NCBI GenBank assembly: GCA_016210565.1
Contig: JACQUA010000070.1
Coordinates: forward strand, 1-51,425
Source: Chloroflexota bacterium
GTDB taxonomy: Bacteria; Chloroflexota; Dehalococcoidia; JACQUA01
Direction: 5' to 3'
DNA length: 51,425 bases
The translations under genes were made by a program, and so were the position numbers. Under the pieces are notes generated by a model. It searched no databases. It was not told the origin of the DNA and saw only the letters and a program-made list of their open reading frames with translations. Below, piece after piece: positions 1-51,425 of the stretch. The number at the start of each line of letters is the position of its first letter. Position 1 is the stretch's first letter.

Positions 1-1
1 A

Positions 2-118
2 TACGAGGTTACACGGAATGTTTGGATTGATAACCTGGACGAAATCTATATCCGATTCAAGCATAAGATCGACCACTGGTCGAAAGACAAAATTAAGCAA
101 CTATGTATAATTAATTAA
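2..118 (+). CDS. C-terminal fragment of an unknown protein, cut by the window edge
   Basis: An open frame enters from the left edge and ends at TAA (116-118). It gives 38 residues rich in aromatic and charged amino acids (WIDNLDEIYIRFKHKIDHW). The DNA is more AT-rich than the genes that follow. I cannot assign a family from the tail alone; it could equally be a chance open frame. Confidence 0.35.
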   Translation, partial: YEVTRNVWIDNLDEIYIRFKHKIDHWSKDKIKQLCIIN

Positions 119-129
119 TGCGTTCGTAT

Positions 130-327
130 TAATACAAAAGCAATGAATAGCGCCGCATTCTTTCACCGCAGAGACGCAGAGGGCGCAGAGAATTCCTGGA
201 GCCGAGGGAGGAACCGCCAATTGCGCCTGTCCTGGCGTTTTCTCTGCGTTCTCGGCGCCTCTGCGGTGGACGATCCTCATTTTTATATGATTGTCAAGAT
301 GCGACATTTATTAGCGCTTTTGTATTA
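130..327. repeat. Nested inverted-repeat element
   Basis: The outer arms TAATACAAAAGC (130-141) and GCTTTTGTATTA (316-327) are perfect complements. Inside lies an imperfect second pair, CACCGCAGAGACGCAGAGGG near 165 and its complement near 250-270. The inner pair recurs near 24600-24710. The size (about 200 bp) and nested arms suggest a non-autonomous mobile or intergenic repeat. No gene is apparent. Confidence 0.6.
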
Positions 328-336
328 GAAGGTTGG

Positions 337-654
337 TTACAGTTCGGACTTACCGCTTCGTACGGTATAAACATCATCAACCTGGGTGACAAAAACTTTC
401 CCGTCCCCAGGGTTGCCGCTGAATGCGGATTGCACGATGGTCGAGATGGCTTTCCCTACCTGGTCATCGTGGATGACGAGCAGTAACATACATTTGGCGA
501 GTCCCTCATAGACCTGGTCTCCCAACTGGATACCTTGCTGTTTGCCGCGACCTGTCACGTCCCATTTGGTCAAGGCAGGGAAGCCCGCCTCCACAAGAGC
601 AGTGGTTACTGTCGATTCTGTCTCCGGTCTAATTACAGCTCTGATCATTTTCAT
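337..654 (-). CDS. nifI1: NifI1-type P-II nitrogen regulatory protein
   Basis: A 105-residue P-II family protein. It opens with MKMIRAVIRPE and carries the AGFPALTKWDVTGRGKQQGI segment and a C-terminal GNPGDGKVFVTQVDDVYTVR stretch, which together mark the NifI1 (GlnB-like 1) branch rather than GlnB/GlnK. P-II proteins are trimers that bind ATP/ADP and 2-oxoglutarate and control nitrogen enzymes by contact. Its ATG overlaps the nitrite reductase stop codon (ATGA), so the two are translationally coupled. NifI1 and NifI2 normally sit between nifH and nifD; here no nitrogenase gene is visible and the pair flanks nirA. The target is therefore probably nitrite reductase or the nearby glutamine synthetase (inference). 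Confidence 0.9.
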   Translation of the reverse strand: MKMIRAVIRPETESTVTTALVEAGFPALTKWDVTGRGKQQGIQLGDQVYEGLAKCMLLLVIHDDQVGKAISTIVQSAFSGNPGDGKVFVTQVDDVYTVRSGKSEL

Positions 655-2228
655 GGAGCGACTCCGTGGCGCGGCCCACGCGCCGAGAATACCGGAACCA
701 CCAAAACGCGCTTTTCTCCGACACGCGGCCGTCTCACCCTATTTAAGACATTCAAGTTCTCCAAAATCGAGGGAAGGACTTCACCTAGCAAAGACACTGG
801 CAAGGCTTCGACAATTCGTTCACCGGATTTGGCGTTCACACCGCTTCGGCCCCCGACAAAGATGCTGACCGCCTCCGTGGCCTCTCCGTTCATCTGGGCT
901 TTCACGCCCTGAAAACCCATATCGGCCACCTGGTGGTTGCCGCATCCCGCAGAACACCCTGACCAGTGCATAGTAACAGGAGAGGCATCGGGAAATTGCC
1001 GGGCCATTTCTTTGGCCAGACGCAGTCCGAGGCTCTTGGTCTCTATTTGCGCCAGCTTGCAGTAATCAGTGCCGGTACAGGTGACCAGACCTCGCAGGAA
1101 ATGGTGAGGACTCGGTGAGAGGCGCTGGAGAAGAGGTTCAGAGAGAAGACCAGAAAGCCGCGGCTCCGGTAAATTGACCAGTATCACATTCTGGTCGGTA
1201 GTCAATCTGGCATCACCGTTGCCGTACCGCTCGGACAGATAAGCCAGTTCATCGAGTTGATCAGCCGATAGCCGTCCTGCGGGGACGCAGAGACCTACAG
1301 AGACCATACCGGGCTGTTTCTGACGACGGACGCCAAGGTGGTCTACTCGACCGGTGAGACGGGCATCTCGCTGAGCTTTTTCCAGGAGTTTGCCCCAGCG
1401 TCCCTGCAAGACCTGTTTGAAACGCTCGACACCCCAATCCTCGACAAGAAATGAAAGACGGCTCCGGGCGCGCTGCTCCCGAAAGCCTTCATCGCGAAAG
1501 AGCATAGCGACCTGCGCCGCCAGCGAGGCGGCTTCCCGTCGCTCCACAAAGACGCCCAGAGGTTGGGCGATTTTCATCATACCTGAACCCATCCTGCCTC
1601 CCACTGCCACATTGAATCCGGGAATACCATCGGATTCTCGCACCGCCGGAGTCATAGCAAGGTCTTGACTCTCGGCATGGGCACAATTCTCGGTGCAGCC
1701 GGTCATAGTCACATTAAATTTGCGGGGCAGGTTAGAGAAGGCTCTATTTCCCAGGAACATGCGAGTAAATTCGGCGACTATCGGAGAAGCGTCAAATAAC
1801 TCCTCCGGGGAAAGTCCGGCCAGGGGACAGCAGACAACGTTTCTCACATTGTCCATCCCCGTTTGTAGACTGGTCAGGTCGACTCCCCGTAACGCTTCTA
1901 ATATCTCAGGCACGTCCCGAATCTTGATGGCCCGTAATTCCAACTGCTGGCGAGTAGTCAGGTCCACTATGCCGTTGCCAAACCGGCGCGAGAGAAGGGC
2001 GAGCAGACGGAGTTGACTTGCGGTGACCTGACCGTTTGTCATACGGATACGCATCATGAATTGACCCGGGGCCGGTTGACAGAAAAAGGTTCCTATCCAC
2101 TTGAGCCTCTCCCTTTCGCTCGCCTCGATGGTTTCCCAGCGGTCATGATATGCTGCCAGTTCCTGGATGTTCCGAAGAATATCCAGGCCGTCCTTTTCCC
2201 TTTTATAAGTCTCAATATGGTTATTCAT
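651..2228 (-). CDS. nirA: Ferredoxin-nitrite reductase (assimilatory, siroheme)
   Basis: A 525-residue nitrite/sulfite reductase. Two ferredoxin-like half domains (first around residues 48-100) and two catalytic repeats are present. The siroheme/[4Fe-4S] ligands are visible as C384-x5-C390 and C425-x3-C429 (CTGTDYC and CSAGC). A second conserved block reads TGCTENCAHAESQDL. It would reduce nitrite to ammonium with reduced ferredoxin in the cytoplasm. A sulfite reductase role cannot be excluded by sequence alone, but NifI proteins on both sides and glutamine synthetase nearby favour nitrite. ATG start with GAGGG just upstream. No nitrate reductase or nitrite transporter gene lies in the window. 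Confidence 0.88.
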   Translation of the reverse strand: MNNHIETYKREKDGLDILRNIQELAAYHDRWETIEASERERLKWIGTFFCQPAPGQFMMRIRMTNGQVTASQLRLLALLSRRFGNGIVDLTTRQQLELRAIKIRDVPEILEALRGVDLTSLQTGMDNVRNVVCCPLAGLSPEELFDASPIVAEFTRMFLGNRAFSNLPRKFNVTMTGCTENCAHAESQDLAMTPAVRESDGIPGFNVAVGGRMGSGMMKIAQPLGVFVERREAASLAAQVAMLFRDEGFREQRARSRLSFLVEDWGVERFKQVLQGRWGKLLEKAQRDARLTGRVDHLGVRRQKQPGMVSVGLCVPAGRLSADQLDELAYLSERYGNGDARLTTDQNVILVNLPEPRLSGLLSEPLLQRLSPSPHHFLRGLVTCTGTDYCKLAQIETKSLGLRLAKEMARQFPDASPVTMHWSGCSAGCGNHQVADMGFQGVKAQMNGEATEAVSIFVGGRSGVNAKSGERIVEALPVSLLGEVLPSILENLNVLNRVRRPRVGEKRVLVVPVFSARGPRHGVAP

Positions 2229-2306
2229 TTCCCTCGTGGTCCTCCGCGGTTAGCGCGCCGTCCCGATCTTGAGGTGGACAGGCACCTACCCGGTTCCTTG
2301 CTCCCG

Positions 2307-2654
2307 CTAACTTTGCCAAACCCCAGGCGACTCAGCCGTACTTTGTATGTTATCCACAGGGCAAACAAAAATCTTACCATCGCCATAAGTGGAAGTGCGG
2401 TTGGTCCGGATGATGACCTCCACAATTGCTTCCACTTTTTCGTCAGTGACCAGCCAGGTAAGCATCCGCTTGGGTAAGAACTCAATCACCCCTTGAGATT
2501 GCTGCCCCCCTTCTGGTCTCAGGTAGCGCAGCCCGCCCTGCCGTCCGCGTCCCAGAACCCGCTGTTCAGTAGGCGCTCCCAGTCCCAGTTCCCTGACGGC
2601 CTCAGCGGTCAGGAGACATTTCTCCGGCCTGATAATAGCAATGACCTCCTTCAT
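2307..2654 (-). CDS. nifI2: NifI2-type P-II nitrogen regulatory protein
   Basis: A 115-residue P-II protein: MKEVIAIIRPEK start, GRGRQGGLRYL T-loop region, FLPKRMLTWLV core and YGDGKIFVCPVDN near the C-terminus. These match NifI2 (GlnB-like 2), which forms a hetero-complex with NifI1 in diazotrophs and relieves or imposes enzyme inhibition according to 2-oxoglutarate and ATP. The gene lies 78 nt upstream of nirA in the same direction. Its ATG overlaps the TGA of a short, possibly broken ORF upstream. The tail after PVDN is shorter and less typical than in diazotroph NifI2. Confidence 0.88.
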   Translation of the reverse strand: MKEVIAIIRPEKCLLTAEAVRELGLGAPTEQRVLGRGRQGGLRYLRPEGGQQSQGVIEFLPKRMLTWLVTDEKVEAIVEVIIRTNRTSTYGDGKIFVCPVDNIQSTAESPGVWQS

Positions 2655-2835
2655 TTGGCTATGCTTTCAAAGCATCCCTGGCGAAACTGCAAGAAGGTCA
2701 AGAAGCGGAGTTTTCCGCTGGTGTTCGCATCTTTTTCTCTGCCGGTTTTGGCTAAAAAGGATTCTTCCAGTGACACCGCGCTTTCGGCGATCTTCTCTTT
2801 CTCATGACATTGAGTTCCTGCCCGATTAGTCTCAG
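2651..2835 (-). pseudogene. Small frameshifted ORF coupled to nifI2
   Basis: An AAAAGGAGA ribosome-binding site (about 2842-2850) precedes a frame that reads LRLIGQELNVMRKR from a CTG at 2835 (ATG at 2805). A shift by one base then gives IAESAVSLEESFLAKTGREK and onward. That second frame ends in TGA overlapping the nifI2 ATG. Good RBS, coding-like codons and the ATGA overlap suggest a real small gene with a frameshift or sequencing error; I do not recognise the family. Confidence 0.35.
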
Positions 2836-2922
2836 GGCAAATCTCCTTTTATGTTCACAAATTTTAGGCGGGGGGCCGAGCGCAGTTCTACGGGTGAAAT
2901 GCTAGAAATTCACGGGGATTTT

Positions 2923-2939
2923 TTGTGCAATATGCACAA
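2923..2939. promoter_or_regulatory. 17-bp palindromic operator candidate upstream of the nifI2-nirA-nifI1 unit
   Basis: TTGTGCA-ATA-TGCACAA is a perfect 7+3+7 palindrome. A near-identical site lies upstream of glnA at 6143-6159. It sits 269 nt upstream of nifI2 in the gap before the PucR gene. Binding protein unknown; the PucR regulator encoded between the two sites is the obvious candidate (inference). Confidence 0.6.
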
Positions 2940-3145
2940 GTGAAGCGACGGCCGCAACCGTAGCGACGGGGCTTGCCCTGTCGACTTGTGGCAAACCACC
3001 AATGGTTTTTCGACACCCGCTCCGCTTGGAGAGAGTCCAGACGCGTCGGGACAAGGGGTGTCGCTACGGCGCTCACAGGCGGGACGCCTTTGCCACCATT
3101 CGTGCGTTCACAGGCACGGTGGCCTTGTGGTACCAGGCGGCGGGG
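2940..3145. repeat. Intergenic hairpin repeats between nifI2 and the PucR gene
   Basis: Holds CGACACCCGCTCCGCTTGG with a partner ending GGGTGTCG (near 3010-3065; a relative occurs near 6530-6600), and a copy of the CACAGGCACGG...TGGTACC repeat (near 3110-3140; relatives at 8040 and 21408-21627). No credible gene. Confidence 0.55.
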
Positions 3146-4699
3146 CTAGCCTATGCGGATGGCTTCACCGGCGCGAAGGGCAAGGTGAAGAATCAGGCGC
3201 GTCTCAGCGTCTTCCAGGTCCTGGCCTGATATCTCCTGTATGCGCTGGAGACGGTAGAGGAGGGTATTGCGGTGGATATGAAGGGTTTCCGCCGTTTCCG
3301 CGATAGTGTTGGACCTCAACCGGGCATCAAGGGTAGCTATCAGCTCGCCGCCATGTTTCTGGTCGTATTCCAGCAAGCGTCCCAGATACTCCTGCTGAAA
3401 GGCCTCCAACTCCCCAGCCGTCTTGAGGGAAAATAGCAGCCGGTATACACCTAGGTCACCAAAGTAAGTGGCCGACCCGGGGCCGAAGAGACGCACCCCC
3501 AGGGTCAGGGCCTGCTCCGCCTCCTGGAGGGACAGCCGGATGCCCCCGGCGCCGGGATAGTAACGCCCCAGTCCGAGCGCCACCGTCCCTGCCAGGTTCG
3601 ACGCCAGCCTCTGGGCGACTTCCCGGGCCAACTGGCGCAAACCGGCCGCCGGCATTGCCGCCACCGCCGGGTGGAGTATTACCAGGATGTCGCCGCGGTA
3701 GTGACACCATGTCTTCTTCAAAAGAGAGTTGGTCTTGCCTTTCAGGGTTTCCCGGTCGTGGGGCGAATCCGTAACCCGCACCGCCATTGCTACGTATTCG
3801 CGGGAAAGGTCCAACCCCACCCGTTTGGCCCTTTCCGCCAGCGTCTGGATAGAAGAAAGTTCGCCACCCAGCAGGCTCTCCACCAGTTCCTCCCGGAAAC
3901 GGTCCTCTGTTTCTTCAACGGCGTGCCGCCGCGACCGCTCCACCTCCAGCGCCAGGATTCCCGCTCGTACAATTACCCGGTCGGCCTCCTCCAGATTCCG
4001 CCGGGGCGCAGTCAGTACCAGATATCCCTCGACCTTCCCTCCAGCGGTGACCGGGCCAAGAAAGCCAGAAAGCTTCGCCGTGATTTCCACCCCGATTACG
4101 CCGGCGCCGCCATATCGGTCGGTCATCGGGCGGACGGCGTTGCGGAGGGCGCTGGCTACCCCTTCATCGAGGTCAAAGACGGGGTTGAGATTGGCGTCGG
4201 CCAGCCCGACGGCCCGGCCGGTGAGCGCCCTGAGTTGTTCAATAATCGTGGGAGCGTCCTTTCCGGCCAGGGCCAGCGGCATCAGGCTCTGGCTGAGCTC
4301 TCGCTCGAGCTGGTACAACCGGCCCCGTTCCTCATTGATGAGGCGAAGAATATTGGTTTCGAGGGCCGCTATTGGCGTCCCGGAGGGAAAAGTAAAAAGG
4401 GGCAATCCGTGGGATCCGGCCTCTTTGACGGCATCGGCGGTCAGGCGTCCGGCAAAGCCGATGGCGCTCACCCCGCGTTCCGCCAGGGACGAGACAAGAC
4501 TGGTGAGACTGACCCCCAGAAGGGACACCACCTCTCCACTCATCAGGGCGAGTTCGCTTCCCTTCAGGTTATCAAAACCCGGCGGCGAGGGCCTGAGGAC
4601 TACAACCCAACTGACCTCACCAAAGATGCCCTCCTCCCCGGCCACCAGCTCGGTCCCCGGGGGAAGGGCCTGAAGCCACAGTTGCTCTACCGTGGGCAT
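3146..4699 (-). CDS. PucR-family transcriptional regulator
   Basis: A 517-residue PucR/CdaR-type regulator. The N-terminal domain (about 1-130) is PucR-like, the middle carries a GAF/GGDEF-like sensor region, and the C-terminus has the HTH_30 helix-turn-helix: TIAETAETLHIHRNTLLYRL. PucR proteins regulate purine, amino acid or nitrogen-source genes in response to small ligands. The ATG directly abuts the glutamine synthetase stop (no spacer), so the two form an operon. This linkage, and the shared 17-bp palindromes, suggest it regulates nitrogen assimilation here. Confidence 0.85.
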   Translation of the reverse strand: MPTVEQLWLQALPPGTELVAGEEGIFGEVSWVVVLRPSPPGFDNLKGSELALMSGEVVSLLGVSLTSLVSSLAERGVSAIGFAGRLTADAVKEAGSHGLPLFTFPSGTPIAALETNILRLINEERGRLYQLERELSQSLMPLALAGKDAPTIIEQLRALTGRAVGLADANLNPVFDLDEGVASALRNAVRPMTDRYGGAGVIGVEITAKLSGFLGPVTAGGKVEGYLVLTAPRRNLEEADRVIVRAGILALEVERSRRHAVEETEDRFREELVESLLGGELSSIQTLAERAKRVGLDLSREYVAMAVRVTDSPHDRETLKGKTNSLLKKTWCHYRGDILVILHPAVAAMPAAGLRQLAREVAQRLASNLAGTVALGLGRYYPGAGGIRLSLQEAEQALTLGVRLFGPGSATYFGDLGVYRLLFSLKTAGELEAFQQEYLGRLLEYDQKHGGELIATLDARLRSNTIAETAETLHIHRNTLLYRLQRIQEISGQDLEDAETRLILHLALRAGEAIRIG

Positions 4700-6055
4700 C
4701 TACCACACTCCCAGATAGCGGTCGATTTCCCAGGGCGTGACCTGCCGGTTGAACTCCTGCCATTCGCGCTTCTTGGTGGCCAGCAACTTTGTGAAAAGCA
4801 GGTCTCCCAGGGCTTCCCTGACCACCTGGTCGGCCTCCAGCGCCCCCAGCGCCTCTCCCAGGTTCTCCGGCAGGGAAGCTATCTGCCTTCTTTCCAGGGT
4901 CACCTGGTCCAGGGCAAACAGGTTCTCCTCGACCGGCGGGGCGAGAGGAAGCTTCTGCCCGATTCCTTCCAGCCCGCATCGCAACATCACAGCGAAAGCC
5001 AGATAAGGATTACAAGTGGGGTCCGGGTTTCTCAGTTCCACCCGGGTTGTTTCCAGCTTCTGAGGATTGACCCGGGGCACCCGGATAAGCGCCGAGCGGC
5101 TAACCCTCGCCCAGGTGACATGGACAGGCGCTTCGAAGCCTTTTATCAGCCTCTTGTAGGAGTTCACCAGCGGGCTTAGAATGGCGCTCATTCCCCGCGC
5201 ATGAAGCAGTTGCCCGGCGATAAAGTGGCGGGCAACCGGGGAAAGCCCGTATTCATCAGCCGTGTCGCTGAAGGCGTTCTTCCCTTTCTTGAGGTTGACC
5301 AGGCTCTGGTGGATGTGCAGTCCGCTTCCCTCCACACCCTCAACAGGCTTGGGCATAAACGTCACGTCCAGCCCGTGCTTCTGAGCGATGGCCTTCAACG
5401 TATACCGGGCGGTGATAAGATTATCTGCCGTCCTCAGGGCTTCTTCCGGCGCGAAGTCGATCTCGTGCTGGCCCACCGCTAGCTCGTGATGGCTCGTCTC
5501 CACTTCGATGGACAGGTCATGCAGCGCCCATACCATCTCTTTGCGCACCGAGGCGGAAATGCCGGTCGACAGGTCGAAGTACCCACCCCGGTCCTGGGGC
5601 AGCAGGCGCATCCTGTCTTCGTCCCCCGGCCGGAATAGAAAGAACTCCAGCTCGGGCGCGACCATAAAGCGATAGCCCGCCGCCGCCGCCTTTTCGATGG
5701 CCCGTGCCAGGGCGCTGCGAGGATCGCCCGGAAAGAGCTCGCCATCCGGCGTCAGCATCCAGCAGATGACGCGCGCCGCCGTCTGCCCGTCCTGCTCCCA
5801 GGGAAGCAGCCCCAGGGTTGACAGGTCGGGTTTCAAATACATGTCGCTTTCCAGCACCCGGGCAAAGCCCTCCACCGACGAGCCATCAAACCACTTGCCC
5901 CGCTCGATGGTATCCAGGAACTGCTCCAGGGGGATGGTCACGCTCTTCACCACCCCCAGGATATCCGTGAACTGGAGATAGACGAAACGCACTCCGAGTA
6001 ACTGAAGCTCATTGACCACATCCCCGACTTGTTTGTCCTTCTTATCGATAGCCAT
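4700..6055 (-). CDS. glnA: Type I glutamine synthetase
   Basis: 451 residues from the ATG at 6055, which has AAGGAG eight bases upstream; the upstream in-frame TTG/ATG near 6139 lacks such a site and would overlap the promoter. Class I motifs are clear: WFDGSSVEGFARVLESDMYL, APELEFFLF, GSGLHIHQSL and the NSYKRL block. It condenses glutamate and ammonia to glutamine using ATP, as a dodecamer. The length and the absence of an obvious adenylylation-loop tyrosine suggest the GSI-alpha type, with the arginine of EGFAR at the feedback-regulation position (family knowledge). It is co-directional with, and abutting, the PucR gene; nifI and nirA lie further downstream on the same strand. Confidence 0.93.
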   Translation of the reverse strand: MAIDKKDKQVGDVVNELQLLGVRFVYLQFTDILGVVKSVTIPLEQFLDTIERGKWFDGSSVEGFARVLESDMYLKPDLSTLGLLPWEQDGQTAARVICWMLTPDGELFPGDPRSALARAIEKAAAAGYRFMVAPELEFFLFRPGDEDRMRLLPQDRGGYFDLSTGISASVRKEMVWALHDLSIEVETSHHELAVGQHEIDFAPEEALRTADNLITARYTLKAIAQKHGLDVTFMPKPVEGVEGSGLHIHQSLVNLKKGKNAFSDTADEYGLSPVARHFIAGQLLHARGMSAILSPLVNSYKRLIKGFEAPVHVTWARVSRSALIRVPRVNPQKLETTRVELRNPDPTCNPYLAFAVMLRCGLEGIGQKLPLAPPVEENLFALDQVTLERRQIASLPENLGEALGALEADQVVREALGDLLFTKLLATKKREWQEFNRQVTPWEIDRYLGVW

Positions 6056-6142
6056 GTGTTGCTCCTTGAGTAGACCCGGCAGTGCGGGCCTCCGCGCCCG
6101 CATGAACCTTTTGTCCGCCAATGTGTTCCACGAATCCAATTA

Positions 6143-6175
6143 TTGTACAAAATGCACAAACAAATCAAGGGCGCT
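6143..6175 (-). promoter_or_regulatory. glnA promoter region with operator TTGTACA-N3-TGCACAA
   Basis: The site at 6143-6159 (TTGTACAAAATGCACAA) matches the nifI2-side palindrome in all but one base of the arms. On the minus strand TTGATT (around 6163-6168) and TACAAT (around 6145-6150) form a weak promoter whose spacer and -10 are covered by the site, as expected for repression. The exact transcription start is not known. Confidence 0.5.
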
Positions 6176-6249
6176 CTTCCGGCTGTCACCCCAATGCGTC
6201 CGGGTACTCCGTTAGCAATCAAATCGCGCAAGAAATGGAAAGAAACACG

Positions 6250-6370
6250 AAACCACGAATAAACACTAATAAACACGAAATAATTTGCAAAGGGCCGAGA
6301 TGGGGAATCGTTTCCAATTCGGTAAACCAGACCGGAACAAGGAACGACTATTCGTGTTTATTCGTGGTTT
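6250..6370. repeat. Inverted repeat, 17-bp perfect arms
   Basis: AAACCACGAATAAACAC (6250-6266) and GTGTTTATTCGTGGTTT (6354-6370) are exact complements around an 87-nt centre. This AT-rich element differs from its surroundings. It is probably a small intergenic repeat rather than a terminator, as it sits upstream of divergent genes. Confidence 0.6.
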
Positions 6371-6751
6371 AGATTATTAACGCTTATCGGTTCCGCCTTG
6401 TCCAGGTTAGAGATTACAGATTGCAGATGCGCCAAACGCGTGGCGTCCCAGATTTGCGAGCCGCGGAGCGGGAGTCAGCGGTCGATTTCATGACCGCCGG
6501 AGCGCCTGTTGCCTGCTCGTCTGCCGTGACGACACCCGCTCCGCTTGGCGATCCCGATGCATCGGTGACGACAGGTCGGGACAAGGCGCGTCGCTGCGGG
6601 TTCCTCAGTCTTGTCCGGGTTGCAAAGAGTGTGCAGGCATGGTAGTATCGTCCACAAATCACTCGTGACCTCCACCATGGTATGGCCGCAACAGAATCCG
6701 CAGATGGGGAGAACGAGTTGTCGGGAAAAGTCTATGCAAGGAGATACTGGT
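6371..6751. repeat. Gene-free stretch upstream of the first solute-binding protein
   Basis: Contains another copy of the GACACCCGCTCCGCTTGG...GTCGGGACAAGG hairpin repeat (about 6530-6595), also seen near 3010-3065. No convincing coding frame ends here other than the lipoprotein gene starting at 6752. Confidence 0.45.
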
Positions 6752-7900
6752 ATGCAAAAGCTCACGGTGGTAGTGGTTTCCGTTCTTCTCGTCGCTCTGG
6801 CCTGCGCCCCTCCCGCCCCGCCCGCCCCAGTCGTTGCGCCCGAAGTCGGTCTGGTCTTGTCCGAAAAGCCGGCCTGGGAACGAGACTGGGAAGCCACGGT
6901 AGCCGCCGCCCGGAAGGAGGGCGAGGTCACCGCCTACGTATCGTACGGGCCGGACTGGCGGTTGGCCATGAACGAGGTCATGGAGAAGAGGTACGGTATA
7001 ACTGTCAATACGTTGACGGGCAAAGCCCAGGTGATTGCCGAGCGAGTAATCAAGGAACAGCAGAACAAGCTCTATCAGGCGGACGTGCTGTCAGCTATCA
7101 GCAGCGGCGTTTTCATGGATACCTATCAGGCCGCGGGGGTACTGCAGCCTTTTGAGAGAATGCTGATCTTGCCCGAAGTCGTGGACGGGAAAGCCTGGTT
7201 CGGAGGCAAACTGAACTGGTTTGACCCGGATACCAGGACCCTCCTGTGGTATCGGGATTTTGTGTCCGCGCCGATACTCATCAATACCGAACTGGTCAGG
7301 CCCGAGGAGATGAAGGTCTGGGATGATTTGCTCAACCCGAAATGGAAGGGGAAAATAGCCATGATCGACCCGATTATCAGCGGGTCCGGTCAAACAACGC
7401 TAACCATGCTGGCCTACGCCATCAAGGACTGGGGCTACATAGACCGTCTTCTCGCCCAGCAGCCCTCGATTCAGAGGGATTACCGCCTTGTAACCGAGTG
7501 GGTGGCGCGTGGGAAGACCCCCATTCTCATCGGCCCCGGAAAAGAAGAAGCCTATCAGATGATGACCCAGGGCGCTCCCATAAAGCTGGTGAACTTCCAG
7601 GACGGTTCCATTACCAGCGGCGGTTCCGGGTCGGTAGCCGTGCCCAGGAACAACCCCCATCCCAACGCCACCAGGGTGTTTATCAACTTCCTCCTCGGCA
7701 AAGAAGGACAGACCATCACCGCCAAGATCGGCGGCTATGCCAGCGCCAGGGTAGATGTGCCCACGGATTTTCTGGATCCCGAGGTGGTCCGCCAGCCGGG
7801 AACAAGATATTATTCCACCAGCGACATGGACTATCTGCAAAAACTGGGGGACATAAACCGGAGGATCAAACAGGCCGTGGCGCCCCTTTTGACGAACTGA
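6752..7900 (+). CDS. Extracellular solute-binding lipoprotein (iron-type PBP2), paralogue 1
   Basis: 382 residues from ATG 6752, preceded by AAGGAG. A short hydrophobic signal peptide ends in VALAC, so Cys18 should be lipidated. The mature part is a type 2 periplasmic binding fold: NPKWKGKIAMIDP hinge segment, and HPNATRVFINFLLGKEGQT near the C-terminus. This family delivers Fe(III), thiamine, phosphonates or small organics to ABC importers. No permease or ATPase gene is nearby; three paralogues occur at 12.9, 18.0 and 23.4 kb. The ComA-like gene lies 247 nt downstream in the same direction. Substrate unknown. Confidence 0.85.
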   Translation: MQKLTVVVVSVLLVALACAPPAPPAPVVAPEVGLVLSEKPAWERDWEATVAAARKEGEVTAYVSYGPDWRLAMNEVMEKRYGITVNTLTGKAQVIAERVIKEQQNKLYQADVLSAISSGVFMDTYQAAGVLQPFERMLILPEVVDGKAWFGGKLNWFDPDTRTLLWYRDFVSAPILINTELVRPEEMKVWDDLLNPKWKGKIAMIDPIISGSGQTTLTMLAYAIKDWGYIDRLLAQQPSIQRDYRLVTEWVARGKTPILIGPGKEEAYQMMTQGAPIKLVNFQDGSITSGGSGSVAVPRNNPHPNATRVFINFLLGKEGQTITAKIGGYASARVDVPTDFLDPEVVRQPGTRYYSTSDMDYLQKLGDINRRIKQAVAPLLTN

Positions 7901-8147
7901 AGACATGCGGTTTCCGTGGGGCCATCCAGCACGCACAAATAACCGTGGCTGTGACCATAGCGGCACGCTGCCGCGTGCCCCCGGTTCAAGCAATGACCCG
8001 CCGGTGCGCGGTCTAAGGCTTTGCCAGAAGTCCGCGGCTCACAGGCACGGCGGCCTGTGGTACCGGTTGGCCACAAGGTCCCTCGGTTTGTCGTCGCGGC
8101 GGTTGGCACAGTGTACTTTCCGAACAACAGGAGGAGTTAGTTAGACA
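7901..8147. repeat. Intergenic repeats upstream of the ComA-like gene
   Basis: Contains a GGCACGCTGCCGCGTGCC hairpin (about 7961-7980; relative near 43810) and a CACAGGCACGGCGGCCTGTGGTACC copy (about 8040-8065). Confidence 0.5.
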
Positions 8148-8963
8148 ATGCCACAGCACAAGGGAATCTTCAGCTTCTTCCACCTGCCCTACCGGACGGC
8201 CAAACCACGGACCACCGGTTTGACGATGGTTGAGGGAGATTACATGCTGGCGGTGGCGGGCATGTACTGGCTCCACGACCTGGTGGACTGGGGCGCGGCC
8301 TACGTTGACCTCTTCAAGGTTGGGCCCACGATGATGTTCCAGCCGGAGGAGCTGGTTGCCAGGAAGTTGGGACTTCTCAACCAACACGACATCCGGCCGT
8401 ATCTCGGCGGCAACACTACCGAGACGGCCATCATGCAGGACTGTTTCCTGCCGCTCTGGCGGGAGGCGCGGGGCCTGGGCATCAACACCATCGAAATCTC
8501 CGACACCATTCAACCACTGACCCTTCCACAAAAGGTGAAACTCATCAAAATGGCCAGGAAGGAAGGGATCACGGTTTTCGCCGAGGTCGGGAAGAAGCTG
8601 ATCGGCGCCGGCGGGCCAAGGACACATATGCCTCTTTCCGAAGTCACGAGACAGATGAAGGAATGTTTGGATGCCGGAGCCGACAAGATAGTCTACGAGC
8701 ACACCGAGCTTGAGGACCTGGCCGAGAAGGGGGAGGGCCTGGGTTCGCTGCTGGAGGTGGCGGGGACCATCGGGGCCGACAATATAATGTTCGAGGTGCC
8801 GGTGGGCGAATGGAAAAGAGTGTCCCCCTTTGCGGCCTTCTACATCCAGAATTTCGGCACCAACGTGAACATAGGCGATGTGGACCCGCGCCACGTCTTG
8901 CAGATACAGAAATACCGGATGGGGTTTGGCACACGAAGCTCGGGCAAGGTAGCGCCGATTTGA
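8148..8963 (+). CDS. ComA-family protein (phosphosulfolactate synthase-like)
   Basis: 271 residues with an AGGAGGAG site upstream. Family landmarks: TAKPRTTGLTMVEGDYML near the N-terminus, VDLFKVGPT, IRPYLGGNTTE, INTIEISDTIQ, and the DAGADKIVYEHTE segment. ComA proteins are TIM barrels that add sulfite to phosphoenolpyruvate in coenzyme M synthesis; bacterial relatives often have other or unknown roles. No comB/comC or other coenzyme M genes are visible. Its neighbour is a solute-binding lipoprotein, so a role in using a sulfonate or another imported small acid is possible but unproven. Confidence 0.75.
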   Translation: MPQHKGIFSFFHLPYRTAKPRTTGLTMVEGDYMLAVAGMYWLHDLVDWGAAYVDLFKVGPTMMFQPEELVARKLGLLNQHDIRPYLGGNTTETAIMQDCFLPLWREARGLGINTIEISDTIQPLTLPQKVKLIKMARKEGITVFAEVGKKLIGAGGPRTHMPLSEVTRQMKECLDAGADKIVYEHTELEDLAEKGEGLGSLLEVAGTIGADNIMFEVPVGEWKRVSPFAAFYIQNFGTNVNIGDVDPRHVLQIQKYRMGFGTRSSGKVAPI

Positions 8964-8973
8964 TGGCTGGCCC

Positions 8974-9050
8974 GTCATTGCGAGCGAAACGAAGCAATCC
9001 CACGGCCTGTCAAGCCATCCAGGAGATTGCTTCGCTTCGCTCGCAATGAC
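8974..9050. terminator. Long hairpin repeat between convergent genes
   Basis: GTCATTGCGAGCGAAACGAAGCAATC (8974-8999; first 20 bases are enough to identify it) pairs with 9025-9050, nearly perfectly. It lies between two genes that converge, so it may end transcription on both strands. No T-tract follows; it is also a well-spread type of intergenic repeat. Confidence 0.5.
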
Positions 9051-9052
9051 AT

Positions 9053-11113
9053 CTAAGGCAACACGAAGGGGGAAAGGTTGTGGATGATCACGTCGTCCAA
9101 TGTCAGGTAGTCGCCGTGCCTGCCCTGCGGGTCAATCTTTTGCCTGATCGCGCCCCGGATGACCGCCGGCGGCCTGTTCACCACCCTGGCCCCGATGGTC
9201 CTGGCGATGGCGTCCCGGTCCAGGGCCTGCGCCTTCCGCACCAGAGAATTTATGTGAGTTGCCGGGTCGGCGGCCCGGACCAGGCCTTCATACAGCTTCA
9301 GCCAGACGCTCGAAGGAACGCGGCCCTCAGGGTAGCCGGCTTCGATAGCCGCCGCCCACAATGTCCTTATGGTGAGTCCCGCCGAGAGATTCTCAACAGG
9401 GTCGCTCGCTTTCAGACTGGAACTGACCCAGCTCAGGTCGGTAAGATAAGAGACGTCAGTCAACCCGCCCCAACCGAACTTCTCCACCAGGATACTGGTC
9501 CCATAGGCCTGAAGAAGGTCCAGGTCAAATTCCCGTGACAGACTTCCCCTCATTCTGGAGGCCGTTTCAAAATTCCTCTGGTAGGAATAGGTCCCACCCA
9601 ACTCCCTCAACAGGAGGGGGAGTACCTGCACCAGAATCCCCTCCCGGAGCGTAATGGACGATTGCACTCCGGGCGTGTTCCCAGGCTGCCTGGAGGTGCG
9701 ATTGACAAAGGCAAAGCCAAAGCCGTACAGGCTGTTGTTTTCGGCCGCCCGTACTAACGCCGCTTTTTCTCCCGGGGTCCTGCCGGCTTCGCCGTACAGT
9801 TTGTTGAACTCGTTGAAAGGCAGCACCTTTACGCTCATCCCGTACCAGTCTATCGGAAGGTCCTTGAAGACCTCCCTGGCAACGGCCAGCAGCTCGGGGA
9901 GATTGTCATCGGTAATCCACCGGTAGCCCTCGAACATCTGTTGGATTCTAAGTCCGGCGGGGGACGAGGCCGGTGCGCTCCGGACGGGCGGCCGGGCCAC
10001 GGCGATGTCGAACTCAGCCGAGAAGACGTTGTTCGACTCGTCGAGTTCTTCCACGGTGATTTTGGGATCGACAACCACCGTGAACCTGTGAGGCCCCGGC
10101 TCCAGCCTGTAAAGGTTGACCAGTTCGTCCAGGCCCAGGATGGCGGAAACAGTCTGGCCGGGAAGCAACTGCGGAACGCTGGCGGTAAACACCAGTCCGT
10201 TGTCGATGAGGAGCCAGTAGGCCACTTCGCCGGCGGCTTTTGTTCCGGAGTTGGTTATGGCCAGGCCCACCTGTCGCCCGGGCGCAAAGGGCGTCCCGGT
10301 GCTCAGCAGGCCGGCCTTGCTATCCAACAACACTACCGGTGTCTGCCAGCCGTTGAGCATCCCGGGCTTGAGATCGGGGAGATTGGTCGCAATCGTGAAT
10401 TCAGCCAGATATACGCTGGCCTCACCATTGACGCGCAACTCAAACTTGTGCTTTCCGGGTTTCAGGGAGAGGTCTCGCACCATCTCGTCCAGCCCGATCT
10501 TTTCGACTACGATTTCCCCTGGCTCCAGACCATGCCGGTGCCATCCGCTAACGAGGATACCGTTCACCAATAGCTCCCAGTTGAAATGCTCCGCCGGGTC
10601 GAGGCCGCCGTTAGTCACCGCCAGTCCCACTTCCCGCCCCGGCAGATAGTTGTCACCGTCGGTCAGGAGGTTGCCGTCGCGGTCCAGGAGAACGATGGGC
10701 GCCGGCCAGCCGCTAGTTTCCGACACGTGGGGTTTAAAAACGGACAGGGGACGGGCCACGGAGATAGGATGACTTTCCACGGACGAAAGGGGCAGAGAAG
10801 GGATTGCCTGCAACGGGGCAACAGCCGCGGGGGGAGGCCCTGTATCGGGCAGCGGAACGGCCTTTCCGTCTGGCAAGGGGGTCAAGACGAGAATCAGGGC
10901 GGCGGAGACGAGCGCGGCGCAGCCAGCATTATACGCGGGACGCCCTGGCCGCCTGGCTGACCGCCTCCTATCACCGGCGCGGAGAGACCCCCTTATCCCG
11001 GACAGGATTCGCCTGATCCCGGGAACGGAATGTCCTGGGTATTCTTCTAGAGACAGGTTACTGACACTTTGCCGGCGGGTCGCGGTCCGCCAGCAGCGGA
11101 AAAGATGAAGCAT
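9053..11113 (-). CDS. Surface/exported protein with CARDB-like repeats
   Basis: 686 residues if the ATG at 11113 is used; an upstream TTG at 11224 extends the frame but into repeat-like sequence, and the true start could be further inside. A single membrane segment (AALVSAALILVL) follows a basic stretch (RRRSARRPGRP). Two CARDB-like beta-sandwich repeats follow, each containing PIVLLDRDG/PVVLLDSKAG, PGREVGLAVTN-like and ELVNLYRLEPGPHRF-like blocks. The C-terminal ~300 residues are helical and unrecognised, with YRWITDDNLPELL and LPLLLRELGGTY. CARDB domains usually mediate adhesion or assembly. Function unknown. Confidence 0.65.
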   Translation of the reverse strand: MLHLFRCWRTATRRQSVSNLSLEEYPGHSVPGIRRILSGIRGSLRAGDRRRSARRPGRPAYNAGCAALVSAALILVLTPLPDGKAVPLPDTGPPPAAVAPLQAIPSLPLSSVESHPISVARPLSVFKPHVSETSGWPAPIVLLDRDGNLLTDGDNYLPGREVGLAVTNGGLDPAEHFNWELLVNGILVSGWHRHGLEPGEIVVEKIGLDEMVRDLSLKPGKHKFELRVNGEASVYLAEFTIATNLPDLKPGMLNGWQTPVVLLDSKAGLLSTGTPFAPGRQVGLAITNSGTKAAGEVAYWLLIDNGLVFTASVPQLLPGQTVSAILGLDELVNLYRLEPGPHRFTVVVDPKITVEELDESNNVFSAEFDIAVARPPVRSAPASSPAGLRIQQMFEGYRWITDDNLPELLAVAREVFKDLPIDWYGMSVKVLPFNEFNKLYGEAGRTPGEKAALVRAAENNSLYGFGFAFVNRTSRQPGNTPGVQSSITLREGILVQVLPLLLRELGGTYSYQRNFETASRMRGSLSREFDLDLLQAYGTSILVEKFGWGGLTDVSYLTDLSWVSSSLKASDPVENLSAGLTIRTLWAAAIEAGYPEGRVPSSVWLKLYEGLVRAADPATHINSLVRKAQALDRDAIARTIGARVVNRPPAVIRGAIRQKIDPQGRHGDYLTLDDVIIHNLSPFVLP

Positions 11114-11117
11114 TATA
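11112..11117 (-). promoter_or_regulatory. Possible -10 box of the CARDB gene
   Basis: TATAAT on the minus strand overlaps the first possible ATG (TATAATG). If this is the -10, translation must start inside the ORF or transcription starts elsewhere, so it weakens the choice of 11113 as start. No clear -35. Confidence 0.25.
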
Positions 11118-11139
11118 CCACAAGACCACTGTGAAAACG

Positions 11140-11405
11140 AAGACCCCGGATCCCAATTTCTAAATACTAACCCGGACGAGCCGGAACCAGGAAGGTCGTG
11201 GAAATCCCAAATCCGGAGCACCAAATCCTAAGCAAATTTAAAATGCGGATGTTCAAATGGCCGAACCGGTCCCGCCGAGGCCTCAGTCTCGAAATTCGCG
11301 AATATTGGAATTCCCTTGTGATTTGGAATTTTGGCAATTTTGACATTCGAATTTGTTTAGAGTTTAGAAATTCGGATTGGGGATTTTCGGGGATCTTATT
11401 GCTTT
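11140..11405. repeat. AT-rich intergenic inverted repeat
   Basis: Imperfect long inverted repeat: ATCCCAATTTCTAAATACTAA on the left and TTTAGAGTTTAGAAATTCGG on the right, with several GGAATTT-type short repeats between. The composition is markedly AT-rich against the neighbours. No gene seen. Together with the sequence up to 11513 this is a 400-nt gene-free stretch. Confidence 0.5.
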
Positions 11406-11513
11406 GACGATTGGTGATGGGCTATAATAATCGGCAGCAGAGAGACGCGAGACCCATCCGCAGTGACGTTTGGCCCGCTGGGGCTAACGGCGAGAGCCGC
11501 GCCCGTCTGCTGT

Positions 11514-11599
11514 GCCGAAGTGGCGGAATGGCAGACGCGCTACGTTCAGGGCGTAGTGTCCGAACGGACATGAGGGTTCAAATCCCTCCTTCGGCACCA
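11514..11599 (+). tRNA. tRNA-Leu (anticodon CAG)
   Basis: Full cloverleaf with CCA encoded. Acceptor GCCGAAG pairs with CTTCGGC; anticodon stem CTACG/CGTAG closes the loop TTCAGGG with CAG at 34-36; a long variable arm (TGTCCGAACGGACA) is typical of leucine tRNAs; T-loop GGTTCAAATCC. Confidence 0.95.
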
Positions 11600-11608
11600 T
11601 CTCTATTG

Positions 11609-11685
11609 GCGCTTGTAGCTCAGTTGGATAGAGCGTAGCCCTGCGGAGGCTAAGGCCGTGGGTTCGAGACCCGCCAAGCGCGCCA
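11609..11685 (+). tRNA. tRNA-Arg (anticodon GCG)
   Basis: Acceptor GCGCTTG pairs with CAAGCGC, discriminator G, CCA encoded. Anticodon stem TAGCC/GGCTA closes the loop CTGCGGA, so positions 34-36 read GCG. Most bacteria read CGC codons with ACG (inosine) instead, so a GCG tRNA is unusual. Only 9 nt separate it from tRNA-Leu. Confidence 0.92.
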
Positions 11686-11897
11686 CTTCCTTTCCCAACC
11701 ACCGGACGCGCCCCAATGCGCGATTGTTCCCGACCCAATGTTAGGGGCGGACCCGCGGGTCCGCCCGCCCCGCCGAGCCTCCAGGCTCGCACCACCACAC
11801 CGGGGGCGTAGCCGCAGGTCTTCAGCCTGCGGGGGTGGCCACGGCAAACAAAGCCATGCCGGCCTCTTCGTAGCGTCTGAATCTCAGAACAAAGCCC

Positions 11898-11925
11898 TTG
11901 TGGACTATTGATAATGGTGTATAAT
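11898..11925 (+). promoter_or_regulatory. Promoter of tRNA-Val
   Basis: TTGTGG (11898-11903) and TATAAT (11920-11925) are 16 nt apart, and the tRNA begins 8 nt after the -10, so the transcript would have almost no leader. Confidence 0.6.
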
Positions 11926-11932
11926 TGAACAA

Positions 11933-12006
11933 GGGCGGTTAGCTCAGTTGGCTAGAGCGTCTGTTTTACACACAGAAGGCCAGCGGTTCAAGTCCGTTAC
12001 CGCCCA
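11933..12006 (+). tRNA. tRNA-Val (anticodon UAC)
   Basis: Acceptor GGGCGGT pairs with ACCGCCC, discriminator A; CCA is not encoded. Anticodon stem TCTGT/ACAGA closes the loop TTTACAC with TAC at 34-36. T-arm AGCGGTTCAAGTCCGTT contains one mismatch-like pair but folds. Confidence 0.93.
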
Positions 12007-12030
12007 GTTTCTCTGTTATCAAGTAAACAC

Positions 12031-12130
12031 GGCGTTACTGCAAAAAGCCATCCTTCTGTTACAATGAGCAGAAAATGAGATACAAACAACAGCTCGAAAT
12101 TCAGGTTTTTGACCTTTTTGCAGTAACGCC
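12031..12130. mobile_element. 100-bp MITE-like element next to tRNA-Val
   Basis: Perfect 17-bp terminal inverted repeats: GGCGTTACTGCAAAAAG (12031-12047) and CTTTTTGCAGTAACGCC (12114-12130). The 66-nt centre has no gene. It starts 24 nt after tRNA-Val. No clear target duplication, so a transposon end or an intergenic hairpin are both possible. Confidence 0.5.
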
Positions 12131-12185
12131 AAGCATGTCTATATTCAGATTTCCAAGTGTGCATTAGGCGCAGCAACGAACAGAT

Positions 12186-12792
12186 ATGGACACGAAACTT
12201 GAAGACAGCGGTAAAGAGTACTTATGGAACGGCGCGCAATGGGTGGAAGCCAAATCGAGAACGGTCGTGTCCGAATCCGATGCAAGCAGATTGAGTAAGA
12301 AGCTACAACGCAAGATTGGTTCTTCCAATGTGCCGCGAACGGTTACGGGTTCTGTCTTCTTCTTCTTCTGGGATAAGTACAAGGAAGATATGGAGAACCT
12401 AGGAAGAACAAACCAGCTAAATCAAGACAACAAACTCGTTAAATCCCTGAAGAAACGAGAGCATGTTTGGGCTTTTGCCCGGAGAGAAAACGCGACATAC
12501 ATTCTTGTAATGGATTTGGTGGTTGCGTTCACGCGTGACAAATACACGCGGCGACTTTGGGTTTAGGTACGGCAAATACTGTGCTGTCGGCAGCGACGAA
12601 TGCCGGTACTTTGACGCGGATTCTTGTCCCGACGCTGAACCTTTAATTAGAGGTCTGAGCTTTTTCAAGAAGGATACAAAGGTGAAAACAACCGGGCAGA
12701 TGTTCCAGGGTCGAAATGCAGTACGCCCTCTGACTATGGCAGATGAGTCCAGAATTATGGAACTGTCGAAGAAATGCCCGGCTATCCGCTAA
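12186..12792 (+). pseudogene. Frameshifted unknown protein
   Basis: Two overlapping frames join into one protein. The first (ATG 12186) reads to RRENATYILVMDLVV, the second resumes RVTNTRGDFGFRYGKYCAVG and ends at 12792. The join lies near 12525-12535, where a single-base shift repairs the frame to about 202 residues. A run of phenylalanines (VFFFFW) lies in the middle. I do not recognise the family. The break could be a real mutation or a sequencing error. Confidence 0.5.
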
Positions 12793-12884
12793 GCTAACGG
12801 TATTTCAAGTGTCCTGGTGCTGTCTATCGTCAAGTACTGTCCATTTTCGGAACCTCGCCGCTGCGCCCGGCGCCGCTGAAGGAA

Positions 12885-14045
12885 TCATTTCATCAGCGGG
12901 CCGAAGATCCCTTTGCTGATACCTATCATCTCGCCTTTTAGCATGACCCCTTCCTCGTCCTCGACCACGACGGGGTCGCCCTGCCGGGGCACGAGGCCCT
13001 GATAGTCGGCTGGAAGGGGGACATCCGTTCTGGCGCTGGGCCGGAAGATTCCCCGGGCAAATACGGTCTGCCCTTCTCTGGTCAGAAGCCAGTTGATGAA
13101 GACTTTGGCCGCGTTGGGGTGGGGGAGTTGCCCGGCCGGTATGGAAACACAGCTACCGCTGGCGGTGACCAGCCCTCCTTCTTTTACCCGCACCTTGGCC
13201 ACGGGGGCGCCGGCGTCTTTGAACTCCAGCAAGGATGGGGCGTGGAGCGCGGAGCCCACGGCATACTTACCCCGGGCCAGCCATTCCGCTGAAAGGCGCA
13301 GGTCCCTGATCGGCGCCGGCTCCTGCTTCACAAAATCGCGAAGATAGTCTCTGGCCTTATCGCGCCCCCAGACACGCGCCATAAACGAGACCCAGGCGTT
13401 CCCCGAACCGGCGACCGTTGGGTCGCCCATGACGATCTTGCCCTTCCACCTCGGGTCCAGGAGGTCCAGATAGGACGTTATGTCCCCCTCTTTGACCAGA
13501 TCGGTATTGCGGTCCACGTAGGAACTGTATTCAGCGCTGAAGGGGACGACGAGCTTCTCCCGGTCCATGAAAAGCCTGCCGCCCATCCAGTTCTTGAGGT
13601 CCTTCACCTCGGACAACATGAGCATCGGTTCGATGGCGCCGAGTATGCCGGCAGGTTTCATCTCGTTCAGGGTGGTTGTGGCGCCCAGCCCAATGATGTC
13701 TATCAAATATAGCCCGGCGCGGCGCTCCGCCGTCAGCTTGGCCGTGGCCTCCGTCCCCTTGGCCACTACGGTGAACTCGACGTCGATGCCGTACTTTTCC
13801 CGAAAGGCATTGATGATGCCTGTCCTGGCTTCGGGACTCCACTGGGTAATGATGCTGACCGTCCCTTCCCTCCGGGCAGCCTGGACCACTTTCTCCCACT
13901 CCACCTCCGACGCCTCCTTGACGGTTTTGACGGGAGGACCGGCTGCCTCAGTGGGTTTGGCCGGCGGCGTTTCCTTTGCGCCACAGGCCCCCATGACGAA
14001 GGCGATCACCACAGCGACGCCAATCAATAAATATAAGCCTTTCAA
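12885..14045 (-). CDS. Extracellular solute-binding lipoprotein, paralogue 2
   Basis: 386 residues from a TTG start with GGAGG seven bases upstream. The signal peptide ends VMGAC (Cys21). Binding-protein landmarks: DPRWKGKIVMGDPTVAGSG and HPNAAKVFINWLLTREGQT. It lies upstream (in the reverse direction downstream) of the MmgE/PrpD gene, 278 nt away and co-directional, with a hairpin repeat between. Extra 30-residue tail (EDEEGVMLKGEMIG) is not seen in paralogues 1 and 4. Confidence 0.85.
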   Translation of the reverse strand: MKGLYLLIGVAVVIAFVMGACGAKETPPAKPTEAAGPPVKTVKEASEVEWEKVVQAARREGTVSIITQWSPEARTGIINAFREKYGIDVEFTVVAKGTEATAKLTAERRAGLYLIDIIGLGATTTLNEMKPAGILGAIEPMLMLSEVKDLKNWMGGRLFMDREKLVVPFSAEYSSYVDRNTDLVKEGDITSYLDLLDPRWKGKIVMGDPTVAGSGNAWVSFMARVWGRDKARDYLRDFVKQEPAPIRDLRLSAEWLARGKYAVGSALHAPSLLEFKDAGAPVAKVRVKEGGLVTASGSCVSIPAGQLPHPNAAKVFINWLLTREGQTVFARGIFRPSARTDVPLPADYQGLVPRQGDPVVVEDEEGVMLKGEMIGISKGIFGPLMK

Positions 14046-14112
14046 TTCTTGACCTCCTTAGCCGGACAAAGCCGGAAATTCCAGGTTCCGACAATCAGCA
14101 TTGTTACGAAAG

Positions 14113-14239
14113 TGTCACCCTGAGCCGAAGCCCTGAGCGAAGCGAAGGGGCAGTCGAAGGGTCTTTCGCCGCGCGCCCCACCCAGAAAGATTCTTCGGCT
14201 ACGCCCGCTGCGCTCGCTTCGCTCAGAATGACAGGTGAC
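14113..14239. repeat. CACCCTGAGC-type hairpin repeat, copy 1
   Basis: Opens GTCACCCTGAGCCGAAGCCC and closes GCTCAGAATGACAGGTGAC, giving a long imperfect hairpin. Copies at 15780-15915 and 17783-17928 sit in the next two gaps; the tandem array at 21081-21323 is made of half units. A further hairpin ACCCCCGA/TCGGGGGT lies at about 14302-14322. Confidence 0.65.
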
Positions 14240-14323
14240 GCAGCCATTATCATTGTTCATAGTGCCTGGCGACCAAGCATGGAGGATTGATTCGTCACTC
14301 ACCCCCGATCCAGTCGGGGGTCG

Positions 14324-15754
14324 TCATTCGTCATTTCGGTTAGGCCATCTGGCGGCAATGAGCGCCGCCAGATCCGACACATCATCTACCTCCTCCAGCC
14401 GGCGCAGAATCTCCAGCATCCGGTCGCACCTCCGCTTTGGCAGCACGGATGCGACCACCTTGGTGAACCTGTTTTCCCTCTCCTCCGGAGTGAAAGGGTT
14501 TTCAGGAGTCCCTTTTACCCAGCCGTTGTGACCCTGTCGGAACTCCCTACCGTCTTTGGTCTTCAGGGTAAGAATGCAGGGCCACGTTGCGGGGTATAAC
14601 TTGTCCAGATCGGGGTCCGCGACGACATCGATCCGCTTGAACAGTTCGATGTGGCGTGGGTCCTTCACGTTAGCCTCAGACTTGAACTGGCGGGTGAACT
14701 CAGTTCCGGCCTCCCCTTTGTAGGCGGCGAAGGCGAGCATATACCGCATGCTTCTGCTTACAGAACCCGACCCATCGACAGAGGGATAAGCCGGTGAACC
14801 GACCAGCGCCACATGGGCGGTCGCCAGTTGGCACGTAATCCGCTCTATGTCCTCGGCGCGAATCTGGTTCTTACGGAGCACCTCGAAAAGCGTCTCTATG
14901 CCCGGGACCATGGGTCCTCCTACGCCAAACCGGCTGCAGGTGGTGTGCTTTATCTCGTACACCTTTCCCAGATTCTCGGTCAGCTTTGCCGGGTCAGGGT
15001 TTCCCGAATGGGCGGCCAGGAATCCGCGGGGTCCCTCGAATACCGCGCTGATGCCCACCACACCCATCTGCGCCAACAGAGCTGCCAGGACTCCGCCCTG
15101 CGCCGCTCTGCCGCAACTGACCCTGTGGGCAAAGGGGCTCCGGCCGGGTTGCACCAGGGGAGGGGCCCCCGCCCCTTGTACAGCGGCAATGCTTATGGCT
15201 TCGGCCAATATGTCTCGTTCCAATCCGAGAAGCTTGCCTGCGGCTACGGCACAGCCGATGGGTGTGCAAATAGCGGTGGGATGAAAGCCCCGGCCGTAGG
15301 CATTGCCGGATCCCAGCCCCATCCCTACCCTCGCCATGATCTCGCAACCGACCACTGTTGCCAGTATCAGGTCTTTGCCACTGGCATGCTCCCGCTCGGC
15401 AACAGCCATGGTGGCCGGGATCACGCAGGAAGAAAGATGCAAAGAAGAAGCATGGTGTGTGCTATCAAAGGCGCCGAAGCTAAGCACCGTGTTGGCGAAA
15501 GCTGCATTGATGCACGGCACTTTGCAACCCTCCGGCACCAGGCTGGACTCCTTGGTCCCGCCCATTTGCCTGAAGAATGGCGGCAGACCCATGACATCTA
15601 CCTGTAACTCCCGTTCGGGATCGATCCTGGCGGCGACTGCGGTGCTGCCAACCTGATCCCTGATGAAGAGCCTGGTGAATTCCACAACGTCGCGTGGCAG
15701 GTCCTCGAATCTGAGACTGCAAGAGAAGTCAGCCAGTTGGTCCCGGATCGCCAT
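14324..15754 (-). CDS. MmgE/PrpD family protein
   Basis: 476 residues, near the family's usual 450-480. Typical blocks: INAAFANTVLSFGAFDSTH near residue 85-105, GRGFHPTAICTPIGCAVAAG, SCGRAAQGGVLAALLAQMG, and KHTTCSRFG. The family includes 2-methylcitrate dehydratase, aconitate decarboxylase and many uncharacterised hydro-lyases. No prpB/prpC is nearby, so a propionate role is not supported; it likely acts on a tricarboxylic or related organic acid brought in by the adjacent binding protein (inference). ATG with an AAGGAA site. Confidence 0.85.
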   Translation of the reverse strand: MAIRDQLADFSCSLRFEDLPRDVVEFTRLFIRDQVGSTAVAARIDPERELQVDVMGLPPFFRQMGGTKESSLVPEGCKVPCINAAFANTVLSFGAFDSTHHASSLHLSSCVIPATMAVAEREHASGKDLILATVVGCEIMARVGMGLGSGNAYGRGFHPTAICTPIGCAVAAGKLLGLERDILAEAISIAAVQGAGAPPLVQPGRSPFAHRVSCGRAAQGGVLAALLAQMGVVGISAVFEGPRGFLAAHSGNPDPAKLTENLGKVYEIKHTTCSRFGVGGPMVPGIETLFEVLRKNQIRAEDIERITCQLATAHVALVGSPAYPSVDGSGSVSRSMRYMLAFAAYKGEAGTEFTRQFKSEANVKDPRHIELFKRIDVVADPDLDKLYPATWPCILTLKTKDGREFRQGHNGWVKGTPENPFTPEERENRFTKVVASVLPKRRCDRMLEILRRLEEVDDVSDLAALIAARWPNRNDE

Positions 15755-15779
15755 ATCTCTAATTCCTTGCTACGAAAAT

Positions 15780-15915
15780 GTCACCCTGAGCCGGAGCCCT
15801 GAGCGAAGCGAAGGGGCAGTCGAAGGGTCTTTCGTCTCGCATCCCACCCCAAAGGATTCTTCGACTATCCCGATTCTATCGTCACTGCGCTCGCTTCGCA
15901 AGAATGACAGGTGAC
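15780..15915. repeat. CACCCTGAGC-type hairpin repeat, copy 2
   Basis: Same ends as copy 1 (GTCACCCTGAGCCGGAGCCC ... AGAATGACAGGTGAC). The whole gap 15755-16063 holds only this element and short hairpins; no gene seen. Confidence 0.65.
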
Positions 15916-16063
15916 TCAGGCATGTTCATGCTTCATCGCGCTGGGCCGGCCAAGCATGGAGGACTGATAACCAGTTGATGCTGTAATGGTTCAGTCTTTG
16001 CTGCTCAACCATGAACGACCCGGCTCGTCGGGGTCGCTCGGGGGAGAATCCGGCAGGCCTGGG

Positions 16064-17167
16064 TCACATGGCGAGTCCTACTCCAAGCCCTGGAGCTCCG
16101 GGAACCCGCATGGCGCCGTTTTTGATCTCTACGCCGCGGAAAGGATCATTGACAAACCGGCTGAACTCGGCGAGCTGGCAGGCGTAGCCGATGTTGATGG
16201 TCGAGGCGATGAAATGCATGGCAGCGGCCGAAAGAATGCTGGGGCCCACACAGGCGACGAGACACTTCAGCTTGCCCAACCGGCAGATATCGGCCACTCT
16301 TTTTGCTTCCCGCAGGCCGCCGTGCGTCACCCCAATGGAGACACACCCGGCGAACCCGTCCTTTACCAGGCGAAAGACGTTTTCCGCCGTTTTCGCGCTC
16401 TCGTGGGCTTCAATCAAGCAGTTCACGTTCCGGCTCACCCTGACCAGACCGGCGAAGTCATCTTCCGGCACCGGCTGCTCCACCATCTCTATCCGGTACG
16501 GTTCCATCTGTTTGATGGATTCGATGGCCGCGTCTGCGGAGTAGCTCTGGTTCGGGTCGGTGGTCAGGTGGATATCGGCGCCCACCGCCTCCCTGATGGC
16601 CCTTACCCGGGCCAGGTCTTCGGCGGGATGGCCTTCCAGCTTGATTTTCAAGTACCGGTAGCCTTCCCGGGTCAGCCGAAGGGCGTTTTCCGCCATTTCG
16701 GCCGGCTCTTTTATGCCCAGCATCCTCAGTACGGGAATCTCGTCACGTACCAGGCCGCCCAGCAATTGGTACACAGGCAGGCCGGCGGCCCTGGCCATGA
16801 TGTCGTGGAGGGCCATGTCGATCGCCGACCGGGCCGATATCCCCGCATTGATGCGGTCCGCGGGGTCACCGGCCGGAATCTCGGACAAGGGCATCTGTTC
16901 CAGGTCAAGCAGTATCTTCGCAATGTCATACGGGTCTTTGCCCGCCAGATACCGGCCATAGCTCTGGAAGACAGCTTTGAGGATGGGAGGCTTAACGCCA
17001 TCGTAGGGGGGGTTGGCGCTGGCAAACCCCAGTCCGGTGATGCTGGCGCCGGTATTTATCTTCAGGACCGTCCCCTCTCCCACCGGTGAAGCCGAAAGAG
17101 CGGTCTTCCACTTGGGATCGTCCTTGACCAGCACCATGGGCGTGGTCTCGATGTCTTTGATCTTCAC
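16064..17167 (-). CDS. Enolase-superfamily (mandelate racemase/MLE-like) enzyme
   Basis: 367 residues with an N-terminal capping domain and a TIM barrel. YLKIKLEG carries the KxK catalytic lysines; TTDPNQSY and MVEQPVPEDD carry the first two metal ligands. The third ligand region reads IEAHESAKT, with His where most members have Asp (ADES). The strand before the GG turn reads VSIGVTHGGL, with no lysine where MLE-type enzymes have one. So chemistry probably differs from racemisation/cycloisomerisation. Its GTG overlaps the cupin stop (GTGA), so the two are co-translated. Substrate unknown. Confidence 0.8.
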   Translation of the reverse strand: MKIKDIETTPMVLVKDDPKWKTALSASPVGEGTVLKINTGASITGLGFASANPPYDGVKPPILKAVFQSYGRYLAGKDPYDIAKILLDLEQMPLSEIPAGDPADRINAGISARSAIDMALHDIMARAAGLPVYQLLGGLVRDEIPVLRMLGIKEPAEMAENALRLTREGYRYLKIKLEGHPAEDLARVRAIREAVGADIHLTTDPNQSYSADAAIESIKQMEPYRIEMVEQPVPEDDFAGLVRVSRNVNCLIEAHESAKTAENVFRLVKDGFAGCVSIGVTHGGLREAKRVADICRLGKLKCLVACVGPSILSAAAMHFIASTINIGYACQLAEFSRFVNDPFRGVEIKNGAMRVPGAPGLGVGLAM

Positions 17168-17718
17168 GGTGACTTCCTCTCCTGCGCCGGCGCCGCGGCG
17201 GGCAGCTTCCCCCCGGCCCAGTCGGGATGCTCTCCCTGCTGTGTTCTTATCATATCGACGGCATCCGTGATGGGCCTGAACCGGAAAGCTATCCAGACGG
17301 CAGGATTCTGGATATCTTCGTTGAAGTGCTGGTGTTCGCAGCCCCCCGGCTTTATCGGCAGGACGATGAGGTCATCCTCCTCCCAATCGAAGCGGGCGCC
17401 TTCCACCACGCTGTATCCTTTGCCCTCCAGGACGAATATGACCACGCCCCCCTGATGAGTATGGCGGCCGGAATGCTTCTTGATGTTTTGAATGAAGATG
17501 TTCCAGCCGGGAGCGCCCACGGTATCCCATTCCAACTGAGAGGTAAGATGACGGCTCAATGACTGCCGGTTCTGTTGCCAGGGTCTTTCTTTACCCTTGA
17601 TGATTACTTTGCCTTCGACCCGCTTGCGGACGGCGTCGTTCTGCAGCCTCATGCGGAGGTCGTAATCGGTCTCCCTGGGTTCGGGCTCTCTCTTCTTTTC
17701 AGTAATGCGTTCAACCAA
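17164..17718 (-). CDS. Cupin-domain protein
   Basis: 184 residues from a TTG at 17718 with GGGAG upstream; the frame opens further (TTG 17745). Cupin motif 1 is HSGRHTHQGGVVIFVLEGKG, motif 2 includes PGGCEHQHFN, giving the metal-binding histidines. Resembles the gentisate-dioxygenase-like single cupins. It may be an oxygenase, an isomerase or a sugar/acid-binding accessory protein for the enolase-superfamily enzyme whose gene overlaps it. Confidence 0.75.
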   Translation of the reverse strand: MVERITEKKREPEPRETDYDLRMRLQNDAVRKRVEGKVIIKGKERPWQQNRQSLSRHLTSQLEWDTVGAPGWNIFIQNIKKHSGRHTHQGGVVIFVLEGKGYSVVEGARFDWEEDDLIVLPIKPGGCEHQHFNEDIQNPAVWIAFRFRPITDAVDMIRTQQGEHPDWAGGKLPAAAPAQERKSP

Positions 17719-17782
17719 GATTAGACTCCCGTATTCGGCGAACAATCACCCATCCCGACGAGTCGGGACAATGAACGATGAA

Positions 17783-17928
17783 AATGTCATTCTGAGCGAA
17801 GACGAGCGCCAGCGAGTCGTAGTCGAAGAATCCTTCGCTTCGCTCAGGACAAGTTCTTTTAGAGGGGGGAACCAAAGACCCTTCGCAACCCCTCCGCTTC
17901 GCTGGGAGCTCCGGCTCAGGGTGACATT
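17783..17928. repeat. CACCCTGAGC-type hairpin repeat, copy 3
   Basis: AAATGTCATTCTGAGCGAAG on the left pairs with GGCTCAGGGTGACATTT on the right. It is followed (17938-17999) by another inverted repeat built from ATCCAGAATCCAGGAG and CTGGATACTGGATTC. No gene in 17719-18026. Confidence 0.6.
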
Positions 17929-18026
17929 TTCCGAGCAAGAATCCAGAATCCAGGAGTGAGGCGCTCGCTTCTGAATTCTGGATACTGGATACTGGATTCT
18001 CCTGGTCATTCGTCATTCGGATTTCG

Positions 18027-19166
18027 TCATTTGTTCACAAATATCTTCTTCGCAATTTCTACATATTCATCCTTCTTGAGATTGTATTCGTAGCTTATTG
18101 TATCATGGTATTTGGCACCCGGCTGCCGCAGAAGCCAGGGTTCGACGAAATCCGTCGGAACGTCTGTGCGCGCACTCTGGAGACCCTCGGCTTTCGACAC
18201 CACGGTCTGGCCCTCTCTGGTCAGTATCCAGTTCAGATAAACGATGGCCGCATTGGGATGGGCCGGCTTGTTCAAAAGGCTGACCGCCCCCCTGCTCTGC
18301 GACAGATAGCTGCCTTCCCTGGGGATAACCACATCCATATTCGACACACCGGCCCTGATCAGGTCGCTCATCTCCGGGGCATTCATAGCCAGGCCAACGC
18401 TGTATTTGCCTCTGGCGAGCCATTCCACTTCCTGCCGGAAATTTCGCAGCAAGACCGGCTCCTGTTTGGCCAGTTCCCGGAGGTAGTTGATATCCATAAT
18501 CCGGTGGCCGACCGCGGTCACCCATCCGTTGCCTGAGCCGCCTATGGTCGGGTCATCCATGATGATCTTCCCCTTCCATTTCGGGTTCAACAGGTCCCGG
18601 AAGGACTGTATTTCATCCTTCTTGACAAGGTCCGTGTTTATGACGATGGCGGGGAGGGCCTGGAGAGAATAGGCGAGGTGCGTCCGCTCGTCGTCCACCC
18701 ACCAGAGCTTCCCCTGGAACCAGTTGGCAGTGCCCTTCGCTTCGGGCAGCATCAAGGCGGGTTCCAATGGCTTCAGCACCCCGGCTGGTTTCAAACCGTT
18801 CATGGTACTCATCGTGGCGCCGGTGACCACGTCAGCCAGGTTGATGTTGGCCCGTTGCTCGCTGAGTATCTTCTGGACGGTCTCGTTGCCCCTGCCGGTG
18901 ACCCAGTCTATGCGGATGCCGAACTTGCTATGGAAAGCCTCGCTCACCGTCTGCCGCGTTTCGGGGGAGGTGGAGCCGTAGATGGTCACTCCCCCCTCGG
19001 CCTTTGCCGCGGTCAATATCCGGCCCCATTCGTCTCCGGGAGGCTGATTCGAGGATACCGGCTGTTGACCGGCTGACGCGGCGGGAGTTACGGGTAACGT
19101 GGCAGGGGTGCAGGAGACTCCAAGCGCCGTGATCACAAGCACCATGAAGATAAGCTGGTCTTTCAT
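18027..19166 (-). CDS. Extracellular solute-binding lipoprotein, paralogue 3
   Basis: 379 residues from ATG 19166 (GAGGG upstream); an upstream TTG-like start at 19205 would add 13 residues ahead of the signal peptide and is less likely. Lipobox ALGVSC (Cys19). Landmarks: NPKWKGKIIMDDPTIGGSG, and HPNAAIVYLNWILTREGQT. Lies between the cupin gene and the flavoprotein gene, both co-directional. No permease nearby. Confidence 0.85.
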   Translation of the reverse strand: MKDQLIFMVLVITALGVSCTPATLPVTPAASAGQQPVSSNQPPGDEWGRILTAAKAEGGVTIYGSTSPETRQTVSEAFHSKFGIRIDWVTGRGNETVQKILSEQRANINLADVVTGATMSTMNGLKPAGVLKPLEPALMLPEAKGTANWFQGKLWWVDDERTHLAYSLQALPAIVINTDLVKKDEIQSFRDLLNPKWKGKIIMDDPTIGGSGNGWVTAVGHRIMDINYLRELAKQEPVLLRNFRQEVEWLARGKYSVGLAMNAPEMSDLIRAGVSNMDVVIPREGSYLSQSRGAVSLLNKPAHPNAAIVYLNWILTREGQTVVSKAEGLQSARTDVPTDFVEPWLLRQPGAKYHDTISYEYNLKKDEYVEIAKKIFVNK

Positions 19167-19302
19167 TCTGATTTCCCTCAACCGAAGGTTAGCAATTCGA
19201 AACATTGGTCATTGACTCGTCATTCGAATCCCCTCCTGCGCGGGGACAGGTTTCGTCATTCGCCATTTTGCATGGTGGGTCCGTCCAGAATACCATCGGG
19301 AC

Positions 19303-21048
19303 TTAACCCACCCTACCTTCTGGATTCTGGATTCTGAATTCTGGATTCTTCTTGAACGGCAGGTTGGCCGGGACCCTGGCGTATTCCTTGGGCTTTGCCG
19401 GATAGCGGTACAGCGGGACCGGCACCTGTGTGGAGCGCGCGGTTTCCTTACCTCCGTTGCTCTGAACAACCCATTGCAGCCAGTTGATATTGTCCTTGTA
19501 GGGAAAATCGATCCTGATGTTGTTGGCCCTGGTCTCCTCCCTTACCGCGCTGCCCCGGAAGACCAACTCGGTGCACTGCAGGTAGGAGGGCAACTTGTTG
19601 GCCTTGACCAGATCGTGAACGTCATTGGCCTTGATGGTCCTCAGTTTCGCCTTCCACTCCCGGATACGTCCCAGGACCCCGTCGATGCTGTCGGCGTCAC
19701 GGAAGACCGCAATCCTGGCAGGACTGAGATAGGTGTGGATTTCATCAAAGAGCTGGTCCGGTTTGATGCCGGACGTGGCTTTCAGCGGCCGGGTGGCCTC
19801 CCTGATCAGATGTCTGGCCTGTGCATCGACCACCGGCTTCCTTCCGTTCTCCCGGGCATACCTGGCGGCGTATTCCCCCGCGCGGTAACCGCCCACGCAG
19901 CAGGAGGCCAGATTCACGCCGCCAACGGAATAGGTGCCGTGGGCAGGCATGCCGCTGGCTTCGCCAGCGGCGTACAGCCCCGGCAGGCTCGCTTCACCGA
20001 AAATATTCACCCTGATCCCCCCGCAGACCATGCAAACCGGACCCGAGGTGACAACGTACTTGACGGGACCCTTCCGGAAATCGATGCCTTCATCCTTCAT
20101 GGTGTTTACCATGAGACGCGTGGTAGGCAGGGTATACAACTTGTTGATGGTATCTTTGTCCAGGTGTGTCAGGTCAATATGGATCGGCCCCCGGCCCTGC
20201 ATGCCCTCGCAGACAATGGCCAGCCCCAGGTCTTCCCGTTTCCCCCTCTCCTTCAAGTCGGGCAGGTACCTTTCCATGAACCTCTCCCCGGCGCGGTTGA
20301 ATAGCCGCATTCCCAGGCGCTGATAGGTGTTCAGGTGGACGCCGATGTACCTGTCTTCGAATCCCATTTCGTCGAAGCACCGGGCGAACTCCATGTTGGA
20401 AACGTCGGCGCCGGCCCGGTAGCCCTGAGCGATGCCCTCGCCGGTGCCCCAGAGAAACACGGTGGAGCCGCTGGCTACGACCGTGGCCCCGGCGTTAATG
20501 GCGAAACCTTCCCCCGTCCTGGTATGAAACCCGACGGCGCCCACGACGCTTCCCGCGGTGGGCAGGTTCCCATCTGAGGTGGCCAGCCCGGTGATCATCA
20601 CCCTTTCCAGCAGCGTTACCCCGGTGTTCTCCAGCCTTTTCCTCATCACGCCCAGCATCTCCAGCGAATCGACCGTCGTTATGCGGGTAGTAACATGGTT
20701 CAGGCCCACGTGCCGGACCACCTTGCCTTTCTCGTCCCGCTCGAAAGTCAGGCCCCAGTCTCCCATATCTTTCAACCGCGCCGGCTGCTCCTCGAGCACT
20801 ATCCGGACCCAGTCCTGGTCGTTCAGGTATTGCCCCTTTTCGGAGATTTCCTTATGCCAAACATCCATATCATCAGAAGGCTCGGGGCACAGGATACCGG
20901 CGCCGGAGAAAGCGCTTTTGCCGCTTTTCCCCACCCTGGCAATATCCACCAGGATAACGCTGGGCGCTAGCTCCTTAGCCCTGGCCGCAGCCCATACGCC
21001 GGCGAGACCGGCGCCTATCACCAGGACATCACATTGCAAACGCTGCAT
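19303..21048 (-). CDS. FAD-dependent oxidoreductase, fumarate reductase/AprA-like
   Basis: 581 residues from ATG 21048, which has GAGGAG six bases upstream. N-terminal dinucleotide fold VLVIGAGLAGVWAAARA; ASGSTVFLWG; C-terminal FAD-contact region HGTYSVGGVNLASCCVGGYR. The architecture matches the flavoprotein subunits of fumarate reductase, succinate dehydrogenase and adenylylsulfate reductase. No iron-sulfur or membrane subunit gene accompanies it, so it may pair with distant partners or be a soluble enzyme. The substrate cannot be told; it follows a solute-binding protein, as other enzymes in this region do. Confidence 0.8.
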   Translation of the reverse strand: MQRLQCDVLVIGAGLAGVWAAARAKELAPSVILVDIARVGKSGKSAFSGAGILCPEPSDDMDVWHKEISEKGQYLNDQDWVRIVLEEQPARLKDMGDWGLTFERDEKGKVVRHVGLNHVTTRITTVDSLEMLGVMRKRLENTGVTLLERVMITGLATSDGNLPTAGSVVGAVGFHTRTGEGFAINAGATVVASGSTVFLWGTGEGIAQGYRAGADVSNMEFARCFDEMGFEDRYIGVHLNTYQRLGMRLFNRAGERFMERYLPDLKERGKREDLGLAIVCEGMQGRGPIHIDLTHLDKDTINKLYTLPTTRLMVNTMKDEGIDFRKGPVKYVVTSGPVCMVCGGIRVNIFGEASLPGLYAAGEASGMPAHGTYSVGGVNLASCCVGGYRAGEYAARYARENGRKPVVDAQARHLIREATRPLKATSGIKPDQLFDEIHTYLSPARIAVFRDADSIDGVLGRIREWKAKLRTIKANDVHDLVKANKLPSYLQCTELVFRGSAVREETRANNIRIDFPYKDNINWLQWVVQSNGGKETARSTQVPVPLYRYPAKPKEYARVPANLPFKKNPEFRIQNPEGRVG

Positions 21049-21080
21049 CGTTGACTCCTCTGTCAAGAAATGTCTGCTCC

Positions 21081-21323
21081 GGCTGTCACCCTGAGCCTGT
21101 CGAAGGTCTTTCTTGCTGCTCTGGCTGTCACCCCGAGCCTGTCGAAGGTCTTTCTTCCTGCTCTGACTGTCACCCTGAGCCTGTCGAAGGTCTTTCTTCC
21201 TGCCCGGCTGTCACCCTGAGCCTGTCGAAGGTCTTTCTTCCTGCTCTGGCTGTCACCCCGAGCCTGTCGAAGGTCTTTCTTCCTGCTCTGGCTGTCACCC
21301 TGAGCCTGTCGAAGGGTCTTTCG
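21081..21323 (+). repeat. Tandem array, six copies of a ~42-nt unit
   Basis: Six copies of GTCACCCTGAGCCTGTCGAA followed by GGTCTTTCTT and CTGCTCTGGCT, with small variations (CCC/CCT, one shorter spacer). These are half units of the CACCCTGAGC hairpin repeat, here in one orientation. No spacer variation like CRISPR. Confidence 0.85.
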
Positions 21324-21407
21324 TACTCCCGACGGCTGAGCAGCTTTGAGCCTGCAAACGGCTAATCATAGCCATTCCGCAATGCAAATGTCAATTAGCC
21401 AGCATCC

Positions 21408-21627
21408 GGTACCACAGGCCGCCGTGCCTGTGAGCCCTGGTGTTCGGGCAACGCCGACAAGGTGGATTCCCGCCTTTGCGGGAATGACGGGCGACGGTAC
21501 CACAGGCGCCCGTGCCTGTGAGCCGTGGCAATCGGACAACGCTGACAAGGTTGATTCCGGCCTTCGCTGAAACGACGGGCGACGGTACCACAGGCCGCCG
21601 TGCCTGTGAGCCGTGGTATTCGGGCAA
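21408..21627 (+). repeat. Tandem array, 88-nt unit with a CACAGGC hairpin
   Basis: Units start with GGTACCACAGGC at 21408, 21496 and 21584, exactly 88 nt apart; the third is partial. Each holds CACAGGC-N6-GCCTGTG and a GGATTCCCGCCTTTGCGGGA-type second hairpin. Single copies occur near 3110, 8040 and 26060-26150. Confidence 0.85.
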
Positions 21628-21756
21628 CGCGTTGTTTCGTGCTTTCGTGGTTCACCCGCCCCGCATCCCCATCATTCCGTTGCGTCTCTGCCGTGAAATC
21701 TCCCCGCGCTGTTCGGGATCCGGAACTTGCCACTTGGAATTTGGAACTTCCCCCTC

Positions 21757-21963
21757 CTACTTGTCTTCGCTGTCGTAGAAAATCCGGGGATGGCACGGTA
21801 AGCCACGGAACCCAGAAAAGTCACCAGCGCGATGGACCCCGCAGGGCCATTTTGTTCCTCCCAGCACTCGCTCCCGCCCCGCCACGTCGTTCAATAGCAT
21901 GATGGCCAGCACCCAGTGCAGGACACCGAAGAGAACTAACTTCAGAATCCACTCCAGGCTCAT
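21757..21963 (-). pseudogene. Small membrane protein, probably frameshifted (PLDc_N-like)
   Basis: MSLEWILKLVLFGVLHWVLA forms one membrane helix, followed by GGTKWPCG. A one-base shift then gives SIALVTFLGSVAYRAI, a second helix; the annotated frame then resumes HPRIFYD. Two short helices around a KWPW-type turn resemble the phospholipase D nuclease N-terminal-like small membrane domain. Low certainty. Confidence 0.35.
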
Positions 21964-22542
21964 TGGTTGCTACCTGCTGTCAGAGTGTTGGCGCTGGTCC
22001 GGTCTCCGGAACACAGAAAGGTAGGGTGGGTTAAGCGCACCTGGGGTCAGCGGAGCGGAAAGGCGGGTGCGCGAACCCACCGGACTCCTGCCGACCCGGT
22101 CTCCTGAAAATCGTCAACTGGCATACGGCGACGTCCGAATCAACGCACGGGCGGGCGGCAACCCGGTACGTCTTTCCCCCGGCCAGAACGGAATCGCAAT
22201 GAGTTATAGCACCTTTCACCGCGTCTGGCAACCGGCAACCCGGGCACGGCTCGTGGAGATTACCCAGGTATTCGTGGCAAGGACTGCCGGCGTAGTCGCC
22301 GAACGCTTCTTGCGCGGGGGACGTGGTCGCTTCCGACGCGCAATGACCACGGCATTCGCGCCACGTTTGGCAATGGGCCCTTCACACCCCACTTCTCCCA
22401 TGCCCCTCGGCCGTGGTGGGTTACGCTCGCTCTGGCGTTTTTACCGTCGTCTGAGACCAGCAACGCCGGACCCGTTCAGCCGGCGCGGATCCCAACGTCG
22501 CTTCACCCACCCTACGCCCCCCTGACTACTCGCTACTTCCCC
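21964..22542. repeat. Gene-free stretch with GTAGGGTGGGTTAAG-type repeats
   Basis: Contains GTAGGGTGGGTTAAGCGCAC at about 22021 pairing with GTGCGCGAACCCACC, and GGTGGGTTACGC near 22430 with CACCCACCCTACG near 22505. Relatives occur at 19300-19315 and 43838-43975. No convincing gene. Confidence 0.45.
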
Positions 22543-23106
22543 TCACTTGCTGGCAGGCACGGCACCCATCATCCGGATTTGACCCCTGATTTCACCCCCC
22601 GGATTGGCCGTGGTGTGCACATTCACGTAGGCATTGCCGCCATTCATCTCAGCAACCAGGGCGCTCAGCGGCATACCCAACAAGGCGCCGGTCAAGTTTG
22701 CACCGCTGATTGTCCCCTGCGCCAGAACGCCGGTGAACTCGCCGGTTTTTGGCGGCCCGGTAAACAATGGCACCACCACCCCGCCGGCCACGCCGAATGC
22801 CGCCCGGTGGATATGGGCGGCAGTGACGTTAGTGATTCCCGACACGCTGAGAGTGAAGGTCATGCTGGTCCCATCCGGGCTGAGCATGAACGTTGCCTGG
22901 CCGGTGGCCATAGTGTTGACCAGCGGGACTTCCTCCATTCCCGACAGCATGGCCGTGAATTGACCTTCCGCAGCCACGGCCGACGCGCCGCTGGGAACAC
23001 TGTAGGTCGGGGGCTGGGCTGGCTGTGTGGCGGGATTGCAGCCCGCCAGGGCGATCAGCACTGCCAGGAACCCGGTACTGATAGCGAGAAATACATGTCT
23101 TTTCAT
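22543..23106 (-). CDS. CHRD-domain lipoprotein
   Basis: 187 residues from ATG 23106 with GGGAGG upstream; the in-frame extension to 23142 lacks a site. Lipobox ALAGC. A single CHRD domain follows: GQFTAMLSGMEEVP, SMTFTLSVSGITNVTAAHIH, LVAEMNGGNAYVNVHT and NPGGEIRGQI are the family's blocks. CHRD was named from chordin; bacterial copies are exported and of unknown role. Surrounded by repeat-rich DNA, so operon partners are unclear. Confidence 0.85.
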   Translation of the reverse strand: MKRHVFLAISTGFLAVLIALAGCNPATQPAQPPTYSVPSGASAVAAEGQFTAMLSGMEEVPLVNTMATGQATFMLSPDGTSMTFTLSVSGITNVTAAHIHRAAFGVAGGVVVPLFTGPPKTGEFTGVLAQGTISGANLTGALLGMPLSALVAEMNGGNAYVNVHTTANPGGEIRGQIRMMGAVPASK

Positions 23107-23408
23107 TGTCCGTACCTCCCTCGGTCGATTAGACGCGGCCATGGTGCCGGGCGCTACTCACCCGGCGTCTGACTGCTTCTATTAATCTACCGGAAGCTAC
23201 GGCACATGTGTATCCGTCGGCGTACCTAATTCGGCCCCTGACGCACGGACAGACCGCTATGTGCTACTTAGTAGCCGGAAACGTAGGCAGCCTTGCGGTA
23301 ACTTCGTGAAGAGGTTGTCTTGTCCAGCAACCACGCGTTCAAATTGAAGTTCGAACGCTGCTCCATCTGCCGCAACTATAGCGTGATTTCCAGGGGGAGG
23401 CCCTGGAG
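23107..23408. other. Gene-free stretch with a possible gene remnant
   Basis: A minus-strand frame around 23257-23390 reads GNHAIVAADGAAFELQFERV and looks protein-like, but has no start or recognisable domain. I read it as a decayed or partial gene at best. Confidence 0.25.
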
Positions 23409-24572
23409 CTAGCGACCGCCGGAGGCAATGACTTTTTGCCACTCCGGGGCCCATTTGTTCTGCATGATGGCGAACTCTTCGTCCTGGATTGACAGTTTTT
23501 CCCCTGGTTTGACGATAAACATGCTGTCCACCCCATCCGGGGCCACGTCCAACCGGGTGCTGGGGGCGCCCATGGCCTTGACCACCAGCGCCTGACCTTC
23601 CCGGCTGAGAAACCAGTTGACGAACACGGTTGCCGCGTTCGAATGCGGCGGACGCGTTGGGACCGCCAGGCCGCCGTTGGAAGCGGAAACCCCGATCCCT
23701 TCCTTCACCCTGACCGCAGACAGGGGAGCGCCCACTTTAAGGAACTCGATGACCGCGGGCGTTTGCGGCCACATGGCGACGGCGTATTTCCCGTGGGACA
23801 CCCATTCCATCATCTGACGCTGGTCCCGCGTCACCACCACCTCCTGCTGCCTCAAGAGGGTACCCAGGTATTCCTTAGCCTGCTCAAATCCAATGTTGGC
23901 AGACAGGACGGTGGCATTGAATACGGCAGCGCCGGAGATGCTCGGGTCGAACATCACAATCTTGCCCTTCCACTCCGGTTTAAGGAGGTCGGAATAAGAA
24001 GTGATGGCGCCGTCTTTCACCAGGGTCGTGTTGTAGACAAGGGGCGGTATCACCTGGGAGAAATAGGCGACCGCCGTGCCGTCTTTGTCGAAAAACGGCA
24101 GCTTGCCCCCGAGCCAGCTTTGAGGGTTATTCACTTCAGGGAGAATCAGAAGAGGTCCTATCTTCTGCAAGAAATCATTGGGCTTGACGCTGGCCCAAAT
24201 AGCAGTCGAGCCAACCATGAGGACGTCCGCCTGGTGTATCCCGGCCCGGTACTCGCTGTTCAACCTGGTATTCAGCTCGGCGGCGGAACCGGAGATGACG
24301 TCCATTCTTACCCCGAACTTCGCGTTGAAGGCTGCCGGGATGGCCACCCTGGCCTCGGACGGCGCATTGAAATAGGCCAGAAGTTCCCCTTCCTGCTTCG
24401 CCCCGGCCAGAGTTCTATCCCATTTTACTTCCCACTCAGCCCTGGCGGCCTCCGGGCGGGCCACGCCGGGCGCGGGCTGCTGAACGGGCGGGGCTGGCGC
24501 CGCAGGGCCACACCCGGCCGCAACGACCAGCGCCAATAGGCCCACAGTCAAAATGACAACTAAGTTCTTCAT
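23409..24572 (-). CDS. Extracellular solute-binding lipoprotein, paralogue 4
   Basis: 387 residues from the ATG at 24572 (AAAGGAAG upstream). Lipobox VVAAGC (Cys21). Landmarks: KPEWKGKIVMFDPSISGAA and HSNAATVFVNWFLSREGQA. It precedes the triple-RidA gene on the same strand, which lies upstream (24754-25956), with a CGCAGAGG-type repeat between them. No transport partner. Confidence 0.85.
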   Translation of the reverse strand: MKNLVVILTVGLLALVVAAGCGPAAPAPPVQQPAPGVARPEAARAEWEVKWDRTLAGAKQEGELLAYFNAPSEARVAIPAAFNAKFGVRMDVISGSAAELNTRLNSEYRAGIHQADVLMVGSTAIWASVKPNDFLQKIGPLLILPEVNNPQSWLGGKLPFFDKDGTAVAYFSQVIPPLVYNTTLVKDGAITSYSDLLKPEWKGKIVMFDPSISGAAVFNATVLSANIGFEQAKEYLGTLLRQQEVVVTRDQRQMMEWVSHGKYAVAMWPQTPAVIEFLKVGAPLSAVRVKEGIGVSASNGGLAVPTRPPHSNAATVFVNWFLSREGQALVVKAMGAPSTRLDVAPDGVDSMFIVKPGEKLSIQDEEFAIMQNKWAPEWQKVIASGGR

Positions 24573-24596
24573 CCCATTGACTTCCTTTCTCGATAC

Positions 24597-24712
24597 GTGT
24601 TCACCGCAGAGGGCGCAGAGTATCACAACCTACTCACTACTCGCCGCTGACTACTGACCGATGGCTAGTTTTCCTGCTCTCCGCGTTCTCCGAGCCTCTG
24701 CGGTGAAATCAA
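24597..24712. repeat. CACCGCAGAGG inverted repeat, second copy
   Basis: TTCACCGCAGAGGGCGCAGAG on the left and CTCCGCGTTCTCCGAGCCTC followed by TGCGGTGAAATC on the right, matching the inner arms of the element at 130-327. Confidence 0.6.
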
Positions 24713-24753
24713 CCTATGCTCGCTACTCACTACTCGCTTCTTCCTACTTCCTC

Positions 24754-25956
24754 CTACTTCGCTATTCCCTCTATCTCGATAATGAAATCCGGGTTCCAGA
24801 GGTTCAGTATCTGGACGCCGGTGCAGGGCGGGGTGATGGGGCCGAAGAACTCGTTCAGCACCTTCGCGAAAAGCTCCCCACGCCGCAAATACCGAATGTC
24901 CTTGGTGAAGAAGATCATCTTGACCACATCCGACATCTTCTTCCCCTCGGACTCCAGCAGCCGCCGGACATTCTCCAGGCTCTGGCGCGTCTGGACCTCG
25001 ATGTCACCCAGCCCGACCAGTCGTTCTTTTTCGTCCAGGGCGGTCTGTCCCGACCAGTAGATAGTCCCGTCCACATTGACCGCCTGGGCGTAATACACGT
25101 TCGGCCGGGAATCCCAGACATTGGGCGGGGCCACGATCTTCCGGCTTCTGGCATTCTTCACGGCTATGGCTTCAATCTCGATGAGGAAATCCGGATTCCA
25201 GAGGTTGGCTATCTGGACGGCGGTGCAGGGCGGGGTGACAGGCCCGAAGAACTCCTTCAGCACTTTGGCAAAAACCTCGCCGCGGCGCAGCAGCCGGATG
25301 TCCTTGGTAAAGAAGGTCATCTTGACGATGTCGGACATCTTCGCGCCGTCCGCGTCCAGAAGCCGCCGGATGTCCTCCAGGCTCATCCTGGCCTGGGCCT
25401 CGATGTCACCCGACCCCACCAGCTTGCGCTTTTCATTCCAGGCCGTCTGCCCGGAAACGTAAATCGTATCGTCCACGTTCATGGCCTGGGCATAGTAGAG
25501 CTTGGGCCGGGAGTCCCAGACATTGGGCGGGGCGATGAGTCGGCGCGACCTGGCATTCTTTACCGCATAGGCTTCGATTTCAATCATGAAATCGGGATTC
25601 CACAGGTTGCCTATTTGCACGCCGGTGCAGGGAGGTGTAATGGGCCCGAAGAACTCCTTGAGCACTTTGGCGAAGAGCTCGCCGCGGCGGAGAAAGCGGA
25701 TGTCCTTGGTGAAGAAGATCATCTTCACGATGTCGGACATCCTGGCGCCGTCGGCTTCCAGAATGCGCCTGATATCTTCAAGGGCCATGCGGGTCTGCGC
25801 TTCGATGTCCCCAGGTCCCACCAGCCGTTCGCTTTCGTCCCATGCCGTCTGTCCCGAAATGTAGATCGTTTGGTCCACGCTCATAGCCTGGGCATAGTAC
25901 AGCTTGGGGCGGGAGTCCCACACATTGCTCGGGGCTATGATTTTCCTGGTTGCCAC
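24754..25956 (-). CDS. Triple RidA (YjgF/YER057c) domain protein
   Basis: 400 residues made of three RidA-like domains in tandem. The block NVWDSRPKLYYAQAM starts at residues 11, 145 and 279, a period of exactly 134 residues. Each domain has SGQTA, (I/V)KMxFFTKDIR and NLWNPDFxIEIE. RidA is a homotrimer with ligand sites between subunits, so this chain could fold as a covalent trimer (inference). The arginine that RidA uses to bind 2-aminoacrylate (PxRS) is Cys in all three domains (PPCT; Cys110, 244, 378), so enamine deamination is unlikely to proceed by the standard mechanism. The domains are about as similar to each other as close paralogues, pointing to recent internal duplication. Confidence 0.9.
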   Translation of the reverse strand: MATRKIIAPSNVWDSRPKLYYAQAMSVDQTIYISGQTAWDESERLVGPGDIEAQTRMALEDIRRILEADGARMSDIVKMIFFTKDIRFLRRGELFAKVLKEFFGPITPPCTGVQIGNLWNPDFMIEIEAYAVKNARSRRLIAPPNVWDSRPKLYYAQAMNVDDTIYVSGQTAWNEKRKLVGSGDIEAQARMSLEDIRRLLDADGAKMSDIVKMTFFTKDIRLLRRGEVFAKVLKEFFGPVTPPCTAVQIANLWNPDFLIEIEAIAVKNARSRKIVAPPNVWDSRPNVYYAQAVNVDGTIYWSGQTALDEKERLVGLGDIEVQTRQSLENVRRLLESEGKKMSDVVKMIFFTKDIRYLRRGELFAKVLNEFFGPITPPCTGVQILNLWNPDFIIEIEGIAK

Positions 25957-26621
25957 GATGCCATTTCCTTTCTATTAGCCACTCTCCCCCTTCGCAAAGC
26001 AGGCAGAAGCCCCTCTCCCCCTTCGCAAAGGGGGACTAACGGGGATTTTTGGAAGGCCCGGCACGACAGGCCACCGTGCCTGTGAGCCACTGTTTTCAGA
26101 CCTGACGGCGCCCGTTCCGCCGGTGCCACAGGCGTCCCCGCCTGTGGGCGGTTGTTTTCAGCCGTGGTGGCCGCCTCGCCACCAGTATCACCCCGATCCA
26201 TCGGGGTAAGCCACTGCCTTTGTCCGTGACACTAGTTGGCAGTCCCACCGGGAAGGAGCATTTCGAAACTCCGCATGTTCATCTTTCCTGCTCTGACAAA
26301 GATGCTAGAAGTTAACCATTTTGCCGGTGATTTGTCAAGAAACGGATGCCGTCATTCAATATGAACTTGGCGATGAGTGTTCCGACGGTGAAACCGGCGC
26401 TTTCATCGCGGAGGACAGAGGGGTCGCAAAGTGGCTGTCCGTGATCCTGTGAAAATCTCGTGGCAATCTGGCGGTTTACTCTCCCCGTTAGCAGTAGGTT
26501 TTTCCACACATTCGTGCAGTCTCCGACCGATCCCCCGCTACTCCTTTGCGTCCTTTGGGGTGAAAGGGCATAGCGCGGGCATAGATGTTTCACCCCCGCT
26601 TAGCTAAGATGAATCCTGACC
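25957..26621. repeat. Gene-free stretch with three kinds of hairpin repeat
   Basis: Holds CTCTCCCCCTTCGCAAAG direct repeats (25983, 26015), two CACAGGC-type hairpins (about 26060-26150) and ACCCCGA-TCCA-TCGGGGT (about 26190). A minus-strand 93-residue frame at 26312-26593 has no family match I can see and is not annotated. Confidence 0.5.
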
Positions 26622-27024
26622 ATGACTACAGTTGCGGGCGAATTCAATAGACTCGGCCCTTTGTTCCAGACTTTCCCTGAAGTGAAGCTGGCCTATCTCT
26701 TTGGTTCGAGGGCACGGGGCGACGCCGGCCCCGCTGGCGGACCATGACTTCGCTGTCTATCTCGTCGAACCGAGCGCCGTGAAGCGGTTCGATATCCGTC
26801 TGCGGCTCATGGCTGTCCTGGTGAGAGAGCTGAATACCGAGCGGGTAGACGTCCGCGTCCTGAACGACGTCAAGGGTCCGGAGTTCAAGTACGCCATCAT
26901 CAAAGAGGGCATACTTCTTTTCGAGAGAGAGACTTGCAAGGTCCTCGTCGAACCCCGCATCCTCAGTGAGTATTTCGATTTTCAATATTGGCTGGTGAAA
27001 AACAACGTGACCAGAAACGCATGA
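26622..27024 (+). pseudogene. MNT-type nucleotidyltransferase, frameshifted
   Basis: From ATG 26622 the frame reads LAYLFGSRARGDAGP, the nucleotidyltransferase G-S motif, then stops early. The next frame carries PLADHDFAVYLVEPS with the two metal-binding aspartates, and continues to 27024. One extra C in the run CCCC at 26729-26732 explains the break: removing it restores GDAGPLADHDF. About 134 residues when repaired. These proteins are usually antitoxins paired with HEPN toxins; no HEPN gene follows here, unlike at 48.4 kb. Confidence 0.7.
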
Positions 27025-27136
27025 CCAACGCACTCATGAAATGTGCCCGTACAAGGTTTGTGCTTTGACAGCGTCGCTTCCCTTTGCTATGCTGAGACAG
27101 TCTGGCGGAAGTGGGCCACTCAAAGGAGGTGAGAAA

Positions 27137-27400
27137 ATGCCGAAACAAATAGTGTTGGAGTTTCCAACTGAATTGCCAGAGAGAAGCGCAAGAGACAAAG
27201 GCGCCCTGAAGAAGGGCAAAGAGGCCATGGTCCTGGAGCTTTTGCGCAAAGGACAAGTATCCCAGGGGAAAGCAGCCGAACTACTAGAGATAGACCGGTG
27301 GGCACTTGGTGACCTCATGGCGAAACACGACGTACCTATGGCCAATTTTCCGCCGGAGGAACTCCGTCGCCAGCGAGAAGACGCTGAGAAAAGAAGATAG
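27137..27400 (+). CDS. UPF0175 antitoxin
   Basis: 87 residues from an ATG with a strong AAAGGAGGTGA site. Middle segment LRKGQVSQGKAAELLEIDRW is the UPF0175 helix-turn-helix-like core; FPPEELRRQ closes it. UPF0175 proteins pair with DUF3368 PIN-like toxins. The DUF3368 gene starts 6 nt downstream. Confidence 0.85.
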   Translation: MPKQIVLEFPTELPERSARDKGALKKGKEAMVLELLRKGQVSQGKAAELLEIDRWALGDLMAKHDVPMANFPPEELRRQREDAEKRR

Positions 27401-27406
27401 GGAGCA

Positions 27407-27901
27407 GTGTCAGAGTTGATTGTAGCTGACAGTAGCCCCCTTATCAGTTTTGCCAGAGCCCGAAAACTCAAAATCCTTGAGAGTGTCTGTAGCCGCATAG
27501 TCATTCCGCCAGCCGTCTATGACGAAATCGTGATCAAGGGCAGCGGCAAACCGGGAGCAGAAGAGATTGGAGCGGCGGCCTGGATTGGTGTTCAAAGACC
27601 GAAAGACAGAGCCGAAGTCGCCAAACTGAAGGAAACCTTCGGCGCCGGTGAATCCGAAGCTATCGTCCTGGCGGAGGAAACCGGAGCCATTCTACTCGTC
27701 GATGAAGGGGCGGCCATAAAGGAAGCCCGAAGACGAGGCCTCCGAATTGCCAGCAGCCATTTGATTTTGGAAGAAGCCAAGAGAAAGAAACTGGTTGTGA
27801 GCGTAAAGAAGGAGTTGGATGAGCTGATTGGCAGCAGCTTCCGAACAACCCCGGAGCTTATCAAGGAAACGCTGCAAAGAGTGGGGGAATGGAGAGATTA
27901 A
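27407..27901 (+). CDS. DUF3368 PIN-like toxin
   Basis: 164 residues from a GTG start. PIN-like acidic residues are in place: LIVADSSPLISFA at the N-terminus, GAGESEAIVLAEE in the middle and LLVDEGAAIKEARRRGL later. Predicted ribonuclease toxin neutralised by the preceding UPF0175 protein. Six-nucleotide spacing indicates one transcript. Confidence 0.85.
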   Translation: MSELIVADSSPLISFARARKLKILESVCSRIVIPPAVYDEIVIKGSGKPGAEEIGAAAWIGVQRPKDRAEVAKLKETFGAGESEAIVLAEETGAILLVDEGAAIKEARRRGLRIASSHLILEEAKRKKLVVSVKKELDELIGSSFRTTPELIKETLQRVGEWRD

Positions 27902-27982
27902 CGCGTGTAAGGGCCTTCGACGTCACATCGGTTGAGAAGAACGGTAAGTGTACCCGAGCGAAAAGCGGGAGAGGGTGCAAGG

Positions 27983-28333
27983 GTGAAAGAAGAACAAATA
28001 GCAGATTCACAGCTTTCGCCGGAGCTCCTGAGGGATTTGGAAATGATAGACAAAATCGAGCAGACTGATCGCTCGGTCACGGTACGGAAGCTGCTGTCCA
28101 GGGCAGCGAAGGACTGGAAGATGGAGTACTTCGCGAAGCTGTATGCAGAGGGCAGAGTGAGCGTAGCCCGCGCCGCCAGAGAATGCGGCGTGTCCATTTG
28201 GGAGATGATGGACTACTTGAGGCAAAAGAAGATACCATCCCAATACGATTTCGAAGAATGGGAGAAGGACCTGGCAACCGTGGAAAAAACCGGGCCGGCC
28301 CGCGGCAGTAGATCGAAGAGCCGGAGGAGCTGA
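27983..28333 (+). CDS. Orphan UPF0175-family protein
   Basis: 116 residues from GTG 27983; the open frame extends upstream to 27932 without a clear site. Core LYAEGRVSVARAARECGVSI is the UPF0175 motif, followed by MMDYLRQKKIPSQYD. An extra N-terminal part (VTVRKLLSRAAKDWK) distinguishes it from the copy at 27137. No intact toxin follows, so it is a lone antitoxin or has lost its partner. Confidence 0.7.
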   Translation: MKEEQIADSQLSPELLRDLEMIDKIEQTDRSVTVRKLLSRAAKDWKMEYFAKLYAEGRVSVARAARECGVSIWEMMDYLRQKKIPSQYDFEEWEKDLATVEKTGPARGSRSKSRRS

Positions 28334-28339
28334 AGGCTA

Positions 28340-28832
28340 TGTTGGGAGCAGAATAGTGTAGAACAACTCATCGCGGCCAGGGAAGGCAAAATGGGTGGGC
28401 AGTTTTCAGCCACCACAGTTCCGGACCAGCACCGACCACCGGGAAGGTAGAACCAGCAGCGCCGCCATCGATAAGGCTTGCTCCAGCCTTCTCAGGGGAT
28501 GCGATATAAGCCGGATGACGCTGGTCGCCTGGTGGCATAGCCCCGATATCCTGGATTCCAGCAATCCGGCCCATTCCGGCATCTTGTGGCTAAACTCTTT
28601 GAGCCACCGGCGCAGGGTGGTTTCATCCGCCCCGGACGGCGCCCAGCACCCTTTCGATCTCCCGCGCCACATAGTGCTTGAAAGAAAGTGGAAACGAGGG
28701 TAAGCGGGTGAAGGTCTTCCGGCGCCCCCCGCAGCAAAACCGCCAGACCCGGCGCCACCGCCCGTCCCCACCACCCCTGAACCACGATGGCGAAAGCCAT
28801 GCTTGTGGACCTTCCCGCCACAACGGGGACAT
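28340..28832 (-). pseudogene. Decayed ORF of unknown, possibly transposon-linked family
   Basis: Two minus-strand frames join by a one-base shift: FKHYVAREIERVLGAVRGG continues as DETTLRRWLKEFSHKMPEWA and on to SVLVRNCGG, where a further break (TGA) occurs before KLPTHFAFP. The text resembles short zinc/helix proteins (DUF6431-like) found near insertion sequences, but I cannot confirm that. It marks the left edge of the AT-rich island. Confidence 0.4.
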
Positions 28833-29110
28833 TGGTGAGGTTTATCTTGTGCAGGCTGGTCTGAGTATGGTAGTATCAGGGTGCTTGGCGGAGGACTTAC
28901 TCATCCGAGGCTTTGGTAGAGCCAATGACGATGAGTAGGTCCTCTTCCCCCCTCCCCACATCATACACCAATACGGTCATCTATAGAGAGCTATACCCGG
29001 ACATTTACTGGAAACCAGAGAACCACGCGATATCCCAGACAGAGTTCAGCGAGCAGAGTCTTTTCAATGAGCTTCCCATGGCAAAAGAGCGTGCACGTGG
29101 CACAATCCTG
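28833..29110. other. Gene-free junction before the defence-like operon
   Basis: Base composition changes here from GC-rich to AT-rich. No gene recognised. Confidence 0.4.
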
Positions 29111-29146
29111 TTGGCTTGTTCATATATCCCAGTTATGCTTAATAAC
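29111..29146 (+). promoter_or_regulatory. Candidate promoter and operator of the island operon
   Basis: TTGGCT (29111-29116) and TATGCT (29134-29139) are 17 nt apart. GTTAT-GCTTA-ATAAC (29132-29146) is a short palindrome overlapping the -10, a suitable place for the ribbon-helix-helix protein encoded just downstream. Weak evidence. Confidence 0.3.
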
Positions 29147-29192
29147 AAAAAGTAACTCTCGCAGGTATATCAAAGGACGAACACGAGAACAG

Positions 29193-29357
29193 ATGAACAT
29201 GAGGATGATTCATATTCGCCTGCCCGAGCACATTCATAAGGAACTCCGCATACACGCTGCTGAGAAAGATATTACTATTCAAGATTGGGTGAGCGAGTTG
29301 ATCGAAAAGGAGCTCACTCGGAAAGAAACCCAATCAACTCATCAACAGGTGTTCTGA
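29193..29357 (+). CDS. Ribbon-helix-helix (Arc/CopG-like) DNA-binding protein
   Basis: 54 residues. MIHIRLPEHIHKELRIHAAE is the strand-helix and DITIQDWVSELIEKEL the second helix of the fold. Start ATG 29193; in-frame ATGs at 29199 and 29205 are alternatives. First gene of the island operon, 66 nt before the next; probably an autorepressor. It may instead be an antitoxin whose toxin is absent. Confidence 0.65.
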   Translation: MNMRMIHIRLPEHIHKELRIHAAEKDITIQDWVSELIEKELTRKETQSTHQQVF

Positions 29358-29423
29358 CGGTTGAATACTAACCATACGTTAATGGAAAAAGAAGTGAAAT
29401 AACAACAGGAGAGGTACCGCAGG

Positions 29424-30656
29424 TTGAGAGCCGTTTCGCCTTTCGGGTCTCGGACGACATCAGTGCGCCGGTTAGACTACGCACGGAGATCATGGCAACG
29501 TCTAGGACATCTCAAAATGTTATGCTCCGTAGCGAGCCCATCTTATGCAACCAGTTTGGAGGGAATTACTACTCGCTTTCAGACCCTAATCACGGACTTA
29601 AAGAAAATACCACCGGAACGTAGGGCTGAAGTTCTTCAATACGTCACTTCCCACAGGTCAGGCCAATATAAATCGGTTGAGAAATTAGACTCAATCGAGC
29701 TACAGGACCTCTATTTATCCGACGCCAGATTACCGTCTCATTCGGGGGCTCTAACAGGCCGGCTAAGGCCAGTTAGCTATCTAAATACCGAGTATGTTGA
29801 GATACCTACCTGGGCAAACAATCTTCTTTTACTCAGACGAGGTAACTATACACTTACTGACAGGGGTAAGGTGCTGCTTGCTTTACAACCGAAAGGGAAA
29901 ATTAACTATTCAACCGGTAGAATGGAAGTGAACCCATTCCTTCTATCACCTTCCGAGAAGTATTTTTTTCTGTATTGCATTCTTGAATCAGACGGGGACT
30001 TGATTAGGCGGTTGTATGATCGTTTGTTGGCTCTCATCACGTTTAACAATAATGACGTGGGCCATGAAATGAGCGCATCTTTACTGGCAACGCAGCAAGA
30101 GTCGACAGGAACTGGCAAATCCGAACTGAGCCGGATAATGAGAGCAGCCGAAGCGGGAATTAAAAGCGGTCAAATCCTGACGACTCGATTGGAACCTTTG
30201 GTGGATTGCGGTCTACTTCGCAGGACGGATGCAGTTCAACACGTGTATGAGTTTAATGATGGGACAAGGGCGTTTATTCAAAACCTCAGTGGTGCCTCCT
30301 CAGTCGGAGAATTCCTCGTAAGCTCTCTTGCTTCAAATATGGCTTTTTTTCTAAGAACGACCGCGACAGAACCACAAAGAAACATAAGATTCTTCACATC
30401 AAGAAGTTACCTTCAGTTGCGATCAGGTTTAGGCTATTGTTCAATTCGAGAATTAGCGCTGCTGACCGTAAGCAATGCAATCTACGAAGGGGTATCTCGT
30501 TTTGAGATCGATGATGTTGAGCGTGAATTGATATCGCTTTCCAAAGAATATGGAAGCAAAGTGCGTTTCACGAAAAATAGGCAAGGAGATATTGCATTAG
30601 TACGAATCGATAGAGACCTTGCAGAGAACCTGTATGGAATTACTGAGTCAAAGTAA
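29424..30656 (+). CDS. Unknown island protein A
   Basis: 410 residues from a TTG start with AGGAGAGG upstream. No domain I can name. A winged-helix-like piece reads NYTLTDRGKVLLAL around residue 141-154, and DAVQHVYEFNDGTRAFI lies later; so it may bind DNA. The first ~30 residues (arginine-rich) may not be translated, with ATG 29517-29520 region as an alternative. Its end overlaps the PLD gene start, so the two are coupled. Confidence 0.6.
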   Translation: MRAVSPFGSRTTSVRRLDYARRSWQRLGHLKMLCSVASPSYATSLEGITTRFQTLITDLKKIPPERRAEVLQYVTSHRSGQYKSVEKLDSIELQDLYLSDARLPSHSGALTGRLRPVSYLNTEYVEIPTWANNLLLLRRGNYTLTDRGKVLLALQPKGKINYSTGRMEVNPFLLSPSEKYFFLYCILESDGDLIRRLYDRLLALITFNNNDVGHEMSASLLATQQESTGTGKSELSRIMRAAEAGIKSGQILTTRLEPLVDCGLLRRTDAVQHVYEFNDGTRAFIQNLSGASSVGEFLVSSLASNMAFFLRTTATEPQRNIRFFTSRSYLQLRSGLGYCSIRELALLTVSNAIYEGVSRFEIDDVERELISLSKEYGSKVRFTKNRQGDIALVRIDRDLAENLYGITESK

Positions 30657-31182
30657 GATTGGCACTGGGCTGGTGAGGGAAGCAAAGGCTGCTGTGGTCC
30701 GAAATGGAGTGCAACGGGTCTTCGCGGCAAGACTCCGAATCGCCCGTAATGCTGCGAAAATGATTGTCATTGCATCACCTTGGATCACTGCTCAGACCGA
30801 AAAAAGTAGCCCTTTGAATCAGATAATCCATCTTATTAATGAAAGAAATATTCCAACTTATGTTTTTACTAGACAGCCGCAAACGGCATCAGAGCACTTA
30901 GGGCAACAGCTCTTGATGGAGTGTCCAACCGTAGAATTAGTGTATAATCCACATTTGCATGCCAAGCTTTATGTATGTATCGCGCCGTATCCATATGGTT
31001 TCGCGGTTTTAGGTTCCGCGAACATGACTGTCAATTCGGACGCATTATACGAGATAGGGCTGCTTATTTTGGCTGCAGGGGGCGGTGAAATAATTATCAA
31101 AGAGCTTGCCAGTTTCGGCCTGGACTACATGAGAACCAGGGCTGAATCGCAGGTAGTAAAAAAAATGTCAAGGGCGAGGTGA
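30634..31182 (+). CDS. PLD-family nuclease, single HKD motif
   Basis: 182 residues from ATG 30634, inside the end of the previous gene. The HKD motif reads HLHAKLYV (His109, Lys111), then VLGSANMTVNSDALYEIG with Gly127, Asn130 and Glu140. One HKD motif per chain means it should dimerise, like BfiI or Nuc. In this setting it is the likely DNA-cutting subunit. Other PLD proteins act on lipids, but small cytoplasmic copies beside ATPases are usually nucleases. Four nucleotides separate it from the next gene. Confidence 0.8.
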   Translation: MELLSQSKIGTGLVREAKAAVVRNGVQRVFAARLRIARNAAKMIVIASPWITAQTEKSSPLNQIIHLINERNIPTYVFTRQPQTASEHLGQQLLMECPTVELVYNPHLHAKLYVCIAPYPYGFAVLGSANMTVNSDALYEIGLLILAAGGGEIIIKELASFGLDYMRTRAESQVVKKMSRAR

Positions 31183-31186
31183 AAAT

Positions 31187-32392
31187 ATGGCTTACGAAAC
31201 TACTTCTCTAAAGGATTACTATTTCCTGCGTAAATGGGAATCTTTCTCCATCGACCCTTGGAGAGACAGCGAGGTCTATTTTGGAGAAGCCGAATTGTTG
31301 AAGCGGATATCCGATCGCATAGAAAGTGATTTCGCAAAGCGGCGAGCCGTCCCAAAGTTTTTCCTTTTCGGCGCTTACGGATGCGGGAAGACCCATTCGT
31401 TAGCTCACATAAAATATACACTTGAAAAGAACCAACTATATCCAGCGATGCCCATCTATGTAGCCATGCCACCGTTGACATCCAAGGACCATTGGTTACG
31501 GATTCACACAAAATTGCTAGACTCGATAGGGCCGGATAGAATCCGGTCTGCTATGGAAATAATGGCTGACAAGATCCAGGGAACCGACAAGGTTAAAGGC
31601 CTTCTCGACAACGGAATATTGCCGTTTGGTGACGACACTATGAAAATCTCCCAATCAAACGCACTCAGAAATTTCTTGTTTGGAGGACGCCAATCCCAGT
31701 TATCGTGGGAATGGATGCGGGGGAGAAAGAATTCGGCGGAACAGGCTGCCGTACTCGGAGTGCAGAAAGACATCACTGAAGCGACTGACTTCGTTAACTG
31801 TCTGCTAAACCTCGGCTCACTCATACGCAACGCCACATCAAAGAAGCTTGTCTTTTTAATCGATGAGGCTGAAGCGGTAAAGTCCGTTACCAATGCTGAT
31901 TCCCTACATGAACTTCAGCAAATGCTCCGGGATTTGCTAGATGATAACAACAACTGCGTTGGTCTAATATTCGCCATACAGGTTGAAGGCGGTCAAGAAG
32001 AAATCGGCGAAGTATTCACTAGAGGAGATATCCAGCGGAGAGTCGATTTTGACCAAGGCTATATTGATTTGACTCCAATGGTCAGTCAGATTACGAGCGC
32101 AGAACAATTTATGTGTCATGTTCTGGCTTATCTAGTTGAACAGGACAAAGCACAGTCCGCTATCACCGATGAGGGACTGATCGTTTCGAAAGAGAGGTTT
32201 CCATTTTCGGACGAAGCCATCAAGGCCATCGCTACCCACATAGCTGACAAGCCAGAGTGGGCGACACCTGCGTTTATCTTGGCGACTATGAGTACCGCGG
32301 CTGTTGAAGCATGGAGAAAACGTAGTCAGTCGGACAAACACGTGATCGTAGATACCGAGATAATCGAATCAACTATCTATCCTGGGGGTTAA
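31187..32392 (+). CDS. AAA/ORC-type ATPase 1
   Basis: 401 residues. Walker A FGAYGCGKT (residues 61-69), Walker B LVFLIDEA (221-228). A WEWMRGR...AAVLGV element between them recalls the WLRGE segment of BREX BrxD-like (DUF2791) ATPases, so it may be a distant relative; not certain. C-terminal part is helical (TPAFILATMSTAAVEAW), as in winged-helix ends of ORC/Cdc6-like proteins. Likely a DNA-loading or target-sensing ATPase of the system. Confidence 0.75.
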   Translation: MAYETTSLKDYYFLRKWESFSIDPWRDSEVYFGEAELLKRISDRIESDFAKRRAVPKFFLFGAYGCGKTHSLAHIKYTLEKNQLYPAMPIYVAMPPLTSKDHWLRIHTKLLDSIGPDRIRSAMEIMADKIQGTDKVKGLLDNGILPFGDDTMKISQSNALRNFLFGGRQSQLSWEWMRGRKNSAEQAAVLGVQKDITEATDFVNCLLNLGSLIRNATSKKLVFLIDEAEAVKSVTNADSLHELQQMLRDLLDDNNNCVGLIFAIQVEGGQEEIGEVFTRGDIQRRVDFDQGYIDLTPMVSQITSAEQFMCHVLAYLVEQDKAQSAITDEGLIVSKERFPFSDEAIKAIATHIADKPEWATPAFILATMSTAAVEAWRKRSQSDKHVIVDTEIIESTIYPGG

Positions 32393-32395
32393 GGG

Positions 32396-33742
32396 ATGCA
32401 AAAATTCCAAGTCATGCCGGTAATAGGGCACAGAAACAAAGTGGTTGTTTTGGGAGCGACTTCTTCCGACCAGCGTATGATGCTGGGTAGACTTGCCGAA
32501 GTCGGCCCTTATAAAAACATCGATATGGACATAGGGAAAGAGCATGTGATTGCGATCGTAGGGAAGAGGGGATCAGGCAAGACACACAGTCTTGGAGTTG
32601 TTCTCGAAGGACTTATCTCTACATCGGAGCTCGTGAGTAAACATGCCTCCGACAAGGCTGTGTTAGTGCTCGACACACTGAATCTGTTTCAATGGATTGG
32701 GGTCCCCTTGGACTTGGCCCAGGGTAAAATAGCCAAAGAACAGCTGGACCGAGCGCGTCATTGGGGCCTTGCTGCGACACCTCTACCAGTCAAGCTTTGG
32801 CATTTAGCCGGCTCCCTACCGATGACAACAAAGGATTCGTCGCCCTTCTTGATACAGGTGAGCGACATGTCAGCTCAAGATTGGGGGTTCCTCTTTGACG
32901 TTGACGTTATGATGGATCCAATGGGACAGCTAGTAATGTCTGCTTGTGACAAAGTAAGGCACGCCGGGTGGTCGTCGAATTCGGGCCACAGAAATCCGAT
33001 GCCCAACCACTCGATTCGACATTTGGTAAATTGTATCGGAGAAGATAAGGAACTCGGCAATGATTTTTCTCCAGAGACGCGGCGCGCAGTCCGCCAACGC
33101 CTGATATCTTATGAACATGTTGGATTGTTTTCTACGAAAGGCACTCCTATTAAGGATCTGCTTCAGCCGAATCAAGCATCGGTCTTGCTACTTGGTCGGT
33201 GCCCGGAGGACCTCCGCACGGTAGTAGCGTTCCTTCTCATGAGGAAATTACGAGAGCTCCGGTCAATTGCCTCTGAACGTAAGAAAGAATTGCTAATTAC
33301 CGGGAGCGCACAGGCAGTTGGAGATGCTTATGTTCCTCCAACGTGGGTCTTGATAGACGAGGCGCAGAATATTATCCCTTCCAAAACTGTCTCCTTGGCA
33401 AATCAGGAGCTAACAAGGTTTGTAAGGGAAGGCCGAAATTTCGGGTTATCAATGGTTATTAGCACCCAACAACCCCAGGCAATAGATCCAAAAGTGATGT
33501 CGCAGGTGGATATTATCGTTGTCCACACCCTGACTGTCCAGACAGACATCTCCTACATTATGAATAATCTCAAAAGCGCACCGCCAGAAAATATAGTTCT
33601 GGGTCGTCAGCCTCTAAAACTGCAGGAAGCCATAAGGGAACTCGAAGTTGGACAATGTCTTATCTCTGCCACAGAGTCCCCAAGAGGATTATTCGCTGAG
33701 ATACGGCCTCGCATCACGGCACATGGCGGCTTTGAGGCTTAA
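32396..33742 (+). CDS. HerA-like DNA-translocating ATPase
   Basis: 448 residues. Walker A VGKRGSGKT (55-63), Walker B WVLIDEAQ (317-324), sensor-like MVISTQQPQAIDP, and the N-terminal beta-barrel-like segment GRLAEVGPY typical of HerA/FtsK relatives. HerA proteins form hexameric rings that move DNA and work with nucleases. Here the neighbour nuclease is the PLD protein. Three nucleotides from the previous gene. Confidence 0.85.
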   Translation: MQKFQVMPVIGHRNKVVVLGATSSDQRMMLGRLAEVGPYKNIDMDIGKEHVIAIVGKRGSGKTHSLGVVLEGLISTSELVSKHASDKAVLVLDTLNLFQWIGVPLDLAQGKIAKEQLDRARHWGLAATPLPVKLWHLAGSLPMTTKDSSPFLIQVSDMSAQDWGFLFDVDVMMDPMGQLVMSACDKVRHAGWSSNSGHRNPMPNHSIRHLVNCIGEDKELGNDFSPETRRAVRQRLISYEHVGLFSTKGTPIKDLLQPNQASVLLLGRCPEDLRTVVAFLLMRKLRELRSIASERKKELLITGSAQAVGDAYVPPTWVLIDEAQNIIPSKTVSLANQELTRFVREGRNFGLSMVISTQQPQAIDPKVMSQVDIIVVHTLTVQTDISYIMNNLKSAPPENIVLGRQPLKLQEAIRELEVGQCLISATESPRGLFAEIRPRITAHGGFEA

Positions 33743-34619
33743 AGTGTTCTTTCGGAGAAATAGGTGGAATAGAATAGAAACCCGACTAACAGGGCTTGAG
33801 GTCGCTGTTGGTAGGTTAACGTCTCTGGTTGCAGATTCCCCAATAGCTAATGTTTATCCAGAGCCAGTGGCAACTCCCCTAGCCTTGGAGAAAGGGGCAA
33901 ACCTACACACAGGCCGTTATTTTAGTCTACTTGATGCAGGGGAGGCGTTCATCAAATACAGTTGGGCAACTGCCATGAGTCTGAAGATGTCTGATGGCGA
34001 CACTGACCTATTAAAAGAACTCAGGCAGCCTCTATCTATAGGGGCTTTGGTCAAACTGTTACGTGACGTCCTACAATCCAAATTTGTAAAAAAAAACTCT
34101 ATAGGTAAGTCGCTACAAGTATCCTTTTTCCAGGAAGATGGCAGGCTAACCCAGGCTGGACGGTTTTTTCTCGACGAATACACCAATATTAGGAATACGA
34201 CTCGTGGTCATTCATCATCTCTACCAGATGGAGCTTACGAGGCCCCCTATTTGCGCCATGCTTCAGAGCTTCACGATGCTTTGGGAAAATGTTCTCATTT
34301 ACAGTTCCCACTTGTGCAGATTCAATCAGCGAATCCGGTGGGAGAACAGATCAACTACGACGTGAGAATGCTTGTTGGACCTCCGCCTTTCACAAAGATT
34401 GATAGAATTGAAACACAAAGCCACCTTAGACTCGGAGGGCTTTATGTGTGGGATCGGAACGATATCTTCGTCGACCTAATGAATTTTCTCATATGTTGTG
34501 CTTGTCCCGTATGCCATCTTGACCATACTTTTTTCCTGGAACAGTCGACTGGTAAAGCGGATAAATACCACTCTTACTTCGGAAGTCACCGATTTTCAAT
34601 CGAGAGAAAAAAAGCGTGA
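33723..34619 (+). CDS. Unknown island protein B with possible Zn knuckle
   Basis: 298 residues from ATG 33723, overlapping the HerA end by 20 nt. N-terminal third is basic then helical (LLDAGEAFIKYSWATAMSLK), a pattern seen in HEPN-like sensor domains (tentative). C-terminal CCACPVCHLDHTF looks like a metal site. No enzyme motif found. Its end overlaps the next ATPase by four bases (GTGA). Confidence 0.6.
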   Translation: MAALRLKVFFRRNRWNRIETRLTGLEVAVGRLTSLVADSPIANVYPEPVATPLALEKGANLHTGRYFSLLDAGEAFIKYSWATAMSLKMSDGDTDLLKELRQPLSIGALVKLLRDVLQSKFVKKNSIGKSLQVSFFQEDGRLTQAGRFFLDEYTNIRNTTRGHSSSLPDGAYEAPYLRHASELHDALGKCSHLQFPLVQIQSANPVGEQINYDVRMLVGPPPFTKIDRIETQSHLRLGGLYVWDRNDIFVDLMNFLICCACPVCHLDHTFFLEQSTGKADKYHSYFGSHRFSIERKKA

Positions 34620-35746
34620 AGGTACCGACGAACGATTTTGCAGTAATGTTGGGCCTCAGAGAGTGGCCTTTTGGTGTCGTACCTGATCCAGATAAAACTC
34701 TGATCTGGGCAGATAGACGCGAACTGCTCAATCAATTAAACAGATTGATGCGCCGAATCAAGGGAAACCCGGCATCTACTCTACATCTGCTATGGGCTGA
34801 TTTTGGAGCCGGAAAAACGCACACACTTTTATATTTGCGACAAAATCTATTATCCGCTAAAAGCGCCATTCTTCCAGTCTACGCTGTGCTCCCGAAAGAA
34901 ACCAGGTCTTTTGTTGATGTGTACAGAGCAATAGCAAGCAGTCTAACGATTGAGAAGTTGATTGAGATATATCGGGTAAGTTCCAAGACAGCGGAATTGC
35001 AGAACGCAGGTCCCTTGATTGGTGAAAAATGGAATGACGTCTTAACCGTCTTAAGAGCTTTGAGCATAGGCTCAGATTCCGTGGTTGAATCAGCTAAGAA
35101 ATGGATGCTAGCTGACCAGTCGCTAACCAGGCAGGAACTATTCTCTACATCGCTTCCCGACAAGATAAGAACGGTCGACGACGCGATTGCGGTTGTATCA
35201 AGCATATTCCGGTTGATGTCTATCGATAGTTCACGCGTAGTTCTTATGATAGATGAATTCCAGAGAACAGGAAGATTGAGAACCGGAATACGGAACGATA
35301 TTCAAGCCGGTTTACGGACCTTTTTTAATAATTGTCCAACAGGTCTCAGTATTGTATTGTCCTTCAAATTTGGAGCCGCGAAAGAAGTCGAAACATATCT
35401 TAGCGAGGAATTGAGGGATTTAGCCGATCCGCAAGTAATCATGATACCGGTTCTCGACCAAGGCGGTGCAAAAGACTTTTTGACCGACCTCGTCGAACAG
35501 GTCAAGGTACCCGGGACCGATTGTAGGATTCAACAAGATGCAATTGCAAGCCTTGTCGAATCCGTTTCAACTGTGGGGACTCTAAAGCCCCGGTTGATAA
35601 CTAAGACTGCAAGTCTGCTTTTCTCCGAAGGAGCAATGGATATAGAAGATGGTTTAGTAGATTCAATAGACGCAGTTTATGTTTGTAACAAATTTAAGCA
35701 GTCGCGGTCGACCATAGAGAACATTGATGCTGAACAGGAGGACTAG
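34616..35746 (+). CDS. AAA-type ATPase 2
   Basis: 376 residues from GTG. Walker A ADFGAGKT (61-68), Walker B VVLMIDEF (208-215). N-terminal FAVMLGLREWPFGVVPDPD resembles ExeA-like P-loop proteins. Different from ATPase 1 in sequence and spacing. C-terminal LKPRLITKTASLLF helix region may be a winged helix. Two distinct AAA proteins plus HerA in one operon is unusual. Confidence 0.75.
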   Translation: MKVPTNDFAVMLGLREWPFGVVPDPDKTLIWADRRELLNQLNRLMRRIKGNPASTLHLLWADFGAGKTHTLLYLRQNLLSAKSAILPVYAVLPKETRSFVDVYRAIASSLTIEKLIEIYRVSSKTAELQNAGPLIGEKWNDVLTVLRALSIGSDSVVESAKKWMLADQSLTRQELFSTSLPDKIRTVDDAIAVVSSIFRLMSIDSSRVVLMIDEFQRTGRLRTGIRNDIQAGLRTFFNNCPTGLSIVLSFKFGAAKEVETYLSEELRDLADPQVIMIPVLDQGGAKDFLTDLVEQVKVPGTDCRIQQDAIASLVESVSTVGTLKPRLITKTASLLFSEGAMDIEDGLVDSIDAVYVCNKFKQSRSTIENIDAEQED

Positions 35747-35754
35747 AGTCGGCA

Positions 35755-36201
35755 ATGGGTCATTATGAATTCGAAAAGAACAAGTCCAATATGGTCCACA
35801 TTGCTCCTCATGTCTACGAAGGGTATGACGTGATGGATGTAAGGATCTACGCGAAGAATAAGTCTGGAGAGTGGGTACCAACTCAAAAGGGGATATCGAT
35901 CAACATCGACCGTGTCCCGGACTTAATCCGTGGACTCGAGTGGGCTTTGCAGCAACCGTGCACTGAACTCGACTCCCAGCCTGTTGACCCTCTGTCACGG
36001 CAAGCTGAAGTGGAGTTGGCCAATGCGACTTATTCCCTTCTGAAAAAACACGGGGTGGAAGTACATTGGGACATGGCTGACCAAATTGTGCTAAAGGCGC
36101 CCAAAATGAGTAAGTATAACAAATGGCAGATCCATTACGTCCTAACGGTGAGGAAGGACCTCTTTGAATACAAGGGCGATGGGTGTTTCAAAGCAATTTG
36201 A
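35755..36201 (+). CDS. PC4-like ssDNA-binding protein
   Basis: 148 residues. VMDVRIYAKN, VPTQKGISINIDRVPDLIRGL and EWAL form the PC4/YdbC-like core at about residues 26-66. PC4-fold proteins bind single-stranded DNA. The C-terminal half (TYSLLKKHGVEVHWDM...) is unrecognised. Could hold strands opened by the ATPases or protect them. Confidence 0.75.
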   Translation: MGHYEFEKNKSNMVHIAPHVYEGYDVMDVRIYAKNKSGEWVPTQKGISINIDRVPDLIRGLEWALQQPCTELDSQPVDPLSRQAEVELANATYSLLKKHGVEVHWDMADQIVLKAPKMSKYNKWQIHYVLTVRKDLFEYKGDGCFKAI

Positions 36202-36221
36202 AGTAATCATCGGAGAATAAC

Positions 36222-37475
36222 GTGCTTGGTCAAAAGATATTCAGAAACAACGGCAACACAAAAATGAGCATATTTTCCTTTTTCTCGGGAGTAGGCTTGT
36301 TAGACTTAGGGTTTGAAGATCAAGGGTACGAAATAGCCTTGGTTAATGAGTTGCATCCCCCTTTTCTCGAGGGTTACAAGTTCGCGAGAAAACGTTTGAA
36401 TTATGCGAATCCAGAATTCGGATATTTTGGCAATAGCGTTGCTGATTTCTTAGACGGAGAAAAAAAGCACGTTCTGGAGCACGCTATTGTTGAAGTCCGG
36501 GCGAAAGGTGCATTTGTTGGATTGATTGGCGGACCTCCTTGTCCCGATTTCTCTATAGGTGGCAAGAACAAAGGAAAGGACGGAGAGAACGGAATCCTAT
36601 CGCAGACCTACTGCGACCTAATATGTCAATTCAAGCCAGATTTCCTCCTCTTGGAGAATGTAAAGGGCTTATGGAAGACCCGACGGCACCGAATGTTTTA
36701 TGATGAATTGAGGCAAGCGTTTCAACTCGCAGGTTATCTCACGACAGACAGACTAATAAATTCCATTGAGTACTGCGTGCCTCAGAGCAGGGAAAGGGGT
36801 TTGCTGTTCGGGATTAGTGCTACTTTTGCACGTGACCACGACTTAGACATTGATGCATCTTCTAACAGCATTCCAGACGACAAGTTCGACTGGTCGCGAC
36901 ACGCGAAATACCCGGGCAAGGTGGCATTTCAATACGCCTGGCCCCGGGTTTCGAAGTTTGAAGAAGACTCGACTCTACCTCCCCCCACCAATTTGCCTCT
37001 TGAACTAACGGTTGAGTACTGGTTTCAGAAGAATGACGTTGTAAATCACCCCAACAGTACGCAACAGTTCAAAGCCAGGGCTGGGCTAACGCGATTCTTA
37101 ACGATTGATGAGGGCGATGATAGTGGTAAATCCTTCAAAAGATTACACAGATGGCGGTATTCCCCGGCCGCCGCCTATGGCCATAACGAAGTGCATTTGC
37201 ATCCGTATAAACCGAGACGTTTGTCTGTATCCGAGGCTATGGCTATCCAATCCCTGCCGAAGGGCTTCGAGCTGCCAGCAAGCATGAGCTTGACCGATAT
37301 GTTTCAGGCAATAGGTAACGGTGTTCCTTACCTAGTTTCGAGGTCCGTTGCGCAAACCATACGGGAGTTTTTGTCGAACAGCTCGTTCGCTCATCCCACT
37401 CAACAAAAAGAGAGGGTATCTAACTACGAGTGCCGCGGCAACAGAGATCTTCCGGTAACGGTTGATAAGTTTTGA
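36222..37475 (+). CDS. DNA cytosine-C5 methyltransferase
   Basis: 417 residues from a GTG with GGAG upstream (ATG 36264 is an alternative). Motif I FSFFSGVGLLDLGF; motif IV GGPPCPDFS with catalytic Cys107; motif VI ENVKG; motif VIII QSRERGLLFGIS; target-recognition region and motif IX/X (AIGNGVPYLVS) close it. Transfers a methyl group from S-adenosylmethionine to a cytosine carbon 5. Target site unknown. Part of the island operon, 20 nt after the PC4-like gene. Confidence 0.9.
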   Translation: MLGQKIFRNNGNTKMSIFSFFSGVGLLDLGFEDQGYEIALVNELHPPFLEGYKFARKRLNYANPEFGYFGNSVADFLDGEKKHVLEHAIVEVRAKGAFVGLIGGPPCPDFSIGGKNKGKDGENGILSQTYCDLICQFKPDFLLLENVKGLWKTRRHRMFYDELRQAFQLAGYLTTDRLINSIEYCVPQSRERGLLFGISATFARDHDLDIDASSNSIPDDKFDWSRHAKYPGKVAFQYAWPRVSKFEEDSTLPPPTNLPLELTVEYWFQKNDVVNHPNSTQQFKARAGLTRFLTIDEGDDSGKSFKRLHRWRYSPAAAYGHNEVHLHPYKPRRLSVSEAMAIQSLPKGFELPASMSLTDMFQAIGNGVPYLVSRSVAQTIREFLSNSSFAHPTQQKERVSNYECRGNRDLPVTVDKF

Positions 37476-37510
37476 CATTCTGAGATCACCAATCGGGTTG
37501 TGAGGCCATA

Positions 37511-38173
37511 TTGCAAATAGCTCCTATCAGAACCGCGCTATTATCGTGGTACGAAAGAAATGCCCGCTCTTTTGTTTGGCGAAAGAATACCGAACCCTAT
37601 GTGGTACTAATGGCCGAGATATTACTAAAGAAGACTACAGCGCCGGCCGTTGACCGATTCTTTCCGCTCTTCTTAGAGCGGTATCCCGACGTTCACACGC
37701 TACACGAAACTCCCCTCTGCGATTTGCAGAAAACACTCTGTCCCTTGGGTCTCTCTCTACAGCGTGCTCAGCAACTAAAAGGCCTAGCTAAGGCTCTAGT
37801 AGAGTCTTTCGGAGGAAAGATTCCATCTAAAAGGGAAGTCCTGCTAGAGCTACCAGGAATTGGTGATTATGTTGCTGGGGCGATTCTCTCTTTTGCCTGC
37901 GGAATGCCAGAAGCGATTGTGGACACCAACATTGCACGGGTCATTGTCAGGCTCTTCCATATTAGGCCATCGCACTACGAAGCAAGACGTAGTCCGGAGG
38001 TCTGGGACAAAGCTAGGAAGTTGGTGGGGCGAAATGGCAGACGAAGCAGAAGAGTTAACTGGGCAATGTTGGACCTGGCGGCAGCTGTCTGTAAGCCTAA
38101 GAACCCGCTACATTCGGAATGCCCTCTGGAGAAGTGGTGCATGTTTGCTAGGCAGGAACATCGGGGCAGTTGA
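37511..38173 (+). CDS. MutY/Mig-type DNA glycosylase, likely G:T-mismatch thymine glycosylase
   Basis: 220 residues from a TTG with TGAGG upstream. HhH-GPD fold: VVLMAEILLKKT (Glu at 36 position), helix-hairpin-helix LPGIGDYVAG, catalytic Asp138 (VDTN). Tyr120 replaces the Lys of endonuclease III and Ser of MutY; Mig, the thymine glycosylase encoded beside a C5 methyltransferase, has Tyr there. The iron-sulfur loop reads C194-x6-H201-x2-C204-x5-C210, with His in place of the second Cys. Its place next to the methyltransferase implies repair of T:G arising by deamination of 5-methylcytosine. Confidence 0.85.
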   Translation: MQIAPIRTALLSWYERNARSFVWRKNTEPYVVLMAEILLKKTTAPAVDRFFPLFLERYPDVHTLHETPLCDLQKTLCPLGLSLQRAQQLKGLAKALVESFGGKIPSKREVLLELPGIGDYVAGAILSFACGMPEAIVDTNIARVIVRLFHIRPSHYEARRSPEVWDKARKLVGRNGRRSRRVNWAMLDLAAAVCKPKNPLHSECPLEKWCMFARQEHRGS

Positions 38174-38209
38174 GACATAAGCGGGGCTTTGGGTGGTCGT
38201 CAGGAAGGG

Positions 38210-38245
38210 AAAATAAAAAGGAGCGACGGTGATTACCGTCACTCC
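38210..38245 (-). terminator. Rho-independent terminator, minus strand
   Basis: GGAGCGACGGT-GATT-ACCGTCACTCC (38220-38245) forms an 11-bp stem with one mismatch. On the minus strand it is followed by TTTTTATTTT. It ends transcription from the TniB-like remnant side and also sits just past the glycosylase gene. Confidence 0.75.
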
Positions 38246-38346
38246 TCGCTTATTGGAATCGCAAGAGCTAGGTTGTAGGCGCTCAGGCTCTTTGACCGTA
38301 TCCAGCCCGAGTTCGGTGTCCGCCTGGGCGGCTTGATTTAGCTGGC

Positions 38347-38375
38347 CGGAGCGGAATGGAGCCCACTCCGCTCCG
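38347..38375. terminator. GC hairpin
   Basis: CGGAGCGGA (38347-38355) pairs with TCCGCTCCG (38367-38375). No T-tract on either side; possibly a second or weak terminator. Confidence 0.35.
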
Positions 38376-38385
38376 CCCTTGCCTC

Positions 38386-38700
38386 TTATCCGTCGAACTC
38401 GCCTTCGATTACCACGCGGACCAGGTGATCATCGATCAACTTTTGGGCTTGTCCCGCGGCGGCCATGAGACAGGCGGTAGCCACCTTGTTGACTTTCCGG
38501 GGGATACCCTCGCAGTATTCATGGATCACCCCCATGGCGGCCTGGGCAAAAATTTCTCCGGGGGCTTTGGCGGCCGCCAGGTGTTTGGCGACGTAGGCCG
38601 CCGCTTCCTCATTAGTCAGCGCGGGCAGGTGGAAGCGCATGTCCACCCGCTGCCAGATGACGGCCATTGCGCGCGTTGACAGGGCGAAGGGGAGCGCCAT
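38386..38700 (-). pseudogene. C-terminal fragment of a TniB/ExeA-like transposition ATPase
   Basis: About 104 residues: AVIWQRVDMRFHLPALTNEE, AAYVAKHLAAAKAP, and IHEYCEGIPRKVNKVATACL match the C-terminal lid region of ExeA/TniB-type AAA proteins. The Walker A/B half is missing; the frame begins within the domain at 38700, right next to the UbiD gene. It is a remnant of a mobile element at the right border of the AT-rich island. Confidence 0.7.
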
Positions 38701-38746
38701 ATAATGCCGTTCGGATAGACGGGTATCTACCGAAACGGAAGACAGT

Positions 38747-40336
38747 ATGGCCTACTACCACGACCTCAGGGAATATGTCGCCGCCCTGGAAGCCCACGGG
38801 AAGCTGTTCCGCATCAAGCGCGAGATAAACAAGGACACGGAGTTGATGCCACTGGTGCGCTGGCAGTTCCGCGGCCTGCCGGAACGGGAACGCCGGGCCT
38901 TCCTCTTCGAACGCATAACCGACGCCAGGGGTAAGAAATACCCCATGCCCCTGCTGGTCGCCTCCTACGCCGCCTCCGCCGACGTCTACGCCATCGGGAT
39001 GATGTGCGAAACTGGGGACATCATGCAGAAGTGGGCCCAGGCGCAGCTACATCCCATCGCTCCCGTCATGGTCACACACGCCCCGGTGCAGGAGGTCGTG
39101 CATGCGGGCGGCAGCTTGCTGGAGCACGGCGGCCTGCTGGAGTTCCCCATCCCCCTGTCCACCCCCGGCTTTGATAACGCCCCGTAGATCACCGCCGGGG
39201 CCTGGGTCACCAAAGACCCGGAAACCGGCCTCCGCAACGTCGGCGTCTACCGCGGCATGCTGCGCAGCGCCACGCGCACGGGCATCAACTGTTTCGCTCC
39301 CCAGCATCTGCTGCTCCACTGGGACAAGTGCAAGGCGAAGAAGATGCCCCTGCAGGCCGCCATCGTCCTGGGGGCGACGCCGAACATCGGCTACGCCGGG
39401 GCCACCAAGATTCCCTTCGGCGCCGACGAATACTCGGTCGCCGGGGGCATCGCCGGCGAGCCGGTCCCCCTGGTGAAGTGCAAGACGGTGGACCTGGAAG
39501 TCCCGGCCAACGCCGAGACCATCATCGAAGGGGAACTGCCCACCGACAGCATGGAGATGGAAGGTCCCTTCGGCGAACATCCCGGCTACATGGGCGCGCG
39601 GAACACCGGCCCCTATTTCAACGTCACCTGCATCACCCACCGGAAGAATCCCATCGACACGGCCTGGATTGACCAGTTCCCGCCCTCCGAAGACACCAAG
39701 ATCAGGAACATCGCCTACAGCGCCGTGTTCTACAAGTTCCTGAAGCACGACTGCAACATCCCCGGCATCCTGGACGTGGCCTTGCACGAGGACAGCGGCA
39801 GCAACCAGCTCTGCGTCATCAGGATCAAGAAGACCTATGAAAACGAGTCCTGGCAGGCCCTCTTCGGCGCTTCCAGTCTGAACCCGAACTGGGGGAAGAT
39901 CGTCATCGCCGTGGACGACGACATCGACGCCTACAATCTCGATTCGGTCGCCTGGGCGGTGTGCTACCGGATGCAGCCGCACCGGGACATCAGAATCATC
40001 CCCGGCAAGAACGCCCCGCTGGACCCCTCGGCGGCACCGCCCGAGGCGCTCGCGGGAAAGAAGACCTACAAGCCGACTTCCGCCGAGCTGATCGACGCCA
40101 CCAGGAAATGGCCCTACCCGCCGGTGTCGCTGCCGGGGAAGAAATTCATGGAAAAGGCGGGGCAGATGTGGGAAGCGGAGGGGCTGCCGGCGCTGACCCC
40201 GAAAACGCCGTGGTTCGGCTATTCACTGGGAAGCTGGACCGAGGAGAACCGGGAAGAGGCCGACCTGGCGGTGCGGGGGGAGTGGGAGAAGACAGGGGAG
40301 AAGTTCCTCAGGAACCGATTGCAGATTACAGATTGA
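38747..40336 (+). pseudogene. UbiD-family decarboxylase interrupted by one in-frame TAG
   Basis: One frame from ATG 38747 to 40336 (about 529 residues) with a single TAG at 39185-39187. The text runs GFDNAP-stop-ITAGAWVTKDPETG; UbiD proteins usually have PYITAG here, so a conserved Tyr codon became TAG. All else is intact: the catalytic Arg in VGVYRGM and the Glu-rich DSMEMEGPFGEHPGY. UbiD enzymes decarboxylate aromatic or unsaturated acids with prenylated FMN. No ubiX gene is near. Read through, it would be full length; otherwise the ATG product lacks the active site. Confidence 0.8.
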
Positions 40337-40676
40337 AGATTGCAGATTCCCCACCTCTGGTACCACCCCGACAGTTCGGCGGTGAGACCTGGTTTTCATC
40401 CTTGCCGGCGCGTGGGCCATTTACTGCTGATGCTGCTTGCCCCGCTGGCCACCTCGCAATGCCGCCTCGGCCCATGTCCACGCCGCCAGGATGGTCCGCG
40501 GGACGGGAGACACCATGCAGAAGCGGGCCGAAACGCGTTCCCTTGTCTGACTATTCGGAGAAAGAGGATGCAGTGATGCAGGGCGCTTCACATGGCGAAT
40601 CGCCGTGGTGACTGCTGGAAGAGTAAGGGCGGGCGGCGGGAAGGACTGGAGGGTTGGGAGGTTGGGACAAAAAAAA
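40337..40676. other. Gene-free stretch after ubiD
   Basis: No gene recognised. It contains short GC-rich repeats (GATTGCAGATTACAGATTG-type tail at 40320-40345) and G-runs before the A-tract at 40669-40676. Confidence 0.35.
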
Positions 40677-40871
40677 GGAAGGAGATGACGACGATCCCGA
40701 AGCCTGAACGTGATGGGGAGGGTGGGTTCGGCTGTTAGGGGATGTCTGGGGAGACGTGAAGGCGAAGGTGTAGGGGTGGCGATGGCATTGGCGTCTGGGT
40801 TGGTGCTGGTTTTGGGTTCTCGGTCGGTCTAGCCATCACGGTCTTCGCTTGGTTCGTCGTCATCTCCTTCC
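40677..40871. ncRNA. Structured element with 18-bp perfect arms, possible RNA
   Basis: GGAAGGAGATGACGACGA (40677-40694) is the exact complement of 40854-40871; pairing extends inward through GTGATGG (about 40710-40716) and CCATCAC (about 40833-40839). Oligo-T lies outside on both strands (TTTTTTTT on minus, CTTTTTTTCG on plus), so a terminator-ended RNA of ~190 nt on either strand is possible. I know no family that fits. A mobile element is the alternative. Confidence 0.4.
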
Positions 40872-41142
40872 GGCAATATTCTTTTTTTCGTCTCTAACCT
40901 TTTCTTTTCAGAACTCTCCTCAGCCTTAGATGGTGTTAGTATAGCACGAATCCAATATACACAACGAAGCACCTGTCAGTTTGTTACAATAGGCCCGAAA
41001 AATCCTAATGAATTCTTTATGACAAATCGGGTTCGTCGCTCTCTCCCTTGCATTTGTGAAACGGATTGGTTAAAGTAATGGCATTCTCATTACCGAACGG
41101 CAGACTGTTCCCTTTGAATGCCGGTTCAAGGAGGGCGTTCCC
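40872..41142. other. valS leader region
   Basis: AT-rich; contains TTGTTACAAT (about 40979-40988), a possible -10 (TACAAT). No T-box signature (AGGGTGGNACCGCG) is present. No gene seen. Confidence 0.4.
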
Positions 41143-43797
41143 CTGAACAAAGAGATCCCTAAAGCCTATAACCCCGCCCTGGTGGAAAGCAAATGGTACC
41201 AGTTCTGGCTGGAAAAAGGCTACTTCACTCCGAAGATTGACTCCTCCAAAACACCGTTCACTATCATCATGCCCCCGCCCAACGTCACCGGGCAGCTTCA
41301 CGTGGGCCATGCCCTGACAGCGGCCCTAGAAGATACGATGGTGCGCTGGCGCCGCATGAATGGCCAGCCGGCATTATGGCTGCCGGGCACCGACCATGCC
41401 GGCATCGCCACCCAGGTGGTGGTGGAACAGATGCTCGCCAAAGAGGGGACCACCCGCCAGGCCCTGGGACGGGAGAAATTCGTGGCCAGGGTCTGGGAAT
41501 GGGTGCGCAAGTACGGCGGCATCATCTCTGAACAGCACCGGAGGCTCGGCGCTTCCTGCGATTGGCCCCGGGAGCGCTTCACCCTGGACGAGGGTCCCAG
41601 CCGGGCTGTCAGGGCTACCTTCGTTAATCTCTACAACAAGGGGCTTATCTACCGGGGGGAACGCATCATCAACTGGTGTCCGCGCTGCGCCACTGCCCTT
41701 TCGGACCTGGAGGTGGAACACAAGGAAGTTGAAGGCAACCTCTGGCACATCAACTATCCCCTGGCAGGAGAACCCGGCTTCATCACCGTGGCCACGACGC
41801 GGCCGGAGACCATCCTCGGAGACACCGGCGTGGCGGTCAATCCCTGCGACTGCCGCTACGAAAACATGAGAGACAAGAAAGTGGTCCTTCCGGTGATCGG
41901 CAGGACTATTCCGATCGTGGCCGATGAAATCGTCGACCAGTCCTTCGGGACCGGCGCCGTCAAGGTGACTCCGGCCCACGATCCCGTTGACTTCGACATA
42001 GCCCAGAGGCAGAAGCTGCCCCTGGTGAACATACTGAATCCCGATGGCACCATGAACGAAAACGCGGGGCCCTACCAGGGCATGGACCGGTTCGCCTGCC
42101 GTAAGGCCATCCTGCGCGACCTCGAAGAGCAAGGGCTCCTCATAAAGGTGGACAAGCACGTCCACCAGGTGGGACACTGCGACCGGTGTCACACGCCCGT
42201 CGAACCCTGGGCCAGCAAGCAGTGGTTCGTTACCATGGCGGGGCTGGCCGCTCCGGCCATCGAAGCGGTCCGCAGCGGGGAGATCACCATCCTGCCGGAG
42301 CGGTTCGCCAAAGTCTATTTGAACTGGATGGAAAACATTCGGGACTGGTGCATCAGCCGCCAGTTGTGGTGGGGGCACCGCATCCCGGTCTGGTACTGTC
42401 CGAGGTGCGGGCAGATCACCGTATCAGTGGACGAGCCGAAAGTCTGTTCTCATGCCCACTGCCGCAGCGCCGACATCTACCAGGACCCCGACGTCCTGGA
42501 CACCTGGTTCAGTTCCGCGCTGTGGCCCCACTCCACCCTGGGCTGGCCGGAACAAACGCAAGACCTCCGCTATTTTTACCCCACCTCTGTCATGGAAACA
42601 GGATACGATATCCTTTTCTTCTGGGTCGCCCGCATGATCATGATGGGCATCGAAAATACCGGCAAGGTCCCCTTCAAGACAGTCTATCTCCATGGTCTCA
42701 TCCGGGATGAGGCGGGCGAAAAGATGAGCAAGCTGCGCGGCAATGTCATCAACCCGCTGGACGCCATCGAGAAGTACGGCACCGACGCCCTGCGCTTCGC
42801 CCTGACCACCGGCAGTTCTCCCGGGAATGACATCAGGATGAGCTGGCAGAAGCTCGAGGCCAGCCGCAACTTCTGCAACAAGCTCTGGAACGCCGCCCGT
42901 TATGTAGAAAGCAGCATCCCCGCCGATTTCCGGCTGCCGGACAGGGTCGAGGCTGTCCACGTGGAAGATCGGTGGGTCCTGAGCCGCTTTAACCGACTCA
43001 TCACGGACGTCGACCGGCTATTGAAGGAATACCAGTTCGGCGAGGCCGAGAGGCAAATACACGAGTTTGTCTGGGGCGACTACTGCGACTGGTATATCGA
43101 GTTGTCCAAAATCCGGCTGCGCTCCGGGAGCGGCGAAACAGACACGCGACCGGTTTTGCTGTACGTGCTGGAGAAGTCCATTCGCCTCCTCCATCCTTTC
43201 ATGCCCTTCATCACCGAGGAACTGTGGCAGGGCCTGCGGCCCCATCTGAACGCCACGGCCGACTCCGTGATGATCTCCCCATACCCGCAACCCGATGCCT
43301 TCCCCGCTGACGGACCGGCGGAAGCGGAGATGAGTTCGGTAATCGAAATCGTCCGGGCTATTCGAAACGCCAGGGCCGAGGCGAAGGTTGAGCCGGTGCG
43401 CTGGATCGAAGCGCAGGTCTTCGCCAGAGAAGATGAGAAAAAGCTCGCCGGCCACCGCGAAGCTATCGAAACGCTGGCCAGGGTGCGGCCCCTCCAGATA
43501 TCCGGATCGCTCAAAGAAAAGCCTGCCGGGACGGAGGCAGTGGTCCTGGTCCTCGCCGGCGCCGACGTGGTCCTGCCTCTGCGAGGCATGATTGATGTCG
43601 CTGCCGAAACAGCGAAACTGGAAAAGGAGATATCTCAGGAGGAAGCAGAAAAACAGAGGCTGGAAACGAAGCTGGGAAACATGGCCTTTGTCTCCCGTGC
43701 ACCGGCTGGCATCGTGGCCAGGGACAGGCAACGACTGGGAGAGACTGAAGGGAAACTGGGAAGACTGAAGGAGCGCCTGGCCAGGCTGGCGGGTTGA
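41143..43797 (+). CDS. valS: Valyl-tRNA synthetase
   Basis: About 884 residues if it begins at CTG 41143, where AAGGAGG (41128-41134) is spaced 8 nt upstream and the text LNKEIPKAYNPALVESKWYQFW matches the usual N-terminus. The next candidate, GTG 41182, would remove 13 conserved residues and has no site. Class I motifs: QLHVGHAL (HIGH) and KMSKLRGN (KMSKS, last Ser changed to Leu). Editing and anticodon-binding domains and the C-terminal coiled coil (AETAKLEKEIS...) are all present. Charges tRNA-Val; a tRNA-Val gene lies at 11.9 kb. Confidence 0.95.
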   Translation: MNKEIPKAYNPALVESKWYQFWLEKGYFTPKIDSSKTPFTIIMPPPNVTGQLHVGHALTAALEDTMVRWRRMNGQPALWLPGTDHAGIATQVVVEQMLAKEGTTRQALGREKFVARVWEWVRKYGGIISEQHRRLGASCDWPRERFTLDEGPSRAVRATFVNLYNKGLIYRGERIINWCPRCATALSDLEVEHKEVEGNLWHINYPLAGEPGFITVATTRPETILGDTGVAVNPCDCRYENMRDKKVVLPVIGRTIPIVADEIVDQSFGTGAVKVTPAHDPVDFDIAQRQKLPLVNILNPDGTMNENAGPYQGMDRFACRKAILRDLEEQGLLIKVDKHVHQVGHCDRCHTPVEPWASKQWFVTMAGLAAPAIEAVRSGEITILPERFAKVYLNWMENIRDWCISRQLWWGHRIPVWYCPRCGQITVSVDEPKVCSHAHCRSADIYQDPDVLDTWFSSALWPHSTLGWPEQTQDLRYFYPTSVMETGYDILFFWVARMIMMGIENTGKVPFKTVYLHGLIRDEAGEKMSKLRGNVINPLDAIEKYGTDALRFALTTGSSPGNDIRMSWQKLEASRNFCNKLWNAARYVESSIPADFRLPDRVEAVHVEDRWVLSRFNRLITDVDRLLKEYQFGEAERQIHEFVWGDYCDWYIELSKIRLRSGSGETDTRPVLLYVLEKSIRLLHPFMPFITEELWQGLRPHLNATADSVMISPYPQPDAFPADGPAEAEMSSVIEIVRAIRNARAEAKVEPVRWIEAQVFAREDEKKLAGHREAIETLARVRPLQISGSLKEKPAGTEAVVLVLAGADVVLPLRGMIDVAAETAKLEKEISQEEAEKQRLETKLGNMAFVSRAPAGIVARDRQRLGETEGKLGRLKERLARLAG

Positions 43798-43999
43798 AGC
43801 GCCACCCGTAGCGGCACGCTGCACGTGCCCGTTCCCGTAGGGTGGGTTAAGCGTCCCGATGGCGCATCGGGACGCAAACCCACCATTCCGCCAGATTGGC
43901 GTTCACAGCTTTGTTCACTTCTGCCATCACGGTGGGTTCGTCCCGATTACCATCGGGACTTAACTCACCCTACCTCCTGCGGGCGCGGCCACGTCGCCC
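43798..43999. repeat. Intergenic hairpin repeats after valS
   Basis: GCGGCACGCTGCACGTGCC (about 43810), GTCCCGATGGCGCATCGGGAC, and GTAGGGTGGGTTAAG with its complement ACTTAACTCACCCTAC. Relatives occur at 7961, 19300 and 22021. Confidence 0.5.
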
Positions 44000-44674
44000 C
44001 TACCGTTTTGCTTTGAGGCGATGTAATAGATTAAGGCCCTTGCGCGTATCGCTGGCAAAGACCTCTTTCTCACTTTTCGCCATCCGGTACCCGAACAGCC
44101 AGTAAGTGAACGCCTTCATCTCCCCCAGGTCCAGAGAATCACCGGCAGCCCCGCCCTTTTGCTTCCGGAACTCGCCCCATAGCTCTGCCTTCCCGGCCCC
44201 ATAGATCCTTTCATACACCTCATCTTCGATTCCCGACATGCTCCTCCAGCCCGAGGCCCGCCTCTCTTTGCGTATTTCAGTCTCCACCGCGAGTTCCAGC
44301 GCCTGTTCCACCTCAACCCCGTAGAAGTAGTTCAGATAGGCCCGGTATTTTTTTGACCCGATGATCCGGCGGAAGTCGGCCCGGGTGACCCCTTCCGGAA
44401 GGTCGCCGGTGAAAAGCAACTCGGACACCTCGGCTTCAGGGACCAGACCGTTTACCGTATCGAGCAGTCGCTGGGCCAGCAGAAGCCAGTCGAAAGCCTC
44501 TCCCTTGATCAGGTAACAGTATTTCTTTCTCTTGTACGTCTCATCGGGACTTTGCCACAGGCTGATCGCTTCCAGCAGAGCTACAAACCACAGGGCGCCC
44601 TTCCGGATGGCCTCCGCAAGGTGTTCGATGGCCTCCTGGTCAGCGGTGGTAGTTGAGTAGCCGGTTTTTGCCAT
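44000..44674 (-). CDS. Conserved-looking unknown helical protein
   Basis: 224 residues, mostly helical and charged, with LWFVALLEAISLW near the start and several WR-, YR- patterns. No motif of a known enzyme. It starts 8 nt after the end of the geranylgeranyl reductase-like gene, so they are cotranscribed. I cannot assign a function. Confidence 0.6.
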   Translation of the reverse strand: MAKTGYSTTTADQEAIEHLAEAIRKGALWFVALLEAISLWQSPDETYKRKKYCYLIKGEAFDWLLLAQRLLDTVNGLVPEAEVSELLFTGDLPEGVTRADFRRIIGSKKYRAYLNYFYGVEVEQALELAVETEIRKERRASGWRSMSGIEDEVYERIYGAGKAELWGEFRKQKGGAAGDSLDLGEMKAFTYWLFGYRMAKSEKEVFASDTRKGLNLLHRLKAKR

Positions 44675-44682
44675 GCACTTTT

Positions 44683-45789
44683 TCAGCCAACGTCGAGGGT
44701 CCTTCGCCAGGTCTGGGCTACCCAGAACAGGTAGTCTCTTTTACTGTCGGCCTTCTCTCTGAGCGTTCTGGCGACATGATAGAATCCCCTTATCGTTTCC
44801 ATTATAGCCGAAAGCTTTGTCTGGTAGCAATCAATGACGGTTCTCCCCGTCGCTGCTGATTCCTCTATGGCTGCGGCTGCCCACACGCCGCTCTGCACCG
44901 CCAGGCCGATGCCTTCTCCCGTGACCGGCATGATCAAACCGGCCGCATCGCCCGCCAGCAGGGCATTGCCGGACGCCGGCGCGAATTGCCCCGATAGCAG
45001 TTGGCGGAGCAAAGCCGGCTCGACACAACCGTCCCTCCTCCGGGCAACGCTTCCCGCGGCGAATCCGAAATCACCGGCCAGGGTTTCCCTGGCCAACTGC
45101 ATGAAAGGACCCATTTGCTCTTTCCGCGAGCCGATTTCCACCACGGCGAAGCCATCCTTGCGGTAGGCGCTGAAATAGAAAGGTGCGTAGTCAGCAGGGA
45201 AGAAGGCGTGGAACCAGCCCTTATCCATATCCAGCCGGCAGCGGTGGTACTCCTGGACGGCTTCACCGTAGTGAACCACCAGATCAGGGACGAGATGTTT
45301 CCTGACCGTGGAAGCGGCCCCGTCGGCCCCGACCAACCACCTGGCTCTCAACTCTCTCTCACCCGAGGCGGTCTGCAACACTAACCCGCACCCAGTCGCG
45401 TCCTGCCCAACTTCATCGACTCTGACACCGTCCCACACCTCGCCACCCGCCTCTTTCACCTTCGCGTTCATCCAGTGGTCCAGGCGGTCCCGCCAGGCAA
45501 ACGGGGCCTTGCTCTCAATGGTCTCTTCTCCCGCGCCGGGCACATGGATAACATAGCCCTTCAGATAGGGGGAGTCCGCCAGAACTTCGCCTGGGATGTC
45601 TCCGAACTCCTGTCTTATGAGGCCCTGCGCCATCCGGCTCATGATCATCCCGGTGCAGGCCTTAACGCGAGGTGTTCTGGCTTTCTCCAGGAGGAGCGTT
45701 TTAAAGCCCTTCCGGGCGCATCTCATGGCGGCTGCCGAACCCGCCGGCCCGGCACCAACAACGATGACATCGTACGCAGGTATATCCAC
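44683..45789 (-). CDS. Geranylgeranyl reductase-family flavoprotein
   Basis: 368 residues from a GTG with GGGAGGA upstream. FAD fold DVIVVGAGPAGSAAAMRCAR, GADGAASTVRKHL and the GDAAGLIMPVTGEGIGLAVQ segment are family signatures. The family saturates isoprenoid chains (chlorophyll phytyl, archaeal lipids) or oxidises polyketides. No lipid gene is in the window, so the substrate is open. Confidence 0.85.
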   Translation of the reverse strand: MDIPAYDVIVVGAGPAGSAAAMRCARKGFKTLLLEKARTPRVKACTGMIMSRMAQGLIRQEFGDIPGEVLADSPYLKGYVIHVPGAGEETIESKAPFAWRDRLDHWMNAKVKEAGGEVWDGVRVDEVGQDATGCGLVLQTASGERELRARWLVGADGAASTVRKHLVPDLVVHYGEAVQEYHRCRLDMDKGWFHAFFPADYAPFYFSAYRKDGFAVVEIGSRKEQMGPFMQLARETLAGDFGFAAGSVARRRDGCVEPALLRQLLSGQFAPASGNALLAGDAAGLIMPVTGEGIGLAVQSGVWAAAAIEESAATGRTVIDCYQTKLSAIMETIRGFYHVARTLREKADSKRDYLFWVAQTWRRTLDVG

Positions 45790-45902
45790 TAGAGAGTCCT
45801 CCCGCTATCCAGGGACAAGCCGGCAACAAGAATATTAAACGTCAAAAAGCAGAATGAAGCATGACAAATCAAAATGCAAAAACGAACGGCACGAATGGAC
45901 AG

Positions 45903-45981
45903 GGGGTGTAGTGCATGGCTTTAGCCCTGCCGGGTTGGTCGTCATCCCCACCCGCACAGCTGAAGCTATGCACTACACCCC
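45903..45981. repeat. Hairpin of near-perfect 23-bp arms downstream of polX
   Basis: GGGGTGTAGTGCATGGCTTT (45903-) pairs with AGCTATGCACTACACCCC (ending 45981), two mismatches. It lies 22 nt past the polX stop (minus strand) and could end its transcript, although the loop is 33 nt and no T-tract follows. Confidence 0.55.
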
Positions 45982-46003
45982 TTACGCCAATGCATGATTT
46001 CGG

Positions 46004-47719
46004 TTAATCCTTCAGCGCCCTTCTCATCTCTTCGTACGGCAATGTGTTGAGAATATCCCTGGCCTGACACCAGCCCCGGCGAGCCACGGCCACGCCATAG
46101 CGCATGAAATCGAGCTGGGCCGCGCTGTGGGAGTCGGTTCCCACAACCAGCTTGACCCCGAGTTCCCTGGCCCGGAAGATATGGGTATCCTTCAGGTCCA
46201 GCCGGGCCGGCATGGCGTTGATTTCGAGGGCGGTGCCCGTCTCCGCCGCCACCCGGAATATCTGTTCCATGTCGATATCCACCGGTTCCCGCTCGCCCAA
46301 AAGCCGGCAAGTGGGATGGGCAATGATATCGACATGCGGATTTCGCATGGCGTCGATTACCCGTCGCGTCATCCGGTCTTTGTCCTGCCCCATCGCCGAA
46401 TGGACGGCCGCCACCACGACGTCAAACTGCGATAGCAGGTCATCGGGGAAATCCAGGGTACCATCGGCCCGGATATCGACCTCGGCCCCGTGCAGTACCC
46501 TGATGCCGCCGGCATTCTGCTCCACCTTCTTGATTTCCTGTTCCTGCTGTCTCACTCTTTCCACATTGAGGCCGCGGGCGATTCCCCGTCCCACGGAATG
46601 GTCCGTCAGGGCAATGAACTCATAGCCTGTGGCCCTGGCAACGGCTACCATGTCCTCAATAGAATCGTGTCCGTCGCTCCAGTTGGAGTGGACATGGAAA
46701 TCGCCCCTTACATCAGACATTTCCACCAGCGGGGGCAGGGCATGGTCCTCGGCCAGCTCGATCTCCCCTGTCGCTTCCCGGATCTCCGGTGGAATGTACT
46801 GCATCCCCAGCCGCGCATAGAACCCTGCCTCGGTGGGGAAATACTCGGTGCGGTCGGTCTCGACCATGGTAATTCCGTATTCGCTCAACTTCAGTCCCCT
46901 CCGCCTGGCCCTTTCGCGCAGGGCGATGTTGTGCTGCTTGCTTCCAGTGAAGTATTGCAGCAGGGAACCAAAAGACTCATGCTCCACCAGGCGCAGGTCC
47001 ACCTGGAAGCCTTCGGTGGTGATGACGGTGGCTTTGGTGGGGCCTTTGGCCACGATCTGTTTCACCGCCGGCAGAGTGACGAAGCATTGTATGACCGTGT
47101 CCGCATCTTCCGCCGTCCCCATTATGTCAAGATCGCCCACCGTCTCCTTGAAACGCCGCAGGCTGCCCGCCGGGGTCAGGTTTCTGAGACCGGGGCAGTC
47201 TTTCAGACCGGCCATTATCTTTTCCACCACCGGCATGGCCTGGCCGAGGGGAATGCGGACATCCTTCCTGCGAAGGGTCTGGACAGCCTTGAGGATATTC
47301 TCCGCGCTCTTCTCTCCCATTCTCTCCAACCCCGCTACTCTCCCTTCCAGGATGGCCCTTTCGAGGTCATCAATGGTCTTGACCCCCAGGTCCTGGGACA
47401 GCTTCATGGCGATCTTCGGGCCGATGCCGGGGACGGAAAGCAGCGTGTTGATGCCCTCGGGAAGTTCGGCTTTCAGGTGTTCGAAGTATTCGAGCCGGCC
47501 GGTGGCGACCATCTCGGTAATCTTCTGGGCGATGGACTCGCCGACGCCCGGAATGTCCTTGAGCTTCCCTTCCTTGAGAAGCAGTTCGGCTTCCGCGGGC
47601 AGGTGCTCAATGGCCCGGGCCGCCCGCTGATAGGCGCGCACTTTGAATACGAGCTCGCCTTTTATCTCCAGCAGGTCGGCGATGTCCAGCAAGACCCTGG
47701 CAATCTCAACGTTGGTCAT
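46004..47719 (-). CDS. polX: DNA polymerase X with PHP domain
   Basis: 571 residues. N-terminal 8-kDa-like and polymerase-beta parts (1-320) have two helix-hairpin-helix segments (DIPGVGES, SVPGIGPK) and the catalytic AGSLRRFKETVGDLDIMG. The C-terminal PHP domain (about 335-571) starts DFHVHSNWSDG and has metal-binding TDHS, HGAEVDI, AAVHS, AHPTCR and GTDSHS. PolX repairs gaps and has 3'-5' exonuclease via PHP. ATG start; the RelE-like gene ends 3 nt upstream. Confidence 0.95.
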   Translation of the reverse strand: MTNVEIARVLLDIADLLEIKGELVFKVRAYQRAARAIEHLPAEAELLLKEGKLKDIPGVGESIAQKITEMVATGRLEYFEHLKAELPEGINTLLSVPGIGPKIAMKLSQDLGVKTIDDLERAILEGRVAGLERMGEKSAENILKAVQTLRRKDVRIPLGQAMPVVEKIMAGLKDCPGLRNLTPAGSLRRFKETVGDLDIMGTAEDADTVIQCFVTLPAVKQIVAKGPTKATVITTEGFQVDLRLVEHESFGSLLQYFTGSKQHNIALRERARRRGLKLSEYGITMVETDRTEYFPTEAGFYARLGMQYIPPEIREATGEIELAEDHALPPLVEMSDVRGDFHVHSNWSDGHDSIEDMVAVARATGYEFIALTDHSVGRGIARGLNVERVRQQEQEIKKVEQNAGGIRVLHGAEVDIRADGTLDFPDDLLSQFDVVVAAVHSAMGQDKDRMTRRVIDAMRNPHVDIIAHPTCRLLGEREPVDIDMEQIFRVAAETGTALEINAMPARLDLKDTHIFRARELGVKLVVGTDSHSAAQLDFMRYGVAVARRGWCQARDILNTLPYEEMRRALKD

Positions 47720-47722
47720 GAA

Positions 47723-47983
47723 CTACCGATAGGCATCTTTCCTGTGCCGTATTGCCACCACCTCCACAGACCTTGCCTTATCGTCCACGTTGTAAATAAT
47801 CCTGTAGTCCCTGAACCGCAGCCGGTAGCCTTTGGCAGTGCCCTTTATCTTCTTCGACTGGAGCGGCCTCGCATCGTTCTCCAGACTCTTGACTTGTTCC
47901 CAGACTTTTGGGATAACGGATTTGTCCAGGCCCTGCAGTTCTTTTTCTGCGGAAGAGTCTACGGTAACCTTATAGGAGACCAC
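47723..47983 (-). CDS. RelE/ParE-superfamily toxin
   Basis: 86 residues: KVTVDSSAEKELQGLDKS, RLRFRDYRIIYNVDD and EVVAIRHRKDAYR are the RelE-type blocks; it would cut mRNA on the ribosome. Overlaps the antitoxin gene by 14 nt. Confidence 0.9.
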   Translation of the reverse strand: MVSYKVTVDSSAEKELQGLDKSVIPKVWEQVKSLENDARPLQSKKIKGTAKGYRLRFRDYRIIYNVDDKARSVEVVAIRHRKDAYR

Positions 47984-48182
47984 GCTCTTTCAGCCTCTTC
48001 TCAACCTCGTCCAGAGGGATGGCAGGTTCGTTCCTTCTCTCCGCGAGAAGTCGCAGGTCTTCCAGGTCTTCCAGCATCTCGTTATAGACTCTCAGGTCTA
48101 GCAGCACGGCCCGTTTCCTGCCCCTCGAGTCACAGACATACCTTTCTGCCGTGCCAGGTTTGGATTTTGCCCTTTTCTGCAT
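47970..48182 (-). CDS. RelB/Phd-like antitoxin
   Basis: 70 residues from ATG 48182 with AAGGAG upstream; the open frame reaches 48224. RKRAVLLDLRVYNEMLEDLE is the antitoxin dimerisation/DNA-binding core, and AIPLDEVEKRLKERG the toxin-binding tail. Encoded upstream of its toxin with an overlap. Confidence 0.85.
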   Translation of the reverse strand: MQKRAKSKPGTAERYVCDSRGRKRAVLLDLRVYNEMLEDLEDLRLLAERRNEPAIPLDEVEKRLKERGLL

Positions 48183-48394
48183 AGATCTCCTTTTCGAACC
48201 GTGCCGTGGCGGTGACACTCGCAATTATAGTTCCGGTTGAGGACAAAGGCAAAGGGAGATGACGGAAGACAGCTGAGGCCAAGCTTTTTTTGAGGGGACT
48301 GATGCAAACGCATTAGCAACGGCCGCGCTGGTACCGTACTGTCCTACCGTCCGAGGCAGCCATTGCCCCGCGTGGCACGTGATATAATGAGGCC

Positions 48395-48685
48395 ATGAAG
48401 ACTCGTGACCAAATCATCACCCTCCTGGCCAGCCACAAGGCAGATCTGATGGCCCGATTCAAGGTGAAGAAGCTTGGCCTTTTCGGTTCCTATGCCCGCA
48501 ATGAGCAGGGGCCGGGAAGTGATGTTGACATCCTTGTGGACGTTGACCCGTCAATAGGGCTGGAGTTCGTTTCGCTGGCTGAGACTGCCGAACAACTGCT
48601 GGGCCTCCCGTGCCACGTCGTCTCCAGCAGAGCCATCAGTCCTTCGAACATGGAGGCAATCAGCCAGGACCTGGTCTATGTCTAA
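48395..48685 (+). CDS. mntA: MNT-domain antitoxin (MntA)
   Basis: 96 residues. FGSYARNEQGPGSDVDILVD carries the nucleotidyltransferase motif with Asp43 and Asp45. It AMPylates the HEPN toxin to silence it. Its end overlaps hepT by 8 nt. Short compared with many MntA, but complete in the core. Confidence 0.9.
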   Translation: MKTRDQIITLLASHKADLMARFKVKKLGLFGSYARNEQGPGSDVDILVDVDPSIGLEFVSLAETAEQLLGLPCHVVSSRAISPSNMEAISQDLVYV

Positions 48686-49025
48686 GAGACCGGTCAGGCT
48701 GCTTATGGCAGATATCCGGACAGCGATTGTGAAAATCGACCGCTACACATCCGGGTTCGACAGGGCGCGTTTTCTCACGGACGACAGGACAGTGGATGCG
48801 GTCGCCCGCAACCTGCAGATTATCGGCGAGGCCGCAAGTAGCCTGCCAAAAGAGTTCACCGATAGCCAGACCGGGATCGAGTGGCGCAAGATCGTCGGCT
48901 TGCGAAACAGGATCGTCCATGAGTACTGCGGCGTGGACCGAGAACTCGTGTGGGAAATACTGCAAACTGACCTGCGTGACTTGAAAAGCAGAATCGAAAC
49001 TCTATCCGGCCAGTCAGATGCGTGA
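48678..49025 (+). CDS. hepT: HEPN ribonuclease toxin (HepT)
   Basis: 115 residues. R76-x4-H81-x-Y83 (RNRIVHEY) is the catalytic Rx4HxY motif, with Tyr83 as the AMPylation site. All-helical HEPN fold. Paired with the overlapping mntA. Confidence 0.9.
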   Translation: MSKRPVRLLMADIRTAIVKIDRYTSGFDRARFLTDDRTVDAVARNLQIIGEAASSLPKEFTDSQTGIEWRKIVGLRNRIVHEYCGVDRELVWEILQTDLRDLKSRIETLSGQSDA

Positions 49026-49243
49026 GGCTTGGCACGTGGCGCACTCGGCGGAAGTGCTGAGGAACGAAGACGGAGGCCGGGAGGCATCGGAGTCAAAGAC
49101 CTTCGTTAGAGCTTTTTCCCATCCCCGACAGACGGAGACCTGCGGCTCGGTCAATGGGGGGAGTCAAGTGTCAGCGCTCAGCGCAGCTTGCAAAACGGCA
49201 CACGCAGTGGACATCAACCTGAAAGTGGAAAGGAGGCCCCATT
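49026..49243. other. Gap between hepT and the DUF262 gene
   Basis: No gene or repeat recognised except the AAAGGAGG ribosome-binding site at its end. Confidence 0.4.
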
Positions 49244-50959
49244 ATGCCTGAGCAATATCATGCGGAAAAGCGCACCATCGGTGGACTTCTGTCTATGAGT
49301 GAACCTCCTATCGAGGTCTCCACCGTGCAGCGAGATTTCAGTTGGGACACTCTCCACGTGAGAGCTTTCTGGGAAGACCTTTTGTCCTTTTCCAACACCC
49401 ACCCCGGGAGTAGCCTTGAGGGACAGGAATACTTCTTAGGCTCCATAGTGCTTGCAAAGAGGGGCGAGGGAGACGTCTACGTCCTGGTAGACGGGCAGCA
49501 GCGCCTGGCAACAGCAACGATTTTGCTATCCGTCATCCGGGACTTCCTGGGCAAATACAATCTGGATGCCGCGCGGCAGACACAGAACGAGTACATAGCC
49601 AAGACCGATTATCTCAAAGGCACCTCTCCGCACTTTGACCGTATGTACAAGTTCCAGCCGTATGAACATGATCGACATTTCTTCAGGCAACTCGTTCAGG
49701 ACGACAATATCCCTGATGCCGCTCCAAAACCAACCCAGCGGTCGCATCAACTGATTGCTAAAGCTCGTTCCTTTTTCAAAGAGCAATTGGGCCGCCAGTG
49801 GGAGACACTCGGAGGCGGCGAAAAAGGCTTCCTCTGGGCGTTGCGGCTACAGAAGGTCTTGACCAATCATGTGTCCGTCGTCATCGCCATCGCGCTTGAC
49901 GAGGACATCGCGTTCAGTGTTTTCGAAACCCTGAACGACAGAGGAATAGGCGTGGCCCCAGAGGATCTGATCAGGAACTTCGTAACCCTGCAGGCGCCGG
50001 AGACAGCGCGGCCCGAGGTTCGGTCGAACATGGAGAAGGTCTGGGCATTAGAACCGGAACTGAGGCTGGAGGACTTCTTCAGGCATTATTGGCTGTCTCA
50101 CAAGGGAGATCTGAAAAGTCGTTCCTTGTACCGGGAGTTGAAAAGCAGCTTTTCCAGCGAGAAACTGAGTCCGGTCGATTATTCGCGTGACTTGGCTCAT
50201 AGCGCCGAAGTGTACCAGCGGATCGTGAGTTGCAGCGATCCTGACACAGACACCAGCCGACACCTGGAGTCAGTCAAGACGCTCCGTGCCCAGGCGTTAA
50301 TGCCGGTCCTTCTCAGCCTGTTCGACCTCGCTGAAGCCGGCTCGGTAACAGCCCACCAAGCGCGGACTCTTGTCAAAACACTGGTCTCGCTGTATGTGCG
50401 CCATAATGTCATTGGCAACTTGGAAAGCTCGAAACTAGAGGAGGAGCTATTCGGCCTCGCCCGCGACTTGCGCGAGAAGAAAGATTCGGCTGGCTACGCC
50501 CTTGCTAGATTGGCCAAGTTTGCTCCGGCCGACAGCGATTTCAAGGAGGCCTTTTCAAAAGCCGAGGTTCGCAGGAGAGAGGTCGCACGCTACCTCCTGC
50601 GAGAGATAGAAGTCCACCGGCGAAGAACCGGAGAGCTGGACGTCGCACCCTCGAACAAAGTCAACCTGGAGCACATCTACCCCCTGTCTCCGGGTGCCGA
50701 AATCCAGGATTCTAGCCTCGGCGAAGCAGTTCACAGAATAGGCAACCTCACCATCCTGTCAACTGCACTGAATGACAAGGCGAAGAACAGCGCCTTTTCG
50801 AAGAAACAGGGCTTTTACGCAGCATCGGACCTCTTGGTCGCCAAAGAACTTGGCGACAAGGCCAAGTTTGTTGCATGGACCCCTGAGACGATAGCCCAAC
50901 GACAGGCGGAGCTTGCAAACGATGCGGTCGCGGTCTGGGCAATGCCAACGAAGCCCTGA
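49244..50959 (+). CDS. DUF262-DUF1524 protein (GmrSD-like type IV restriction enzyme)
   Basis: 571 residues; AAAGGAGG precedes ATG 49244. DUF262 (GmrS-like): VQRDFSW (28-34) and VDGQQRLAT (82-90). DUF1524 (GmrD-like) near 465-545: NLEHIYPLS holds the catalytic His, followed by IGNLTILSTALNDKAKNSAF. GmrSD and the single-chain SspE/BrxU-type relatives cut DNA with modified bases using NTP. Lies next to MntA/HepT, forming a second defence patch separate from the 29-38 kb island. Confidence 0.9.
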   Translation: MPEQYHAEKRTIGGLLSMSEPPIEVSTVQRDFSWDTLHVRAFWEDLLSFSNTHPGSSLEGQEYFLGSIVLAKRGEGDVYVLVDGQQRLATATILLSVIRDFLGKYNLDAARQTQNEYIAKTDYLKGTSPHFDRMYKFQPYEHDRHFFRQLVQDDNIPDAAPKPTQRSHQLIAKARSFFKEQLGRQWETLGGGEKGFLWALRLQKVLTNHVSVVIAIALDEDIAFSVFETLNDRGIGVAPEDLIRNFVTLQAPETARPEVRSNMEKVWALEPELRLEDFFRHYWLSHKGDLKSRSLYRELKSSFSSEKLSPVDYSRDLAHSAEVYQRIVSCSDPDTDTSRHLESVKTLRAQALMPVLLSLFDLAEAGSVTAHQARTLVKTLVSLYVRHNVIGNLESSKLEEELFGLARDLREKKDSAGYALARLAKFAPADSDFKEAFSKAEVRRREVARYLLREIEVHRRRTGELDVAPSNKVNLEHIYPLSPGAEIQDSSLGEAVHRIGNLTILSTALNDKAKNSAFSKKQGFYAASDLLVAKELGDKAKFVAWTPETIAQRQAELANDAVAVWAMPTKP

Positions 50960-51425
50960 GAGCGGGTGATGTTCACGACGACAACTGCCTGCCGCAAAGC
51001 GGTTACTTCGGATTACTCGTGCAGAGACCCCGGCAGCCTCTACACGATCGCCCGCATTCAGCCACGGGGCAGTTCCGTTGACTCCATCCACCCTTCAACA
51101 TCCCCACGGTGAGGCGGGTCATGACCTTCCCTCCCGGCAATCCCTTCGACTCTTGAGTTATCGACCGGCGGCGGACGGGCGATCGTGCTCTGCGGCCTAT
51201 CCTTCTTCGGAGCTCTTCGGGTGACAGGGCCGACGCCGGCGCGCGGTATCTCCGAAGTCTTCTGTCCAGCTCGGCCCTATGACTTCGAGAAACCACCACC
51301 CCGGCCTGATCCTAACCAATGCTGTCCTAGGAGCCTGGGTCACCACTCCGGACATTGGGATTATCCAGAAAATTAATTAAGAAATTTGTGGTGAATGGTA
51401 TTCCAATCTGCGCAGATAGGGATAT
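50960..51425. other. Gene-free right end
   Basis: No gene I can support; the last 60 nt turn AT-rich (TTAATTAAG). Minus-strand frames here lack a recognisable protein. Confidence 0.4.

Follow-up and report, generated by a model that had tools for sequence, protein, structure and literature searches.

A four-gene core, made of a PLD/HKD nuclease, a BrxC/D-like ATPase, a HerA-like motor and a protein that we call unkA, recurs beside chemically different DNA-marking genes and constitutes what is apparently an unnamed DNA-cutting machine. It forms part of a ten-gene operon in a stretch of 51,425 nucleotides from a Chloroflexota bacterium (contig JACQUA010000070.1), hereafter the window. The genes, their intact catalytic motifs, the recurrence of the core and the different modification modules next to it are directly observed; from them we propose, with a probability of roughly 0.7, that the operon encodes a defence system of the restriction-modification type, with a conserved restriction module as its basis, in which unmarked DNA would be destroyed and the marking modules would be exchangeable. 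A search of titles, abstract openings and passages, with subscription papers and bioRxiv outside its scope, returned no paper that appeared to describe this gene set.

The ten genes (Table 1) are almost gapless, the successive distances from 5' to 3' being +66, -38, +4, +3, -20, -4, +8, +20 and +35 bases, with the -20 overlap at the HerA/unkB junction. The block has a G+C content of 46.8%, the window outside it 58.3%, and the minimum elsewhere in the contig is 57.4% (115 windows of block size). The open reading frames (ORFs) of the window thus bear out, with the same coordinates, the earlier view of ten near-gapless plus-strand genes forming one AT-rich unit. Several gene starts are uncertain, and the methyltransferase possibly begins at an ATG at 36264. 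Promoter-like sites in the region show no excess over chance (12 seen, 12.0 expected), and the consensus of the hairpin just 3' of the operon fits a terminator for the minus strand. The source assembly is a MAG whose contamination is put at 6.4%. A low-G+C island that is also sparsely distributed, being present in five of 400 genomes of the phylum, might be a domesticated mobile-element or DNA-maintenance operon with no part in defence. We consider this highly improbable: searches of Pfam, PADLOC and NCBIfam placed none of the ten proteins in an integrase, relaxase, replication or transposition family, and SspBCD or diverse methyltransferases beside a nuclease with an intact active site form the pattern of a restriction module. 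Direct repeats flanking the island were looked for and none was found.

Table 1. Features of the operon and its 3' flank (positions in the window).
Feature	Length	Position	Strand	Assignment and matches
Ribbon-helix-helix (RHH) protein	54 aa	29193..29357	+	accessory; Pfam HicB 4.2e-5, CopG_antitoxin 6e-5 (weak)
unkA	410 aa	29424..30656	+	core; candidate DNA reader or adaptor; possibly several winged-helix domains
PLD/HKD-type nuclease	187 aa	30619..31182	+	core; putative effector
BrxC/D-like AAA ATPase 1	401 aa	31187..32392	+	core; Pfam BrxC_BrxD 1.2e-7
HerA-like motor ATPase	448 aa	32396..33742	+	core; DUF87 3.4e-5; PADLOC mad8 7e-17, HerA models
unkB	298 aa	33723..34619	+	RNTTRGH motif and CPVC pair
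AAA ATPase 2	376 aa	34616..35746	+	AAA_22 1.7e-9; aligns as relative of ATPase 1
PC4-domain protein	148 aa	35755..36201	+	accessory; Pfam PC4 4.2e-8
C5-cytosine DNA methyltransferase	417 aa	36222..37475	+	modification module; DNA_methylase 1.9e-41; PADLOC MTase_II 1e-150
Mig-like HhH-GPD glycosylase	220 aa	37511..38173	+	HhH-GPD 8e-11; PADLOC 'type II nicking endonuclease' 1.9e-41
Hairpin	13 pairs	38218..38247	.	just 3' of the operon

With HerA as bait, the core was found in 30 of the 82 listed loci, from eight bacterial phyla and one archaeal; this is no census, because only the best 80 of 305 relatives were taken. The cluster stays tight from Chloroflexota to Pseudomonadota and an archaeon: its genes mostly overlap or are separated by a few bases, and they are co-directional in 29 of the 30 listed core loci, the ATPase and PLD genes of L048 lying on the other strand. 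Most of the 52 loci excluded from the core counts come from archaea, and in these the HerA-type proteins are longer and neither PLD nor unkA was matched; the 52 include L069, whose HerA falls within the system's HerA clade and is directly followed by the contig end. A reverse search with the unkA profile retrieved, among the 400 genomes of the phylum, exactly the five that have HerA orthologues and none without HerA; since the profile contained sequences from four of these five, the new information lies in genome G220 and in the absence elsewhere. Forty-four other genomes matching HerA were rejected as orthologues, their best matches being below 54 bits against at least 142 for the four kept.

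Catalytic motifs are conserved across these loci. The HKD motif of the window nuclease is intact, and HxK...GSxN is present in 27 of the 29 PLD ORFs of listed core loci, the window included, while both Pfam matches of the window protein (RE_NgoFVII 0.004, PLDc_2 0.03) are under the cut-off; a PLD gene was found in 28 of the 30 loci. ATPase 1 has an intact Walker A motif and a related ATPase occurs in all 30. HerA carries Walker A and B in 30/30 and a C-terminal RPR[IV][ST]xHGG in 28/30; the window protein is shorter than the PADLOC HerA models (379-686 positions), one excepted, and at 42-43% identity to its nearest listed relatives it leaves the window locus without a close relative. For unkA, Pfam and NCBIfam gave no family and the best PADLOC value was 0.045. 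Relatives were nevertheless recognised in 28 of the 30 listed core loci, window included (23 via the profile, five via clustering with those), the one in L026 being split over two ORFs; of the two other loci, L035 has a fragment and L075 none. Its AF2 model (pLDDT 85.3, pTM 0.89) gave nothing significant in Foldseek (best E 0.097), with weak local winged-helix matches, and we propose unkA as a putative DNA reader or adaptor.

What links this nuclease module to restriction-modification is its gene neighbourhood: a known or predicted DNA-modification module, which would mark self DNA, adjoins the core in 23 of the 30 listed loci, a raw count given without a background rate near unrelated operons. 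These modules comprise a C5 methyltransferase with a T:G-mismatch repair gene (3/30), an Eco57I-type N6-methyltransferase (5/30), an N4/N6-methyltransferase-like protein (2/30), SspBCD phosphorothioation genes (2/30; L036 and L037, one of them with SspA) and the GNAT-ABC protein (11/30, almost half of the 23). The C5 loci fall in two separated clades of the HerA tree, and so do the GNAT-ABC loci. The GNAT-ABC cluster holds 12 ORFs from 12 loci, one of which (L022) was set aside as, by reading, an ordinary ABC transporter. Iyer et al. 2013 are reportedly the source of the idea that GNAT-ABC modifies DNA. Passages of PMC7824862 treat this role as a prediction. Some modules are irregular: the C5 gene of L038 and the N6 gene of L022 are split into two ORFs each, the gene of L026 runs past the contig end, the match of L040 is under the Pfam threshold, and the genes lie on the opposite strand in L036 (SspA excepted), L037, L038 and L041.

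Such neighbours might also be mere passengers of defence islands, with HerA intercepting DNA in transfer or segregation largely independently of modification, as an anti-plasmid or anti-conjugation device. Passages of PMC10853773 do propose that HerA/FtsK-Orc/CDC6 systems capture invader DNA through HerA/FtsK, integrase-like and conjugation-like ORFs were noticed by reading on the L025/L041 contig, and in seven of the 30 listed core loci no modification gene was recognised. Contig-end cuts or fragments account for three of the seven; in the others (L027, L028, L031 and L055) none was recognised among the neighbours scanned. The arrangement of the genes makes this capture reading decidedly unlikely: GNAT-ABC overlaps HerA or unkA in 10 of its 11 loci, the Eco57I-type methyltransferase lies directly 3' of unkA in L029, L032 and L034, and the same type of module recurs beside the core in different phyla.

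In the window the marking pair consists of the C5 methyltransferase, which has no other relative in the source genome at 1e-5, and the glycosylase. A C5 methyltransferase occurs in two of the 29 other listed core loci, among the neighbours scanned, and a T:G repair gene accompanies all three, Mig-like in the window and Vsr in L038 and L039. The best PDB match of the glycosylase is 1kea ('Possible G-T mismatches repair enzyme', 2.8e-40), ahead of MutY (3.7e-31) and Nth (7e-17), which places it nearer Mig.MthI and agrees with the repair enzyme matched to the methyltransferase in the preliminary description. The alignment sets 'GIGDY' of the query over 'GVGKY' of 1kea, and a Tyr at the position of the Nth Lys and MutY Ser is what we take to be the diagnostic residue of Mig-type T:G mismatch glycosylases. 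Against this identity, the top NCBIfam model is mutY, at 160.8 bits; because this score is under the 286.5 cut-off and the top solved structure is Mig, a housekeeping MutY was rejected. The source genome contains one other relative, 30% identical. We propose from these matches that the glycosylase would repair T:G mismatches at 5mC sites. Mig.MthI-type glycosylases and Vsr likewise adjoin C5 methyltransferases whose deaminated 5mC they repair; unlike those pairs, that of the window is embedded in a larger operon that also encodes a putative restriction core.

The remaining genes are accessory. A second ATPase was found in 10 of the 30 listed core loci, window counted. PC4-domain proteins, probable ssDNA binders, occur in two of the 29 others (L034 and L032) among the neighbours scanned. 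The RHH protein is probably the operon regulator; no relative was found among ORFs of at least 60 aa in the 81 other listed loci, where so small a gene could have escaped detection because shorter ORFs were not called. The Mig-like gene has no relative in these 81 loci, and unkB has none there, in 59 other relatives or in plasmids. Plasmids gave only distant matches to other proteins, in Salinigranum with ATPase 1 as query and in Haloplanus with three HerA queries; viral contigs held no relative of unkB or of the window HerA, and phages searched with the HerA of L022 gave no match. Pfam, PADLOC and NCBIfam offered no family for unkB, and its structure model was uninformative (pLDDT 32); its RNTTRGH resembles the HEPN R-x4-6-H motif. 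These results redraw the system as first described. Its genes were expected to be inherited together rather than scattered, and the PLD, ATPase, HerA and unkA genes were indeed found together, but the ten as a set were not: only these four recur, plus the second ATPase, and an obligate ten-gene set was rejected given the lack of RHH, unkB and Mig-like relatives. Likewise, both proteins of unassigned family had been taken for obligate members; since unkA recurs and unkB had no relative in the loci scanned, the former is a core member and the latter no obligate one.

In the mechanism that we favour, the C5 methyltransferase would mark host DNA and the Mig-like glycosylase would mend the T:G mismatches arising by deamination of 5mC. 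The restriction module comprises unkA, the single-HKD PLD nuclease, the HerA-like motor and either one or two AAA ATPases of the BrxC/D-like kind; unkA and the ATPases would load this complex on DNA and check for the mark, HerA would then pump unmarked DNA, and the PLD protein would nick or cut it. PC4 may hold the ssDNA exposed during the process, repression of the operon may fall to the RHH protein, and unkB may act as an accessory effector. We infer the defence role itself, the identity of the mark and its sensing by the core, the cleavage step, the order of events and the direction of the attack, towards unmarked rather than marked DNA. The opposite direction, in which the core attacks marked DNA like a type IV system or is switched on by host marks in the way that phosphorothioate activates SspE, seems unlikely. 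It would suit three core loci that encode Mrr_N-domain proteins and no recognised methyltransferase, and SspE, the partner of SspABCD, acts only with the host mark according to passages of PMC8092258. The same passages state, however, that SspFGH damages unmarked DNA and that DndFGH, when unrestrained, is damaging to hosts without the mark, and the C5, N6 and N4/N6 methyltransferases encoded with the core would place their marks on host DNA.

Because the core stands beside chemically different marking systems, it looks like a general engine for destroying unmarked DNA, one that can be combined with various self-marks. More specifically, we see about even chances that one conserved engine serves at least five of them (5mC, N6-adenine, N4/N6 methylation, a phosphorothioate backbone and an acyl mark predicted to be made by GNAT), the modules having been exchanged during evolution and the absence of a mark sensed through an exchangeable interface, not through one chemistry. 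Restriction modules are commonly thought to be tied to a single kind of mark. If the proposal is true, the core would let one ask how the absence of a mark is recognised by a nuclease machine whatever the chemistry, a further restriction partner of SspABCD besides SspE and SspFGH is predicted, and for a new mark on DNA bases the GNAT-ABC protein becomes a candidate that can be tested.

Judged by profile matches, the operon is outside the tested definitions of DISARM, BREX, DndFGH and PbeABCD. This upholds its earlier separation from DISARM, BREX and Dnd, whose tested hallmarks are absent, and the placing of this modification-linked gene set outside any single listed system, to which its PADLOC matches do not sum. 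With DISARM it shares a PLD protein, at most a possible DrmC (0.006 in the window, 6.5e-5 in L036), and a C5 methyltransferase (DrmMII 4.5e-28, far behind the MTase_II model); it differs in having a HerA motor and in that none of the ten proteins matched DrmA or DrmB (PADLOC) or DUF1998 (Pfam), the methyltransferase being judged on the best 25 of its 58 PADLOC matches. On the same basis no window protein matched the BREX models PglZ and PglX/BrxX, and the BrxC_BrxD match of ATPase 1 is of partial length, NCBIfam BrxD giving 25 bits versus a cut-off of 350. MADS consists of eight mad proteins, and we found no paper defining it. Its mad8 is the best PADLOC model for HerA (7e-17 in the window, 2e-16 in L036, 3e-17 in L092 and 6e-18 in L037) and the sole clear match in the window, ATPase 1 reaching 0.034; the window operon therefore falls outside MADS as so defined. 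The methyltransferase of L029 matches mad2 (1.5e-27, behind a type IIG model at 1.8e-54) and GNAT-ABC proteins match mad3 (L092 1e-14, L043 4e-11), a model rejected as evidence for its lack of specificity, with matches in 301/301 genomes and 14/14 controls. On these matches MADS may be a remote relative of the system. In passages of PMC6459918, PbeA is a PLD domain fused to a Res/DEAD helicase and PbeC has an AAA/SMC-like domain; the window PLD protein is a stand-alone 187 aa without helicase families in Pfam.

The SspABCD-SspFGH and DndABCDE-DndFGH systems share with the operon a multi-subunit restriction module, an ATPase with an FtsK/HerA-type motor and a DNA-marking module alongside. Passages of PMC8092258 describe the Ssp restriction part as a separate module, SspE or SspFGH, the latter encoded by three genes, one for a Walker-A protein, one for a protein with no homology noted and one for a protein whose C-terminus is FtsK-like, and they mention no PLD nuclease for SspFGH, in which the window core differs. 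DndFGH as a set is absent from the window, where only DndH models match, at HerA residues about 314-400 (best 4e-6). Ssp models matched neither the window nor the L036/L092 core proteins, and SspE, F, G and H models matched none of the L036/L037 neighbours tested, in a library whose SspE/F/G/H content is unconfirmed. Finally, the HerA/FtsK-Orc/CDC6 capture systems (PMC10853773) and BRC (BREX-Related Capture, PMC12839542) have in common with the operon, as far as passages of both papers describe them, a HerA/FtsK motor, an AAA+ ATPase, a fast-evolving DNA-binding protein and a nuclease, their effectors being REase/inactive-REase or PglZ; the inactive REase of the Orc/CDC6 type sits as an insert within the ATPase. 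Pfam detected no REase-fold family (RE_NgoFVII is a PLD domain) and none of the BRC families PglZ, DUF6079 and DUF4007 in the window proteins; the DUF4007 of L036 and L037 is SspB. Unlike those capture systems, the one described here has a stand-alone PLD nuclease and a core adjoined by five types of modification module.

The preliminary description had recognised a block of ten plus-strand genes forming AT-rich DNA in a GC-rich setting, and both observations held: all ten genes are present in the interval listed in the table, with intergenic gaps of -38 to +66 bases, and the G+C content of the block is 46.8%, compared with 58.3% in the remainder of the contig, where the lowest value among 115 windows of the same size is 57.4%. 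A 13-pair hairpin lies directly 3' of the last gene. The operon is preceded by UPF0175 and DUF3368 genes and followed by a UbiD gene and, by reading, valS. The window is one entire contig of a 6.5-Mb genome which is 94% complete and 6.4% contaminated. By reading, the small ORF on the minus strand at the island edge resembles an ExeA/TniB-type ATPase in its C-terminal portion, and it is possibly a mobile-element remnant.

Features of the window and of three related loci
Sequence	Coordinates	Strand	Feature
Window	27041-28333		Beside the island: toxin-antitoxin-like UPF0175, DUF3368 (PIN-like) and second UPF0175
Window	29193-38173	+	Ten-gene operon
Window	29424-30656	+	unkA
Window	33723-34619	+	unkB; contains RNTTRGH
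Window	38386-38700	-	104-aa ORF; no Pfam match
Window	38676-38705		Sigma-70-type promoter match (12/12), just 3' of the island, before UbiD-like ORFs
L036	7067-19147		SspA, SspB, SspC and SspD, next to the HerA-PLD core
L040	4844-6790		Beside the core: Nmad2 domain (7e-27) joined to an N4/N6 methyltransferase-like stretch
L106 (Haloplanus plasmid)	3225-17137		HerA-like protein, BREX-type ATP-binding protein (~1360 aa), GNAT, PD-(D/E)XK nuclease and helicase, as annotated

Using Pfam, PADLOC and NCBIfam, we assigned the operon proteins to RHH, a BrxC/D-like ATPase, a HerA-like motor, a second AAA ATPase, PC4, a C5 methyltransferase and an HhH-GPD glycosylase; neither unkA nor unkB belongs to a family in these three collections. 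The PLD protein falls below the Pfam threshold but keeps the HxK...GSxN motif. With the window counted, the core loci have 29 PLD ORFs, and 27 of them share this motif; the two exceptions are ORFs of 81 and 155 aa. Among solved structures, the glycosylase is closest to the G-T mismatch enzyme 1kea (2.8e-40), with MutY behind (3.7e-31); its top NCBIfam model, mutY, scores 160.8 bits, below the cut-off of 286.5. The same genome holds one further relative of the glycosylase (30% identity) and, at 1e-5, no second relative of the C5 methyltransferase. The motif of unkB resembles that of HEPN RNases, R-x4-6-H. A weak DUF4145 match (0.003) was seen in a protein adjoining the core at locus L029.

The PLD nuclease, the BrxC/D-like ATPase, the HerA-like motor and unkA constitute a recurrent core. 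In 400 genomes of the phylum, HerA was matched at 1e-10 in 49, the window's own among them; four others reached at least 142 bits, and the best matches of the remaining 44 stayed below 54 bits. In all four, the ATPase and an unkA relative adjoin HerA, with a PLD match of varying strength. The unkA profile A5 matched the same five genomes of the 400; because it was built with sequences from four of them (window included; loci L027, L041 and L088), what it newly provides is the match in genome G220 and the absence of unkA without HerA. When the HerA alignment was run against 84,980 species genomes, it found at least 305 relatives, and the best 80, together with L022 and the window, made up the 82 loci examined. 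The core is present in 30 of these, always with HerA and the ATPase, with PLD in 28 (absent from L028 and L055) and with unkA in 28 (23 recognised by the profile and 5 more through clustering with these; two ORFs in L026); of the remaining two, L035 has an unkA fragment at the contig end and L075 none. A second ATPase occurs in 10. Gene order takes few forms (PLD-ATPase-HerA-unkA, the same preceded or followed by ATPase2, and GNAT-ABC-HerA-unkA-PLD-ATPase); in the window unkA precedes PLD. Junctions are mostly overlaps or few-base gaps, except in L048 (ATPase and PLD on the other strand), L075 (933-base gap) and L030 (763-base gap). The hosts belong to Chloroflexota, Omnitrophota, Verrucomicrobiota, Myxococcota, Thermodesulfobacteriota, Acidobacteriota, Pseudomonadota and Planctomycetota, besides one Aenigmatarchaeota archaeon and one 'uncultured bacterium'.

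What accompanies this core varies. In the part of the neighbours scanned, 23 of 30 loci have a modification module nearby: a C5 methyltransferase in the window, L038 (two ORFs, opposite strand) and L039, each accompanied by a gene for T:G repair, which is Mig-like in the window and Vsr in L038 and L039; an Eco57I-type N6 methyltransferase in L022 (two ORFs), L026 (running off the contig), L029, L032 and L034, the last assigned by ~48% identity to L029 and L032; an N4/N6-methyltransferase-like protein in L041 and L040, the latter below the Pfam threshold and assigned by clustering with L041; SspB, SspC and SspD in L036 and L037, with SspA as well in L036; and the predicted modification gene GNAT-ABC in 11 loci, of which 3 were checked by Pfam (two above a GNAT cut-off) and 8 called by clustering with those. 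Among the remaining seven, L027, L028 and L031 encode proteins with an Mrr_N domain, and L055 has a relative of one L027 protein; L030 and L033 show no more than stretches that match a methyltransferase N-terminus, and L035 ends. The neighbours tested at L036 and L037 gave no SspE, F, G or H match, as far as the library has such models, so the core seems to take the usual restriction partner's place there; that of L036 is a candidate for an additional restriction partner in single-strand phosphorothioation. A ~137-aa domain, possibly for docking, is common to the C-termini of Eco57I-type methyltransferases, Mrr_N proteins and PC4 proteins adjoining the core (L022, L027, L028, L029, L031, L032, L034 and L055), and was not found in the window.

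The HerA tree comprised 40 rows: the 30 system loci plus 10 picked to lie outside. One of these 10 (L069, whose contig stops at HerA) was placed within the system clade. Module labels require 11 changes on this tree versus 25.3 in shuffles, so module types are clustered. Starred branches nevertheless require two places for C5, and GNAT-ABC occupies two clades if L069 is disregarded; whether this arose by independent gain or by intervening loss and replacement, it would amount to exchange of marking modules. By analogy with SspFGH and DndFGH, we propose that the core targets unmarked DNA; unrestrained forms of both damage DNA without the mark (PMC8092258). The proposed mechanism is weakest on two points, the sensing of the mark and the choice of unmarked DNA as target. 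The AF2 model of unkA is confident (85.3, pTM 0.89) and has no significant match among solved structures; many of its weak matches are to winged-helix parts of ORC1, MarR, SarS and FOX proteins. As we read the model, its succession of helices and strands leaves room for as many as three winged helices, and we infer a DNA reader or adaptor.

As annotated, L106 is another HerA-based gene set, from an archaeon. The PADLOC 2.0.0 matches, taken for the window proteins and for two relatives, made up no single listed system. MADS comes nearest, through the match of mad8 to HerA; in relatives, one methyltransferase also matches mad2, and the GNAT-ABC proteins match mad3, an unspecific model. Matches to mad3 (PDLC04135) occurred in all 301 genomes and in all 14 controls, for the most part in long frames that may be UvrA, which is our guess; single mad3 matches are thus not specific. 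Within the open-access literature searched, the nearest published systems are HerA/FtsK-Orc/CDC6 and BRC, described there with REase or PglZ effectors. Since no single PADLOC system is made up and the nearest published ones are so described, we call the operon a restriction-modification-like system whose restriction core is new and whose marks are exchangeable.
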